A stretch of DNA of 54,589 nucleotides from assembly GCF_003611635.1 (NCBI RefSeq), contig NZ_RAVZ01000013.1, forward strand, positions 1 to 54,589, given 5' to 3'. A program made the translations under genes and the position numbers. The first letter of the stretch is position 1, and each line of letters starts with the position of its first letter. Source of the stretch: Corallococcus terminator (GTDB taxonomy: Bacteria > Myxococcota > Myxococcia > Myxococcales > Myxococcaceae). Shown here piece after piece: positions 1 to 54,589 of the stretch. The notes beneath the pieces are model-generated. The model saw nothing but the letters and a program-made list of their open reading frames with translations. It did no database searches and had not been told where the DNA came from.

Positions 1-1
1 G

Positions 2-1339
2 TCCAAGGCGAACCGTCCGCCCGTCCCCGCCCTCTTCCAGGTCGCGCTCGCCCCCGTGCAGGCGTTCTTCCGCCTGGAGGCCAGCAGCGGCATCCTCCTG
101 GCGCTCTGCGCGGTGGCCGCGCTCGCGTGGGCCAACTCCCCCTGGGGTGACACCTACGCGGCCGTGTTCGACGCGCCCCTGCGCCTGGAAGCCGCGGGCC
201 ACGGCGGCGCTTTCACCTTCCGTGAACTCATCAACGACGGGCTGATGACGCTGTTCTTCTTCCTCGTCGGGATGGAGATCAAACGCGAGCTGTCCTCGGG
301 CGAGCTGCGCACCTTCTCCCGAGCGCTCCTGCCCCTCATCGCCGCGCTGGGCGGCATGGTGGTGCCCGCCGCCCTCTATCTGGCCTTCACCCACGGCACC
401 CCCGCGCAGGGCGGCTGGGCCATCCCCATGGCCACCGACATCGCGTTCGCCATCGGGTGTCTTACGCTGGTGAAGGCGCGCGTGGGCCACGGGCTGGTGG
501 TGTTCCTCACCGCGCTCGCCATCTTCGACGACATCGGCGGCATCCTCGTCATCGCGGTGTTCTACGGCACCGGCCTCCATGTGGAGTGGCTCGCGGCCAG
601 CGTGGGCGTGTGCGCGGTGCTGTGGGCGCTCAACCGCTTCTACGTGCGCAACGGCCTGGCCTACGCGCTCGCGGGCCTGGCGCTCTGGTACGCCATGCAC
701 CACGGGGGCATCCACGCGACGCTGTCCGGCGTGGTGCTGGGCCTCTTCATCCCCGCGCGGCCCACCCGCCCGGGACGCGAGGTGCTGGAGGAACTGGCGG
801 ACTACATCAAGGGGCTCGTGGCGCAGCCGGATGACGAAGGCCAGCGCGGCGCGCAATTGCTGCACATCGAGGAGGCGCTGGAGGACATCGAGCCGCCGCT
901 CAACCGCTTCGTCCACTTGTGGCACGGCTTCGTGGCGTTCGGCATCGTGCCGCTGTTCGCGCTGGCCAACTCCGGCGTGGACGTGTCCGGCATGGGCCTG
1001 TCGGATCTGCTCAAGCCCCTGCCCCTGGGCATCATCGCCGGCCTCTTCGTGGGCAAGCAGGTGGGCATCTTCCTCTTCACCTGGGCGGCGGTGAAGGCGG
1101 GCGTCTCCCCCCTGCCCGCGGGCGCGAGCCTCGCGCAACTGTACGGCGTGGCGGTGGTGGCCGGCATCGGCTTCACGGTGGCCCTGTTCGTGGGCGGACT
1201 GGCATTCAGTGGACAGCCGGCGCTCCTCGCGGAGGCCAAGCTGGGCATCCTCACCGGCTCGCTGCTCTCCGCCGTGGTGGGGTACGTGCTATTGCGCTAC
1301 GTGGCCCGACCCTCGGTCGCGCCAGACCGCTCGCCATGA
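2..1339 (+). CDS. nhaA: Na+/H+ antiporter NhaA (5' end outside window)
   Basis: Inner-membrane sodium/proton antiporter for pH and Na+ homeostasis. The reading frame stays open to the left edge and the codons before the first internal GTG (56) encode a plausible NhaA N-terminus, so the true start probably lies outside the window. Family hallmarks are present: the LVGMEIKREL segment, MATDIAFAIG with its conserved Asp, the adjacent Asp pair in AIFDDIGG (residues 158-159 counted from GTG 56) that binds Na+/H+, and FVGKQVGI with the conserved Lys. Many hydrophobic helices run throughout. The C-terminus ends in a short polar tail. Its TGA overlaps the ATG of the next gene, suggesting co-translation. 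Confidence 0.95.
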   Translation, partial: SKANRPPVPALFQVALAPVQAFFRLEASSGILLALCAVAALAWANSPWGDTYAAVFDAPLRLEAAGHGGAFTFRELINDGLMTLFFFLVGMEIKRELSSGELRTFSRALLPLIAALGGMVVPAALYLAFTHGTPAQGGWAIPMATDIAFAIGCLTLVKARVGHGLVVFLTALAIFDDIGGILVIAVFYGTGLHVEWLAASVGVCAVLWALNRFYVRNGLAYALAGLALWYAMHHGGIHATLSGVVLGLFIPARPTRPGREVLEELADYIKGLVAQPDDEGQRGAQLLHIEEALEDIEPPLNRFVHLWHGFVAFGIVPLFALANSGVDVSGMGLSDLLKPLPLGIIAGLFVGKQVGIFLFTWAAVKAGVSPLPAGASLAQLYGVAVVAGIGFTVALFVGGLAFSGQPALLAEAKLGILTGSLLSAVVGYVLLRYVARPSVAPDRSP

Positions 1340-3018
1340 ACCTCCAGGACCTCAACCGCATCCGGCAGATCACCGTCATCGCCGCCCGCCATGGTTTCGG
1401 CGAGGTGGCCGAGCGCGCGGGCGTGTGGCGCATGCTGGGCCGCAAGGAGAAGGTGGAGGTCTCCCCGGAGACCCAGCGCGAATCCACCGCGCGCCGCTTC
1501 CGCCTCTTCCTGGCGGAGCTGGGCCCCACGTTCATCAAGCTGGGCCAGGTGATGTCCACCCGCGCGGACCTCCTGCCCGCGGAGTTCGTGGAGGAGCTGG
1601 CCACGCTCCAGGACCATGTGGAGGCCATCCCCCTGGAGGCCATCCACGCGCAGATCCGCGACGCGCTGGGCAAGGACGTGCACGAACTGTTCGCGCAGGT
1701 GGACCCGGAGCCGCTCGCCGCCGCGTCCATCGCGCAGGTGCACCGCGCGGTGACGTTGGATGGTGAGGAAGTCGTCGTGAAGGTGCAGCGGCCGGACATC
1801 GCCGAGCGCATCGACGCGGACCTGGGCGTGCTGCGCTCGCTGGCGCGCCTGCTGGAAGCCGTGGTGGAGGAGACGGGCATCTACACGCCCTCTGGCATCG
1901 TGGACGAGTTCGACCGGGCCATCCACGAGGAGCTGGACTTCGTCAACGAGGCCTCCAACATTCGCGCGTTCCTGGAGACCCACCGGGACCGCCCGTACAT
2001 GAAGATTCCCCGCGTGCACGCGGCGCTCTCCAGCCGCACCGTGCTCACGCTGGAGTTCATCCGGGGGGAGAAGATCAACCCGGCCGTGCTGTCGGAGGCG
2101 GAGCGCAAGCAGCTTGCGCAGAACATCCTGGAAGCAAGCTTCCGCCAGCTCTTCGACGACGGCCTCTTCCACGGCGACCCGCACCCCGGAAACCTGCTGC
2201 TGATGGAGGGCCACCGGCTGGCGCTGCTGGACTTCGGCGTGGTGGGCCGGCTCACGCGCCCCATGCAGGAGACGCTGGTGATGCTCTGCCTCGCGGTGGC
2301 GCTCAAGGACAGCGACTCCGTGGCGCGCATCCTCTACCGGGTGGGCGTGCCCGACGCGCGCGCCAACCTGATGGGCTTTCGCAACGACATCGAGTCCATC
2401 CTCGGCCAGCACCTGCCCACCACCCTGGGCCAGGTGGACGCGCGCACGCTGCTCCGGGACCTGTTGGACCTGGCGGTGAAGTACCGCATCCGCATCCCCA
2501 AGGAGTACGCGCTCCTGTCGCGCGCCTCCATCTCCACGGAGGGCATGCTGCGAAGCCTCTACCCGGAGATGAACATCCTGGAGGTCGCGCTGCCGTACGC
2601 GAAGGAGCTGCTCGCCGGGCGCTATGACCCGAGCCAGCTCCAGGGCGGCCTGATGCGCACGCTGTTGCGCTTCCAGTCCATGGCGCAGGACCTGCCCACG
2701 CAACTGTCGCAGATCCTCCTGGACCTGGAGACGGGCAAGTTCAGCGTCACCGTGCGCGCAGAACAGTTCGACAAGCTCAACGAGAACCTGCGCAGCGTGG
2801 CGGTCATCGCCTTCCTGGGCCTGTGCGCGTGCGGCTTCATCGTGGGCGCCTTCATCGCCTTCGCGCCCCGGCCGCCCATGTACGGCAACGTGCCGGTGCT
2901 GGGCATCGTGGGCATCGCGGTGGCGGCGGCGCTCTTCGGCGCGGTGCTCACCTGGTATCTGTTTGGCGGCCGCTTCGGGAAGGTGAGCCTCTCCCGCTTC
3001 CTGAAGAAGCGCCGGTAG
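1336..3018 (+). CDS. AarF/ABC1/UbiB-family atypical kinase
   Basis: 560-residue member of the UbiB/ADCK atypical kinase family, which supports isoprenoid-quinone metabolism and membrane lipid homeostasis. I chose ATG 1336 because it overlaps the nhaA stop (ATGA) and the family sequence begins there; the frame is open further upstream but only as a shadow of nhaA. Visible motifs are the KxGQ-type FIKLGQVMSTR, the Ala-rich loop AAASIAQVH replacing the usual glycine loop, the VVVKVQRP lysine, EELDFVNEA, the catalytic-loop segment FHGDPHPGN and the metal-binding LLDFG. Two C-terminal transmembrane helices (about residues 495-520 and 525-550) anchor it, as is usual. Whether the quinone concerned is ubiquinone or menaquinone cannot be told. 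Confidence 0.92.
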   Translation: MNLQDLNRIRQITVIAARHGFGEVAERAGVWRMLGRKEKVEVSPETQRESTARRFRLFLAELGPTFIKLGQVMSTRADLLPAEFVEELATLQDHVEAIPLEAIHAQIRDALGKDVHELFAQVDPEPLAAASIAQVHRAVTLDGEEVVVKVQRPDIAERIDADLGVLRSLARLLEAVVEETGIYTPSGIVDEFDRAIHEELDFVNEASNIRAFLETHRDRPYMKIPRVHAALSSRTVLTLEFIRGEKINPAVLSEAERKQLAQNILEASFRQLFDDGLFHGDPHPGNLLLMEGHRLALLDFGVVGRLTRPMQETLVMLCLAVALKDSDSVARILYRVGVPDARANLMGFRNDIESILGQHLPTTLGQVDARTLLRDLLDLAVKYRIRIPKEYALLSRASISTEGMLRSLYPEMNILEVALPYAKELLAGRYDPSQLQGGLMRTLLRFQSMAQDLPTQLSQILLDLETGKFSVTVRAEQFDKLNENLRSVAVIAFLGLCACGFIVGAFIAFAPRPPMYGNVPVLGIVGIAVAAALFGAVLTWYLFGGRFGKVSLSRFLKKRR

Positions 3019-3064
3019 CGCCGGGGCCTTCCGGAGTCTGGAGCGCCCTCGCGGTGAGGTGGGT

Positions 3065-3115
3065 GTGACACCGGCCCACCCGGGTCGGGCAGGCAGGCCG
3101 GGGAGCGCGTGTCAC
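3065..3115. promoter_or_regulatory. Intergenic imperfect dyad
   Basis: The arms GTGACAC (3065-3071) and GTGTCAC (3109-3115) pair perfectly. A CGGCC/GGCCG pair lies directly inside the left arm and close inside the right one. It lies between the kinase stop and the following lipoprotein gene, so it could end kinase transcription or be an operator. There is no T-tract. Confidence 0.35.
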
Positions 3116-3165
3116 GGGAGTGAGATCGGATCCGTTGAGGGGTGCACAGTCACGCTCGGGCCGGT

Positions 3166-3171
3166 TAGGCT
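3166..3171 (+). promoter_or_regulatory. Possible -10 element for a leaderless GTG
   Basis: TAGGCT ends seven bases before GTG 3179 and there is no Shine-Dalgarno sequence. The arrangement suits a leaderless transcript. No clear -35 hexamer is visible, so this is tentative. Confidence 0.35.
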
Positions 3172-3178
3172 GCGCGGC

Positions 3179-3676
3179 GTGTTGGCTCCCCCTCTTGCCC
3201 ACGTGGTCGTCTTGCTCGCGAACCCTACCGCCGCCCGTCGTCCGTACCGCGCCCCGCTGGCTTCGCTGTTCGCGGTCGCGCTCCTCGCCACCTCCGCCGG
3301 CTGTGCTGGCGGGCTGGATGATCCTGATCGCTTCACCGGGGGCACAGGCAGTGCCTGCGCGACCAGCACCACCGCCACGGGCATCCTCCAGGCGCAGTGC
3401 TTCGCGTGTCACTCCACCTCCAGCAAGGAGATTGGCGCGGGCCTGGACCTGGAGGCCACCGGCCTTCCGGGGCGCCTGTACACGACGACCTCGTCCTCGA
3501 CGTGCAGTTCCGTGCCGATGGCGAACAGCGCCGATCCCGCCAATTCGCTCTTCCTGAAGAAGCTGACGTCGAACCCCGGCTGCGGGACGCGGATGCCTCA
3601 GGGCGCCGCGCTCAGCGATGCGGAGACGGCCTGCCTCAAAGAGTGGCTGGTCAACGGAAAGCCGAGCTCGCCTTGA
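3179..3676 (+). CDS. CxxCH-containing lipoprotein
   Basis: About 165-residue predicted lipoprotein. A hydrophobic leader ends in the lipobox LATSAGC, with the modified Cys near residue 42 if GTG 3179 is used. GTG 3203 or TTG 3212 would give a more typical signal length, but TAGGCT upstream supports 3179 as a leaderless start. The mature part contains one heme c attachment motif, CFACH (Cys74, Cys77, His78), followed by a Ser/Thr-rich stretch. Later Cys residues, RMPQGAALSDAE and LKEWLVNG resemble the last part of small cytochrome-like repeats common in myxobacterial lipoproteins. The stop overlaps the TTG start of the next gene, which suggests coupling. The electron-transfer partner is unknown. 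Confidence 0.75.
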   Translation: MLAPPLAHVVVLLANPTAARRPYRAPLASLFAVALLATSAGCAGGLDDPDRFTGGTGSACATSTTATGILQAQCFACHSTSSKEIGAGLDLEATGLPGRLYTTTSSSTCSSVPMANSADPANSLFLKKLTSNPGCGTRMPQGAALSDAETACLKEWLVNGKPSSP

Positions 3677-5166
3677 AGACGCGCAACCGTTTCGGCTCCA
3701 TCACCGCCCTGCTGGGCGCCGCCCTCCTCCTGGGGCCCGTCGCCCACGCCGCGCCGAAGAAGCCGGCGAAGACGACGCAGTCCGCGAAGAAGAAGCCCGC
3801 GAAGCAGGCCGACGTGCGCCGCGTCGCGGTGGTCGCCTCCGGTCCGCACGCGGAAGCCGCGCGCGACGCGCTGGAAGCGGAGCTGGCCCGCCGCCCGGCC
3901 CGCTATGAAATCGTGCCCGAGTCCGCCGTGCGCAGCGCCGCTTCGCGCCTGGGGCAGGATCCCACCACGGCCGCTGGCGCCTCCGCCGTGGCCAGCGAGC
4001 TGGGCCTGAGCGCCCTCCTGGTCGCGGACACGTCCACCACGGGCAAGAAGCAGCAGGTGCGCCTCTCCGTGCGCAACGGCAAGGATGGCAAGGCCCTGGC
4101 CTCGCCCGCCGCGGCCCGCCCGGCGACGGCGAAGCTGGTGCCCGTGTCCGTGAAGCGCCAGTGGACGGCGCTGGAGAAGGGCCTCCAGAAGAGCCGCGCC
4201 CCGGAAGCCGTCGTCGCCCCGTCCAAGCCCGTGGAGCCCGAGCCCCCGCTGAAGCCCGCGACGCCCATCACGGACACGACGCCCGTGACGCCGCCCGCGA
4301 AGACGCCCGTCACCCCCGAGGACAAGACGCCCCCGCGCAAGCCGGTGGTCGTCGCGCCGAAGCCCGAGGAGAAGAAGCCGGAGGATACGCAGACCTACGC
4401 CGGCACCGCGCGCCGTCCGCCCCTCGTGGAGGGCGCGGTGGGCCTGAAGCTCTTCGGCCGTTCGCTTCGCTACAAGGACGACCTGTTCGGCGTGCTGCGG
4501 CCCTACACGCTGGGCCTGGACGTGGGCGGCTTCGCGCTGCCGGGTGCGCCGCAGGTGAGCGGCGACCTCACGGTCTACCCGCTCGCGCGCTTCAAGCAGG
4601 GCGCCCTGGCGCGGCTGGGCCTCACCGGCTCCATCGACCAGTCGTTCGGCCTGAAGTCCACCGGCAGCACGGGGGCCGTGTCCTATCCCACCGTCGCGCG
4701 CGAGTGGCAGGCGGGCCTGCGCTACGTGATGCCCTTCGGCCAGGCGGAGCGCTACGGCTTCGAGGTCACCGGCACCTACGGGATGAACACCTTCCGCATC
4801 GATCCGGTGAACGACGAGCGGCCGTTGGACCTGCCCAACGTGGAGTACCAGACCGCGGGCCTGACGCTGGGCCTGCGCGCGGAGCTCACGCAGAAGCTCG
4901 ATTTCAACTTCCGCCTGGGCTACCTGCACCCGCTGAGCGCGGGCGAGCTGAACTCGGACACGTGGTTCCCCAACGCGTCCATGGGCGCCGTCACCGGCAG
5001 CGCCACCGTGGCCTACCGGCTCAACAGCTTCCTGGACGTGCGGCTCAAGGCGGACCTGCGCCGCTACTTCTTCAAGTTCAACCCGGACGTGGGCGACAAC
5101 TACATCGCCGGTGGGGCCGTGGATCAGTACCCCGGCCTGTCGCTCCAGTTGGGCTTCAAGTACTAG
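3673..5166 (+). CDS. Predicted outer-membrane beta-barrel protein with periplasmic N-domain
   Basis: 497 residues from TTG 3673. This start overlaps the previous stop (TTGA) and directly yields a signal peptide, LLGAALLLGPVAHAA, followed by a Lys/Ala/Pro-rich linker. Residues about 50-180 form a soluble alpha/beta domain (DVRRVAVVASG, ASELGLSALLVADTS) resembling domains that scale with ligand or score 'damage' proteins in this phylum. A Pro/Thr/Lys hinge follows at about 185-250. The rest is alternating amphipathic strands (RPYTLGLDVGGFALPG, YGFEVTGTYGMNTF) ending in LSLQLGFKY; a terminal aromatic is typical of barrels. Function is unknown. The gene pair with the CxxCH lipoprotein may form an envelope complex. 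Confidence 0.75.
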   Translation: MKTRNRFGSITALLGAALLLGPVAHAAPKKPAKTTQSAKKKPAKQADVRRVAVVASGPHAEAARDALEAELARRPARYEIVPESAVRSAASRLGQDPTTAAGASAVASELGLSALLVADTSTTGKKQQVRLSVRNGKDGKALASPAAARPATAKLVPVSVKRQWTALEKGLQKSRAPEAVVAPSKPVEPEPPLKPATPITDTTPVTPPAKTPVTPEDKTPPRKPVVVAPKPEEKKPEDTQTYAGTARRPPLVEGAVGLKLFGRSLRYKDDLFGVLRPYTLGLDVGGFALPGAPQVSGDLTVYPLARFKQGALARLGLTGSIDQSFGLKSTGSTGAVSYPTVAREWQAGLRYVMPFGQAERYGFEVTGTYGMNTFRIDPVNDERPLDLPNVEYQTAGLTLGLRAELTQKLDFNFRLGYLHPLSAGELNSDTWFPNASMGAVTGSATVAYRLNSFLDVRLKADLRRYFFKFNPDVGDNYIAGGAVDQYPGLSLQLGFKY

Positions 5167-5187
5167 CCAGCGCGTTCCGGAGGACCC

Positions 5188-5214
5188 GCCGGTCCGTGCC
5201 CCGCACGGACCGGC
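5188..5214 (+). terminator. Strong 12-bp hairpin after the barrel gene
   Basis: The arms at 5188-5199 and 5203-5214 are perfectly complementary (GCCGGTCCGTGC and its complement) around a CCC loop, starting 21 bases after the stop codon. There is no T-run, as is usual for hairpins in this GC-rich window. Confidence 0.6.
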
Positions 5215-5334
5215 CGTGGAGTCTGGAGCGCTGACTTCGCCGGGTCGGGATGTACCCGATTTCCTACTTGGCCAGGGATGTCAGGGGCGGCCGTTATACC
5301 CCTGAGCGATTTTCCCCTGACCCAAGGAGGCGGC

Positions 5335-6549
5335 GTGAAGGGTTTCAAGTGGTGCCTGGCGACAACGGTGCTGGCGGTGGTGGCTCCCGTCCAGAGAAGC
5401 GAAGCCCTCCCCCACCGCATCACCTACGGACTGGTGGGCGAGTGGAAGGCGACGGTCACCTCTGCCTCGCTGCCGGAGGTGGCGCCGGATTCGAGCGGGC
5501 TCGCGTATTCCACCAGCCATGACCAGACGGGGACGGTCATCGGAGGGCTGGCCCAGGCGGATGGCTGGACGGGCCTGGGCATGAACCTGGCGGGTGACAA
5601 ATACATCCAGGTGCCCTACTCGCCCTACCTGAGCTTCGGCACGGGGGACTTCACGCTGACGGCGTGGGTCCGGATGATGGACACCACCCGGACGGTGAAG
5701 ACGATCATCGACAACCGGGGCTCCGACGGCCGGGGCTACACGTTCTCCGTCGTCAATGGCAACAAACTGGACCTGCTGCTCTCGGACTCGGCGGGCTCCA
5801 CCCACCACCAGTCCAATCCCAGCCTGGCCCCGCAACTGGTGGCCAATCGCTGGCACCACGTCGCGGTCAGCGTCCGGCGCACCTCGTGGCCGGCGATCGC
5901 CACCTTCTTCGTGGATGGGATCCCCGTGGGCACCACGTCGCCGCGCCTGGGCTCCATCGTGAACACCGCCCTGCCCTTCCTCATTGGCGGGAACAACGAC
6001 GGCGCAAGCTACCGCTTCAGCGACCACATCGACGAGGTGATTGTCTTCAACACCGGCCTGTCGGACGCGGACCTCCCCTACGTCACCAAGCCGGGGAAGC
6101 CGGCCTTCGCCCCCTCCTACTGGAACGACCCCAGTCGGCAGTACCTCAACAATTGCTACAACTACGCCACCACCAAGGCCACCAACACCTACGCGCAGCC
6201 GGGCAGGCATTCGGGGGCCGTGGCCTCGACCATGGACTGCGCCTCCGTGGTGCAGGCCGCCCTCAACGACGGGCTGGAGCTGCTGCCGGGCTATCCGGAT
6301 GCCTCGGGATACAAGTCCGCCGTCGCGCTGGTCGTGGCGCCGGGCTACGACTACCACTGGTATCGCCGGGGCACGGACAACCTGTGGACCCACAAGCCCG
6401 GAGGGACGGCCGCGACGAACCTCGACAGCCTGGGCCTGACCATCTCCGATCCCGCCACCGCCAACCGAGGCGTCTACACGCAGTTCTGCGGCTACTTCCG
6501 CGTCTGGTCGGACAGCATTGATGGCTCCGGTCACGAGAACATCCGCTAG
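5335..6549 (+). CDS. Secreted LamG-domain protein with putative papain/NlpC-like C-terminal domain
   Basis: 404 residues. GTG 5335 is chosen because AAGGAGG sits four bases upstream and the product then starts with a signal peptide. Residues about 30-240 form a LamG/concanavalin-like jelly roll: GEWKATV, FTLTAWVRM, RWHHVAVSVRR, FFVDGIPVGT and DHIDEVIVFN are the usual strands. The C-terminal part (about 263-404) has NNCYNYA (Cys274), a second MDCASVV, then DYHWYRRG (His341) and WTHKPGG (His353). A Cys in a helix N-cap followed by His-containing strands is what a papain-fold NlpC/P60-like enzyme would show, but the assignment is my inference. It probably binds and processes an extracellular polymer. 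The following small gene starts 29 bases on. Confidence 0.75.
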   Translation: MKGFKWCLATTVLAVVAPVQRSEALPHRITYGLVGEWKATVTSASLPEVAPDSSGLAYSTSHDQTGTVIGGLAQADGWTGLGMNLAGDKYIQVPYSPYLSFGTGDFTLTAWVRMMDTTRTVKTIIDNRGSDGRGYTFSVVNGNKLDLLLSDSAGSTHHQSNPSLAPQLVANRWHHVAVSVRRTSWPAIATFFVDGIPVGTTSPRLGSIVNTALPFLIGGNNDGASYRFSDHIDEVIVFNTGLSDADLPYVTKPGKPAFAPSYWNDPSRQYLNNCYNYATTKATNTYAQPGRHSGAVASTMDCASVVQAALNDGLELLPGYPDASGYKSAVALVVAPGYDYHWYRRGTDNLWTHKPGGTAATNLDSLGLTISDPATANRGVYTQFCGYFRVWSDSIDGSGHENIR

Positions 6550-6578
6550 TCCCTGTCCCCCTTCCAGGAGCTGAATCC

Positions 6579-7052
6579 ATGTCTCGTCATTCCTTTCATG
6601 CGGTCTTCCTGTGCGGTGCGCTGGGTCTGGGCCTCGCGGGTGTTCCCACGGCCTCCGCTGCCGACGTCCAGTCCGAGCAGTCCCAGCCGGCCCTGCGCGT
6701 GACGTACCTGCTGTATTCGGGCCGTCCCAATCCGGTCGTGCTGGTGACGGACCCCGAGCAGATTCGCAGCATCGAGAAGCAACTGAGCCAGGCCCTCGCG
6801 AGCGGTGAGCGCGTCACGAAGGCCGAGTCCCATGCCGTCCTGGGCTACACGGGCATCCAGATTGAACGGCTGGGTGCCACGGCCCGGAACAGCGCGCCCC
6901 TCGTCCTCCGAGGCGACCTGCTGCGCACCTCGTCCTCCCAGGCCACGGTGTCCCGCGACGTGGCGGGGATCGAGGACATCCTGCTCCAACTGGGGCGGGA
7001 GCAGAAGGTGATTGGCGACGTCGAGCTGTCGGTCATCCGCCAGACGCGCTGA
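6579..7052 (+). CDS. Small secreted protein of unknown function
   Basis: 157 residues with a clear signal peptide (LCGALGLGLAGVP then TASAAD as the likely cleavage region). AGGAG lies about ten bases before ATG 6579. The mature domain (LRVTYLLYSGRPNPVVLV, then an amphipathic helix and IEDILLQLGREQKVI) has no Cys and no catalytic motif I recognise. It follows the LamG gene by 29 bases on the same strand, so joint expression is likely, and it may act with that enzyme-like protein as a partner or inhibitor. That role is only a guess from position. Confidence 0.7.
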   Translation: MSRHSFHAVFLCGALGLGLAGVPTASAADVQSEQSQPALRVTYLLYSGRPNPVVLVTDPEQIRSIEKQLSQALASGERVTKAESHAVLGYTGIQIERLGATARNSAPLVLRGDLLRTSSSQATVSRDVAGIEDILLQLGREQKVIGDVELSVIRQTR

Positions 7053-7060
7053 TCGGGCCG

Positions 7061-7098
7061 CGGGCCCGGACCTCCGCCCCAGCAGGCGTCCGGGCCCG
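7061..7098 (+). terminator. 11-bp hairpin after the small secreted protein gene
   Basis: CGGGCCCGGAC at 7061-7071 pairs perfectly with GTCCGGGCCCG at 7088-7098, nine bases after the stop. It probably ends the LamG operon. Confidence 0.55.
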
Positions 7099-7270
7099 GA
7101 TGACCGCCAGCCCGCACTCGGGCCGTTCCTCCGTTCAGTTCTTCCGCTGCCCCCCGGGTTCCACCTTCTCTCGCTTCCGACTTCCCGAGTGGACTCGGTG
7201 CAGCGGTCGCCCGTGCACAGCCACCCTGTGGTGAGCACGCGTCCAGAAGACAAACATGATGGGGGGCGAG

Positions 7271-8095
7271 ATGAAAAAGACGAAACGCGCGCTGGGGTTC
7301 CTGACACTGCTCGCAAGCGCTGGCTGCGCGGACACCTATTACGATCCGTACTACTACGACACCGCCTACTACGATCCGTACTACGGGGCGTACGACGCGG
7401 CGTGGAGCTACGCCTGGGTCGATCCGGTCTACGGCTATTGGTATTACAGCCTCCCGGTGCAGTCTCGAAGCATCGACAGAGGGCAGCTCCAGAACCCTGT
7501 CGACGTGAACACGGCGGCCGCCCAGCTCGCGGCGAACGCCTCATCCACCTTCACGCCCACCGGGTGCGCCACCGCCACCTCGTCGGGCGCGACGGTGAAC
7601 TACGCCCTCAACAACTGCAGGGCCCCCATCGGGCTCGATCAGCTCTCCGGCAACGTCCAGTTGGTGCTGTCGGACAACCAGGGGCAGCTCGCCATCGCGG
7701 CCACCTCCACCGACCTCTCCATCAACGGAGCGCCGTACAACCTCTCCATGCAGATCGTCGGCTCCCCTCCCGAAGCGGGTCAGCGCAAGGTGACCATCAC
7801 CTCCACCAGCTTCTCTCCGGAACGCTTCGACACGCGCTCGTCGGAGAGCACGGTCACGTGGGTGGAGGGCAGCGGGTGCTTCACCTTGAACGGTCAGTCA
7901 AGGTCCACGCGGAACAACTTCAGCGCGACCACGACCGTCTCGGGCTATCAGCGCTGCGACAACCAGTGCCCCTCGGCCGGGACGGTGACGGCGGTGACGA
8001 CCGAAGGGACGTTCTCCACCTCGTTCGACGGCTCCAACACCATCAACGTCTCCACGCCGAGCGATGACACCCGGACGTATACGATTGACTGCTGA
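7271..8095 (+). CDS. Tyr-rich lipoprotein
   Basis: 274 residues from ATG 7271. Two earlier in-frame ATGs (7256, 7259) exist, but MKKTKRALGFLTLLASAGC is a textbook lipoprotein leader with lipobox LASAGC. Straight after the lipidated Cys comes a roughly 45-residue tract in which about two residues in five are Tyr, with Asp, Pro and Trp (DTYYDPYYYDTAYYDPYYG). The remainder is a Ser/Thr-rich beta domain with several Cys (CATATS, NNCRAP, CFTLNG, CDNQCP) and a final DC. No known family recognised. The aromatic tether may help surface adhesion or spacing from the membrane, which is inference. Confidence 0.8.
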   Translation: MKKTKRALGFLTLLASAGCADTYYDPYYYDTAYYDPYYGAYDAAWSYAWVDPVYGYWYYSLPVQSRSIDRGQLQNPVDVNTAAAQLAANASSTFTPTGCATATSSGATVNYALNNCRAPIGLDQLSGNVQLVLSDNQGQLAIAATSTDLSINGAPYNLSMQIVGSPPEAGQRKVTITSTSFSPERFDTRSSESTVTWVEGSGCFTLNGQSRSTRNNFSATTTVSGYQRCDNQCPSAGTVTAVTTEGTFSTSFDGSNTINVSTPSDDTRTYTIDC

Positions 8096-8108
8096 GCGCT
8101 GAGCGCGA

Positions 8109-8147
8109 CCGGGGCGGGCTGGGGCGTTCGGCTCCAGCCCGCTCCGG
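8109..8147. terminator. Bidirectional hairpin between convergent genes
   Basis: Arms at 8109-8122 and 8134-8147 match at 13 of 14 positions. It lies between the convergent Tyr-rich lipoprotein gene and the exporter operon and could serve both. Confidence 0.6.
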
Positions 8148-8164
8148 CGCAGGCCTGGGCCTTC

Positions 8165-9289
8165 CTACTTGCTCACCGCGATGGACTTCCGGAAGAGCGC
8201 CAGGCTGTAGACGAAGAACCCCACGCCCACCGCGCTCACCATCAGGAACTGGCGCCAGACCGCCTCCAGCCCACCGCCGCGGTAGATGATGACCTGCGAG
8301 AAGCTGACGAAGTGCCGGGCAGGCAGCAGGTACGTGACATACTGCAACCACTTCGGCTGGCTTTCGACGGGCGTACTCCCGCCCGAAAGCAGCATCAGCA
8401 CGAGGACCACGAGGATGATGAGCAGCGCGAACTGCGCCATCGACCGTGAAATCGTCCCCAGGAAGATGCCGAGCGCCGTGGCGAAGAACAGGTAGAGCAC
8501 GACGCCGACGAACCACAGCACCACCGAGCCGGCGAACGGCACCTTCAACACCATGTGCACGACCAGGAGGAGCGAAGCCCCGGTCGCGACGAGGATCACC
8601 AGGCCGTTGGCCCAGACCTTCGCCATCGCGATCTCGAACGAGGTCAGCGGCATCACCAGCAGGTGCTCCAGCGTTCCGTGCTCGCGCTCGCGGATGACCG
8701 CGGCGCCCGTCAGCACGACGGTCAGCAGGGTTATCTGGTTGATGATGGCCACCACGCTCTTGAACCAGGACGAGACCCCGTTGGGGTTGAAGAGCTTGCG
8801 AACGACCAGGTTGACGGGCTTCGGGCCTGTCTCCTCCGTGCGCCTGAGAAAGGAGGAGACCCGGTCGTTGATGATGTTCTTGATATAGCCAGAGCCGATG
8901 CCCGCCTGCTGCATGGCCGTCGCGTCGATGTTCACCTGGATGTCCGGGTTGCGCCCCGCGCGAAGGTCATGCTCGAAGCGGGGCGGAATCACGACGACGA
9001 ACATGAACCGGCCCCTGTCCATGTTCGCCTGCACCTCGTCGGGGGAGATGAGCTCCGGCAGCTTGAAGCGGGGCGGATAGAAGGCGTTGAGCAACTCCTT
9101 GGACAACGCGGACCCGTCCTCGTCGGCGAAGGCAATCGATGCGTTGTTCACCTCGCTCGAAGTCCCCGTGGCCTGGACATAGATGGCCAGGGTGAACGCA
9201 TAGACGACGAACACGACCAGCACCGCGTCGCTCAGCAGGCTGCGAAGCTCCTTGAGCCCGAGCCACAGAATGTTCAGCAGCGAGTTCAC
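8165..9289 (-). CDS. yhhJ: ABC-2 type permease, YhhJ-like
   Basis: 374 residues. GTG 9289 is preferred to the upstream in-frame start at 9349 because AGGAG lies eight bases before it and it sits two bases after the rbbA stop. One N-terminal helix (SLLSDAVLVVFVVYAFTL) is followed by a long periplasmic domain (about 45-180), then five helices with the family segment REREHGTLEHLLVMPLTSFE and the late LLPARHFVSFSQVIIYRG. That topology is the ABC2_membrane_3 fold of YhhJ. It would pair with the permease half of RbbA to form the inner-membrane channel of the exporter encoded just upstream. Substrate unknown. Confidence 0.88.
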   Translation of the reverse strand: MNSLLNILWLGLKELRSLLSDAVLVVFVVYAFTLAIYVQATGTSSEVNNASIAFADEDGSALSKELLNAFYPPRFKLPELISPDEVQANMDRGRFMFVVVIPPRFEHDLRAGRNPDIQVNIDATAMQQAGIGSGYIKNIINDRVSSFLRRTEETGPKPVNLVVRKLFNPNGVSSWFKSVVAIINQITLLTVVLTGAAVIREREHGTLEHLLVMPLTSFEIAMAKVWANGLVILVATGASLLLVVHMVLKVPFAGSVVLWFVGVVLYLFFATALGIFLGTISRSMAQFALLIILVVLVLMLLSGGSTPVESQPKWLQYVTYLLPARHFVSFSQVIIYRGGGLEAVWRQFLMVSAVGVGFFVYSLALFRKSIAVSK

Positions 9290-9291
9290 CG

Positions 9292-12105
9292 CTATTTCTC
9301 CTGCTTTCTCAATCCAATGACACTGATGGCCAGGAGGACGGGGACGCACGCGGCCAGGAAGGCGACATCCCGCATGAGGAGGCCCGGCCCCAGTCCCTTG
9401 GTGAAGGCGCCCAGGCTGGCGTGCATGTAATAGGAGGCCGGCCAGATGGAACCGACGAGGCCGGCCCCGCCCTGCAGCGTGGAGACGGGCTGCAACAGGC
9501 CGGAGAACTGGATGGTCGGCACGATGGTCAGGATGGCCGTGACGAAGACGGCCGCGACCTGGCTGCCCGTGAAGGTCGACGTCACCATCCCGATGCCGGT
9601 CGTCGCCGCGACGTAGAACAGCGTGCAGAGCATCAACGTCAGGAAGCTGCCCTTGATGGGAACACCGAAGACGACCAGCGCCAGGGCCGTCAGGATGAAG
9701 AAGTTGGCCATGCCGATGACGACGTAGGGCAACTGCTTTCCCAGCAGGTACTCCAGCCTGCCCGTGGGCGTGACATAGAAGTTGATGATCGACCCCAGCT
9801 CCTTCTCACGCACGATGCTGACCGTCATGAGAATCGCCGGGATCAGGAGCAGCAGCAGCGCCGGGACGCTCGGCACGATGGAATAGACGCTCTCGAACGT
9901 CGGGTTGTACAAGAAGCGCTCTTCGATGTTGGCCGTGTATTTCTGCGCGCCGGCCCACTGGAAGCCGCTCGCGGGATCCCGCAGCATCCGGTTGTGGACC
10001 CCCTGGACGTATTGTTGAACGGTGTCGCCACGGAAGGTCATGGCGCCGTCCACCTGCGCCAGCACCTCCGGTCCGGAGCCCCGGCGGAAATCCAGACCGA
10101 AACGCGGCGGAATCTCCAGCACCATCGAGACATCGTCCGACTGGAGCCGGCGCAGCGCCTCGTCCGCGGATTGGGCTGGCGGCGTCGGCGCGAAATAGGG
10201 TTTCGCCGCGCCGAACTGTTCAATGTACGCGCGACTCTCGGGTGACTGGTCCATGTCCAGCGCGGCATAGCGGATGTTTTCGACGTCGGTCGTGATTCCA
10301 AAGCCGAAGACGAGCATCAGCAGCGCCGAGCCGACAAAGGCAAACGCCAGCCGGACCCTGTCGCGGAGGATCTGGATGGTCTCATTGTGGGCGTATGCGA
10401 GCATCCGGCCAAGACGCAGCCGGAGGCCGGCCCGGTCCGCTCGTCGCACGGCCGGGGGCCGCGGGGGTGGCGGGGCTTCGGGCGCGCGAGCGGGAGTCGC
10501 GTCCCTGGGCGGCGTGTCCTTGCTTTCGGCGCGTGCCTTTTCGGCGATGGCATCTTCCATGTAGCCGATGAAGGCGGTCTCCAGGCTGTCTGCGTTCCGT
10601 GCCTCGATGAGCTTCTGGGGGGAGTCCGCCGCCAGCACCCTTCCCGCGTTCATGAGGGAGATGCGGTCGCAGCGCATCCCCTCGTTCATGAAGTGCGTCG
10701 TCACGAAGATGGTGACGCCCTGCTTGCGCGACAGATCGATCAGCAGCTCCCAGAAGCTGTCCCGGGCGACCGGATCGACCCCCGACGTGGGCTCGTCCAG
10801 GATGAGGATCTGCGGCCCGTGCAGCACGGCGACGGCCAGCGAGAGACGCTGGCGCAGGCCCATGGGCAGGTCCCCGGCCAACGCGTCCAGGTGCGCGCGC
10901 AGTCCGAACCGCTCGACCAGCTCCTCGATGCGCGCCTTCGCCTTGTCTGGCGGCAGATGGTAGAGCCGCGCATGCAGGACCAGGTTCTGCCGGACGCTCA
11001 GCTCGCCGTAGAGCGAGAACGCCTGCGTCATGTAGCCCAGGTTCTTGCGCACCTCCATGCTCCCGGCATCCACGGAGCTGCCGAAGAGCTTCGCCGTCCC
11101 CTCCGTGGGGGGAAGCAGGCCCGTCAGCATCTTCATGGTCGTGGACTTGCCGCAGCCGTTGGAGCCCAGGAAGCCGAAGATCTCACCCCGCTCAATCGAC
11201 AAGGTGACGTGGTCCACGGCGGTGAAGGTGCCGAAGCGGCACGTCAGCCCGTCGGCCTCGATGGCCAGTTCCGCCTTGCCCGGCGGACGGGGCGGGATGG
11301 TGACCTCCTTGTGCCCCCTGCGCTTCTCCTCGGGCAGCAGCGCGATGAAGCAATGCTCCAGGTCCCGGGTCCCCGTGCGCTCCATCAGCTCCGCGGGCGT
11401 CCCTGTCGCCAGCACGCGCCCCGCGTCCATGGCGACGATCCAGTCCCACTGCTGCGCTTCGTCCATGTAGGCCGTGGAGATGATGACGCTCATGCCGGGG
11501 CGCCCGGTGCGAATCTCGTCGATGAGGCTCCAGAACTGCCGCCGGGAGAGCGGGTCCACGCCGGTGGTGGGCTCGTCGAGGATGAGCAGGTCCGGGTCGT
11601 GCACCAGCGCGCCGCACAGCCCCACCTTCTGCTTCATTCCGCCGGAGAGCTTGCCGGCGGGGCGCTCCGCGAACTTCCCCAGTCCCGTGGCTTCGAGCAG
11701 CTCCGGGACGCGCACCTTGCGCTCCTCGGGCGACAGCCCGAAGAGCCGGGCCATGAAGTCGACGTTGTCGTAGACGCTGAGCTCCAGATAGAGGTTCTTG
11801 CCCAGCCCCTGAGGCATGTACGCGATCCGCGGCCCCACCGCGCGCCGGTGCCGGGCATCGGCGATGTCCCCGTCCAGGACCGTCACCCTCCCCTGCTGCA
11901 TCTTCTTGGAGCCGGCGACCAGGGCCATCAGCGTCGACTTGCCAACGCCGTCCGGCCCCACGATGCCCACCATGATGCCGGTGGGAACGTCGAGCGAGAT
12001 GCCGTCGAGCGCGACCACCTTGCCGTAGCGGTGGGTCACGTCCTGGATGGAGACCACGAGCCTGGAGGAGCCGCCCGGCGATTCTGGAGACGCGGATGAG
12101 ACCAT
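9292..12105 (-). CDS. rbbA: RbbA-type fused double ABC ATPase and ABC-2 permease
   Basis: 937 residues from ATG 12105, which has GGGAGGG seven bases upstream; a GTG at 12126 is possible. Two complete ATPase domains come first. The first has Walker A GPDGVGKST, signature LSGGMKQKV and LLILDEPTTGVDP; the second has GSNGCGKST, the looser signature LPMGLRQRL and ILILDEPTSGVDP. After a Pro-rich linker (about 535-560) a permease half follows with one helix, a large periplasmic domain and five C-terminal helices including RPSTLQ-type loops and REKELGSIINFYVTPTG. This order is that of E. coli RbbA (YhiH). It is first named as a ribosome-bound ATPase there, but in this cluster an exporter role is the simplest reading. 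Confidence 0.92.
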   Translation of the reverse strand: MVSSASPESPGGSSRLVVSIQDVTHRYGKVVALDGISLDVPTGIMVGIVGPDGVGKSTLMALVAGSKKMQQGRVTVLDGDIADARHRRAVGPRIAYMPQGLGKNLYLELSVYDNVDFMARLFGLSPEERKVRVPELLEATGLGKFAERPAGKLSGGMKQKVGLCGALVHDPDLLILDEPTTGVDPLSRRQFWSLIDEIRTGRPGMSVIISTAYMDEAQQWDWIVAMDAGRVLATGTPAELMERTGTRDLEHCFIALLPEEKRRGHKEVTIPPRPPGKAELAIEADGLTCRFGTFTAVDHVTLSIERGEIFGFLGSNGCGKSTTMKMLTGLLPPTEGTAKLFGSSVDAGSMEVRKNLGYMTQAFSLYGELSVRQNLVLHARLYHLPPDKAKARIEELVERFGLRAHLDALAGDLPMGLRQRLSLAVAVLHGPQILILDEPTSGVDPVARDSFWELLIDLSRKQGVTIFVTTHFMNEGMRCDRISLMNAGRVLAADSPQKLIEARNADSLETAFIGYMEDAIAEKARAESKDTPPRDATPARAPEAPPPPRPPAVRRADRAGLRLRLGRMLAYAHNETIQILRDRVRLAFAFVGSALLMLVFGFGITTDVENIRYAALDMDQSPESRAYIEQFGAAKPYFAPTPPAQSADEALRRLQSDDVSMVLEIPPRFGLDFRRGSGPEVLAQVDGAMTFRGDTVQQYVQGVHNRMLRDPASGFQWAGAQKYTANIEERFLYNPTFESVYSIVPSVPALLLLLIPAILMTVSIVREKELGSIINFYVTPTGRLEYLLGKQLPYVVIGMANFFILTALALVVFGVPIKGSFLTLMLCTLFYVAATTGIGMVTSTFTGSQVAAVFVTAILTIVPTIQFSGLLQPVSTLQGGAGLVGSIWPASYYMHASLGAFTKGLGPGLLMRDVAFLAACVPVLLAISVIGLRKQEK

Positions 12106-12130
12106 GGCTGAGCCCTCCCGGGTCACCGGG

Positions 12131-13141
12131 CTAATGGGATTCGGATTCAGCCGTGATGACGTTCTGCAATTTGGTAGGCCAGGTGGCGGAAGGGTCCACC
12201 TTCACGTAGCCGACGCCGCGAATGCCTGTCTTGATGCGCTCGACGTAGCGGCTGGCCAGCTCCCGTGGGACCTGGAGCTTCAGTCGGAACACCAGCTTCT
12301 CCCGCTCGCTCTTGGTCTCCACCTGCTTGGGCGTGAACTGCGCTTCCGGGGACACGAAGGAGACATACCCGGGGATGGAACGGTCGGGCTCGAAGTCGGC
12401 CGTGAGGCGCGCTTCGGAGCCAAGCTTCACGCGGGCGGCCTCGCTCGCCGGGAGGAAGATCTCCATGTAGACGTCTTCCAGGTTCACCAGCGTCAGCGCC
12501 GGTCCGCCGGGCGCGAGCACCTCGCCCGGCTCGGCGAGGCGATAGAGGACGCGTCCCGTCACGGGCGACTTGAGCGTCGCGTCGGCGATGCGCGTCTGGA
12601 CCGTCGCCGCATTGGCTCGCGCGACCTCGATCTCCTCCCTGGAGGTCTTCAGCGTGGCTTCCGCTTCCGCCAGGGCGGCCCGGGTGGTCTCCACCTGGCT
12701 TGTTCGAACGTCCAGATCCCGCTGCGAACCGGCCCCCTGCGCCACCAGCCTTCGGGCGCGCTCGGCTTCGATGGTGGCAAGCTGTATCTCACTCTTCTGC
12801 TTGACGATCCCCGCCTGGGCCACCGCCAGCTTCTCCTCCGTGGCCGCGAGGTTCGCGTTGGCTTCCGCCAGGCTGGACTCCAGCGTGGTGGTGTCCAACC
12901 GCACCAGCACCTGACCCGGCCTGACGAGGTCGCCCTCGTTGACAAGGATTTGCTTCACCCGCAGGGGCTCCTTGGCGGCGACATCGGCCAGCTTGGCCTC
13001 GATGCGGCCATTGCCTGAGACGATTCCCTCCGGCAGCGCGGATTTCTTTCCCTTCCAATACTTGAAGCCAATGAACACGGCGATCGCGATGGCGATCAGT
13101 CCAATGGCCCACTTGATCTTCCCCTTCGGGTACTTGGGCAT
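12131..13141 (-). CDS. yhiI: HlyD-family periplasmic adaptor, YhiI-like
   Basis: 336 residues: a short cytoplasmic lead, one membrane anchor (WAIGLIAIAIAVFIGFKYW, about 11-29), a biotinyl-lipoyl-like half motif (VKQILVNEGDLVRPGQVLVRLD), a long Ala/Glu-rich coiled-coil hairpin at about 85-185, then the second lipoyl half (ATLKSPVTGRVLYRLAEPGEV) and a beta-barrel region ending in KTGIRGVGYVKV. It links the inner-membrane exporter to the outer-membrane channel. It is the second gene in the minus-strand operon, ten bases after the channel gene and 25 bases before rbbA. Confidence 0.9.
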   Translation of the reverse strand: MPKYPKGKIKWAIGLIAIAIAVFIGFKYWKGKKSALPEGIVSGNGRIEAKLADVAAKEPLRVKQILVNEGDLVRPGQVLVRLDTTTLESSLAEANANLAATEEKLAVAQAGIVKQKSEIQLATIEAERARRLVAQGAGSQRDLDVRTSQVETTRAALAEAEATLKTSREEIEVARANAATVQTRIADATLKSPVTGRVLYRLAEPGEVLAPGGPALTLVNLEDVYMEIFLPASEAARVKLGSEARLTADFEPDRSIPGYVSFVSPEAQFTPKQVETKSEREKLVFRLKLQVPRELASRYVERIKTGIRGVGYVKVDPSATWPTKLQNVITAESESH

Positions 13142-13151
13142 GGCGGACTCT

Positions 13152-14768
13152 CTATTGCTTTTCCGGCTGCGAGCTGTGCTTGACTTCCTGCGTCCGCGGC
13201 TTCGACAACATGTCGCCCCAGTCGGTCCGCTTCTCCATCTCGCTTTGCATGGGTTCAGGCACGACGGGTTGATCCCGGCGGACCTCCCAGCCCCCGCCCA
13301 GCGCCTTGTAGAGGGCGACCAGGTTCGTGGCGATGGAGGAGTTCGTCTGGACCAGGTTGTTCTGCTGCTGCAAGAGCGAGCGTTGCGCGTCCAGCACGCG
13401 CTGGTAGTCCACGGCGCCTTCCCGGTACTGCACCACGGCGAGCTCCACCGACCGCTGCGCGGCTTTCACAGCGGCTTGCTGGAACGCCATGGCCTTCTGG
13501 GCATTGACGTAGCCCGTCAGGGCATCCGCCACCTCCTGGGCCGCCTTGAGCACCGTGTTGCGGTAGTTGACGAGCAATTGCTGGAAGCGCGCGTCTTCGA
13601 TCCGCACGCCATTCTTCAGGCGGCCGTAGTTCAGGAAGGGAAAGACAATCCTGGGGCCAATGGAATACACCAGGCTGCCAAGGGAGAAGAGATTGCCGGA
13701 GGACGTGCCGCTGGTGCTCGCCTCCAGCCCTATCGTCCCGAAGAGGGAGAAGCTTGGATAGAGGTCCGCCTCGGCGATGCCGATCCGGGCACACTGCGCG
13801 GCGGCGAACAGCTCGGCGCTGCGGACATCCGGCCGCCGCCGCAGGATCTCCGCCGGCATGCCGACGGCCACCGTCGCGGGCGCCAGCGGAATCTGCTTGG
13901 GGCCCGCCAGCAGGGCCTCCACGGCGCCCGTGGGCTGGCCCAGGAGCGTGCTCAGGGCGTTTCGGGCCTGCTCCAGCCCGCCCTCCAGTTGGGGGATGGT
14001 GGCCCGGGTGCTCTCCAGCAGGGTCGCGGCCTGCGCCACATCGAGCTCCGAGGTGGCACCGTTGGTGAAGCGCGAGTCCGCGATCCGGAAGCCCTCCTCC
14101 TGAATCCTGACGTTCTCCCGGGCCTGCTCGATGAGCACCTCGTACGTCCGGACCAGGACGTAGGTTCGCGCCACCTCCGCGTTGAGCGCGACGAGCGAGG
14201 ATTGGTAGTCCGCCACCGACGCGAGCAGGGCGGCGGCCCCCGACTCCACGCCCCGCCGGTACTTGCCCCAGAAATCCACCTCCCACAGCGCGTCGAAGCC
14301 CAACTGGTATTCCAGGTAGTGGCGGTCGAGGGAGCCGAGATTGGTCAGATCCACCAGGTTGGCCGCAGCTGAGTTCTCACTGCGTCCCACCGCTGCGGCG
14401 CTGCCGGTGGCCACCTGGATCTGCGGAAACTGCTGGCCAGTGAGGACGCCCAACTGCGCGCGCGCCTCCACGATCCTCAGACCCGCGACCTGCAGCGGCA
14501 GGTTCTGCCGGTAGGCGACCTCGACGAGGCGGTCGAGCGCTGGATCGCCAAACGACTTCCACCATTGGGTGTCGACCGCTGCCTGCGTCGAAAGTCGTGG
14601 GTCGCCCTGGGTGCGCCACTCCTTGACCACCTCGACCTCGGGCTTCGTGAAGTTGGGACCTACCGTGCATCCGGAGAGCGCCGTCAGGACGCCGAGCAGC
14701 GGCCACGCGCCGACGAAGGGTGCACGCCCCGGGTTCATCCCCTGCCTGGTGCTGTCCATCCCCAGCAT
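13152..14768 (-). CDS. Outer-membrane efflux channel lipoprotein (NodT/OprM-type, TolC superfamily)
   Basis: 538 residues from ATG 14768, supported by GAGG eight bases upstream; in-frame ATG at 14738 is an alternative that gives a more compact leader. The leader ends with lipobox LTALSGC, followed by the family's usual TVGPNFTKPEV. Two OEP repeats with long amphipathic helices follow: DPALDRLVEVAYRQN opens the first, and RRRPDVRSAE and RIGIAEADLYPSFSLFG mark the middle. It forms the outer-membrane duct that completes the HlyD-RbbA-YhhJ machine. The first gene of the operon; no regulator gene is adjacent. Confidence 0.9.
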   Translation of the reverse strand: MLGMDSTRQGMNPGRAPFVGAWPLLGVLTALSGCTVGPNFTKPEVEVVKEWRTQGDPRLSTQAAVDTQWWKSFGDPALDRLVEVAYRQNLPLQVAGLRIVEARAQLGVLTGQQFPQIQVATGSAAAVGRSENSAAANLVDLTNLGSLDRHYLEYQLGFDALWEVDFWGKYRRGVESGAAALLASVADYQSSLVALNAEVARTYVLVRTYEVLIEQARENVRIQEEGFRIADSRFTNGATSELDVAQAATLLESTRATIPQLEGGLEQARNALSTLLGQPTGAVEALLAGPKQIPLAPATVAVGMPAEILRRRPDVRSAELFAAAQCARIGIAEADLYPSFSLFGTIGLEASTSGTSSGNLFSLGSLVYSIGPRIVFPFLNYGRLKNGVRIEDARFQQLLVNYRNTVLKAAQEVADALTGYVNAQKAMAFQQAAVKAAQRSVELAVVQYREGAVDYQRVLDAQRSLLQQQNNLVQTNSSIATNLVALYKALGGGWEVRRDQPVVPEPMQSEMEKRTDWGDMLSKPRTQEVKHSSQPEKQ

Positions 14769-14989
14769 TCAAGACACCTCGATTGATGGGGAGGATCCGC
14801 ACTTCGCGCAGCGCACGGAAGTACGAGCGGTCCGAATACCCCTCGGGGCTGACTGCGATGTCCGCTCCCCCAGCCCTGACACCGACCCGAGGGCGAGGCG
14901 GATGTCGCCCGCCGCACAGGGTTGGCGCTTCGAATGTCTGACGCGCCCTCAAAGGCACGCATCGCACGCGTCGTAGGGCCGCACGCCCG

Positions 14990-16507
14990 TCAATGCAGGG
15001 TGCCGTCCTGCTCGAGGAGATCGGCGGGATCCGTCACCACGAGGTCCGCGCCATGGCGGCGCAGCTCGGCGGGCCGACCCAGCCGGTCGACGCCGATGAC
15101 ATAGGCGAAGTGGGCCGCACGTGCGGCCGCGACGCCGGCAGGCGTGTCCTCGAAGACGACCGCTTCCTCGGACCCGACACCGAGGGCACGGGCGGCCGCG
15201 AGATAGACTTCGGGGGGCTGCGTGGCGCCGAGCCGCGCGTCGAAGAGGTCCAGGATGCCAGCGGACTGGAGCAGTTCGGCGCAGTGCCTGCTCGCGGAGA
15301 CGACCGCGGTCCGAAGTCCCGCGGCGCGCACCGCCTGGACGTAGCCGACCGTTCCCTCATACGTCTCCACCTGCTCCTGCCGGAGCAGTTCGACCAGGAA
15401 CTCCGCCTTGCGGTCGTTCAGCGCGTGAACCGTGCTCTCCGGCAGCGCGATGCCGCGGGCATCTAGAAACGCATGGAGTCCTTCCAGGGGTGGCTTGCCG
15501 TCGAAGTAGTGGCAGGTGTCGCGCACCAGATCGAAGGGGATGAAGGGCTGCCCCGAGGCTCGCGCGCGCCGCCGCAGATAGTAGTCGCACACCTGCTTCC
15601 AGGCCCGGGCGTGGAGGCTGGAGGTCTGGGCGAGGACGCCATCGAGACCGAAGAGGCAGGCGCGTGTGCGGGGCGGAAGGCCCAGCTTCGTCCGGGCGAA
15701 GGGCGGCTGGCCCAGGATGAAGGCGTCGACCGCGTAGGCGAACCCGTCCTCATCGTTGGTGCGCGTGACGTGGCGTGCGAAGCGTTGGACCTCCGCGCTG
15801 GCGTTGCCCATGGCGAGGCCAAGGCCGGCGGTGGTCAGCATGGGCAGATCGTTGGCCATGTCCCCGATGGCCGCGATCTGCTCGATGGGAATCGCAAGGA
15901 GGCGCGCGGCCTCACGCACGACCATTCCCTTGTTCGCTTCAGGATGCGTGACGTCGACATAGTAGGGCGTCGAACGTGCCGCCGACGCCTCGGTGCCCAG
16001 TCGCAGGGAGAGCTCGGCCTCGCAGCGCGCGACCCGCTCGGTGTCCTCGCTCACCCCGACGAGCTTGATGGGGGCGTTGAGCACGCCGTGCAGGTCCGCG
16101 ATGACGACCGGGTCGAACCCGACGTTGCTCCTCTCTCTGGCCACGCGGAAGGCCTCGGGGTCGCGGAGGAACCAATCCGCCCCCTGGTATACCCAGACAT
16201 CCAGGCCCGCCTGGAGCATGAAATCGACGGCCTGCCTGGCGATGGCGGGAGGAATGGTCCGCTGCTCCAGCACCGTCGTGAGATCGGATTTGACATACAC
16301 GCCGCCGTTGAAGGCAGCCACGGGGTCGGTGAGATCCAGCGCGGCCACCAGCCCTGCCATCCCGCGCGGCGGTCGCCCGCTCGTGACGGTGAACTGGATG
16401 CCGCTGGCGCGCAGCCGGGCGACGGCTTCGCGGGTTCGCGCGGTGACGGCCTTGTCCCGCGTCACCAGCGTCCCGTCGATGTCCGCGATGAGCAACTTGA
16501 TGGTCAT
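14990..16507 (-). CDS. Tandem HAD protein: Cof-type sugar phosphatase fused to beta-PGM-like domain
   Basis: 505 residues from ATG 16507, with GGAGG five bases upstream. The N-terminal half (1-270) is a complete Cof/HAD-IIB hydrolase: LIADIDGTLV holds both Asp, TVTSGRPPRGM is motif II, and IGDMANDLPML is motif IV. The C-terminal half (280-505) has the shape of beta-phosphoglucomutase-like HADs with helical cap, TAVVSASRH and VVFEDTPAGVAAA. However motif I reads LFGLDGVLA: the nucleophilic Asp is Gly287 (GGT), so this domain should be unable to form the aspartyl-phosphate. It lies divergent from the aldolase-phosphoketolase-acetate kinase operon and probably acts on a sugar phosphate of that pathway. 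Confidence 0.87.
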   Translation of the reverse strand: MTIKLLIADIDGTLVTRDKAVTARTREAVARLRASGIQFTVTSGRPPRGMAGLVAALDLTDPVAAFNGGVYVKSDLTTVLEQRTIPPAIARQAVDFMLQAGLDVWVYQGADWFLRDPEAFRVARERSNVGFDPVVIADLHGVLNAPIKLVGVSEDTERVARCEAELSLRLGTEASAARSTPYYVDVTHPEANKGMVVREAARLLAIPIEQIAAIGDMANDLPMLTTAGLGLAMGNASAEVQRFARHVTRTNDEDGFAYAVDAFILGQPPFARTKLGLPPRTRACLFGLDGVLAQTSSLHARAWKQVCDYYLRRRARASGQPFIPFDLVRDTCHYFDGKPPLEGLHAFLDARGIALPESTVHALNDRKAEFLVELLRQEQVETYEGTVGYVQAVRAAGLRTAVVSASRHCAELLQSAGILDLFDARLGATQPPEVYLAAARALGVGSEEAVVFEDTPAGVAAARAAHFAYVIGVDRLGRPAELRRHGADLVVTDPADLLEQDGTLH

Positions 16508-16651
16508 GGCTGCCTCCAGCACCCGCCCGCTTGCTGCGGCAGCCGCACGCCGGGCGTTGTCGGTGACGGCTGGGTCCAGGGTTCAAGATGGCATCGCAAC
16601 AGGGCGGCACCATCCTGCCCGGCGCTTCAAGGCAATCCCATGGCCGAGCGC

Positions 16652-16681
16652 CGCCCCGCCAGTTGTCGGCGCAACGGGGCG
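16652..16681. promoter_or_regulatory. Dyad in the HAD/aldolase divergent region
   Basis: CGCCCCG (16652-16658) and CGGGGCG (16675-16681) form a seven-base inverted repeat 33 bases before the aldolase ATG. The 207-base divergent region must hold both promoters. This is the only evident symmetric candidate for an operator. Confidence 0.25.
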
Positions 16682-16714
16682 CCCTCAGGTTCTTGCGATG
16701 GATGGGAGGAACAC

Positions 16715-17809
16715 ATGCCGACGATGCCAGGGCTCGACCAGACCGCGCGAGCCATCGTTGCTGATGGAAAGGGCATCCTGGCGGCGGACGAGACAGTCTC
16801 CACGATCACGAAGCGCCTGACCGCGCGCGCGATCGAGTCGACCTCGGACAGCCGCCGCGCCTACCGCGAGATGCTCTTCAGTGCGCCCGACATCGCCGCG
16901 TTCATCGGCGGTGTCATCCTGCAGGACGAGACGATCCGGCAGGACAGCTCGACAGGCATCCCGCTGCTGGAGTTGCTGGTGGGTCGCGGCATCATCCCCG
17001 GCATCAAGGTCGACACCGGCGTCCACCCCCTGGCCGGCGCGCCGGGAGAGTTCGTCGCCGAAGGGCTCGACGGGCTCCGCGCGCGGCTCGAGGAGTACCA
17101 CGAGCTGGGTGCGCGCTTCGCCAAGTGGCGCGCGGTCTTCATCATCCGCGACGGGCTGCCGACCGCGAAGTGCATCCACGCGAATGCGCACGCGCTCGCG
17201 CGCTACGCCGCCCTCTGCCAGGAGCAGGGCCTGGTGCCCATCGTGGAGCCTGAGGTCCTGATGGAGGGAGCGCACGCGCTCGAGCAGTGTGAGGACGTGA
17301 CGGGGCGCGTGCTGCAAGCGGTCTTCAACGAACTCTTCGACGCGCGGGTGTCCCTGGAAGGGATGTTGCTCAAGCCGAACATGGTCACCGCGGGCCTCCG
17401 TTGTGCGAGGCAGGCGTCGGTGGACGAGGTGGCGGAGGCGACGTTGCGCGCCCTGACGCGCCATGTGCCGCCCGCGGTCCCCGGGGTCGTCTTCCTTTCC
17501 GGTGGACAAGACGCTGTCCTGGCCACCGAGCACCTCAACGCCATCAATGCGCTGGGCGGCCCGAAGCCCTGGAAGCTGAGCTTCTCCTACGGACGCGCGC
17601 TGCAGGACGAGGCGATGGAGGTCTGGCAGGGCCGGCGTGAGCACGTGCCCGCCGCCCAGCGGATGTTCCACCACCGCGCCGGGTGCGACAGCGCGGCGGC
17701 CCTGGGCAGCTACAGCGGCGACATGGAGGGCGAAGCGGGCTTCGCCGGGGCGACGGAGCCTCCCTCCATCCACGACGAACCCGACTCAACACTCCACACC
17801 CAACACTGA
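16715..17809 (+). CDS. fba: Class I fructose-bisphosphate aldolase
   Basis: 364 residues. ATG 16715 follows GGGAGGA by four bases; the long upstream open frame is a shadow of the HAD gene. Eukaryotic-type class I aldolase: [15 protein letters not shown] near the start, [47 protein letters not shown], and the Schiff-base lysine in [10 protein letters not shown] (Lys220). The C-terminus has [17 protein letters not shown] and a Tyr in SYSGDMEGE. It converts fructose 1,6-bisphosphate to triose phosphates in the cytoplasm, or the reverse. It leads an operon with phosphoketolase, 13 bases apart, so it may balance the hexose-phosphate supply to that enzyme. Confidence 0.93.
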
Positions 17810-17822
17810 TGGGAGACATGTC

Positions 17823-20294
17823 ATGGCACATCCGACAGGGACCGGATCATCCGAGGAGTCTGGGTCGTCATGGTCCGCCAGGGAGCAAGGCGAGGGGCCC
17901 TCCACGCCGGCCAGGGAGCGGACCCAGGGAGGTGGACCGCTCACCACCAGGGAAGTGGAGTTGATGAACGCGTACTGGCGCGCGTGCAACTACCTCGCGG
18001 TGGGGATGATCTACCTCCAGGACAACCCGCTGCTGCACAGGCCCCTGGTGCCCACGGACGTGAAGCATCGGCTGCTCGGCCACTGGGGCGCGAGCCCGGC
18101 GCTCTCGTTCGTCTGGGTCCATCTGAACCGCCTCATCGTCGAACAGGGGCTCGACGTCGTCTTCGTGGCCGGGCCGGGCCACGGCGCCCCGGGCGTGCTC
18201 GGACCGGCGTATCTCGAGGGCACCTATTCAGAGGTCTATCCGGACAAGAGCCCGGATGAGGAGGGGATGCGGAAGTTCTTCAAGCAGTTCTCCTTCCCCG
18301 GTCACATCGGCAGCCACGTCACCCCGGAGACGCCGGGCTCCATCCATGAAGGCGGCGAGCTTGGCTACAGCCTCTCCCACGCGTACGGCATGGCCTTCGA
18401 CAATCCCGACCTCATCGTCGCCTGCGTCGTGGGTGACGGCGAAGCCGAGACCGGGCCGCTCGCGACGGCCTGGCATTCGAACAAGTTCCTCAACCCCGCG
18501 CGGGACGGCGCCGTGCTGCCCATCCTGAACCTCAACGGGTACAAGATCGCCAACCCGACCATCCTCGCCCGCATCAGCCCGGAGGAGCTCGAGTCCCTGT
18601 TCGTCGGCTACGGCTACAAGCCCTACTTCGTCGAGGGCAGCGACCCGGCCCAGATGCACCAGAAGATGGCGGAGACCCTGGAGCGCGCCGTCGAGGAGAT
18701 CCGCGCCCTGCAGAAGACGGCACGGCAGACGGACACCCCGACGCGTCCGCGCTGGCCCATGATCGTCCTGCGCTCACCCAAGGGCTGGACCGGTCCGAAG
18801 GAGCTGGATGGGCACAAGCTGGAGGGCTCCTGGCGCTCACACCAGGTCCCCTTCGCCAACGTGCGGGAGAACCCGTCGCACCTGAAGGCGCTCGAGGACT
18901 GGATGCGCAGCTACCGGCCCGAGGAGCTGTTCGACGCGCAGGGCAGACTGAATCCGGAGGTCAGGTCGCTTGCACCCAAGGGGTCGCGGCGGATGAGCGC
19001 GAACCCACACGCCAACGGCGGCCTGCTTCGCAAGACGCTCAGGCTGCCCGACTTCCGCGACTATGCGGTCAAGGTCGGCACGCGCGGCACCACGCTGCAT
19101 GAGAACACGAAGCCCCTGGGCGAGTTCCTGCGCGACATCATGCGCGACAACCCGACGAACTTCCGCGTCTTCGGCCCGGACGAGACCGCCTCGAACCGGC
19201 TCCAGGCCATCTACCAGGTGAGCAAGAAGGCCTGGATGGCGAACCTGTTGCCAGAGGACCTCGACGGGGGCGAGCTCGCGCGGGACGGCCGCGTCATGGA
19301 GATGCTGTCGGAGCACACGCTGCTCGGCTGGCTCGAAGGGTATCTGCTCACCGGGCGCCACGGCCTCTTCCACACGTATGAGGCGTTCGCCCACGTCATC
19401 GACTCCATGTTCAACCAGCACGCCAAGTGGTTGGACATCAGCAAGAACCACGTGAGCTGGCGGGCGCCCGTCGCCTCGGAGAACATCCTGCTCTCCTCGA
19501 CGGTGTGGCGTCAGGACCACAACGGGTTCTCACATCAGGACCCGGGGTTCATCGACCTGGTGACCAACAAGTCCGGCTCGGTCACGCGCATCTACCTGCC
19601 TCCGGACGCCAACACGCTGCTGGTGGTGGCGGACCAGTGCCTGCGCAGTACCGACTGCGTCAACGTCATCGTCGCGGACAAGCAGAAGCACCTGCAGTTC
19701 ACCAGCATCGACGAGGCCGTCTCCCACTGCGCCAAGGGGTTCGGCATCTGGAAGCGGGCCAGCACGGACCAGGACGCGGAGCCGGATGTCATCATGGCCA
19801 GTTGCGGCGACGTCGCGACGCAGGAGGCCCTGGCCGCCGCCTCCATCCTGCGCGCGCGCGCGCCGAACCTGAAGCTGCGCTTCGTCAACATCGTCGACCT
19901 GTTCAAGCTCCAGTCGTCGGCGGACCATCCGCACGGGTCCACCCAACGGGAGATCCAAAGCCTGTTCCCGCCGGGCAAGCCGATCATCTTCAGCTTCCAC
20001 GGCTACGCCTCGCTCATCCACAAGCTCGCCTATCGCTTCATCAACCACGAAGACCTGCACGTGCATGGCTACCGGGAGAAGGGCAACATCAACACGCCCT
20101 TCGAGCTGGCGATCCTGAACGAGACGTCCCGCTTCCACCTGGTCATCGACGTCATCGATCGCGTGACGGGGATGCAAGCAAAGGCAGGACACCTGAAGGA
20201 GGAGATGCGCAACGCCATCCTCGACAACCTGGCCTACGCGCACGAGCACGGCAAGGATCGTCCTGAAATCGCCGACTGGACCTGGCCGGACTGA
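17823..20294 (+). CDS. xfp: Xylulose-5-P/fructose-6-P phosphoketolase
   Basis: 823 residues from ATG 17823. A Gly/Ser/Arg-rich lead of about 35 residues precedes the conserved start [19 protein letters not shown]. It is a thiamine diphosphate enzyme that splits xylulose 5-phosphate or fructose 6-phosphate to acetyl-phosphate plus a triose or tetrose phosphate. Family signatures are complete: [79 protein letters not shown] and [15 protein letters not shown]. The acetyl-phosphate product feeds the acetate kinase encoded 13 bases downstream. Confidence 0.96.
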
Positions 20295-20307
20295 GAGGGG
20301 TTCACGC

Positions 20308-21540
20308 ATGGCGCGGCGGACGTTCAAGACGGGTGGCGTGCCGGACGCGCTGCTCGTGCTCAACGCCGGCTCTTCGAGCCTGAAGTTCTCCGTCTTCCTC
20401 GATGAGGAGCCCCTCCGCCTCCTCCTGCGGGGGGAGTTCGAGGAGCTGTCGACCCGTCCGCGGTTCGTCGCGCACGCGGACGGTGCCGTCATCAGCCAGA
20501 AGGATTGGGCCCCCGGAACGCAGCTCGGGTACACGGGCGCCACCGACTTCCTGTTCGCCTGGGGTCGGGAGGGCGTCCTCGGCGGGCACCGGATCGCGGC
20601 CACCGGCCACCGGGTGGTCCATGGCGGCATGCGCTTCTCCGGGCCCGCCCTCGTCGACGCGGCGACCCTGGCGGAGCTGGAAGCGCTCATTCCGCTGGCG
20701 CCGTTGCACCAGCCCCACTGCGTGGAGGCGATTCGCGCCGTCACACGGACGGCGCCAGCGGTGCCGCAGGTCGCATGCTTCGACACCGCGTTCCACCGCA
20801 CCCAGCCCCCCGTGGCCCAGGCCTTCGCCCTGCCCCGCCGCTATGCCGACGAGGGCGTCCGCCGCTACGGCTTCCATGGCCTCTCCTACGAATACATCGC
20901 CTCCACGCTGCCGCGCACGGCGCCCGGGGCCGCCGAAGGACGCACGGTGGTGGCGCACCTGGGGAACGGCGCGAGCATGTGCGCCCTGCTCCGGGGACGA
21001 AGTGTGGCGACGACCATGGGCCTCACCGCCCTGGATGGGCTCATGATGGGCACCCGCTGCGGCGCCCTGGATCCCGGAGTCCTGCTCTACCTGATGGACC
21101 GGTACGGCATGGACGCGCGCGCGCTGGAGCGGCTCCTCTACCAGCAATCCGGTCTGCTGGGCGTCTCCGGCGAATCCAGCGACATGCGCGAGCTGCTCAG
21201 CGCCTCCAGCGCCGCCGCCGCTGAAGCGCTGGAGTTGTTCGTCTATCGCATCCATCGTGAGCTGGGCTCGCTCGCGGCGGCGCTGCACGGCCTGGACGCC
21301 GTGGTGTTCACGGGCGGCATTGGCGAGCACTCCGCGCCCATTCGCGAGCGGGTCTGTCGCGACGCGAGCTGGCTCGGGTTGGAGCTTGATGAGGAGGCCA
21401 ACGCTCGCGGAGGCCCCTGCATCACCCGGTCCGGCAGCCGCGTCTCCGCCTGGGTGATTCCCACGGATGAAGAGGCGATGATCGCCCTGCACACCCGGCG
21501 CGTGCTGAGCACGACTGGTCTCGCACCCGGGCCGCAGTGA
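20308..21540 (+). CDS. ackA: Acetate kinase
   Basis: 410 residues; ATG 20308 has GAGAGGGG about seven bases upstream. ASKHA-fold kinase that makes ATP and acetate from acetyl-phosphate. Key segments are LVLNAGSSSLKFSVF, ATGHRVVHGG, CFDTAFHRTQP, YGFHGLSYEYI with the catalytic His, VVAHLGNGASM, TTMGLTALDGLMMGTRCGALDP and VFTGGIGEHSA. It is slightly longer at the N-terminus than usual. It is the last gene of the aldolase-phosphoketolase operon, which gives a short route to extra ATP from hexose or pentose phosphate. Confidence 0.95.
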   Translation: MARRTFKTGGVPDALLVLNAGSSSLKFSVFLDEEPLRLLLRGEFEELSTRPRFVAHADGAVISQKDWAPGTQLGYTGATDFLFAWGREGVLGGHRIAATGHRVVHGGMRFSGPALVDAATLAELEALIPLAPLHQPHCVEAIRAVTRTAPAVPQVACFDTAFHRTQPPVAQAFALPRRYADEGVRRYGFHGLSYEYIASTLPRTAPGAAEGRTVVAHLGNGASMCALLRGRSVATTMGLTALDGLMMGTRCGALDPGVLLYLMDRYGMDARALERLLYQQSGLLGVSGESSDMRELLSASSAAAAEALELFVYRIHRELGSLAAALHGLDAVVFTGGIGEHSAPIRERVCRDASWLGLELDEEANARGGPCITRSGSRVSAWVIPTDEEAMIALHTRRVLSTTGLAPGPQ

Positions 21541-21647
21541 GAGCGTGTGCCCCCCTGCCCGGCCCCCCCTGAAGGAGCGGTGTGCGGACAGGCGGCCCAT
21601 CCCCACGCTCCCCGCACCACGCGGTCTGGTGCCCAAAGGCGGTCGTC

Positions 21648-22370
21648 ATGCGATGGAACACTTTGCTTCCCCTTGCCCTGCTGGCGTTCAACGTCCCCGG
21701 GAGCGCGCGTGCCCAGACGGTGTCTGGCACGGACGCGGACACGACAGGCTTCACGACACAGGGGATCGAGGTCCCCGAGCGGCACTTCATGTTCAACGTG
21801 GGCGGTGGCCTCTCCTTCCCCATCTCCGACGCGGGGGACCGCTTCGAGACGGGCGGCGGCTTCCAATTGGGCGCCGGCTACCAGTTCCATCGGAGCTTCG
21901 GCGTCATGGCGGAGTACTTCTACAGCGGCTATGACATCCGGTCCGACGTGCTCACCGGGACTGGCGTCGACGGCAACCACTACATGCAGTACGGCAGCCT
22001 CAACGCCGTCTGGAATGTGATTCCCCGCAGCACTTTCGGCTTCTACTTCATCGCCGGGCCGGGCCTGTACTACCGCCAGGTGGAGCTGCTCCAGTTGTCG
22101 GGCGTCGCGGCCGTCCCGTACTGCGACCCGTGGCTGTACTACTGCGCCACGGACGTGGTGGCGGTCTCGGAGATCATCGGCTCGCGCAGCAGCACGGACT
22201 TCGGACTCGGCGGCGGCGTCGGCCTCACCCTGAAGATCAACGGGGAGCTCCGCTTCTACGTGGAGGGGCGCTACCACTACATCTTCGGCCAGAGCTTCGA
22301 CGTGCCGGGCGGCGACTCGCGCAAGGCCGACGGCCAGTACATCCCGGTCAACTTCGGCATCCGCTATTGA
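21648..22370 (+). CDS. Small outer-membrane beta-barrel protein
   Basis: 240 residues from ATG 21648 (AAAGGCGG upstream). Signal peptide LLPLALLAFNVPGSARAQ, then amphipathic strands: FMFNVGGGLSFPI, GFQLGAGYQF, GVMAEYFYSGYDI, FGFYFIAGPGLYYRQV, FGLGGGVGLTLKI, LRFYVEGRYHYIFG and the terminal YIPVNFGIRY. This is the OmpA-membrane-domain or OmpW style of eight-stranded barrel. A Cys-pair loop (YCDPWLYYC) is an odd extra. Role unknown; it stands alone after ackA with a 107-base gap. Confidence 0.8.
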   Translation: MRWNTLLPLALLAFNVPGSARAQTVSGTDADTTGFTTQGIEVPERHFMFNVGGGLSFPISDAGDRFETGGGFQLGAGYQFHRSFGVMAEYFYSGYDIRSDVLTGTGVDGNHYMQYGSLNAVWNVIPRSTFGFYFIAGPGLYYRQVELLQLSGVAAVPYCDPWLYYCATDVVAVSEIIGSRSSTDFGLGGGVGLTLKINGELRFYVEGRYHYIFGQSFDVPGGDSRKADGQYIPVNFGIRY

Positions 22371-22409
22371 GCCTGGGCTTTCGCGTCGGGGCGTGACGCA
22401 AAGGACGAG

Positions 22410-22445
22410 GGGCCCGAACTCCCGCTGGCGTGGAAGTCCGGGCCC
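22410..22445. terminator. Bidirectional hairpin between convergent genes
   Basis: GGGCCCG (22410-22416) and CGGGCCC (22439-22445) pair, and the stem continues inward with AACTCC against GGAAGT less perfectly. Convergent barrel and octad-repeat genes flank it. Confidence 0.5.
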
Positions 22446-22487
22446 TGCGTCCATGGGGCCGTTGTCCGGCCCGGGCCGCGGTGCTCG

Positions 22488-23765
22488 TCAGGCCAGGGGC
22501 TGGGACGCGGGGCCGTTCTTCAGCTCCTTGCGCACCGCCTCGCTGACGCGGTCGCGGACGACGTCCGCCATGCGCTCACGGAGCTCCTCGCCCACGCGAT
22601 CGCGGACGGCGGCCACGATGCTCTCGGTGTCGACCTGGCCGGGCCCCTGCGACTGGAAGCCGCCCATGGCCTGCTCACCGTACCCGCCGCGCATCGTCGG
22701 GCCCATCGAGGCCATCGACTCGCGGATGGCGTCAGCCATCCGCTCCTTCAGCGCCTCGTGCAGGTGCTCGCGGAGGTTCATGGACAGCCGCTCGTGGAGG
22801 GTGTCGACCAGGCGCCCGCGGAGCACCTCGGCCAGGCGCTCCGGGTCGATCTGGCCGACGCCCTGCCGCTGGACGCCCGCGAAGCCCATGGTGCGCTCGC
22901 TCATCCGGGTGCGCAGCTCATCGCCCAGCCGCTCGCGCAGCGTGTCGCGCATGCGCTCGCGCAGGCCGCTCTGGACGCGCTCGCGGATGCCGTCCGCGAT
23001 GCGCTCGCGGACGATGTCGGCGATGCGCTCCGGATCGATCTGGCCGTAGCCCTGCATCCGGCGCTCGGACAGCGCGGAGCGCAGCGTCTCCACCAGGCGC
23101 TCCTTCAGCGCCTCGCGGACGCGCTCGCGCACGGCGGCGTGAATCCGCTCGGACATGGTGTCGGCGAGCCGGGTGCGGATGGCGTCGGCGATGCGCTCGG
23201 AGTCCATCGGCCCGAAGCCCTCCATGCCCATCCGCCGCTCCATCATCGCGGTGCGCAGCGCATCCCCCAGACGCTCGCGCAGGGCGTCGCGGACGCGCTC
23301 GCGCACGACGTAGCCGAGCCTGTCGCGCAGGGCGTCCTCGAGGCTGTTGCGCACGCGCTCGGCGATGCGGGGCGTGTCGATCTGGCCCCCCTGCTGGAGG
23401 TTCATCATGTTCTCGGCCAGGGCGCCGCGCAGCGCTTCGCCCAGTCGCTCCCGGAGCACCTCGCGCACGCGCTCGTGCACGCCGCTGGTGATGCGCTCGC
23501 GGATGTTGTCGGTGAGGCGGTTGTGGACGGCGTCGGCGATCTGCTCCGCGTCGAACGGCTGCCCGCCACCCTCCCCCTGCTGCATGTTCATCGCGCGCTC
23601 GCTCAACACGCCGCGGACCGCTTCGCCGACGCGCTCACGAATCTCCATGCCGATCCGCTCCTCCAGCCCGGAGACGACGCGCTCGTGCACCGCGTCGGCG
23701 ATGCGGGCCTTGATGGCTTCACCAAACATCTGCTGTCCCTGCATGGGGAACTGTTCCTTGCTCAT
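22488..23765 (-). CDS. Octad-repeat helical protein, no family recognised
   Basis: 425 residues from ATG 23765, with AGGAGG seven bases upstream. No signal peptide or membrane helix. The protein is seven long helices (residues about 21-59, 75-121, 133-179, 191-237, 247-293, 310-351, 382-416) joined by Gly/Gln/Met/Pro linkers such as MQQGEGGGQPFD and GYGQIDPE. Within each helix the sequence repeats every eight residues as Arg-hydrophobic-x-x-x-hydrophobic-Arg/His-Glu; for example Arg falls at 247, 255, 263, 271, 279 and 287. Arg and Glu balance each other and there is no Cys or Trp. Likely a cytoplasmic structural, scaffold or polymer-binding protein. I know of no described family with this pattern. 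Confidence 0.85.
   Translation of the reverse strand: MSKEQFPMQGQQMFGEAIKARIADAVHERVVSGLEERIGMEIRERVGEAVRGVLSERAMNMQQGEGGGQPFDAEQIADAVHNRLTDNIRERITSGVHERVREVLRERLGEALRGALAENMMNLQQGGQIDTPRIAERVRNSLEDALRDRLGYVVRERVRDALRERLGDALRTAMMERRMGMEGFGPMDSERIADAIRTRLADTMSERIHAAVRERVREALKERLVETLRSALSERRMQGYGQIDPERIADIVRERIADGIRERVQSGLRERMRDTLRERLGDELRTRMSERTMGFAGVQRQGVGQIDPERLAEVLRGRLVDTLHERLSMNLREHLHEALKERMADAIRESMASMGPTMRGGYGEQAMGGFQSQGPGQVDTESIVAAVRDRVGEELRERMADVVRDRVSEAVRKELKNGPASQPLA
22518..23705 (-). repeat. Seven protein-level blocks, each of four to six octads
   Basis: Blocks lie at about 23705-23589, 23543-23403, 23369-23229, 23195-23055, 23027-22887, 22838-22713 and 22622-22518. The DNA echoes the pattern with recurring GCGCTCGCGGA-like 24-base periods but the copies differ, so selection appears to hold the protein pattern rather than recent duplication. 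Confidence 0.85.
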
Positions 23766-24376
23766 TGAGCTGCCTCCTGGCGCTGCGGATAGAGCGGCAG
23801 GTGAGAAGAGTCCCGGCCTGCTGCTCAAGGCGGACTGATAGAGCCAGACGCAGTCGGCGGATACAGGGCCCGGGTCCAGCGCGGGTGTTGGCGCGTGTCC
23901 CGCGAAGTGCCCTCGCTGGGCGGGCTGGACACGCGTGAGCATGAACCAGCGGACTGCGGTCCCCGGCTTCCGGGGATGGGAAAAAAATTGGAACACCGGA
24001 TGCGGGGGGAGTCCCCTGCCTGTCGAAGTGCGCACCCCCGGCAGCACGGGGGCGCGTGCCCGGGATCAGGGGAGTATCCGGCGCCTCGGCCCTCCGCACC
24101 GCGATCCTGTGGGCTGCGCCGCGCAGGGCGGCTCCCCTGGGGCGAAGGCTTTCACGCATCACGGAACCTCACTTGAAGAGCGGTCGCGCCATGCGGCCCT
24201 TCTCCCACGTTTCGGATGACCCTGGCCTGGGGCAAGGGAGGGCCCGTGGAGAGGAGAGAAAGAAGAGGCGCTCCCGCCGGATGCTGTCCCTGGACCACGA
24301 ACCCTGACAGTCGAGCATCACCAATATTCCTGCTGCGCAGGCGTCTACAGGGCACCCTGAGAGGAAGGGCCTTCGA
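23766..24376. other. 611-base divergent intergenic region
   Basis: No gene can be supported here on either strand. It separates the octad-repeat gene from a lipoprotein gene on the other strand and must hold both promoters. It contains a run of seven A at about 23981-23987, a GC dyad at 24031-24056 and otherwise unremarkable GC-rich sequence. TATCCG at the minus-strand position about 30 bases before ATG 23765 is a weak -10 candidate. Confidence 0.6.
24031..24056. promoter_or_regulatory. Ten-base inverted repeat in divergent region
   Basis: CGCACCCCCG (24031-24040) and CGGGGGCGCG (24047-24056) pair at nine of ten positions around a six-base loop. Could be an operator or a transcription barrier; nothing decides. 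Confidence 0.3.
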
Positions 24377-25909
24377 ATGCGCCAACCTGTTCGCACGCTC
24401 CTGATGACCTGCCTTTGTGTCCTGTCGGCTTGCAAGCCCAGCGACATCACGCCCCGCCCCATCCCCCCTGGATACGGCTTCCCGGGTGACCGGAATGAGA
24501 TCCAGGGGTGGGCGGATGCGTGGAACACCGCGCGGATCACCACCAAGGCCTGGAACCTCTGGGCGGGTCTGCATGCCGATTCCGGGGAGGTCTACCCGGG
24601 AACCGGGCTGCCCATGCCCGTCTGGGACACCTGGAACGGGGAGGAGATCTTCCCGGCCCCGAATCAGCCGACGCCAGACCCGTCGCAGCGCAAGGCAACC
24701 CATGCCTTCCACGGGCCCCGGCAGTTCCATCATCCGGCGGGCTCGGGCCCGGCCGTCACCCCGACCGAGCAGCTCGTCTCCTTCAACAAGTTCAATCCGG
24801 AGATGGCCGCGTACCTGACGCAGGCCCATCCGCTCACCGCGGGGGGACCGCCCTATTACTACAACCAGTTCACCAGCTTGGCCGCGCTCAACAGCCAGTG
24901 GCCAGCCAACACGCCCATCGCGCGGCGGGCGGTGCAGCAGGCGCCATACACCGCGCCCTCCGCGGGGAAGCGGGGCTCGGCGGCCATGGAGCTCAAGCCC
25001 GTGCTGTACCTGGTCAAGAAGAGCCAGCCCACCCCGGTGCCCGTGTGGAGGGGATTCGAGGGCAGTCTCCATTCCGCCACCTGCACGCCCGAGCAACAAG
25101 AGCAGGACCAGTGCCATCCGACGCCCTCGCTCTGGCTGACGTGCGCCATCGTGGATCCCACGGCGCCGGCGAATGCGCCCATCGCGGAGGCCAGCGCCGA
25201 GCAGATCCAGCGCGTCGCGCCCCTCATCGCCCAGGCGAACAACGCCAATCCCGGGGCTCCGATCTTCAGTTGCCAGCGCTACCTGCATGCGCCGCTCTCC
25301 GCCCTCTACTCCTTCCGGATGAGCGCCGACGAAGCCCAGGCCTTCAACAGCACCAACATCGAAGGGCTCCAGGCGGAAGCAGGCGATTTCGCCGTCCTTA
25401 CGGCCATGCACGTCAACACCAAGGAGCTCGTCAACTGGACCTGGCAGACCTTCTGGTGGCAGCCAGGCCTTGACGCGCCCGACGACTTTCCCGGAAGCAA
25501 GAAGGGGATGACGGACAAGGTCACGGGGGCGGGGCGCAACTATGCGATGTGCACCGCCTATCGCCAGACCCAGGGCGCGGGGAGCAACAAGATGGTCGTC
25601 TGCTTCAATCCGTACCTGGAGACCTCGCCGAACATCCCCCTGGGCGTCCAGAGCAACTGCATGACGTGTCATGGCACCGCGGCCGTGGGCAGCGCCTTCG
25701 TGAACACCGCCAGCAGTCCGCCCGCCGCGTGGGCGCCCCAGACGCCCTCGTATCCCTGTGACTACAAGACACCCATTGATTTCGCCACGTACCCGTGGCT
25801 CGCGGGCTTCACGAGCACGGACTTCTCCTGGGCGATTCCCGCGGATCCCCAGCCACTCCCCCAGAGCCCGAACAACCTCCCACTCGTCGATACATTGAAC
25901 TGTCCTTGA
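24377..25909 (+). CDS. Large lipoprotein with single CxxCH motif
   Basis: 510 residues; GGAAGG lies about eight bases before ATG 24377. Lipobox LSAC follows a short leader (LLMTCLCV). The body is rich in Pro, Trp and Asn and has no domain I can name; segments such as FHGPRQFHHP, LVSFNKFNPEMAAYL and WTWQTFWWQP look like the soluble cytochrome-like proteins often found in myxobacteria. One heme c site, NCMTCHG, is at residues 428-432, and conserved-looking Cys (CTPEQ, CQRYL, CPYDC-like) lie around it. Likely a periplasmic or surface-tethered c-type cytochrome or an oxidoreductase of unknown substrate. Confidence 0.72.
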   Translation: MRQPVRTLLMTCLCVLSACKPSDITPRPIPPGYGFPGDRNEIQGWADAWNTARITTKAWNLWAGLHADSGEVYPGTGLPMPVWDTWNGEEIFPAPNQPTPDPSQRKATHAFHGPRQFHHPAGSGPAVTPTEQLVSFNKFNPEMAAYLTQAHPLTAGGPPYYYNQFTSLAALNSQWPANTPIARRAVQQAPYTAPSAGKRGSAAMELKPVLYLVKKSQPTPVPVWRGFEGSLHSATCTPEQQEQDQCHPTPSLWLTCAIVDPTAPANAPIAEASAEQIQRVAPLIAQANNANPGAPIFSCQRYLHAPLSALYSFRMSADEAQAFNSTNIEGLQAEAGDFAVLTAMHVNTKELVNWTWQTFWWQPGLDAPDDFPGSKKGMTDKVTGAGRNYAMCTAYRQTQGAGSNKMVVCFNPYLETSPNIPLGVQSNCMTCHGTAAVGSAFVNTASSPPAAWAPQTPSYPCDYKTPIDFATYPWLAGFTSTDFSWAIPADPQPLPQSPNNLPLVDTLNCP

Positions 25910-26061
25910 GCCGTCGTGAGGAACGGAGTCGGAACGACTGACACAGCAGGGCTTCCACCGCGGCCTTGCGAGTGGATGTGGGCATACGTCTTGAATCATG
26001 CTCAACCCGCCGTCCGGCAACTATCTTTACCAGGGAAACAACCCATTCTCGTATAGGGCGG

Positions 26062-26089
26062 CTGTCGGGTTTGGGCCGGAATCCGACAG
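26062..26089. promoter_or_regulatory. Dyad upstream of lipoprotein gene
   Basis: CTGTCGGGTT (26062-26071) and AATCCGACAG (26080-26089) pair at nine of ten positions, ending 24 bases before the ATG. Position suits an operator or 5' leader hairpin. It could equally end transcription from the preceding gene. Confidence 0.35.
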
Positions 26090-26113
26090 TCATTCATTGT
26101 CCCTGGGTTCAAC

Positions 26114-27748
26114 ATGTCCTTGCGTCGTCTGTCGTTGTGGCTCGTTCCCACCTGCGCGGCCTGGCTCGGCTGCGGAGAAGCCGTGCCTCCCACCGGGCAG
26201 GTGGACCCCCTGGATGTGACCGTGGAGGACCCTCGCGAGGGCACGGCGGTCATCTCTGGCGAGGAGTTCCTGCCGGGCTGTGGTGAGCCCGACGCGGGCT
26301 CCGGTGAGGCGGACGCGGGCACGCCCGACACCTCCGTGCTGGTGACGGCCGACAGCCGCTTCCACTCCAGCACAGGGGTGACGGTGGTCCCGGAGGACCT
26401 GAGCGGCAATGACCTGGAGATCCTCATCCCCCAGGGCACCGGCTATGCGCGGCGCACGGGCACCCCGGTGGCGGGGGGCATGCGCTTCGACAACGTGCCG
26501 GACGGCGAGTACTTCCTGCGCTTGAACCGGTTCTACTACCTGTCCCGCGAGCGCCATTTCGACCTGGGCCGCAACCGGATGGGCCGCCCGGACGCTGTCT
26601 ACTCGCCCTTCTCCGAAGGGACCGCGGCCCTGTCCCTCACCCAACTGGCGCCCTGGCAGGAGTGGACGACCCTCAACGACCCGGGCAGCAGCCTCCAGCT
26701 CATCAGCGGGGACGTGGACGTGTACGCCCCGCTCAGTCTCAACGAATACGTGTCGGTCGGGGCCACGACCCTCAACGACCCGTCCGCCTGGATCTACAAC
26801 AGCACCGGCCGGGGGCTGCCCGTCCTGGACCCCGCGAAGGGCGACCACCTCTACCTGAACCAGCTCAATTCGGTGGCGGCCGGGACGATGCCGAGCGGCG
26901 CGCCCATGTCCTACCAGACGGTGGTGAACAGCCTCCAGCCGCCGTCCTTCGCGTTCACGCCGGACGGCACCACGCCGCTGCCGCTGTCAGGCGCCCTGCA
27001 GCCCGTCGCGCAGCAGCCCTTCTCCATGGAGTGGCGCCTGTCCGAGTTCACCCGCTGGCGGACGGACTCGAACCCCACGGGCACGCTGAGCTACTCCGCG
27101 ATGTCCCTGTCGCCCATGCCGTTTGGCGACCAGGACGGCTGGGTGGGCTACCAGGGTGAGCTGTTCACCCTGAGCCTGCCGCGCGGGGAGGACGGCGTCA
27201 TCGCGAGCCGGCTCGCCTACGGCAATCCCTATCCTTCGAGCTGGGGCGTGGTGGCCACCGTCAGCTATGCGTTCCGGTCCGCGACGCCGGTCGTCATCGG
27301 ATCCCGCACCCACTACCCCAGCGGCAACGTCTACGTCACCGACCGGCTGGATCCGCTCATCGCCAGCCCCATCCAGCCGCCCATCTCTCCGCCCCGGCAA
27401 CTGCGCATCGACGGCGTGGATGCCTACACGTCGCGCGTGGTGGGCACCACCCAGCCGGTGTTCACCTGGCAGCCGCCCGTCCTGGGAACGCCGAAGGCCT
27501 ATGTGCTGTCCATCATCCAGTTGATCGGCACCTTCGACGCCGCTCCGACGCTGCGCTTCTACGTGCCCGGGGACCGGACGCAGGTCCGCCTGCCGCCCAA
27601 CGTGCTGCTGCCGGGCGCCACGTACTACGCGCGCGTGGCGGCGGACGGCTCGCCCCACTACGAGCCCTGGCGCGCCCCGTTCATCACCGCGGAGAAGCTG
27701 CCCGCCGTCAGCTCGGACACGTTCAGCGCCGTCTTCACCACGCCGTAG
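26114..27748 (+). CDS. Large lipoprotein with Asp/Ala/Gly acidic linker
   Basis: 544 residues from ATG 26114; no Shine-Dalgarno is evident. The leader ends at WLGC, a slightly non-standard lipobox. Next comes an acidic linker (GEPDAGSGEADAGTPD) and then a long beta-rich body. About residues 75-140 resemble a carboxypeptidase-regulatory or CNA-B-like fold (MRFDNVPDGEYFLRL). The final 110 residues (FTWQPPVLGTPKAYVLSII, then LPGATYYARVAADG) look like a fibronectin type III domain. Probably a surface-exposed binding protein; no catalytic motif is seen. Confidence 0.75.
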   Translation: MSLRRLSLWLVPTCAAWLGCGEAVPPTGQVDPLDVTVEDPREGTAVISGEEFLPGCGEPDAGSGEADAGTPDTSVLVTADSRFHSSTGVTVVPEDLSGNDLEILIPQGTGYARRTGTPVAGGMRFDNVPDGEYFLRLNRFYYLSRERHFDLGRNRMGRPDAVYSPFSEGTAALSLTQLAPWQEWTTLNDPGSSLQLISGDVDVYAPLSLNEYVSVGATTLNDPSAWIYNSTGRGLPVLDPAKGDHLYLNQLNSVAAGTMPSGAPMSYQTVVNSLQPPSFAFTPDGTTPLPLSGALQPVAQQPFSMEWRLSEFTRWRTDSNPTGTLSYSAMSLSPMPFGDQDGWVGYQGELFTLSLPRGEDGVIASRLAYGNPYPSSWGVVATVSYAFRSATPVVIGSRTHYPSGNVYVTDRLDPLIASPIQPPISPPRQLRIDGVDAYTSRVVGTTQPVFTWQPPVLGTPKAYVLSIIQLIGTFDAAPTLRFYVPGDRTQVRLPPNVLLPGATYYARVAADGSPHYEPWRAPFITAEKLPAVSSDTFSAVFTTP

Positions 27749-27764
27749 TTCCATGAAGGTCCCG

Positions 27765-27794
27765 CCCGCCACCGCGCACCCTGGCGGTGGCGGG
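27765..27794 (+). terminator. 11-bp hairpin after lipoprotein gene
   Basis: CCCGCCACCGC (27765-27775) pairs perfectly with GCGGTGGCGGG (27784-27794), starting 16 bases past the stop. It covers the first possible start (GTG 27787) of the next frame, which argues that this frame is not used from there. Confidence 0.6.
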
Positions 27795-27828
27795 GGGATG
27801 GGGCTCATGGGCCGCCGGACCTCATCCG

Positions 27829-29472
27829 GTGGCCGGCTTGCGGCAGGAGCACGGGGCAGCTACCTTCGGGGAAGTCCCTGCATCCACGCAGCCGGTCTCG
27901 CCAGCCGGTCCCAACTCGGCGTCTGATTTGTCTTCGGTCCCCAGTCTGGTGTGGTCGTCGCGCGAGAACATCCGCGCGCAACTGCTGTCCCTCCTCGAAA
28001 CGGTTCCGCTGGAGAGCGTCGACCTTCGAGTTCGGGTCGTCCGCCTGCTCGGAGTTTTCGGAGGGCCGGAGCTGACACCCCTCCTGCTCGAACGGTTCTT
28101 CGATGAACGGGAGGGGCTCTCCACTCGAAACAAGGCGCTCGAAGTGCTGGTGAAGCAAGGCGCACCGCTCTCCGGCCCGGACCTCACCCGGATCAGCGAA
28201 GTCCCCCCGCTCATCTGCCCCTGCTGTTGCCCGTCCACGGAAGCGCTTCTCACGTTGGCCCGAACGGAGGACGCCTGGGACGCCGCGGAGGCCGTACTGC
28301 TCAAGTGCTCGCCCCAACTGCGCGCGCACGTGCTCGCATCCACGGAACGCACGCGCTTTTCCCCACGGCTCGTCGAGTGGCTCTATTCGCGCTGGTTCCT
28401 GTACGACCGCCATCCGCTCGCGGAGGGAGATGCCTGGGACCGACGGGCCAATCTCCGGGTGGCGGTGGCGCACCGTGAGCGCCCGGAGGCCAGGAGGCTC
28501 CTCGATGCGTGGGCACGCGACGCAGCCGCCGAGGTGCTGAAGTCCCAGCTCCAACAGTCCATCAACGTGCTGTTGCTGCTGCCCTTGCCGGACCTGCTTG
28601 CAGCCGTCGGCCCGGAGGCGCTGCTGCGCCTCCTCCATCGCATCGTGCGCGCCGAGAGTGTGGCCCAGACGGTGCCCTACGGCCTCCAGCAGAGCCCGCC
28701 GGGGAGCGCCCGGGCCCTGGAGCTGCTCGTGGAGTGGCGCGAGGCTCGCCCCCTCCTGCGTTCGTTTCTCTGTGACTTCGACATCCCGGACGGAGTGCGG
28801 CGCTTGCTGCTCCATCACCTCGTTGATCACGACCCCGCCATGGCGGTCCGATGGGCGCTCGCCGCGATGCGGTATCCCGACAACGCGGCCCTCGTCCGTT
28901 TCGTGCTCCAGGGCGCGGCCCGGCAGCCCGCTCCCGGAGACCGGCCCTTGTTCCTGGCCGCGCTGCAGGGCGAGGACGCGGAAGGCCAGGGCTTCGCGCT
29001 GGAGGGATTGTTCGCCCTGGGCGAGTCGGGCGCTGGCTGGTGCGACCGGCTCACCTCGCTTGTGCATTCGAGCGACGAGCCCGTGCGCCTCCGCGCGGCG
29101 GCATGCCTTGTTCGAGAGGGCCAGCGTGAATGGCTGCCGATGTTGAGACAGGCGGCGCTCGAAGCACCGGAGCAGGGGCTGCGCGCGGAGGCGGTGCGCT
29201 GGCTTGGCCAGGTGGACGCGGAGGCCAGCCGGCCCATGCTGAAGCAGGTGCTCTCCGAGGTGGCAACGTCTTCACACCCGAATCACGCCTCTGGCGCGGA
29301 CGAAGCAGCTCGGGCCCTCTCCCGGCAGGGAACGGCCGAGAACCTCTCCGCGTTGCTCGACGCTGCGCTGCGAGGCTGCTGCTCGCCGAGCATCGACCGG
29401 GAGCTGGAGGACCATCTGGCGCGACAGGAAGGACGTCTGGCGAAGGGCGTCCTTCCGCCCGGGTCGCGCTGA
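27829..29472 (+). CDS. HEAT-like repeat protein
   Basis: About 547 residues; the start is uncertain. GTG 27787 lies inside the preceding terminator hairpin, so I give GTG 27829; TTG 27928 and GTG 27949 are also possible and none has a Shine-Dalgarno. The recognisable part begins at SRENIRAQLLSLLE and is all paired helices: LRVRVVRLLGVFGGPELTPLLLERFF, LFALGESG, VRLRAAACLVREGQREWLPMLRQ and LRAEAVRWLGQVD are HEAT/PBS-lyase-like units. A Cys-rich loop, ICPCCCPS, is unusual. No signal peptide, so cytoplasmic; a protein-binding scaffold is likely. Confidence 0.7.
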   Translation: MAGLRQEHGAATFGEVPASTQPVSPAGPNSASDLSSVPSLVWSSRENIRAQLLSLLETVPLESVDLRVRVVRLLGVFGGPELTPLLLERFFDEREGLSTRNKALEVLVKQGAPLSGPDLTRISEVPPLICPCCCPSTEALLTLARTEDAWDAAEAVLLKCSPQLRAHVLASTERTRFSPRLVEWLYSRWFLYDRHPLAEGDAWDRRANLRVAVAHRERPEARRLLDAWARDAAAEVLKSQLQQSINVLLLLPLPDLLAAVGPEALLRLLHRIVRAESVAQTVPYGLQQSPPGSARALELLVEWREARPLLRSFLCDFDIPDGVRRLLLHHLVDHDPAMAVRWALAAMRYPDNAALVRFVLQGAARQPAPGDRPLFLAALQGEDAEGQGFALEGLFALGESGAGWCDRLTSLVHSSDEPVRLRAAACLVREGQREWLPMLRQAALEAPEQGLRAEAVRWLGQVDAEASRPMLKQVLSEVATSSHPNHASGADEAARALSRQGTAENLSALLDAALRGCCSPSIDRELEDHLARQEGRLAKGVLPPGSR

Positions 29473-29725
29473 CCGCCGGGGTTCATGCCGCAGAGCGAAT
29501 ATCCATGTCCCCGCCACGAGCGCCGGGGGACATCCGCGCCGGGATCATCGAAAAGCCCTGCCCCATGGGGTTCGACCAGGGCCGCTCTCCGGTTTCATCT
29601 CCATCCGAGCACCAGGGCCGCAGGCACTCGCGGCGCGGTGGCCGCGATGGGCGACCCGCAGGGGCGGGCCCGCCGGGAGGGATTCCCCGGGGGCCCGCGG
29701 CGACTTGCGGCGCGGAGGATCGGCC
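29473..29725. other. Convergent intergenic spacer
   Basis: No gene seen. Near its right end CGGGCCC and GGGGCCCG (around 29665-29697) could fold around a GGAGGGATTCC core and act as a terminator for one or both convergent genes, but the pairing is imperfect. Confidence 0.35.
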
Positions 29726-30472
29726 TCAGTAGATGCGGAAGTCGTATCCCGGCGGGTCCTGATTGTAGACGTTATGGCCCGAGCTGTTCAGGTTGCTGAT
29801 CCGCACGTAGTACGCGGAGTTCGCGGGGACGCTGAGCGTCACCCGGGAGGCCTTGCAGGACCAATCGTACCAGACGGAGCAGATGTCATTGTTGGAGGCC
29901 ACGAGCGCCCCGGGGGCGCCGTTGGCGTAGGCATACACCTCCAGGAAGGTGTCGGCACCGTTGAGGTTGTAGGTCTCGAACTTCGCCGTCATCGCGCCGC
30001 CAAAGTAGACGGCGATCCAATCCACGTCCCCCAGCTCGTGGAAGTTGAGGCCCGTCAGGGGAGAGCCCGGGTAGGCGGTGAACTGGGCCGCCGTGTCGTT
30101 GTCCTCATAGGCGTCCGGAGGGGGCAGGTGGCAGTACGGAGAGGGCGGGCTGAAGCCGTCGGGAGCACAGAATCCAGCCGAGCAGATGCAACTGCCACGG
30201 CAATCCGCGCCCGTGTCGCACTCCCGCCGGGGCGGCGCGCCGCAGTCCGGATTCGGAGGGCCGAATCCGTCAGGCACGCATTGGTTCGCGGAGCACATAC
30301 AGGCGTCGGCGCAGTCCAGTTCGCTGCCACAGTAGCGGTACGTCGTCAGCGACGACTCCGTCACCGCCTCCACGCTGGCCGGCCCCGTGTCGCGCTCCAG
30401 GAGCGTCGTGTCACCGCAGGCCGCGGACAGCAGCGCCAGTCCAAACACGAGAGGAATCAATCGGGTCCGCAT
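29726..30472 (-). CDS. Cys-rich lipoprotein with C-terminal PPC-like domain
   Basis: 248 residues from ATG 30472 (AAAGGA nine bases upstream; GTG 30478 is the alternative). Lipobox LLSAAC. Residues about 45-115 hold two Cys-rich EGF-like or tox-like repeats: CGSELDCADACMCSANQCVPDG split by a linker from ECDTGADCRGSCICSAGFC (shown in parts), each with six Cys and ending in PDGF. The C-terminal 120 residues (DAYEDNDTAAQF, DVDWIAVYFGG, YYVRISNLNSSGHNVY) match the bacterial pre-peptidase C-terminal beta-sandwich. Likely a surface ligand-binding lipoprotein. It lies divergent from the defence operon. Confidence 0.8.
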   Translation of the reverse strand: MRTRLIPLVFGLALLSAACGDTTLLERDTGPASVEAVTESSLTTYRYCGSELDCADACMCSANQCVPDGFGPPNPDCGAPPRRECDTGADCRGSCICSAGFCAPDGFSPPSPYCHLPPPDAYEDNDTAAQFTAYPGSPLTGLNFHELGDVDWIAVYFGGAMTAKFETYNLNGADTFLEVYAYANGAPGALVASNNDICSVWYDWSCKASRVTLSVPANSAYYVRISNLNSSGHNVYNQDPPGYDFRIY

Positions 30473-30540
30473 TCGCACGTTTCCTTTGCTGGGGAGGACT
30501 CCTCCCAGGGTGAAGTCGTGGAGGACTTAGCGCGCGGGTC

Positions 30541-30592
30541 ACGAAATATCAAATTAAACAGACTTTACTGGATATCTTGAAAATTATGCCAT
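30541..30592. promoter_or_regulatory. AT-rich patch between lipoprotein and RADAR-like operon
   Basis: About 50 bases that are mostly A and T, sharply unlike the rest of the window. On the minus strand TTGATA falls at a plausible -35 distance for the lipoprotein gene but its -10 is poor. For the plus strand it lies some 130-180 bases before rdrA and might bind a regulator or mark the edge of acquired DNA. Confidence 0.4.
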
Positions 30593-30711
30593 GCCAGCGT
30601 CCCCGCATCCAATGACAGACAGGGGGACGAGCGCACGGGGACACCTGCCCGCCACCGCGCGCGGACGTGCGAGCTGATTCCCCGGTGATGCGCGTCGCGA
30701 CGCGGTCTCCC

Positions 30712-30717
30712 TATCCT
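30712..30717 (+). promoter_or_regulatory. Possible -10 element for leaderless rdrA
   Basis: TATCCT ends five bases before ATG 30723 and there is no Shine-Dalgarno, so rdrA may be read from a leaderless transcript. No good -35 hexamer. Confidence 0.4.
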
Positions 30718-30722
30718 TCTCC

Positions 30723-33437
30723 ATGGACCCGAAAACGAGCCTCCCGGGCAAGACGCACCACTACGTGCCCACGCCCTTCCCCGAGTCCAGGGCCTTCCCC
30801 TGGGATGAGCTGCTGGAGCCCACGCAGCGGGGGCTGTACGAGTTGCTGTCCTGGCTGGAGGCCGCCTGCGGATGCAGCCTGGGTGAGGGGAAGGTCCGGG
30901 ACGAGCACCTCTCCACCAGCCTGCTCATCTCCGGCCCCCGGGGCGCGGGGAAAACCACCGTCCTGCTCAGCGCCGTCCAGGCCCTGCGCGACTGGAGGGC
31001 GTTCCTCGGGCTGAAGCCAGGCGGGCGCCTGGGGGCGGAGACGCACGAGGCGGTGGCTTCGGGGCCGGAGGCGATGCGCAGGGACCTGTGCACGACGCTC
31101 GAGCGCATCGAGGGGCGCGTCGTCTGGCTGGAGCCGCTCGACCTGGAGCCGGTGCCCCCGGGCGCCAACCTCCTGGCCACCCTGCTGGTGCGCGTGCGCG
31201 CGGCCCTGGATGCGCCCCAGGAGGGCGCGTCCGCGCGAGGCGGGCATGGCAGGTGGTCCTCCTCCATCCTCGAGGAGAGCGCGGAGGAGGCCTGGGGAAA
31301 GCTGGATCACCTCATCCGGGATGCCTCGTTCATGTGGGAGGACAGCGCGTCGACCACCGACACACGCGCGCGCGCGGAGCAGCAGATCAAGGCCGCGGAG
31401 ATCTACGCCAACTTCCAGCAGCGCTTCGCGGGGGCCATGGAGAACGTGGCGAAGACGCTGTCCCTGCCCCGCTTCGGCACCGCCAGGGGGGAACAGGTCA
31501 TCCTCGTGCTGCCCATCGACAACGTGGACCGCAGCATCGAACACCTCCACAACATCGTGAAGCTCACCCGCATGGTGGCCAGCCCCCGGCTCTGGTTCGT
31601 GCTGGCCGCGGGCCACCAGGAGTTCCAGCTCTTCATGGAGCGCTCCTTCCAGAAGGAGCTCATCCTCTCCGGGCAGGCGGGGATCGGGGCCGTGGGCCAG
31701 GACGAGACGCTCTCCATCGCCCGGCGCCAGTCCGCCACCACCCTGCGCCGCGCGCTGCCCCCCAGCTACCGCATCAACCTGGGCCCCGTGGATCCCTACA
31801 AGGCATGGGACTTCCGCCCGCTGGGGGTGGAGGCGGAGGACGGAGCGCAGACGCTGGGCGGCCTGCTGGAGCAGCTCCGGCTGCCCTGCGCCCCGACGCG
31901 GGAGAAGACGCAGGTGCTGACCTCCTTCGCGGACCTCATCAACCTGGCGCCCCGGCTCTCCGACACGGTGAAGACGACCTACCGCCTGGCCACGCGGGAT
32001 GGGCGGGACGCGCCCCTGCGCAAGGTCATCCTCACCCCCGCGGGCAAGCTCGCCCTCCACCTGCCCGCGCGCACCCTGCAGGACCTCTGGCACGCCGCCC
32101 GGCGCGAACTCTGGAGCACCCGCGCCTCCTCGGAAGAGCCCTCCGTCGCGGATGGAGAGCGCACCGTCCGGGTGGTCACGGAGATGCTGCGCAACGCCAT
32201 TGACGAAAGCGACCTGCCGGCCTGGGCCAGCCAGCAGTTGAACAACCGCATCCTCCGGTATGACGAAAAGGGGCTCATCTTCCTGGACCTGACGGGCAAG
32301 CCGGTGCGCCGCTCCAAGCGGACCACCCTGTCGGACGTCCTGGAGTGGCCGCACGCGGGGCGACCGGGCAATGGCGCCGCGAAGACGGAGCAGCGGCTGC
32401 TCCTCAGCGAGCTGCACCTGCGGCACTTCCACGACGTGGTGCTGATGTTGAGCGACCTGGACCGGCCGGGCCACAGCGTGCCCCTGCCCGGCAACGTGAC
32501 CGGCTGGTTCATGCTGCTGCACGACGCGCTGATGCTGTTCGAACCGCCCCGGGTGCTGAACCTGGACGTGACGCCCTTCGAGATGAGCCCGGAGCTGGTC
32601 GTGACGATGCACGAGCTGTGGGTGGAGGCCGCGCCCCACGAACCGCTCGTCCAGGTGGAGTGCTGGTGGAGCCTTCCCACCTGGAAGACCTTCGTCGAGT
32701 TCGCCATCTTCACCGCGCAGTGGAAGGCGTTCCTGAAGCGGACGGCGGACGGGTTCTTCAAGGTCGACAACATGAAGGACTCGCGCATGAAGGTCGGCTC
32801 CCACCACCGCTTCATCCAGGCGGCCTGGGTGGAGAACATCTGCTCGGTGTCGGGGCGCAAGCTGGGTGGATGGGATTGGGGCGACGCACGCGACCGGGGG
32901 GTGGAGGCGGTGATCCTGGAGCAGGAGCGCGCCAGCGCGCTGGAGCCCTACGAGCAGCGGGTGCGCGGCACGGTGGCGAAGCTCGTGGAGGACATCCGGA
33001 CGAACAGCGTGGGCTCTGATCGGCTGTGGACGGCCCGGGTGTGGCTGCAGAACGCGCTGCCCCTGCTGGTGCTGCCGGAGTTCGCGCCGGCCCCCGCCCT
33101 CAGCGAGCTGCTGCGCTGGCAGTCCGGGGAGGCGGGCGAGAACGAGGACTGGGACGAACTGGTGGCCTACTGGGAGCACCATGGGCCCCGCCTGACGCGG
33201 CTGCGCGAGCAGATGGTGCGCGCCGCGGTGGGGCGCTCCGGCGCGTCCGAGGCGCTCCGCCGCCACCTGGGCACGGACGGAGGCCAGCTCACGGGCCTGT
33301 ACTACGACTGGCTCGACGCCGTGGTGCGGACGTGGTTCCGGGTCATGGACCAGGAGGGCGACCACCTGGAGCTGGAGGCGCTGCGCAGGGTGTCTCCCGT
33401 GCAGGACCTCCAGGCGGACCCAGGCCATGGGCACTGA
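30723..33437 (+). CDS. rdrA: RADAR-type P-loop NTPase RdrA
   Basis: 904 residues, cytoplasmic, no membrane helix. The first 60 residues lead into a P-loop NTPase core with Walker A GPRGAGKTT (Lys77) and Walker B VILVLPIDNVD (Asp266, Asp269), separated by a long helical insert as in KAP/STAND-like ATPases. WFVLAAGHQEFQLFMERSF resembles sensor-1 and the following helix. The remaining 550 residues are helical with no domain I can name. Its immediate partner is a deaminase-like gene that overlaps it by 11 bases, the gene pair of RADAR phage defence, where RdrA forms a ring that engages RdrB. Assignment rests on order, length and motifs, not alignment. Confidence 0.8.
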   Translation: MDPKTSLPGKTHHYVPTPFPESRAFPWDELLEPTQRGLYELLSWLEAACGCSLGEGKVRDEHLSTSLLISGPRGAGKTTVLLSAVQALRDWRAFLGLKPGGRLGAETHEAVASGPEAMRRDLCTTLERIEGRVVWLEPLDLEPVPPGANLLATLLVRVRAALDAPQEGASARGGHGRWSSSILEESAEEAWGKLDHLIRDASFMWEDSASTTDTRARAEQQIKAAEIYANFQQRFAGAMENVAKTLSLPRFGTARGEQVILVLPIDNVDRSIEHLHNIVKLTRMVASPRLWFVLAAGHQEFQLFMERSFQKELILSGQAGIGAVGQDETLSIARRQSATTLRRALPPSYRINLGPVDPYKAWDFRPLGVEAEDGAQTLGGLLEQLRLPCAPTREKTQVLTSFADLINLAPRLSDTVKTTYRLATRDGRDAPLRKVILTPAGKLALHLPARTLQDLWHAARRELWSTRASSEEPSVADGERTVRVVTEMLRNAIDESDLPAWASQQLNNRILRYDEKGLIFLDLTGKPVRRSKRTTLSDVLEWPHAGRPGNGAAKTEQRLLLSELHLRHFHDVVLMLSDLDRPGHSVPLPGNVTGWFMLLHDALMLFEPPRVLNLDVTPFEMSPELVVTMHELWVEAAPHEPLVQVECWWSLPTWKTFVEFAIFTAQWKAFLKRTADGFFKVDNMKDSRMKVGSHHRFIQAAWVENICSVSGRKLGGWDWGDARDRGVEAVILEQERASALEPYEQRVRGTVAKLVEDIRTNSVGSDRLWTARVWLQNALPLLVLPEFAPAPALSELLRWQSGEAGENEDWDELVAYWEHHGPRLTRLREQMVRAAVGRSGASEALRRHLGTDGGQLTGLYYDWLDAVVRTWFRVMDQEGDHLELEALRRVSPVQDLQADPGHGH

Positions 33438-36213
33438 GGGACCGCGCCAGTCCCAGGGGAACCTAGCCCCCCGCCGCGTTCCGGAGGCCTACGTGCGCGC
33501 GGAGGTGGCCTGCTTCCCGCTGACCAGCCTCCAGGCCTTCAGGGACGCGCTGACGGAGCTGGTGCCATCGCTGGAGGGACGCGACGCGGGCCCCACGCGG
33601 GCGCTCTGGCGCGATTGCGAGAAGACCCTGTCGGAGCACGCCAGCGGCTGGTCGCTGGATCGCCTCATCGCCGTCAGGGACGTGTTCTGGTTCGATTCGC
33701 GTCGGCACATCCGCGGCCAGCGGGATCCGCCGCGGCGGGTGTCCATGGCCAGCTATCTGGTGCACCTGGCGGACACCCACCTGGAGCGCCGGCCCGGAGT
33801 CACCGTCGTGGCGCAGGACACGGAGGCCGGCGCGGTGGACGCCGTCACGCACTACCGCTGGCTCACGTTCGCCCTGCCCGAGGACCTGTTGATGTCGGCC
33901 GTGCCGGTGGAGCCGCCACCCACGCGGGTGGACATCGAACCGCCGCTGCTGATGCGCCACCTGCTGGACCGGGGCGTGACGGAGGTCCACCACCACGTCA
34001 ACGCGGGCATGGACTTCCCGCTGCTGTGGACCTCGCTGCTGTCCGCCATCGCGGACCCGTCCCTGGATGCACGCCTGCTGTCGGGACCGGGGCTCGTCTT
34101 CGGCGACGGCGGGACGATGCTCCGCTGGCTGCTGGCGGCCGCGGTGTCCCGCTGCGTCCTGGCGGAGGTCATCCTGCGAGGTGGGAAGCGGCCGCTGCTG
34201 GAGTTCGTGGCGGGCCTGCGCGAGTCGTCCGTCTGGCTGCCCCAGCGCCGCCGGGTGCTGGAGCGGACGCTGGAGGCGCTCTCGCGCGCCCGCCTGGAAG
34301 TCCTGCCAGAGGTGGACGAACTGCGCGAGCTCTACGGGGACCTCCACCCGCTCGCGGCCCGTGGCGGCACCGAAGCTCCGGAGACCCTCGACGACGTGTG
34401 GCGGCGGTGCGATCCCATCGCCCTGCGGATGGGGCTGCACACGCCCAACGCAGGGGAGCGCTGGTTGGTGCGCTACGGGCTGCGGTGGATGCGGCGGATG
34501 GAAGAGGCCGGCACGCCGGATCCGCACTTCGAGCGCCTCTTCTGGCAGGTGCAGCGGGTGCGCTGCCTGAGCTACCGCACCTATGTGCAGCGGCCGCTGA
34601 CCGCGGGCCTCCAGTGGTTCATCCGCTTCTATGATCGCCTGGGCGCGATGAAGCGGCCCCTGCACGCCGTGCGCGCGGAGATCTCCTACGCGGTGGCGGG
34701 GGGCGAGCAGCCCATTGCCGCATTGGAGGTGCGCACCCGCCTCATGGACACCTCCATCCAAATGGCGGAGGAGCTGTGGGGGCTGACGCGCTCGTGGCAG
34801 CGGGTGCTGGAGCGCGTGGGGCGGGCCACCAGCGACGGCCGTCAGCCGGAGTTCGGCCTGGTGCTGCACCTGCTCAAGGCGCGGGACCCCAAGCGCCACT
34901 GGAGGGAGGGCCTGCCGCCCGCGCATGCGCAGGGCACGTACGCGGAGCCGGTTCCGGAGGGCCTCATCCGCCTGGGAGGCCGTTACGCGGACTACTTCGT
35001 CTCGCAGTCGACGCGGGTGGAGGCGCTGGTGGACCTGCTGCGGGCGGTGCCGCTGTCGCTCTGGCTGGTGCGGGGGCTGGACGTCGCGTCGGACGAGCTG
35101 AGCGTGCCCACGTGGGTGCTGGCGCCGCTGTATCGCTACGTGCGGTGGGAAGCCGCCCGCGCCGCGGTCCGGCCGGCGGCCCGGGGCGCCCCACCCCTCC
35201 AGCTCACGGGCCACGTGGGCGAGGACTACCGGCACCTGATGGAGGGGCTGCGCCGCATCTACGAATGCCTGCACTACCTGCTGGACCACCGGGGCGGGCG
35301 GCTGGGACACGCCACGTCCCTGGGAGTGGAGCCAGGGACGTGGGCGGAGTCCGTGGGCGCGGTGATGATGCCGGCCGAGGAGCGGCTGTGGGACCTGGTC
35401 TTCGAGTGGCGCCTGTACGGCGGCTACCGGCTGCCCCCGGGCCTGAGCGTGGACACCCCGCCGGGACGGCCGCTGCAGGTGGAGAACCTCATCCGCGAGC
35501 TGTCCGAGGGCATCTTCGGCGAGTGCATCGCGCCACACGTCCTGGCGGAAGCCCACCACGTGCTGCACAACCTCTGGTGTCCGCCCCTGGCGCAGGAAGG
35601 CGTGGGCGTGGGGCTGGACGCGTTCAGCCGGGCTTCCCGACGGCTGGATTGGATCCGGGTGCGCGACTCCCGGCGCGTCCAGGAGCTCATCGAAGCGTAC
35701 CGGGAGGACGAGCGCGTGTTCCGGCGCGGACAGCAACTGGTGGACATCCCGCTGGATGCCGCGGAGGTGGCCGCGCTGCGCTCCGCGCAGGACGGCCTGC
35801 GCCGGTACGTGGGGGCGCGGGGGACCGTCGTGGAGGTGAATCCCTCCAGCAACCTGCTCATCGGCAACCTGTTGGACTTGCGCAACCACCCCATCCTGCG
35901 GCTCTTCCCGCCGCGAGCCGAAGCGGGGGCGCCGCCGCCGGTGCCCATCGCGGTGGGCGCGGACGACCCCATCACCTTCTCCACCTTCCTCCTCCGGGAG
36001 TACTCCCTGCTGCACGAAGCGGCGCGGAGCGCGGGCTACTCCGAACGCGAGGTGCACGAGTGGCTGTCCACCGTCCGGCAGACGAGCATGGACGCGCGCT
36101 TCACCACGCCCTGGCATCCCAGCGCGGAGCGCATGACGGAGGACCTGCTGGACGCGCTGGGGGCCTTCACGCGGCGGCCCTTGGGACACCTTGGGTCCCG
36201 GCCCTCAAGGTGA
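33427..36213 (+). CDS. rdrB: RADAR-type adenosine deaminase-like effector RdrB
   Basis: 928 residues; ATG 33427 sits inside the end of rdrA (11-base overlap), so translation is coupled. A large insert-rich member of the adenosine deaminase superfamily. Expected residues are all present and in order: HxH in EVHHHVNAG (His188, His190, Zn ligands), HVGED (His596 Zn ligand, Glu599 general acid), RLGHATSLG (His628), the EVNPSSNLLIGNL segment, and VGADDPITF (Asp846 Zn ligand, Asp847). Intact chemistry suggests real deamination of adenosine nucleotides, reported for RADAR on ATP/dATP or RNA. About 400 residues lie between the first and second motif, much more than in housekeeping deaminases, as in RdrB. 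Confidence 0.83.
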   Translation: MGTEGPRQSQGNLAPRRVPEAYVRAEVACFPLTSLQAFRDALTELVPSLEGRDAGPTRALWRDCEKTLSEHASGWSLDRLIAVRDVFWFDSRRHIRGQRDPPRRVSMASYLVHLADTHLERRPGVTVVAQDTEAGAVDAVTHYRWLTFALPEDLLMSAVPVEPPPTRVDIEPPLLMRHLLDRGVTEVHHHVNAGMDFPLLWTSLLSAIADPSLDARLLSGPGLVFGDGGTMLRWLLAAAVSRCVLAEVILRGGKRPLLEFVAGLRESSVWLPQRRRVLERTLEALSRARLEVLPEVDELRELYGDLHPLAARGGTEAPETLDDVWRRCDPIALRMGLHTPNAGERWLVRYGLRWMRRMEEAGTPDPHFERLFWQVQRVRCLSYRTYVQRPLTAGLQWFIRFYDRLGAMKRPLHAVRAEISYAVAGGEQPIAALEVRTRLMDTSIQMAEELWGLTRSWQRVLERVGRATSDGRQPEFGLVLHLLKARDPKRHWREGLPPAHAQGTYAEPVPEGLIRLGGRYADYFVSQSTRVEALVDLLRAVPLSLWLVRGLDVASDELSVPTWVLAPLYRYVRWEAARAAVRPAARGAPPLQLTGHVGEDYRHLMEGLRRIYECLHYLLDHRGGRLGHATSLGVEPGTWAESVGAVMMPAEERLWDLVFEWRLYGGYRLPPGLSVDTPPGRPLQVENLIRELSEGIFGECIAPHVLAEAHHVLHNLWCPPLAQEGVGVGLDAFSRASRRLDWIRVRDSRRVQELIEAYREDERVFRRGQQLVDIPLDAAEVAALRSAQDGLRRYVGARGTVVEVNPSSNLLIGNLLDLRNHPILRLFPPRAEAGAPPPVPIAVGADDPITFSTFLLREYSLLHEAARSAGYSEREVHEWLSTVRQTSMDARFTTPWHPSAERMTEDLLDALGAFTRRPLGHLGSRPSR

Positions 36214-36223
36214 GCCAGGCCGC

Positions 36224-37390
36224 CTACTCCGGCTTCGCGCGCTGCTCCGGCTTCGCGCGCTGGGAGGCGCCACCGGCCTCCGGGGCACCGCTGGAAGGCA
36301 GCAGCTTCTCCGACTGCCCGAGGAGCCTGCTGAGCACCTTGTTCATGATGGAGCTCAGGAACCGGTCCGCGGAGTAGCCCGCGGCCACGGACAGGGCCGC
36401 GAGGGTGAAGAAGACAGCGCGCCAATCCCTCACGACGATGTTCAGCAGGGCCGGGTTGTAGTTGGCGGCCTTCACGGGGTCGCGAGGCACCACCGAGAGG
36501 ATCAGGTTGGACTGCTCGACGAAGAGGAGCGTCAGGGCCGCGAAGGCACCGACGACGGGCTTCACCATCAGGTGGTAGGCGAAGAAGCGGCTCGTCGCCC
36601 CCGTCGCGACGACGAAGCGCTCCTTGGACAGCATGTTGGACACCACGGCGCCCGCGGCGCCCACGAGGCTGAGCAGCAGCATCCCCTGGGGAACGAGCTG
36701 TTCGGGCCAGGTCGTGACCAGGGATTGGTTGAACCCCAGCAACGCGATGAGGGAGAGCGTGATGAGCAGGACGGTGCTGAGGATCTGGATGGAGACGTTG
36801 ATGGAGAGCTGCCAGAAGCTCTTGTCCCCCCGGTCATTGATGACGCCCAGCGCGCCCCGCAGCACGTGCCGGCATCGCGTCAGGCGCTCCTGCTCGGTCA
36901 GGGAGGCCTCAGGATCGCTTTCGGGAAGCGCCTCGCCCCGGAGCACGCGGACGCTCCGGGGCAGTGGACCGTCGGTCCGCTCCGCGCCCAGCCAGAGCAC
37001 CTTCTGGGCCGGGTCCGTCACCCGCCGCTCGAACTGCTGCTGAACCTCCAGCGCGTTGGGCAGCAGCATGTGCAGGGGCATGATCAGCAGTTGCAGGCCG
37101 TCCACCTCGTGGATGACCTGCCAGAAGGAGAAGGACCAGCGCCAGAGCGGCCTGTCGAGGCAGCGCCGGGCCACCTCCAGCCGCTGGGCGCACTGCTCCA
37201 GGATGACCCGGTCCTCGGCCGTCAGATCCTCGCGGACCTGACACAACTCATGGATTGAAGCGGCGTTCTCCAATCTGTTCCAGAGCAACTGGGTCGCCGA
37301 GCCATACCTGCCCCGGCGGCGGCGGAAGCCGACGAGCCCGAGGATGGCGGGAGGAGGACCGTCGGAAGGCAGGGTGTCGGAGGCCGCCAT
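36224..37390 (-). CDS. Membrane protein with four C-terminal helices, convergent with rdrB
   Basis: 388 residues from ATG 37390; an in-frame ATG at 37474, directly after the regulator stop, would add 28 Arg-rich residues, and neither has a good Shine-Dalgarno. A 195-residue cytoplasmic helical domain (HELCQVREDLTAEDRVILEQ) precedes four hydrophobic helices: ISVSIQILSTVLLI-like, LLLSLVGAAGAVVSNML, VKPVVGAFAALTLLFV and FTLAALSVAAGYSADRF. A short tail ends in two exact copies of QRAKPE. Only ten bases separate its stop from that of rdrB. Some RADAR loci carry an extra membrane gene, but this one is not SLATT or Csx27 by look, so linkage to defence is only possible. Confidence 0.72.
   Translation of the reverse strand: MAASDTLPSDGPPPAILGLVGFRRRRGRYGSATQLLWNRLENAASIHELCQVREDLTAEDRVILEQCAQRLEVARRCLDRPLWRWSFSFWQVIHEVDGLQLLIMPLHMLLPNALEVQQQFERRVTDPAQKVLWLGAERTDGPLPRSVRVLRGEALPESDPEASLTEQERLTRCRHVLRGALGVINDRGDKSFWQLSINVSIQILSTVLLITLSLIALLGFNQSLVTTWPEQLVPQGMLLLSLVGAAGAVVSNMLSKERFVVATGATSRFFAYHLMVKPVVGAFAALTLLFVEQSNLILSVVPRDPVKAANYNPALLNIVVRDWRAVFFTLAALSVAAGYSADRFLSSIMNKVLSRLLGQSEKLLPSSGAPEAGGASQRAKPEQRAKPE
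36227..36262. repeat. Exact 18-base tandem duplication
   Basis: CTCCGGCTTCGCGCGCTG occurs twice head to tail, encoding the repeated six residues at the C-terminus of the membrane protein on the minus strand. A likely slippage site. Confidence 0.85.
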
Positions 37391-37474
37391 GAGGAACACA
37401 TGGACACGGCGCGGAGGCCTGCCAATCCGGAAGCGGAAGGTGCGGCAACCGCTGCCCTGGGGTCCTGCTCCCAT

Positions 37475-37960
37475 TCACCGCCGCGCAGGAAGCGCGACGG
37501 CCACACCCGTCTTGACGCGCTCCAACGTCACGCTGGTGGTGAAGCTGCGGACGTTCGCGTCGCTGAGCAGGGCGCTCTGGGTGAAGGCGTCGTATTCCTC
37601 CATGCTCCCGACGAGGACGATGAGGATGAAGTCCGCCTGCCCGGTGACGTAGTAGCACTGCTGCACTTCGGGGAGCCCCTGCATCCGGAGCTTGAAGCGC
37701 TCCAGGTCGGCGGTGCGCTCCTGGTCCAGATCCACCGCGACGACACAGGTGATGGGCAGGCCCACGGCCTTCGGCGCGAGTTCGGCGACCTCACGCCGGA
37801 TGACGCCGACCTCGCGCAACCGCTTGAGTCGGCGTTGGACGGCCGCGGTGGAGAGGCCCACCTCCTCCCCGATGGTGCGCGCTGGAAGCTGCGTGTCGTG
37901 CTGGTAGCGCTCGAGGATCCGCAGGTCCAGGTCGTCGAGGGATGCGTCGTCCTTGTGCAT
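37475..37960 (-). CDS. Lrp/AsnC-family transcription regulator
   Basis: 161 residues: an N-terminal winged helix-turn-helix (LDDLDLRILERYQHD, then VGLSTAAVQRRLKRLREVGVI) and a C-terminal RAM ligand domain (VVAVDLDQERTADLERF, VTGQADFILIVLVG). Full family length. It binds DNA as dimers or octamers and senses an amino acid or similar ligand. It lies divergent from the VOC gene 127 bases away, the usual arrangement of a regulator with its target, and its stop directly touches a possible start of the downstream membrane protein gene. Confidence 0.92.
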   Translation of the reverse strand: MHKDDASLDDLDLRILERYQHDTQLPARTIGEEVGLSTAAVQRRLKRLREVGVIRREVAELAPKAVGLPITCVVAVDLDQERTADLERFKLRMQGLPEVQQCYYVTGQADFILIVLVGSMEEYDAFTQSALLSDANVRSFTTSVTLERVKTGVAVALPARR

Positions 37961-38033
37961 GGCGTCCGGTCCGGGTGCGGCATCTGCGCGCGAAGGGGGG
38001 CAACAACGCGGCGTGACGCCTTCCCGTGCAACC

Positions 38034-38039
38034 TATCCT
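38034..38039 (+). promoter_or_regulatory. Possible -10 element for the VOC gene or its leader
   Basis: TATCCT ends seven bases before ATG 38047. The same hexamer stands before rdrA. Transcription would begin at or just before the leader ATG. Confidence 0.4.
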
Positions 38040-38046
38040 AGCGGGC

Positions 38047-38091
38047 ATGAATCCAGCCGCGGGAGCGGTTGCCAAGGAGCCTCACCGATGA
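38047..38091 (+). CDS. Candidate 14-residue leader peptide
   Basis: Short frame MNPAAGAVAKEPHR whose TGA overlaps the ATG of the VOC gene (ATGA). It starts seven bases after a -10-like TATCCT, so it could be translated from a leaderless message and couple translation of the next gene. The VOC Shine-Dalgarno (AAGGAG, 38074-38079) lies inside it. May be chance. Confidence 0.3.
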   Translation: MNPAAGAVAKEPHR

Positions 38092-38447
38092 TCGATCATC
38101 TGGAGCTTTCGACCCAGGACCTCGCCACCGCGACGGCGTTCTACCGCGGCGCGCTCGCACCGCTGGGCTACACGTTGCACGTCGAGGGCAAGGCGAACGG
38201 GTTTGGCGCGGAGCCGGCCCGGCTCGACTTCTGGCTGCGCCCGGGGGAGCCCTCCTCTCCGCGCCCGCACTTCGCCTTCTTCTGCGCCACGCGCACCCTG
38301 GTCGACGCGTCGTACCGCGCCGCGATGCAGGCGGGGGGCACGGACAACGGAGCCCCGAAGCTGAGGGTGGACATCCATCCGACCTACTACGCCGCCTTCG
38401 TTCGCGATCCCGATGGCCACAACGTCGAGTTCGTCTGCCAGGCCTGA
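38088..38447 (+). CDS. VOC (glyoxalase/dioxygenase) superfamily protein
   Basis: 119 residues from ATG 38088, AAGGAG nine bases upstream. A single VOC domain of two beta-alpha-beta-beta-beta units: MIDHLELSTQDLATATAFYR at the start supplies a His metal ligand, and FVRDPDGHNVEFVCQ gives the terminal His/Glu. HFAFFCATRTLVDASYRAA is the middle helix region. Of the PhnB/glyoxalase-like type, with substrate unknown. Divergent from the Lrp/AsnC regulator, which is the likely controller. Confidence 0.88.
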   Translation: MIDHLELSTQDLATATAFYRGALAPLGYTLHVEGKANGFGAEPARLDFWLRPGEPSSPRPHFAFFCATRTLVDASYRAAMQAGGTDNGAPKLRVDIHPTYYAAFVRDPDGHNVEFVCQA

Positions 38448-38519
38448 CGCCCGGCAACTAATTGACAGTCGGGAACATCCCCGGCCCGGATAGGTTTCCG
38501 GACCGGGAGGCGTCCACCC

Positions 38520-40028
38520 TTGCGCATCAGGTCCATCCAGCCGCTGCTGCGAATCCTCGCCCTGGTCCTCGTCACCCCGGTAGCCCACGCCGCCGGGGCG
38601 GGTTCGCCCAGGGCGGGCGAAATCATCACGGAAGCCGGTACGACGAAGACAGCTCAAGGCGAGACGGTCTCCTACGAGCTGGGCACCCTGTTCGTGCCGG
38701 AGAATCGGGCGGTCGGGAACAGCCGGCTCATTGGCGTGGGCTTCGCTCGCATCAAGGCGGCGCGGCCCACCGGGGCTCCTCCCATCTTCATCCTCCCGGG
38801 AGGGCCCGCGCGCAGCTACCTCAATGCCTTCACGGATGAGGATGCCGCCGCGAAGAAGCAGCTTGCGGGCGTGTTTCCCTTCACCGCCGCCGGTGATGTC
38901 GTTGTCATGGACCAGCGCGGCTATTCGAAGCGCGGAGAGGAATTGCTGGTGGCGCGTCCACGCCAGCCCCTGGATCGGCCGCGAACCCTGGCGGCGGATG
39001 CCGCGGAGATGGTGAAGCTGGCCCAGGACGCGATGGCGGCGCATCCCGACAAGGACCTCGCCGGGTACACCGTCGTCCAGTGCGCGGAGGACGTGAACGA
39101 CCTGCGCCGGGCGCTGGGCTACGAGCAGATCACCTTGTCCGGGCAGAGCTTCGGCTCCCAGTGGAGCTTCGCCGTGATGAAGCTCCATCCGGAAATCGTG
39201 GCGCGCGCCTGGCTCTCCGGCGTGGAGCCGCTCGACAACAGCTTCGACATGCCATCGCACGTCTTCGCGGTCCTGCAACGGATTGCCTGGGACGCGGACC
39301 GGGCTCCTGAACTGGCCCCCTGGCTGCCCAAGGGAGGCGTCATGGAGGCCCTGCGCGCCGTTCACGCACGGCTCGCCAGCGGGCCGCTCCGGGTGAAGGT
39401 CAAGGACGCGGCGACGGGCAAGCAGCGCACCGTGGTGCTGGGCCTGGAGGACTTCCGGGCCTCGCTGCTGATGCCCCCGGAGGCCTGGCCCGCGTTCGTG
39501 CTCTCCCTCTACCACCGGCACTACGACGACTGGGCGCGCGCGGTCCTCCAGGAGCGTCAGGCGGAGACCTCACCGGTCCGAATCCTCGCCCCGTTGATCG
39601 ACAGCAGCCTGGGCGTGTCCGCGCAACGTGCGCACCTGCTGCGGACCGACCCGGGCACGGAAGCCCTGGGCATGACGGACTTCGACGCGCTCATCGCCTC
39701 CGCGGACGCGTGGCCGACGCCTCCCGTGGAGGAGTCGCTCCGACTCCCGGTCCCGAGCCCCATTCCCGTGCTCTTCTTCCACGGGGACTGGGACACCTCC
39801 ACGCCCATCGACAACACACTGGGCATGCTGCCGTACTTTCCCAACGGCCGGGCCCTGCTGGTCCACCGGGGCGTGCACCACACGCGCGCCCCTGTGTTCG
39901 AACAGCACCCCGACATCCTCCCGCGGGTCATCGCGTTCCTGAAGACGGGGGACACGCGGGACTTCCCCGTCAACGTGTCGCTGCCCGTCCCCCCGTTCCA
40001 GAAGCCGTCATTCCCTCCGGGGCGGTAG
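38520..40028 (+). CDS. Secreted alpha/beta hydrolase, TAP/proline iminopeptidase-like
   Basis: 502 residues from TTG 38520; GGGAGG stands nine bases upstream. Signal peptide RILALVLVTPVAHAA. The alpha/beta-hydrolase core shows the oxyanion region IFILPGGPARSY, VVVMDQRGYSKRG, the nucleophile elbow LSGQSFGSQ (Ser210), FFHGDWDTSTP with the acid (Asp425) and VHRGVHHTRAP (His453 or His454). A helical cap lies between. The DxxTP context suits the tripeptidyl/proline aminopeptidase group of secreted hydrolases. Likely degrades peptides outside the cell, a fitting activity for a predator. Confidence 0.87.
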   Translation: MRIRSIQPLLRILALVLVTPVAHAAGAGSPRAGEIITEAGTTKTAQGETVSYELGTLFVPENRAVGNSRLIGVGFARIKAARPTGAPPIFILPGGPARSYLNAFTDEDAAAKKQLAGVFPFTAAGDVVVMDQRGYSKRGEELLVARPRQPLDRPRTLAADAAEMVKLAQDAMAAHPDKDLAGYTVVQCAEDVNDLRRALGYEQITLSGQSFGSQWSFAVMKLHPEIVARAWLSGVEPLDNSFDMPSHVFAVLQRIAWDADRAPELAPWLPKGGVMEALRAVHARLASGPLRVKVKDAATGKQRTVVLGLEDFRASLLMPPEAWPAFVLSLYHRHYDDWARAVLQERQAETSPVRILAPLIDSSLGVSAQRAHLLRTDPGTEALGMTDFDALIASADAWPTPPVEESLRLPVPSPIPVLFFHGDWDTSTPIDNTLGMLPYFPNGRALLVHRGVHHTRAPVFEQHPDILPRVIAFLKTGDTRDFPVNVSLPVPPFQKPSFPPGR

Positions 40029-40058
40029 GGTGAACAGGCGAGGGACTCGAACCCGGCT

Positions 40059-40084
40059 CGGGCGGTGACGGACGCCACCGCCCG
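40059..40084. terminator. Hairpin between convergent hydrolase and protease genes
   Basis: CGGGCGGTG (40059-40067) pairs perfectly with CACCGCCCG (40076-40084). No T-run. Confidence 0.5.
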
Positions 40085-40101
40085 CGCCGGTCCTTCTGGG
40101 A

Positions 40102-41403
<1,302 letters not shown>

Positions 41404-41632
41404 GTGCTGAACACTCCTTGAGGGTGATGGCCGCCCGCCAGGGGGACGAGCAGAGGGCCGCATGCTCGCGCCAACCATGCACTCTCCGCAACGTGTCCTT
41501 AACGCGGAGTCACGGTGGTCCCGGGAGTCCCTTCAGAACACGAGGGGAATGGAAACATGCCGCACAGGGACCGTGGTGCACAATTCCTGCGGGATTGAAA
41601 TCCATTCCCATTCCCGGGTGCTCCCAACGGCC

Positions 41633-42196
41633 TCAGAGATCGATGAACTCACAGTCGCGCACGAGGACGTTCATCATCAGTCCTTGGACGCGGCCACGAA
41701 TACCGATCTTGGTTCCCTTTGAAAGGTTCGCAGCCTTCTTCACCTGCTCGTCGGTGATGAAGCATTGGATCTGCGGGATCTCGAACTGCCGTCCGGTGCC
41801 GAGCGTGACGTAGACGGAGTTCATGATGTCCTTCTTGATGTCGTCGACAATGCCCGCGGTCTGGATGACCTGGTCCTTGAAGTTCGAGTCAGCGCGAACC
41901 TCGTTGTCCGCGTACTCCGCGAGGAGCGTACGAATCTCCACCAGCTTGGGGGCGGGCTTTTCTTGAGCGGCAGTGGTTCGGCTTGACGCCGTCTCCCCTG
42001 ATGTCGAGCCCTTCTTCGCCGCGCCGATAGCACCGAGGCACGTCCCGAGGAAGCAGAGCGAAAAGAGCCCTCCCACCACGAAGAGGCTCACCTTGAGCAC
42101 GGAGGTGCCACGGGGCACGGGCGCCCCACACTTCGGACAAGCCGTTGCATTGCTGGCGACGTCATTTCCGCACTGCTTGCACTTCACCAATGCCAT
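41633..42196 (-). CDS. Zinc-ribbon, one-helix membrane protein with OB-fold domain
   Basis: 187 residues from ATG 42196 (AAGGGA six bases upstream; ATG 42202 would leave no spacing). An N-terminal zinc ribbon of two CxxC pairs (KCKQCGNDV and CPKCGAP) leads to a membrane helix VSLFVVGGLFSLCFLGTCLGAIG, a Ser/Thr/Lys linker and a C-terminal domain of about 95 residues (VIQTAGIVDDIKKDI, YVTLGTG, KGTKIGIRGRVQGL, VLVRDCEFI) that fits the tRNA-anti-like OB fold. This arrangement is known in many bacteria without a settled role. Its base composition is a little less GC-rich than its neighbours. Confidence 0.78.
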   Translation of the reverse strand: MALVKCKQCGNDVASNATACPKCGAPVPRGTSVLKVSLFVVGGLFSLCFLGTCLGAIGAAKKGSTSGETASSRTTAAQEKPAPKLVEIRTLLAEYADNEVRADSNFKDQVIQTAGIVDDIKKDIMNSVYVTLGTGRQFEIPQIQCFITDEQVKKAANLSKGTKIGIRGRVQGLMMNVLVRDCEFIDL

Positions 42197-42343
42197 TTCC
42201 ATTCCCTTGCCGGCGCCTGTCGAATGCCGAGTCGGCTCTGGATCAGGATTGGACTTTCAACTGCTCGACACCATCCCCCGCAAGGAGAGGGTGCGAACGA
42301 CCCCATGGACGACATAGAGAGGCAACCCACCAGGAGCCACTCG

Positions 42344-43222
42344 ATGAGCAGGTATTTCGTCAAACTGAAGGCCCCCAAGGGCCAGACCGTTCCGCCCTTG
42401 CTCGCGCGCTTCGCGAAGTGGCTCGCGAAGCAGGAGTACGGCGCGTTCGGGACCTTCGAACTCATGTCATCGAAGGTGCCTGGCGGGCTGCGCGATGCGT
42501 GGTGCTTCCTCTCGCTGCCAGAGGGCTCGCTGCTCGCGCTCGTCTCGACGGTGAAGCCGGCGCCCGTGGTGCTGTTCGATTCGGAGTCGGACGTGCTGAA
42601 GGTCGTCGCGCCCAGCCTCGAAGCGTTCCTGCTCGCGCTCGGCGCGGGAAAGACGCGCCTGGACGATCTCGACGAGGGTGACGAGCGCGAGGCACTCGTC
42701 GCGTGGCTTTCGAAGGAGAAGGTCCAGGCGCCGAAGCCCGTGAAGTTCAACGTGAAGACGTACCAGCGTGACGCCATGCCCGCGCCCGTGGTGAGCGAGG
42801 GCGTGAAGAAGCTCGCGCCCCTTCCTCGCGGGCTGGTGTCGCTGCTCGGCAGGCACGTAAGCGACGCGAAGCTCGCCGCGGACTTGAAGAAGCTGAAGCT
42901 GCCGACGAAGCTGCCCAAGACCCAGGGCAAACTGAAGGACCTGAAGCGCGGCATCACCGTCAGTATCGGGCGCGACGGAGTGATCCGCGAGGTGCTGCTC
43001 GGCAAGAACTACGACGGTCCGCTCGCGTTCAAGCTGCCCTCGGGCGTGAACGACTTCACGGCGACGAAGCTCCTGGGGAAGCCGACCGGCGAACTCAAGA
43101 AGAAGGACGGCGGCAAGATCTGGGAGAAGGTCCTCGATGCCAACCGCGGCATCTACTTCTCACGCAGCCGCGGTCACTTCGACTGGTGGTCGGATCACCG
43201 GTTCATCCTCAAGACGAAGTGA
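42344..43222 (+). CDS. Conserved-looking cytoplasmic protein of unknown function
   Basis: 292 residues from ATG 42344, AGGAG seven bases upstream. No signal peptide or membrane helix. Unusually Lys-rich for this window (KKLAPLPRGL, LKKLKLPTKLPKTQGKLKDL), with two apparent domains: an N-terminal alpha/beta part to about residue 150 (AWCFLSLPEGSLLALVST, PVVLFDSESDVLKVV, WLSKEKVQAP) and a C-terminal part ending YFSRSRGHFDWWSDHRFILKTK split by turns. I recognise no family. Lys codon AAG dominates, unlike the Arg-rich neighbours, so the gene may have a separate history. Confidence 0.75.
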   Translation: MSRYFVKLKAPKGQTVPPLLARFAKWLAKQEYGAFGTFELMSSKVPGGLRDAWCFLSLPEGSLLALVSTVKPAPVVLFDSESDVLKVVAPSLEAFLLALGAGKTRLDDLDEGDEREALVAWLSKEKVQAPKPVKFNVKTYQRDAMPAPVVSEGVKKLAPLPRGLVSLLGRHVSDAKLAADLKKLKLPTKLPKTQGKLKDLKRGITVSIGRDGVIREVLLGKNYDGPLAFKLPSGVNDFTATKLLGKPTGELKKKDGGKIWEKVLDANRGIYFSRSRGHFDWWSDHRFILKTK

Positions 43223-43227
43223 GTCCA

Positions 43228-43264
43228 GACGCCACCGGGAGACCCGCTCCTCCCGGTGGACGTC
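43228..43264. terminator. Strong hairpin between convergent genes
   Basis: The core arms CCACCGGGAG (43232-43241) and CTCCCGGTGG (43250-43259) match perfectly, and GACG with CGTC extend the stem around a single-base bulge. Confidence 0.65.
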
Positions 43265-43270
43265 CATCCC

Positions 43271-44437
43271 TCAGGGGCAGGCGCTCACGGGCACGACCTT
43301 CCAGTGCTGGCCGGAGGCCGATGCGGTCCTGGCCAGCACGGGCGCGGTGTTCCTACCGTCGTTGAGGATGTCCAACGACAGGGCTCCCCCCTGCCCCTGG
43401 TTCGTCAGCCAGTAGAAGCCGTTGCCCACGGGCGTCACCTTCCACTGCTGCTCCGCGACGGCGGCCGTCTTCACGAGCAGGGGTCGGTTCGTCGATGTAT
43501 TGGCCAGTGACAGGTCCGCGCCACGCCACAGGGTGGTCAACCGCCAGGCGCCATTCGCCTCGGGCGTCAGCTTCCACTGCTGCCCCGACGCCGTGGCCGT
43601 CTTCATCAGCAGCGGCGTGGTGTTGGTGCCGTCGTTGACGATGTCCAGCGACAGACCATCGCCCTGCCACAGCGTCGTCAGCCGGTAGAAGCACTGCGGA
43701 TTGAAGGACGGGCCCGGGGGCGCTGTCGGCACCTGCCACACCTTCTGGAGCAGCGCCGTCACGGTGGGGTCCACCTTCGCCAGCTCGTCGCGGTTGAACG
43801 GCTGGAAGTCGTTGCGGCCGAAGAAGGCCTCGGTGGTCTCCGCGAAGTACTCGCTCACGTTCGACATGGCGTAGGCGCGCTCGGTCGTCGTGGGCTGGCC
43901 CGGACCATTGAAGCGCTGCACCAGGTCATAACCCTTGCTCGCGACCGCGCGGGTGTAGGCCGCCTGGAGCTCCGCGGCCGAACCCGCGAGGACCTGATCC
44001 GCGTAGGCGTGCGCCAGCTCGTGCAGCACGAACTGGGGCATCCGCTGCGATTCCGCCTCGAAGACGAGGACGTTCGAGATTTCCACGTTCCGGGCCATCG
44101 CCGGGTTGCGGCCGTTGCTGCTCAACCAGGCCGCATTGGGATGGTACTCGGCGCGCGCCGGCTGACCGGCGTATTGCGGGGACAGCCACAGCGACACCTT
44201 GCGCAGTTGCGTCACGGGTCCCGCCGGGACGACGCGGACGATCTCCTTCAACTGCGCCGCGAGGAGCACGACGGCCTTGTCCGTCGCGGCCTTGTTGGTC
44301 GCCGGCAGGCGGGTGTCGACATTCACCGTCCAGCCTTCGATGTTCTGGGTCTGGTAGGTCGGGGTGGCCGCGGACGCGACGCCGGAGCACGCCATCAGCG
44401 GCAGGAGCAGCCGGGTAAGCCAGTGCCTTGGATTCAT
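43271..44437 (-). CDS. Secreted HExxH metalloprotease with ricin-type lectin domain
   Basis: 388 residues from ATG 44437, eight bases after the lipase gene. Signal peptide LLLPLMACSGVASAA. Zinc site LHELAHAYAD (His139, Glu140, His143) with a downstream SEYFAETTEAFFG giving the likely third ligand, typical of gluzincin-like secreted proteases. From about residue 250 to the end there are three ricin B-type repeats, each with a GxxLSLxIxNDG-like and QxW core (DGLSLDIVNDG, GQQWKLTP; ADLSLAN; GALSLDILNDG, GQHWKVV). The lectin part may target the enzyme to glycans on prey or matrix. Confidence 0.88.
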   Translation of the reverse strand: MNPRHWLTRLLLPLMACSGVASAATPTYQTQNIEGWTVNVDTRLPATNKAATDKAVVLLAAQLKEIVRVVPAGPVTQLRKVSLWLSPQYAGQPARAEYHPNAAWLSSNGRNPAMARNVEISNVLVFEAESQRMPQFVLHELAHAYADQVLAGSAAELQAAYTRAVASKGYDLVQRFNGPGQPTTTERAYAMSNVSEYFAETTEAFFGRNDFQPFNRDELAKVDPTVTALLQKVWQVPTAPPGPSFNPQCFYRLTTLWQGDGLSLDIVNDGTNTTPLLMKTATASGQQWKLTPEANGAWRLTTLWRGADLSLANTSTNRPLLVKTAAVAEQQWKVTPVGNGFYWLTNQGQGGALSLDILNDGRNTAPVLARTASASGQHWKVVPVSACP

Positions 44438-44445
44438 GTTCTCTT

Positions 44446-46119
44446 TCAGAGTTCCATGCAGTTGAAAGCGATGGGTTCACGCGCCAGCGCCTGACGGATG
44501 CCGCTGTAGACCGCGCCATTCGACGCCAGTCCGATGTGCTCCACGAAGATGAGCGGGCACTGCTCCTGCACGGTGATGTTGCACTTCAGCGACTGGCCCT
44601 TCGCGTTCGTGCGGTCGCAGTTGTCCATGCGGCCGTTGGTGGCCGCGTCGGTGAACACGTCGAACTGCTTCAGGTTGTTGATGTTGGTGTAGGCGATGGC
44701 GTCGTCCGCGGCCCGGACATTGATTTCCTCCAGGAACGGCCCCGCGCGGAGCTGGTGGCAGATGGGGCTGTCCGTGGGCTGGGAGGTACACCCGACCAGC
44801 AGCGCGGCCAGCAGCGGGTCCACATGGGTGCCCTTGTGGGGCGTGCCCAGGCTGATCATGTTCTCCACCTGCTTGTGGCCGAAATCGTGGATGAAGGTGC
44901 GGGACGTGATGCCGCCCTGGCTGTGGCCGATCAGGTTGACCTTCTCCGCCCCCGTCTTGAGCAACACCTCCGACACCCGGTTCTTGAGCACCTGCGCGCC
45001 CTCGCGGATGTCGATGAGCCCGAAGCCCGGCAGCTCGAAGAACTCCACGTAGTAGCCGTCCGCCCGCAGCCGCGCCTCCAGCAGCAGGTAGAGGAACTCC
45101 GACGCCATGGTGCCCCCAACGATGATGACCGGGTTCTTGCGGCTCGTCGGCGCGGGGACCGGCGTCGGCACGGCGGCGGTCGTGATGCCACAGCTCACCA
45201 CGCTGGCCTTCGCCGTACCGGGGTTGGAGATCAACGGCGGATCCGCGGCCAGGCAGGCCCAGGAGCCGTCCGAGGGCTGCGGACCCTGCTGCACCATGAA
45301 CTCGGCGTGGATGGAGCCATTGCCGGCCCAGGACAGCTCACAGCCGCCGCCCAGCGCCCTGCCCGGCCCCTTCGCGATGGACTTCGGATAGGCCCCCGTC
45401 CCCGGGGTGCCCTGCGTCACCGTGCACTGGAGGCTCGGCTTGGGGGTGACCGCCGTGGGCGCCACGCGGCAGGCGACGAGCGACGCCTCCACCGAGGCGT
45501 CCTGCGCGTGGTTCGGCGGATCCGCCGCCTGGCAGTACCAGCCCTGGCCACCCGGCGTGGGGCGGGACACCACCACGTTCTCCGCGTGCACGGAGCCGTT
45601 GCCGAAGTGGGACGTGTCACAGCCACCGGAGACGACGGTGTAGCCATCGGTGACGAGCGTCGGCGTGAGCGACACCTCCACGACGGGGTTGCGCAGCAGG
45701 CCCCCCGTGCGCTTCGTCAGCGTCGTGCATTGCAGGGGCAGGTTCGCCCCGGCCGCATCGGTGGCCTTGCAGTACGTGACGGACGCCCTCGCCCAGGCCG
45801 GATTGGAGACGAACGCGGGGTCCGCGCCCTTGCAGCGCCAGCCGAACTCCCCGTCGGGCGCGTTCTGCACCATCACCGCGGCGTGCACGGACTCCAGGCC
45901 GAAGCGAGACACCTCACACCCGCCGCCCACCCGGACGTAGCCCAGGCGCTGCCTGTCCAGCGGCACCGTCGCCACGGCCCTCGGGTTGGGCGTCAATCCC
46001 ACGGCGGGCACGCGCTCCTGGGATGTCTGGCAATCGAGCGTCCCCTGCGCGGCGGCCGTCGAGCCCAGCAACAGCAGCGCGGTGAACAGCACGGCCTGTC
46101 TTTTTGAAAAGGTTGTCAT
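44446..46119 (-). CDS. Secreted lipase/esterase with three Cys-rich N-terminal repeats
   Basis: 557 residues from ATG 46119. Signal peptide LLLLGSTAAAQ. Residues 28-310 are three repeats of about 93 residues, each with four Cys, a GGGCE-FG-SVHAE core and a W-C-AADP segment. The C-terminal half is an alpha/beta hydrolase of the triacylglycerol lipase type: NPVIIVGGTMAS, VNLIGHSQGGITSR (Ser400), MISLGTPHKGT and a terminal HIGLASNG carrying the His. It is the middle gene of a minus-strand operon, 16 bases after an FKBP gene and eight before the metalloprotease. The repeats may bind a polymer or envelope. Confidence 0.85.
   Translation of the reverse strand: MTTFSKRQAVLFTALLLLGSTAAAQGTLDCQTSQERVPAVGLTPNPRAVATVPLDRQRLGYVRVGGGCEVSRFGLESVHAAVMVQNAPDGEFGWRCKGADPAFVSNPAWARASVTYCKATDAAGANLPLQCTTLTKRTGGLLRNPVVEVSLTPTLVTDGYTVVSGGCDTSHFGNGSVHAENVVVSRPTPGGQGWYCQAADPPNHAQDASVEASLVACRVAPTAVTPKPSLQCTVTQGTPGTGAYPKSIAKGPGRALGGGCELSWAGNGSIHAEFMVQQGPQPSDGSWACLAADPPLISNPGTAKASVVSCGITTAAVPTPVPAPTSRKNPVIIVGGTMASEFLYLLLEARLRADGYYVEFFELPGFGLIDIREGAQVLKNRVSEVLLKTGAEKVNLIGHSQGGITSRTFIHDFGHKQVENMISLGTPHKGTHVDPLLAALLVGCTSQPTDSPICHQLRAGPFLEEINVRAADDAIAYTNINNLKQFDVFTDAATNGRMDNCDRTNAKGQSLKCNITVQEQCPLIFVEHIGLASNGAVYSGIRQALAREPIAFNCMEL
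45190..46038 (-). repeat. Three protein repeats of about 93 residues in the lipase
   Basis: Units begin near Cys30, then at LPLQC and PSLQC, each with Cys in matching places and the HAE and AADP signposts. Copies are diverged, so the triplication is old. Confidence 0.75.
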
Positions 46120-46135
46120 TGGAGAGCCCGCCCTT

Positions 46136-46822
46136 TCACTTCGCCACTTCGCGCAGCGTGATCTCGTAGACCAGCGTCGCGTTGGGGGGCACCTTGCCGG
46201 GAAGTCCCTGGGCGCCGTAGGCCAACTGCGGGGGAACGACGAAGCGGTACTTGCTTCCCAGCGTCATGAGCTGGAAGGCCTCCGTCCAGCCCTTGATGCC
46301 GTCGCTGACGCCGATGACGGAGACCTTGCCCTGGGCCGCGGAGCTGTCGAACTCCGCGTTCGTGCCACCGACGATCATGCCCTTGAACTCGAAGACCACC
46401 CGGTTCGCCGGGCCGGGGCGTGGGCCTGCGGGCGTGGGCGTCAGCACCTGGTACTGGAGGCCGCTCGCGGTGGTGACCACGCCCGGCATGGCCTTGTGCT
46501 TCGCCAGGAAGTCCTGCCCCGCCTTGCCGTACTTCGCCGAGTCCGCCGCGAGCTTCGCCTTGCGGTTCTGGAGCATCGCGTTGCGGCCCCGCTCCCGCGC
46601 GGTGGTGAGCTCCACCCCGGTCAGCAGGGAGGGCTTTGCCTCCAGGTTGTCCCGCAGGCCCTGGAGCAGCGCGTTGATGTCCAGGTCCGCGTCGTTGCGC
46701 TTGAGCGACTCCGCGACGTCCTGCCCCAGGGCGTAGCTGTCCCGCTCCTTGTCCGTCGCGAGCGGTGTGGCGGCGTGGGCGGCCGCCGCGCTGAAGAGCA
46801 GGAAGAAGGCAAGAGGTCTCAT
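46136..46822 (-). CDS. fkpA: FKBP-type periplasmic peptidyl-prolyl isomerase (FkpA/Mip-like)
   Basis: 228 residues from ATG 46822 (GGAG nine bases upstream; the upstream open frame has no signal sequence). Signal peptide AFFLLFSAAAAHAA. Residues about 20-115 are the helical Mip/FkpA dimerisation domain (SYALGQDVAESLKRND, LLQGLRDNLEAKPSLL). The C-terminal FKBP domain has VVFEFKGMIVGGTNAEFDSS, KGWTEAFQLM, YRFVVPPQLAYGAQGLPGKV and VYEITLREV. It speeds folding of exported proteins. Leading the lipase-metalloprotease operon, it may help fold these Pro- and Cys-rich enzymes. Confidence 0.92.
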   Translation of the reverse strand: MRPLAFFLLFSAAAAHAATPLATDKERDSYALGQDVAESLKRNDADLDINALLQGLRDNLEAKPSLLTGVELTTARERGRNAMLQNRKAKLAADSAKYGKAGQDFLAKHKAMPGVVTTASGLQYQVLTPTPAGPRPGPANRVVFEFKGMIVGGTNAEFDSSAAQGKVSVIGVSDGIKGWTEAFQLMTLGSKYRFVVPPQLAYGAQGLPGKVPPNATLVYEITLREVAK

Positions 46823-46968
46823 GGGCACGAACTCCGGGGTGGTTGAGGCAGAAGGAAGCGCTCCGCCAGGAAGCAGCGGCACCCCGCGCTACATCAATTC
46901 ACGTGCCAGGGTTTGCGACAGCTCCGCGCGCGGGCCCGCCCCGGAACGGCCTGAAAACAGAGACACAT

Positions 46969-46996
46969 GACACGTCAGGGCCGCCCCTGACGCGTC
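46969..46996. promoter_or_regulatory. 12-base dyad in divergent fkpA/serine hydrolase region
   Basis: GACACGTCAGGG (46969-46980) and CCCTGACGCGTC (46985-46996) pair at 11 of 12 positions around CCGC. Placement near the middle of a 268-base divergent region suits an operator serving both genes, though a transcribed hairpin is possible. Confidence 0.45.
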
Positions 46997-47090
46997 ACGG
47001 AAACCCTCGCACGAACTGGTCAACGACGGATGTCGATATTTCCCCGCAACCAATTTGAGGACCCCGTGTTGAAGGACGCCGGAGGTGTTC

Positions 47091-48233
47091 ATGAAAGCAG
47101 TCGCGCGGATGTGTTCTGTCGGTTTGTGCTTCATGTTGTTGGCATGTGGAGGCGCGGGGAGTCCGGCGTCGGAAGAGACTCACTCGGGGGTGAGTGCCGG
47201 AGCACTCGCGGAGGCGAGTCCGCTGGCACCCGACGCGGGCTCACCGTGGAGCGCGGTGGGCACACTGGTGGCGTCGCGGGCCGCGGCGGCGGGGGTGACG
47301 CGGATGGGCATCGCCATCTACGACGCCCAGGACCGCAAGGTGTTTGAACAGATGGTGGGTGACTTCACGCCCGACGAGCGCGTGGCGGTGGCGTCGTCCT
47401 CGAAGATGGTGTCCGGCGTCGTCCTCTTCGACGTCATCCGGCAGGGCCTGCTGTCGCTGGACTCCACCACCGGCCAGGTGCTCGGGTGGACCGGGGACAA
47501 GGCGGGCATCACCCTGCGCCACCTGCTCTCGTTCACCTCGGGGCTGGAGCCGAACCACCCGTGCACTTCCCGGGTCACCCTCACCCTCCAGGAGTGCGTC
47601 GCGCAGATCGCCACCGTGCCGGTGAAGGCCCCGCCGGGCACGCGCTTCGACTACGGCGGCGTACACCTCCAGGTGGCGGCGCGCATGGCGGAGGTGGTGA
47701 CCAACAAGGGCTGGAACACGCTCTTCACGCAGACGCTGGCGACGCCGCTCGGCCTGCCTTCGGGGGTCACCTACTACACGGCGCCGACGCAGATGCTGGG
47801 CACCACCAACCCGCTCATCGCTGGAGGGTTGCGCGCGTCCATGAACGAGTACGCGAAGCTGCTCGCGCTCGTCTTCCACCGGGGGCGCTACGCGGGCCTG
47901 GAGAAGGGCACCCTGGCCCTCTTCTCCGCCCAGACGCGAGAGCCCTACCCGTCCGTGACGGTGGGCAACTCCCCGATGCAGGACGTGGGCTATCCCTACC
48001 GCTATGGGCTCACGGCGTGGCTGGAGTGCAGCCCCGTGCCCGTCCTGGGATGCCCCAGCATCAGCTCGCCCGGCGCTTTCGGTTGGACGCCCTGGTTGGA
48101 CCGGGACGCGGGCTACTACGCCATCCTGGGCATGCAGTTGGGCGCCGGGGATGCGACAGGCGGCGTGGTGTCGTTCTCCGTGGACCTGGAGCAGGACCTC
48201 AAGCCGCTCATCCGCACGGCGCTCGGAAACTGA
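47091..48233 (+). CDS. SxxK serine hydrolase lipoprotein (beta-lactamase/esterase family)
   Basis: 380 residues from ATG 47091, with GGAGG five bases upstream. Lipobox LLAC. Class C beta-lactamase-like fold: the nucleophile motif is SSSK (Ser102 to Lys105), the second motif YGG at Tyr188 replaces the usual YxN, and TLRHLLSFTSGLEP and QVAARMAEVVTNKGW are typical neighbours. The third motif is not clear (GWTPWLDRDAGYYAI). Loss of the Asn and the lipoprotein leader favour an esterase or D-aminopeptidase-like role rather than drug resistance. Confidence 0.85.
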   Translation: MKAVARMCSVGLCFMLLACGGAGSPASEETHSGVSAGALAEASPLAPDAGSPWSAVGTLVASRAAAAGVTRMGIAIYDAQDRKVFEQMVGDFTPDERVAVASSSKMVSGVVLFDVIRQGLLSLDSTTGQVLGWTGDKAGITLRHLLSFTSGLEPNHPCTSRVTLTLQECVAQIATVPVKAPPGTRFDYGGVHLQVAARMAEVVTNKGWNTLFTQTLATPLGLPSGVTYYTAPTQMLGTTNPLIAGGLRASMNEYAKLLALVFHRGRYAGLEKGTLALFSAQTREPYPSVTVGNSPMQDVGYPYRYGLTAWLECSPVPVLGCPSISSPGAFGWTPWLDRDAGYYAILGMQLGAGDATGGVVSFSVDLEQDLKPLIRTALGN

Positions 48234-48242
48234 GCGCGGCAC

Positions 48243-48271
48243 CGCCCGGGCCGGTGTGCTGGCTCCGGGCG
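48243..48271. terminator. Hairpin between convergent genes
   Basis: CGCCCGG (48243-48249) pairs with CCGGGCG (48265-48271), and GCC/GGC continue inside with a one-base bulge. Only 61 bases separate the two stops. Confidence 0.5.
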
Positions 48272-48294
48272 GGAATGAACGCCGGTCCGAGAGT

Positions 48295-48759
48295 TCACAC
48301 GGGCCGGCGGAAGTAGTCCCCGAGGTCCGCGGGAAGCTGCGACGCCACCGCCGCCACCTCCTGCTCCGGGATGCGATCGCGCACGGCCGTGAAGACGGCG
48401 GCGACCACGCGAGGCGCCTGGTCGACCTTGATCTTCAGATGGTCCGCCACGTCGGACATGAACTCATCGCGGCCGATGCGCCGGGCGCGCGAGGGGCCTC
48501 GGTGCACCGAACAGGCGCCCAGGATCTGCCCGATGCCGCCGGTGAGCGCGCGGAAGAGCTTCACGTCCTCACCGTCCGAAAGGCGCCGTGCGAGCGTGCA
48601 CAGCACCGCGCTCGCGGCCTCCCGGGCATCCAGGCCCTGGCTGTGCATGACCGCGTCGGATTGGATTTCATCCAGGAAGGGCTGGAGCTCCAGCGACTCG
48701 TCGCGCTCCTTGACGGGCACGGCGTGGGTGTCCTGCGAGGGATTCTGGGGTGAGGCCAT
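48295..48759 (-). CDS. DUF2267-type protein
   Basis: 154 residues from ATG 48759, GGAG six bases upstream. Cytoplasmic helical protein with two repeats of the DUF2267 kind: EAASAVLCTLARRLSDGEDVKLFRAL and FMSDVADHLKIKVDQAPRVVAAVFTAVRDRI, ending QLPADLGDYFRRPV. The family often lies beside stress or membrane genes, with an unknown biochemical role. No neighbour gives a clue here. Confidence 0.85.
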   Translation of the reverse strand: MASPQNPSQDTHAVPVKERDESLELQPFLDEIQSDAVMHSQGLDAREAASAVLCTLARRLSDGEDVKLFRALTGGIGQILGACSVHRGPSRARRIGRDEFMSDVADHLKIKVDQAPRVVAAVFTAVRDRIPEQEVAAVASQLPADLGDYFRRPV

Positions 48760-48964
48760 GGGGCATCTCCAAGGGTTCGTGGGCCCGAAGGGGCCAGGGT
48801 CCGGGAAGAGGCTGCGCACGTGAGCGGACGTCGGCATCGTCTGGAACTTCCCGGGCCTGGATGCCCGCCCCAGACATGCCCCCGAGGGAGGGCTCAACAG
48901 GGAGGCATTGCAGGGTGATGACAAGCGCCACAGGTTAACCCTTCCAGTGCGCGAAGGAGCGACC

Positions 48965-49192
48965 ATGTCGAGACTCGGCGAACCGTTGCAACCCCACACG
49001 AGCCTCGTGGGGCGGCGCCTCAAGCGCTTCGGGCCCGCGCTCCTCATCGCGGTCCTGTCGGTGACGGGCCTGATGGCGGCGGACTCCTGTGGCGGCGGCG
49101 GAGGCGGAAGCTGCAAGGCCTGCCGTGACGACTGCGCGAACAACGGCATTCCGGCGAGCCAGTGCAACTGCGAGGGTTGCACCCCGCCTTAG
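48965..49192 (+). CDS. Small Cys/Gly-rich secreted or membrane-tethered protein
   Basis: 75 residues; AAGGAG six bases before ATG 48965. A basic start and one hydrophobic helix (FGPALLIAVLSVTGLMAA) lead to a tail with seven Cys: DSCGGGGGGSCKACRDDC, then NNGIPASQCNCEGC. No lipobox in the usual place; the helix followed by AADSCG could be either. It resembles small disulfide-rich secreted peptides. It is nine bases before a large phospholipase C-like gene whose Shine-Dalgarno overlaps its stop, so the two are co-expressed. Role unknown. Confidence 0.75.
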   Translation: MSRLGEPLQPHTSLVGRRLKRFGPALLIAVLSVTGLMAADSCGGGGGGSCKACRDDCANNGIPASQCNCEGCTPP

Positions 49193-49201
49193 GAGGCCAC
49201 C

Positions 49202-51112
49202 ATGCCTGGACTCGCCACGCGCCTGTTGATCGCGCAGCGCGCATTGGATTCGCTGAAGGCGTCGGGCGCGCCGGAGGTCGACGTCATCGAGGCGAACCTG
49301 AAGTGGTACCGGCTGGGCGCGCTGGGTCCGGCGCTCGGGGACTTCGTTCCCTTCGAGAAGACGCCCGGACAGAACGGCGGCCGCTCGCCCTACTACAGCG
49401 TCTGGGTGGAGGTCCTCCGGCTCGCGGTCGGAGACCCCACGGACAGCACCCCCGGCGTCGTGCAGACGTTGCGCGCGTTCAAGCAGTTCCAGGAGCAGGT
49501 CTCGAAGCTCGTGAAGGACCACGACTTCGATGGGCTCAAGGAACTGAAGGACAGCGGCGGACTGGACAAGGTGCAACTGGCCTCCGCAGACCTGGGCCGG
49601 ATCATGAAGCGGTTCTCCGACAAGGAGAAGCTGGCGGAGGTCGGCCGGAAGATGGGGCGCAACAGCAAGCCGCCCCTCCTCAATCCCAGCAACCTGATTC
49701 CCCCGAAGCAGTGGAACGGCCGTGACTGGTTGCACTGGAAGCAGCCCGGACACTTCGCCTCCACCCTGCGCGCCCGGGCCCTGGCCAGTGGCGACGGTCG
49801 CTTCATCGCGTATGCCCTGGGGTGGACGGTCGCCTACGCCGCGCTGGTGTGCGGCACGGGCCTCATGAATTCGCTGGTCGGCTCCAGCTACCGCAACCAC
49901 TGGTGGCGCACGCGCTTCATCGGGAACTTCGTGGACGCCTGGGTCTGGGGCTTCTACGGCGCGAAGGCGTCCATGGGCCCCACCGACGTGCCCACCCCTG
50001 CGTATGCCGCCTGGCCGGGGCTCTGTGACGCGCGGCTGCACGACCTGGTGGACTTCACCGGGGGGCTCGATGCGGAGATTGTCGGGCGGAGCATCGTCGC
50101 GGAAGAAGCCCTGCCCCACGTGCTCCCCCCGGCGTTCACGGCCTTCTGGGTGGACGCCTGGACAGCCGCCTACCCCGGACAGGATGCGCCGCTCTTCACG
50201 CAGGACCGGCTCCAGGTCGCCTACCTGCTGCTGTGGATCCAGCTCTGGTTCCAGTCCTCCGGCGACGTCATCGGTTGCAACCCGGCGCCCCCGGCCGACC
50301 CTCCGGATGCGTGCACGGACAAGACCCCGCCAGCGTGGGTGGACCCAACGCTCATCGATCCCCAGACGAATGCGCCCTTCAAGGCGCCCACGCCGAAGGC
50401 CAAGCATGATCCGGACGTGGGAGAGATCATCTCCGGCATCCTTCTGGCATTGGCGGGCGTCGCCTCGTTCTTCCTGGGCGGCGCGGGCTTCGGCGCGGCG
50501 GCGCTCGCGGGCGGCATCGGGCTGATAGTCGATGGGGTCAAGACGCTGAACTGGGACGAGTTGGAGTGTCAGCTCCACTGGATCGCGGTCTACCTGTTCA
50601 ACGGCCTGGATGCGCTGCACAAGCTGACGGTCTTCGCGGGCCTCCAACCTCCAGCTCCCGCGGAGTTCGCGACCGCCACGCAGAAGGTCCAGTTCGCGGA
50701 CAACCTGCCCCTGTCGTATTTGAGCGCCGGGAGCGTCTGCAAGAGCCGGGGAATGGAAGGACTGCACGTGCCGTGGTCGGGCGCGCTCAGCACCTGGAAC
50801 ACGTATCCAGACACGACCGCGCTCGAAACACCGCTGACGGATGTGTGGCCCTTCGCGGGCCGGTGGCCGTCCGCCATCGTCGACGACGTGGGCGCGAACG
50901 CCGCTACGGAGGACATCACCCGCCCTCCTCCCGCCTGGCCCGGGGGCATCCACGGGTCGTTCGGTCCCGCGGTGCAGGCGAGCGTTACGCTCATCCGGAA
51001 TCCGGGGCGACTGCCGGACTGGAACCTGGACAATGACCGGGGACGCGGCTGGCTGACGTGGGAGCTGGCGAGTCCCTACGCCGACCCCGTGCCCGCGAAG
51101 CCGGAAAGCTAG
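49202..51112 (+). CDS. Large protein resembling Zn-dependent phospholipase C family, ligand-poor
   Basis: 636 residues; AGGAGG before ATG 49202. No signal peptide seen. Segments ALGPALGDFVPF, LHWKQPGHFASTLRARAL, RFIAYALGWTVAYAAL and YRNHWWRTRFIGNFVDAW follow the layout of bacterial zinc-dependent phospholipase C-like proteins as I recall it. There an H-x3-D and a later His sit in the middle helix; here the corresponding stretch reads VAYAALVCGTGLMN, with neither. A hydrophobic hairpin at about 415-440 (ISGILLALAGVASFFLGG) could insert in a membrane. Possibly a non-catalytic lipid-binding or pore-like protein. The family match is from memory and moderate. Confidence 0.6.
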   Translation: MPGLATRLLIAQRALDSLKASGAPEVDVIEANLKWYRLGALGPALGDFVPFEKTPGQNGGRSPYYSVWVEVLRLAVGDPTDSTPGVVQTLRAFKQFQEQVSKLVKDHDFDGLKELKDSGGLDKVQLASADLGRIMKRFSDKEKLAEVGRKMGRNSKPPLLNPSNLIPPKQWNGRDWLHWKQPGHFASTLRARALASGDGRFIAYALGWTVAYAALVCGTGLMNSLVGSSYRNHWWRTRFIGNFVDAWVWGFYGAKASMGPTDVPTPAYAAWPGLCDARLHDLVDFTGGLDAEIVGRSIVAEEALPHVLPPAFTAFWVDAWTAAYPGQDAPLFTQDRLQVAYLLLWIQLWFQSSGDVIGCNPAPPADPPDACTDKTPPAWVDPTLIDPQTNAPFKAPTPKAKHDPDVGEIISGILLALAGVASFFLGGAGFGAAALAGGIGLIVDGVKTLNWDELECQLHWIAVYLFNGLDALHKLTVFAGLQPPAPAEFATATQKVQFADNLPLSYLSAGSVCKSRGMEGLHVPWSGALSTWNTYPDTTALETPLTDVWPFAGRWPSAIVDDVGANAATEDITRPPPAWPGGIHGSFGPAVQASVTLIRNPGRLPDWNLDNDRGRGWLTWELASPYADPVPAKPES

Positions 51113-51123
51113 AGGTGGGCTCA

Positions 51124-52107
51124 ATGCCTTCCATGGACGAACACAAGCACGGACGGCATGACCGGTGTCAACTGGAGCCGGTTCCCCAGGGCTGCTGGCT
51201 CGTCATTCCCTACAAGGACACCGACGAGGGCGAGCGCCCGGTCCTCGCCGGTGAAACCTTCTGGGAATCCCATTACATCTGGATGGAGGATTCGAGCGGG
51301 AAGCCCATCCTCCAGGCCATCGTCGGCCAGCCGGTGCGAGTCTTTGTCCGGATCCGCAATCGCGGGACGCTGACGTCGTTTCCCACGCGCGTCACCTTCG
51401 CGTTCGTGGATGCGTCGCTGGGAATCGCCTGGAGCGCGCCCCGGGTCCTCGCCCAGGTGGGGACGAACGTGCCGCCGAACCAACTGGGCCCCGGGGTGAT
51501 GGACGTGGAGTGCCCCGTGCCCTGGGTTCCCGGGCCCTTCAGCACGCACGCGTGCCTGCTGGTGATGTGTGACGGCGTGTTCATGGACCGGCCGACGGTG
51601 CCGTGGAGTGCGGGGTTCGACCGGCACGTGGCCCAGCACAACGTCACCATCGTCCCGGCGGCGCCGGGTTCGACCCTGACGTTCCCGCTCCAGTTCGCGA
51701 CGGTGCTGGCGGCCACTTCGACCGTGCGATTCGCCGCGCAGGCCGCGTGGGTGGAGGCGAGCGACGCCGAACAGGTGCTGCGCTACGCACCGGGCCGGCG
51801 GGGCGTCCGTGGCACCCTGCTCGAACCCGGCATCGTGAAGGAGAGCTTCCGCCCGGGCCGCATCGAAACCGTCGGCGCGCTGGAGCAAGGCCCGCTGGAG
51901 TACCGGGCCGAGGCCCACGGGGAGGCCGTGGGGTTCGTGTCCCTGGGCGAACCCCTGGAGTCGCGGCCGAGGGAACTCCAGCGTGTGGACTTCGAGCTCA
52001 CCGTGCCCTTCGGAGAGGAAGCGCCGTTCCTGCTCGTCCGGCTGGCGCAGGTGGAAGACGGTGTCGTGACGGGCGGCTACACGGGGGTGTTTCAGCTCCG
52101 GACGTGA
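51124..52107 (+). CDS. Beta-rich protein of unknown function, third gene of the 49-kb operon
   Basis: 327 residues from ATG 51124, GAGGTGG five bases upstream and eleven bases after the preceding stop. No signal peptide. The first 170 residues are beta-rich with VGQPVRVFVRIRNRGT, a phrase typical of CARDB or Ig-like domains, and later strands (FRPGRIETVGALEQ, DFELTVPFGEEAPFLLVRLAQ) form a second sandwich. No enzyme motif. Tight spacing implies it works with the phospholipase-like protein and the small Cys-rich protein. Confidence 0.72.
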   Translation: MPSMDEHKHGRHDRCQLEPVPQGCWLVIPYKDTDEGERPVLAGETFWESHYIWMEDSSGKPILQAIVGQPVRVFVRIRNRGTLTSFPTRVTFAFVDASLGIAWSAPRVLAQVGTNVPPNQLGPGVMDVECPVPWVPGPFSTHACLLVMCDGVFMDRPTVPWSAGFDRHVAQHNVTIVPAAPGSTLTFPLQFATVLAATSTVRFAAQAAWVEASDAEQVLRYAPGRRGVRGTLLEPGIVKESFRPGRIETVGALEQGPLEYRAEAHGEAVGFVSLGEPLESRPRELQRVDFELTVPFGEEAPFLLVRLAQVEDGVVTGGYTGVFQLRT

Positions 52108-52125
52108 ACCCGGATCTCGATCTAC

Positions 52126-52170
52126 GAGGTCCGGAGCCATCCCTGGGCCGTGCCCCAGGGGCTCGACCTC
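52126..52170 (+). terminator. Two-level hairpin after the 49-kb operon
   Basis: Outer arms GAGGTC/GACCTC (52126-52131, 52165-52170) and GAGCC/GGCTC, with an inner CCCTGGG/CCCAGGG stem near 52141-52160. A plausible terminator 18 bases past the stop. Confidence 0.55.
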
Positions 52171-52257
52171 GAGCATCTGGACTGACCCACCACAGGGAGG
52201 GTCACTCTCCGCGCCATCGGCCCCACTCTTGGATGAACGTCCTGGCGCGGAGAGAGA

Positions 52258-52641
52258 TTGAAGACGAAACAGAACAAGCGGAAGACGATCGCGCTGCTGG
52301 CCCACGACGGAAAGAAGGCCCTGCTCGCCGCGTTCGTCCGCGACCACCGCAGCCGTCTGCGCTGCTTCAACCTCATCGGAACCGGAAACACGGGCCTGCT
52401 GGTCCAGTCCGCGGGCCTGGAGATCACGATGAAGCTGTCGGGCCCGCTGGGCGGGGACGCGCAGATCGCCTCGGAGGTCATCGCCGGTCGCTGTGACGCG
52501 GTCATCTTCCTGCGCGATCCCCTGGTCTCGCACCCGCATGATCCCGACATCGCCATGCTGATGCGCAACTGCGACGTGCACAACGTTCCGCTCTGCACCA
52601 ACGTGGCGACCGCCGAGCTCATCCTCAAGGGGATCCGCTGA
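52258..52641 (+). CDS. mgsA: Methylglyoxal synthase
   Basis: 127 residues from TTG 52258, which has GGAGAGA just upstream. Makes methylglyoxal and phosphate from dihydroxyacetone phosphate, a bypass that relieves sugar-phosphate build-up. Family residues: IALLAHDGKKALL, LIGTGNTG, SGPLGGDAQIASEV with the catalytic Asp, FLRDPL, PHDPDIAML with the conserved His and Asp, and CTNVATAEL. Usual length. It stands alone between hairpins. Its substrate is a product of the aldolase encoded 35 kb away in this window. Confidence 0.95.
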   Translation: MKTKQNKRKTIALLAHDGKKALLAAFVRDHRSRLRCFNLIGTGNTGLLVQSAGLEITMKLSGPLGGDAQIASEVIAGRCDAVIFLRDPLVSHPHDPDIAMLMRNCDVHNVPLCTNVATAELILKGIR

Positions 52642-52703
52642 GTCCGACCGTTCTGTGGCAGTGTCCCGGTGAGGCGCTCCTCACGGGAGCCCCAGGATCC
52701 ACG

Positions 52704-53279
52704 ATGCCTGATTCCTATTACGTGCTGGGCGTGCAGGACCCCGACGTCGGCGACCGCGCCCGGCTCATCTACACGCGCGACCACCCCCTGCGCAGTTGGA
52801 TGACGGGAGCGCGTTTCGACCGGCCACCACCTGAACCCATCCCGCTCAAGCTGCGCGGCACCGACGAAGAAGGCTGGGTGCTGGGGGACTTGTGGCTCAC
52901 GCCCATCACGGTGATGTCCAGGCGCCTGCACGAGGCCCTGCTACGGGCCGGCGTGGACAACCTCGAGACCTATGCCGTGGAGCTGACCGACCCGGAAGCC
53001 GGCACGGTCTACCAGGACTTCGTCGCCTTCAACCTCATCGGAAGGGTCGCTGCGGCCGATGCGGGCAGCACCCGGTTCGCACCGGGCACGAAGGAGCGAA
53101 CGGTCTCCGCCGACATCGACTCCCTGGCCATCGACCCGGCCAGGGCGCTCGGCGCGCGGATGTTCCGGTTGGCTGAGTCGGTGAACGCCATTCTCGTGCA
53201 TGCGGCGGTGAAGGAAGCGATCGAGTCCGCCGGCATCTCGACGCTCACCTTCCTCGCCCCCGAGGACTGGGCGGGCTGA
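52704..53279 (+). CDS. Imm11-type (DUF1629) immunity-like protein
   Basis: 191 residues from ATG 52704. Cytoplasmic. The layout matches Imm11 immunity proteins: LRGTDEEGWVLGDLWLT, VMSRRLHEALLRAGVDNLETYAVEL, YQDFVAFNLIGRVAAAD and the C-terminal MFRLAESVNAILVHAAVKEAIESAG followed by LTFLAPEDW (given in parts as motifs). Such proteins protect a cell from a cognate polymorphic toxin; no toxin gene or Rhs fragment is adjacent, so this is an orphan. The ATG has only a weak AGGATCC upstream and lies 62 bases after mgsA. Confidence 0.7.
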   Translation: MPDSYYVLGVQDPDVGDRARLIYTRDHPLRSWMTGARFDRPPPEPIPLKLRGTDEEGWVLGDLWLTPITVMSRRLHEALLRAGVDNLETYAVELTDPEAGTVYQDFVAFNLIGRVAAADAGSTRFAPGTKERTVSADIDSLAIDPARALGARMFRLAESVNAILVHAAVKEAIESAGISTLTFLAPEDWAG

Positions 53280-53284
53280 ACGCC

Positions 53285-54589
53285 CTACCCGTGCGTCACC
53301 GGCCGGGACACCTCTGGCGACGGAGGTGTCTCATCCCCGCCCTTGCCCCGGCTCAGCCACCTGCCCAGCCGCGTCTTGTAGCGGTCCGCCACCACGTAGA
53401 AGGCGGGCACCACGAGCAGGCTCAACACCGTGGACACCGACAGGCCGCCCAGCACCGCGATGGACATGGGCGCGCGCGTCTCACTGCCCGCGCCCAGGGC
53501 CAGCGCCGCGGGCACCGCGGACATCATCGTCGCCGTGGACGTCATCAGGATGGGCCGCAGGCGCACTGGCCCCGCGCGCAACATGGCCTGCATCGCGTCC
53601 AGGCCCAGCTCGCGCTGTTGGAGCGCGTAGTCCACCAGGATGATGGAGTTCTTCTTCACGATGCCCATCAGCAGCAGCAGGCCAATCATGCTGAAGATGT
53701 TCAGCGTGTTGCCCGTGACGAGCAGCGCGAACGACGCGCCCGCCACCGACAGCGGAAGGATGGTCAGCACCGTCACCGGGTGCAGGAACGAATTGAACTG
53801 CGCGCCCAGCACCATGTACGCGACGGCGATGCCCAGGAAGAGCGCGAAGATGAGGCTGCTCATCGAGTCGCGGAACGCCACGCTCGCGCCGCCCGCCACC
53901 ACGCGGATGCCCCCGGGCAGGTTCTTGCCCAATTGCTCCACCGTGGCCAGCGCCTCCTCCTGGTTGGAGCCCGGCGCCACGTTGGCGAACAGGCTGATGG
54001 CCCGCTCGCGGTCGCGACGCGTAATCGCCTGCAACGCGGGCAGCTCCTGCTGCGTCACCAACGACGACAGCGGCACCAGCGTGTTGTTCGCCGTGCGCAC
54101 CTTGAGCAGCGACAGGTCCTCCGGCCGCGACCGCTGATCCGCCAGCAGCCGCATCCGCACGTCGATGCGTCGCCCGCCGCTGCTGTACTTGCCCACGCGC
54201 ACGCCGCCCACCAGCGCGTTCACCGTGGAGGCCACCGCCTGGATGGGCACCCCCACGTCCGCCGCGCGCGCACGGTCCGGAGTGATTCGCAGCTCCGGCT
54301 GGCCCAACTGGTAGTCCGTGTCCAGGTCCACCACCTTGCCGGACGCCGTGAGCTGATCTCTCAGGGACTGGCTCGCCTCCACCAGCTTGTCCCAGTCCGA
54401 ACCGCGCACGCTGAACTCCACCGGGAAGCCGCGCTGCGCGGTGAAGCCCGCCTGCGACAGGTCCTGCACCACCGCGCGCAGGCCCGGGTAGCTGTTCAGC
54501 TCCTTGCGCAGCACCTGCGCGAACTCCGCCTGGGACATGCGTTCGTCGCGCGGCAACAGCGTCAGGTTCATGTTGCCGGAGTTCACGCT
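53285..54589 (-). CDS. RND efflux pump inner-membrane subunit, C-terminal part (cut by right edge)
   Basis: About 434 residues are visible; the frame continues beyond the window, so the start lies to the right. Matches the C-terminal half of AcrB/MexB-like RND proteins: porter subdomain residues (YPGLRAVVQD, GSDWDKLVEAS, YQLGQPELRITPDRARAADVGV), then transmembrane helices with LFLGIAVAYMVLGAQFNSF, LLMGIVKKNSIILVDYA and the GGLSVSTVLSLLVVPAFY end. It is a proton-driven drug or metabolite exporter. Its tail runs into a hairpin shared with the convergent Imm11-like gene. The adaptor would lie to the right, outside this window. Confidence 0.93.
   Translation of the reverse strand, partial: SVNSGNMNLTLLPRDERMSQAEFAQVLRKELNSYPGLRAVVQDLSQAGFTAQRGFPVEFSVRGSDWDKLVEASQSLRDQLTASGKVVDLDTDYQLGQPELRITPDRARAADVGVPIQAVASTVNALVGGVRVGKYSSGGRRIDVRMRLLADQRSRPEDLSLLKVRTANNTLVPLSSLVTQQELPALQAITRRDRERAISLFANVAPGSNQEEALATVEQLGKNLPGGIRVVAGGASVAFRDSMSSLIFALFLGIAVAYMVLGAQFNSFLHPVTVLTILPLSVAGASFALLVTGNTLNIFSMIGLLLLMGIVKKNSIILVDYALQQRELGLDAMQAMLRAGPVRLRPILMTSTATMMSAVPAALALGAGSETRAPMSIAVLGGLSVSTVLSLLVVPAFYVVADRYKTRLGRWLSRGKGGDETPPSPEVSRPVTHG
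53307..53330. terminator. Hairpin at the convergent end of Imm11-like and RND genes
   Basis: GACACCTC (53307-53314) pairs exactly with GAGGTGTC (53323-53330). It lies within the last codons of the RND gene, 28 bases past the Imm11-like stop. Confidence 0.4.

Follow-up and report, generated by a model that had tools for sequence, protein, structure and literature searches.

Why would a soil bacterium keep, joined to an apparently live phosphatase, a second HAD domain in which the catalytic aspartate has been replaced? The question is raised by a gene of Corallococcus terminator in the window, the whole 54,589-nucleotide stretch of DNA analyzed here, from an assembly of 10.35 Mb in 863 contigs.

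Domains and active site of the fused gene

The sequence-only reading had seen a tandem HAD protein that keeps DxDGT in its first domain, and Pfam and NCBIfam matches agree (Table 1). Pfam Hydrolase_3 matches residues 7–259 above its curated cut-off, and TIGR00099 (Cof) matches residues 6–259 with 167.2 bits against a cut-off of 137. Motif I of this N domain reads ADIDGT, and its seven key residues, D9, D11, T42, S43, K193, D216, and D220 (motifs DxD, T/S, K, and DxxxD), are present in 19/19 distinct fused sequences. The second half is matched by TIGR02009 (bPGM family) at residues 282–468 (4.5e-35) with 121.5 bits, under the 153.35-bit cut-off, and by TIGR01990 with 72.8 bits, under its cut-off of 189.4 bits. 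Motif I of this C domain is LFGLDGVLA, with Gly287 in the place of the nucleophile and Asp289 retained. The best named full-length matches to the fused protein are Corallococcus species. Four other HADs of the same genome have the motif-I DxD and the motif-III Lys. No promoter or terminator consensus was found in 16400–16800, a search that is uninformative for this organism.

Table 1. Coordinates of the fused gene, its domains and altered positions, and the divergent neighboring cluster (positions in the window)
Feature	Position	Strand	Remarks
Fused two-domain HAD gene, 505 aa	14990..16507	−	ATG start 16507; TGA stop 14990–14992
N domain, residues 1–265, Cof-type HAD-IIB phosphatase	15713..16507	−	Pfam/NCBIfam; catalytic motifs intact; Z 34.2 to 3niw
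Linker, residues 266–281	15665..15712	−	Model confidence lowest around 268–270
C domain, residues 282–498, degenerate bPGM-family HAD	15014..15664	−	TIGR02009 below cut-off; Z 25.6 to 8h5s
Gly287, nucleophile position (bPGM Asp8)	15647..15649	−	G17/S1/A1 in 19 fused; D 21/21 unfused
Pro340, bPGM Arg49 position	15488..15490	−	P12/S5/A1/T1 in 19 fused; R 21/21 unfused
His408, bPGM Asn118 position	15284..15286	−	H 18/18 fused rows; N 19/19 unfused rows
Residues 427–430, shortened loop of catalytic Lys145	15218..15229	−	Alignment gap; Lys in 0/19 fused
Class I fructose-bisphosphate aldolase, divergent neighbor	16715..17809	+	NF033379; end from ORF list
Phosphoketolase	17823..20294	+	NF003617, above cut-off
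Acetate/propionate kinase family	20308..21540	+	TIGR00016, above cut-off

The active site was compared between 21 unfused bPGM homologues and 28 fused sequences, of which 19 are distinct. The fused sequences come from Corallococcus and from one further genus of its family (below, the second genus), which includes two named Pyxidicoccus species; the fused protein of C. praedator equals that of another Corallococcus genome (G009) over the 490 residues compared. We take D8 of bPGM to be the nucleophile and K145 the catalytic lysine. In the unfused homologues, D8, D10, T16, H20, R49, K145, E169, and D170 are each present in 21/21, and the S114 position holds Ser in 15 and Thr in 6. Among the distinct fused sequences, the nucleophile position carries Gly in 17, Ser in one, Ala in one, and Asp in none. 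This confirms the missing nucleophile. Equivalents of R49 and K145 are found in 0/19, and in the full alignment the Lys-bearing loop (GKPAPD in relatives) is 10 columns shorter in the fused rows, or 5 in L041. A residual Lys in the C domain through another alignment was considered and rejected, both candidate columns lacking Lys in 19/19. The N118 equivalent is His in 18/18 distinct fused rows and Asn in 19/19 unfused rows, a count that leaves aside L081 and L082, the most divergent of the unfused rows. Retained are the equivalents of T16, H20, and S114 (19/19), the acid/base Asp D10 (17/19, with Glu in two), and the metal-site residues E169 (17/19) and D170 (18/19). Additional active-site losses are seen in L041 (D10 to E, D170 to S) and also in L016 and L018.

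Searches of 195 genomes from the phylum (full-length matches, E ≤ 1e-55) and of 27 from the second genus (E ≤ 1e-40) gave no fusion in which the C domain is intact; in a plasmid collection, 0/209 matching records cover 80% of the query within a single region. In L. lactis bPGM, the distal phosphate is gripped by R49, S116, N118, and the backbone of K117, whereas S114 and A115 touch the transferring-group analogue (PMC9171722). The alterations in the C domain, as located by the alignment, hit the chemistry and the phosphate grip, not the fold. The substrate-binding role suggested earlier for this domain is disfavored for a phosphorylated substrate because phosphate-holding residues are among those lost; a regulatory part, its other suggestion, is still a candidate. 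The catalytic Asp, Lys145, and Arg49 that would make it a β-phosphoglucomutase are each found in 0/19, and the clade-wide loss of catalytic residues is combined with purifying selection, as befits a pseudoenzyme. At the level of sequence, we consider the C domain shown to be a pseudoenzyme, fixed and conserved, that lacks the nucleophile, the catalytic Lys, and the distal-site Arg or Asn. Such a domain is unable to make phospho-Asp and should hold sugar bisphosphates poorly.

An Asp codon (GAT) becomes Gly (GGT) by one base, and the replacement could in principle be a sequencing error or a private single-base mutation; the sequence-only reading had proposed the single change and had also named an error, or close relatives with Asp, as results that would speak against its view. 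None of the 19 distinct fused sequences has Asp there, and the agreement of separate genomes, including one with 98% identity (L005), excludes a read error. One base change does not suffice as an explanation: the Arg49, Asn118, and Lys145 equivalents have been lost too, and the whole fused clade is fixed for this state. We regard an error or private mutation as having a negligible probability.

Origin of the fusion and its genomic setting

Trees of the two domains each contain a single fused clade, with support of 100/99 for N and 99/96 for C. In a genome of the same order (G131), cof, pgmB, and GH65 genes are consecutive on one strand; cof and pgmB are read in different frames, and the stop of the first overlaps the start of the second by 8 nt, so that a small frameshift at this point would fuse them. 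An Acidobacteria MAG (L072) has cof tail to tail with pgmB–GH65, and further pgmB–GH65 pairs occur in G093, G098, G086, and six actinobacterial loci. An unfused bPGM homologue (E ≤ 1e-30) is present in 19 of 144 relatives, all 19 of which also have GH65; the two genes lie at most about 3 kb apart on the same contig in 18 of them and on separate contigs in G018. The active sites were inspected in the 12 of these 19 relatives with a fetched locus. GH65 without a bPGM match at this threshold occurs in six relatives (G017, G027, G058, G087, G106, and G136). GH65 was found in 0/16 fused genomes (15 relatives and C. terminator itself), with G157, G159, and G164 outside this test.

In the C tree, the G131 pgmB groups with other unfused pgmB (95/85), apart from the fusion, and in the N tree the placement of G131 is without resolution. 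The idea that both domains are nearest sisters to G131 was rejected, as the trees give it no support. G131 is therefore an example of this type of gene order and need not itself be the donor. Taken together, the relatives suggest a cof–pgmB–GH65 phosphorylase operon as the source of the C domain. We propose that the domain descends from pgmB of such an operon (GH65 being the disaccharide phosphorylase), that a small frameshift where cof and pgmB overlap would have joined the two genes, and that the mutase site may have decayed once GH65 was gone. The operon would have come first, followed by fusion, GH65 loss, and mutase-site decay, perhaps in that order.

A possible task of the N domain is suggested by its unfused Cof relatives, which are 38–51% identical. 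Within flanks of up to 8 kb, 27 of 31 such loci have at least one pentose-phosphate gene, a count that overstates independence, since Ancylobacter supplies 10 of the 31 and the query genes were drawn from these loci. With gene identities checked on representatives, the genes are G6PDH (25 loci), 6-phosphogluconate dehydrogenase (23), 6-phosphogluconolactonase (14), RpiA (12), and PGI (4). The loci without pentose-phosphate genes are L052, L054, L068, and L074; L072 was excluded from the 31 because it holds both domains, and GH65 was found at 0/31 within the flanks. The loci with zwf, gnd, pgi, pgl, or rpiA near the Cof gene (within L043–L080) belong to Pseudomonadota and Actinomycetota, and L044 carries a tandem pair of such Cof genes. 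L128 (G164) and L129 (G157) carry the fusion plus a separate Cof homologue, 46–47% identical to the N domain. In the window, the fused gene itself adjoins neither G6PDH nor 6-phosphogluconate dehydrogenase. Our best guess from these neighborhoods is that the N domain is a pentose-phosphate- or erythrose-phosphate-related phosphatase, and the unfused Cof lineage is possibly a bacterial pentose-phosphate proofreading phosphatase. As its motifs indicate, the N domain would form a phospho-Asp9 intermediate and then hydrolyze a sugar phosphate. By analogy to Pho13 and CpgA (PMC6449344), we hypothesize that it may proofread 4-phosphoerythronate.

The gene had been described as divergent from a phosphoketolase operon, and NCBIfam matches identify this as aldolase, phosphoketolase, and acetate kinase. 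At 13 other fused loci with flanks, nine of them the named contigs L034–L042, phosphoketolase is present in 13/13, aldolase in 12/13 (it is missing at C. interemptor L040), and acetate kinase in 8/13. In all 43 genomes searched from the two genera, the window-type phosphoketolase goes with the fused gene: 19 have both and 24 have neither. Those with both comprise 14/16 Corallococcus and 5/27 of the second genus, the two genes lying on one contig at most about 3 kb apart; the Corallococcus exceptions, G007 and G011, have only a phosphoketolase paralogue, 56–57% identical. Judged by this co-occurrence, the fused gene is shown to travel with phosphoketolase. The N domain may serve the aldolase–phosphoketolase module, perhaps by clearing a by-product, for example 4-phosphoerythronate, or excess sugar phosphate. 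A phosphoketolase paralogue (56–58%) occurs in 16/16 Corallococcus genomes searched, and the second phosphoketolase of C. terminator itself (G000:C158:10871-13234) is 57% identical to that of the window.

Other features of the window were also recorded. After the HAD gene on the same strand (8165–14768, −) follow genes for a TolC-type outer-membrane channel and an HlyD-type adaptor, both called by Pfam, and ABC exporter genes recognized by eye; the order after the fused gene looks similar in L034, L038, L040, and L041, not in L102. A 519-residue protein (22488–24047, −) consists of degenerate amphipathic repeats resembling RIADAVRERV, has no Pfam match above cut-off, and is encoded by DNA with short 24-nt tandem periods. 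Two adjacent large genes (30723–36213, +) resemble a divergent RADAR anti-phage pair, the second matching PADLOC RdrB (8.2e-34) and, under its cut-off, the Pfam adenosine deaminase profile, the first matching RdrA weakly (0.0004).

Selection, predicted structure, and competing explanations

For 18 sequences, codon models gave ω values of 0.096 for the N domain and 0.121 for the C domain; fixing ω at 1 was about 393 log units worse for N and about 282 for C, differences that are approximate, as kappa was fixed at 2.5 in the ω = 1 runs. The 14 Corallococcus sequences gave 0.097 and 0.108, with ω = 1 for C about 205 log units worse (approximate likewise, kappa fixed at 4.0). NG86 dN/dS medians (149/153 pairs) are higher, at 0.29 for N and 0.37 for C, and we quote the codon-model values because these models allow for codon bias. 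Intact pgmB from the same family (8 genes) has an ω of 0.058. The dead C domain is clearly under purifying selection, near that of the live N domain and looser than that of intact pgmB. Its faster evolution compared with intact pgmB, together with the L041 losses, fits slow decay. This touches the main rival explanation, which we hold to be rather unlikely, namely that the C domain is functionless and kept only since its removal would destabilize the protein or since there has been too little time for its loss. The higher ω and the further losses in L041, L016, and L018 are in its favor, and the disappearance of the GH65 partner would give a reason for decay; however, the strong purifying selection along the domain argues against a relic, as does the absence of a truncated fused gene among full-length matches of the phylum search.

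The predicted structure bears on the same point. An AlphaFold model of the fused protein, computed from a 49-row alignment (A1), has a mean pLDDT of 91 and a pTM of 0.65, with a weak linker at 268–270. The N domain superimposes on 3niw with Z 34.2 and rmsd 2.1 over 262 aligned residues, its fold Z against Cof HADs (3niw and YidA 1rkq) being 32–34. The C domain matches 8h5s (Rv3400 bPGM) with Z 25.6 and rmsd 4.1, 47% identical over 225 aligned residues, and L. lactis bPGM with Z of about 21.8, and has the bPGM fold with a helical cap. The C domain is predicted to fold well, and the weak interdomain linker does not suggest tight packing; both count against a domain retained merely as a relic.

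To our knowledge, HAD hydrolysis is not expected without the first Asp. It is improbable that the C domain, no longer a mutase, acts as a sensor or second catalytic site, still binding a ligand such as a sugar without phosphate or catalyzing some unrelated reaction: the Thr16, His20, Ser114, Glu169, and Asp170 equivalents leave the pocket partly retained, but the nucleophile, Lys145, Arg49, and Asn118 equivalents are gone, and two of these, R49 and N118, are distal-phosphate contacts in L. lactis bPGM (PMC9171722). We favor, with moderate confidence, a live pentose-phosphate-linked phosphatase with a retained pseudoenzyme domain that would have a structural, docking, or regulatory role. Because selection keeps the domain, this role is likely to be stability, docking, or regulation, and the folded C domain would be kept as a non-catalytic module stabilizing, docking, or regulating the phosphatase. 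More tentatively, and with less conviction, we raise the possibility of a HAD-on-HAD pair in which the dead mutase domain is a dedicated regulatory or docking module, tying a pentose-phosphate proofreading phosphatase to the aldolase–phosphoketolase module.

Relation to known systems

The N domain shares the family cut-off, motifs, and fold of the Cof-type HAD-IIB sugar phosphatases (TIGR00099; 3niw, YidA 1rkq), but here it is joined to an inactive second HAD and adjoins a phosphoketolase module. In several bacterial groups, the Cof lineage has G6PDH and 6-phosphogluconate dehydrogenase genes as neighbors, and it is a good candidate for a bacterial pentose-phosphate proofreading phosphatase. 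Among known proofreading enzymes, CpgA is a GTPase and Pho13/PGP belongs to another HAD class. Their likeness to the N domain lies in the proposed role only, through the link to 6-phosphogluconate dehydrogenase and PGI, both of which are blocked in the 4-phosphoerythronate cascade that Pho13/PGP and CpgA proofread (PMC6449344).

The C domain shares fold and sequence with the bPGM family (TIGR02009; 8h5s Rv3400, L. lactis bPGM), but lacks the nucleophile, Lys145, Arg49, and Asn118 equivalents, scores below the family cut-offs, and has no GH65 partner. The locus offers a clean natural case of an enzyme turning into a pseudoenzyme: relatives display a likely ancestral-type operon, intact unfused homologues, the fusion, and the decay of the site, and the loss of the partner enzyme is a testable reason for the loss of catalysis. 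If the docking or regulatory reading is true, the birth of such a module through operon fusion, partner loss, and site decay would be traceable in living relatives.

In the open PMC literature, mostly without subscription papers, none of the papers listed on HAD pseudophosphatases and bPGM pseudoenzymes dealt with a Cof phosphatase that carries a dead bPGM domain, and the two papers listed for Corallococcus with phosphoketolase have titles on other subjects. In eukaryotic TPS/TPP proteins, some TPP HAD domains lack catalytic positions and are under selection (PMC1769515), and a docking role has been proposed for the SPP-like domain of plant SPS (PMC4493782). The likeness to the present protein is a HAD phosphatase-like domain within a sugar-metabolism fusion; the partner in TPS/TPP and SPS is a glycosyltransferase, whereas here it is a second HAD phosphatase, the protein is bacterial, and the dead domain is of the bPGM type. 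Inactive HAD domains in sugar-metabolism fusions are already known, and a dead bPGM domain on a Cof phosphatase is a variant of this theme.
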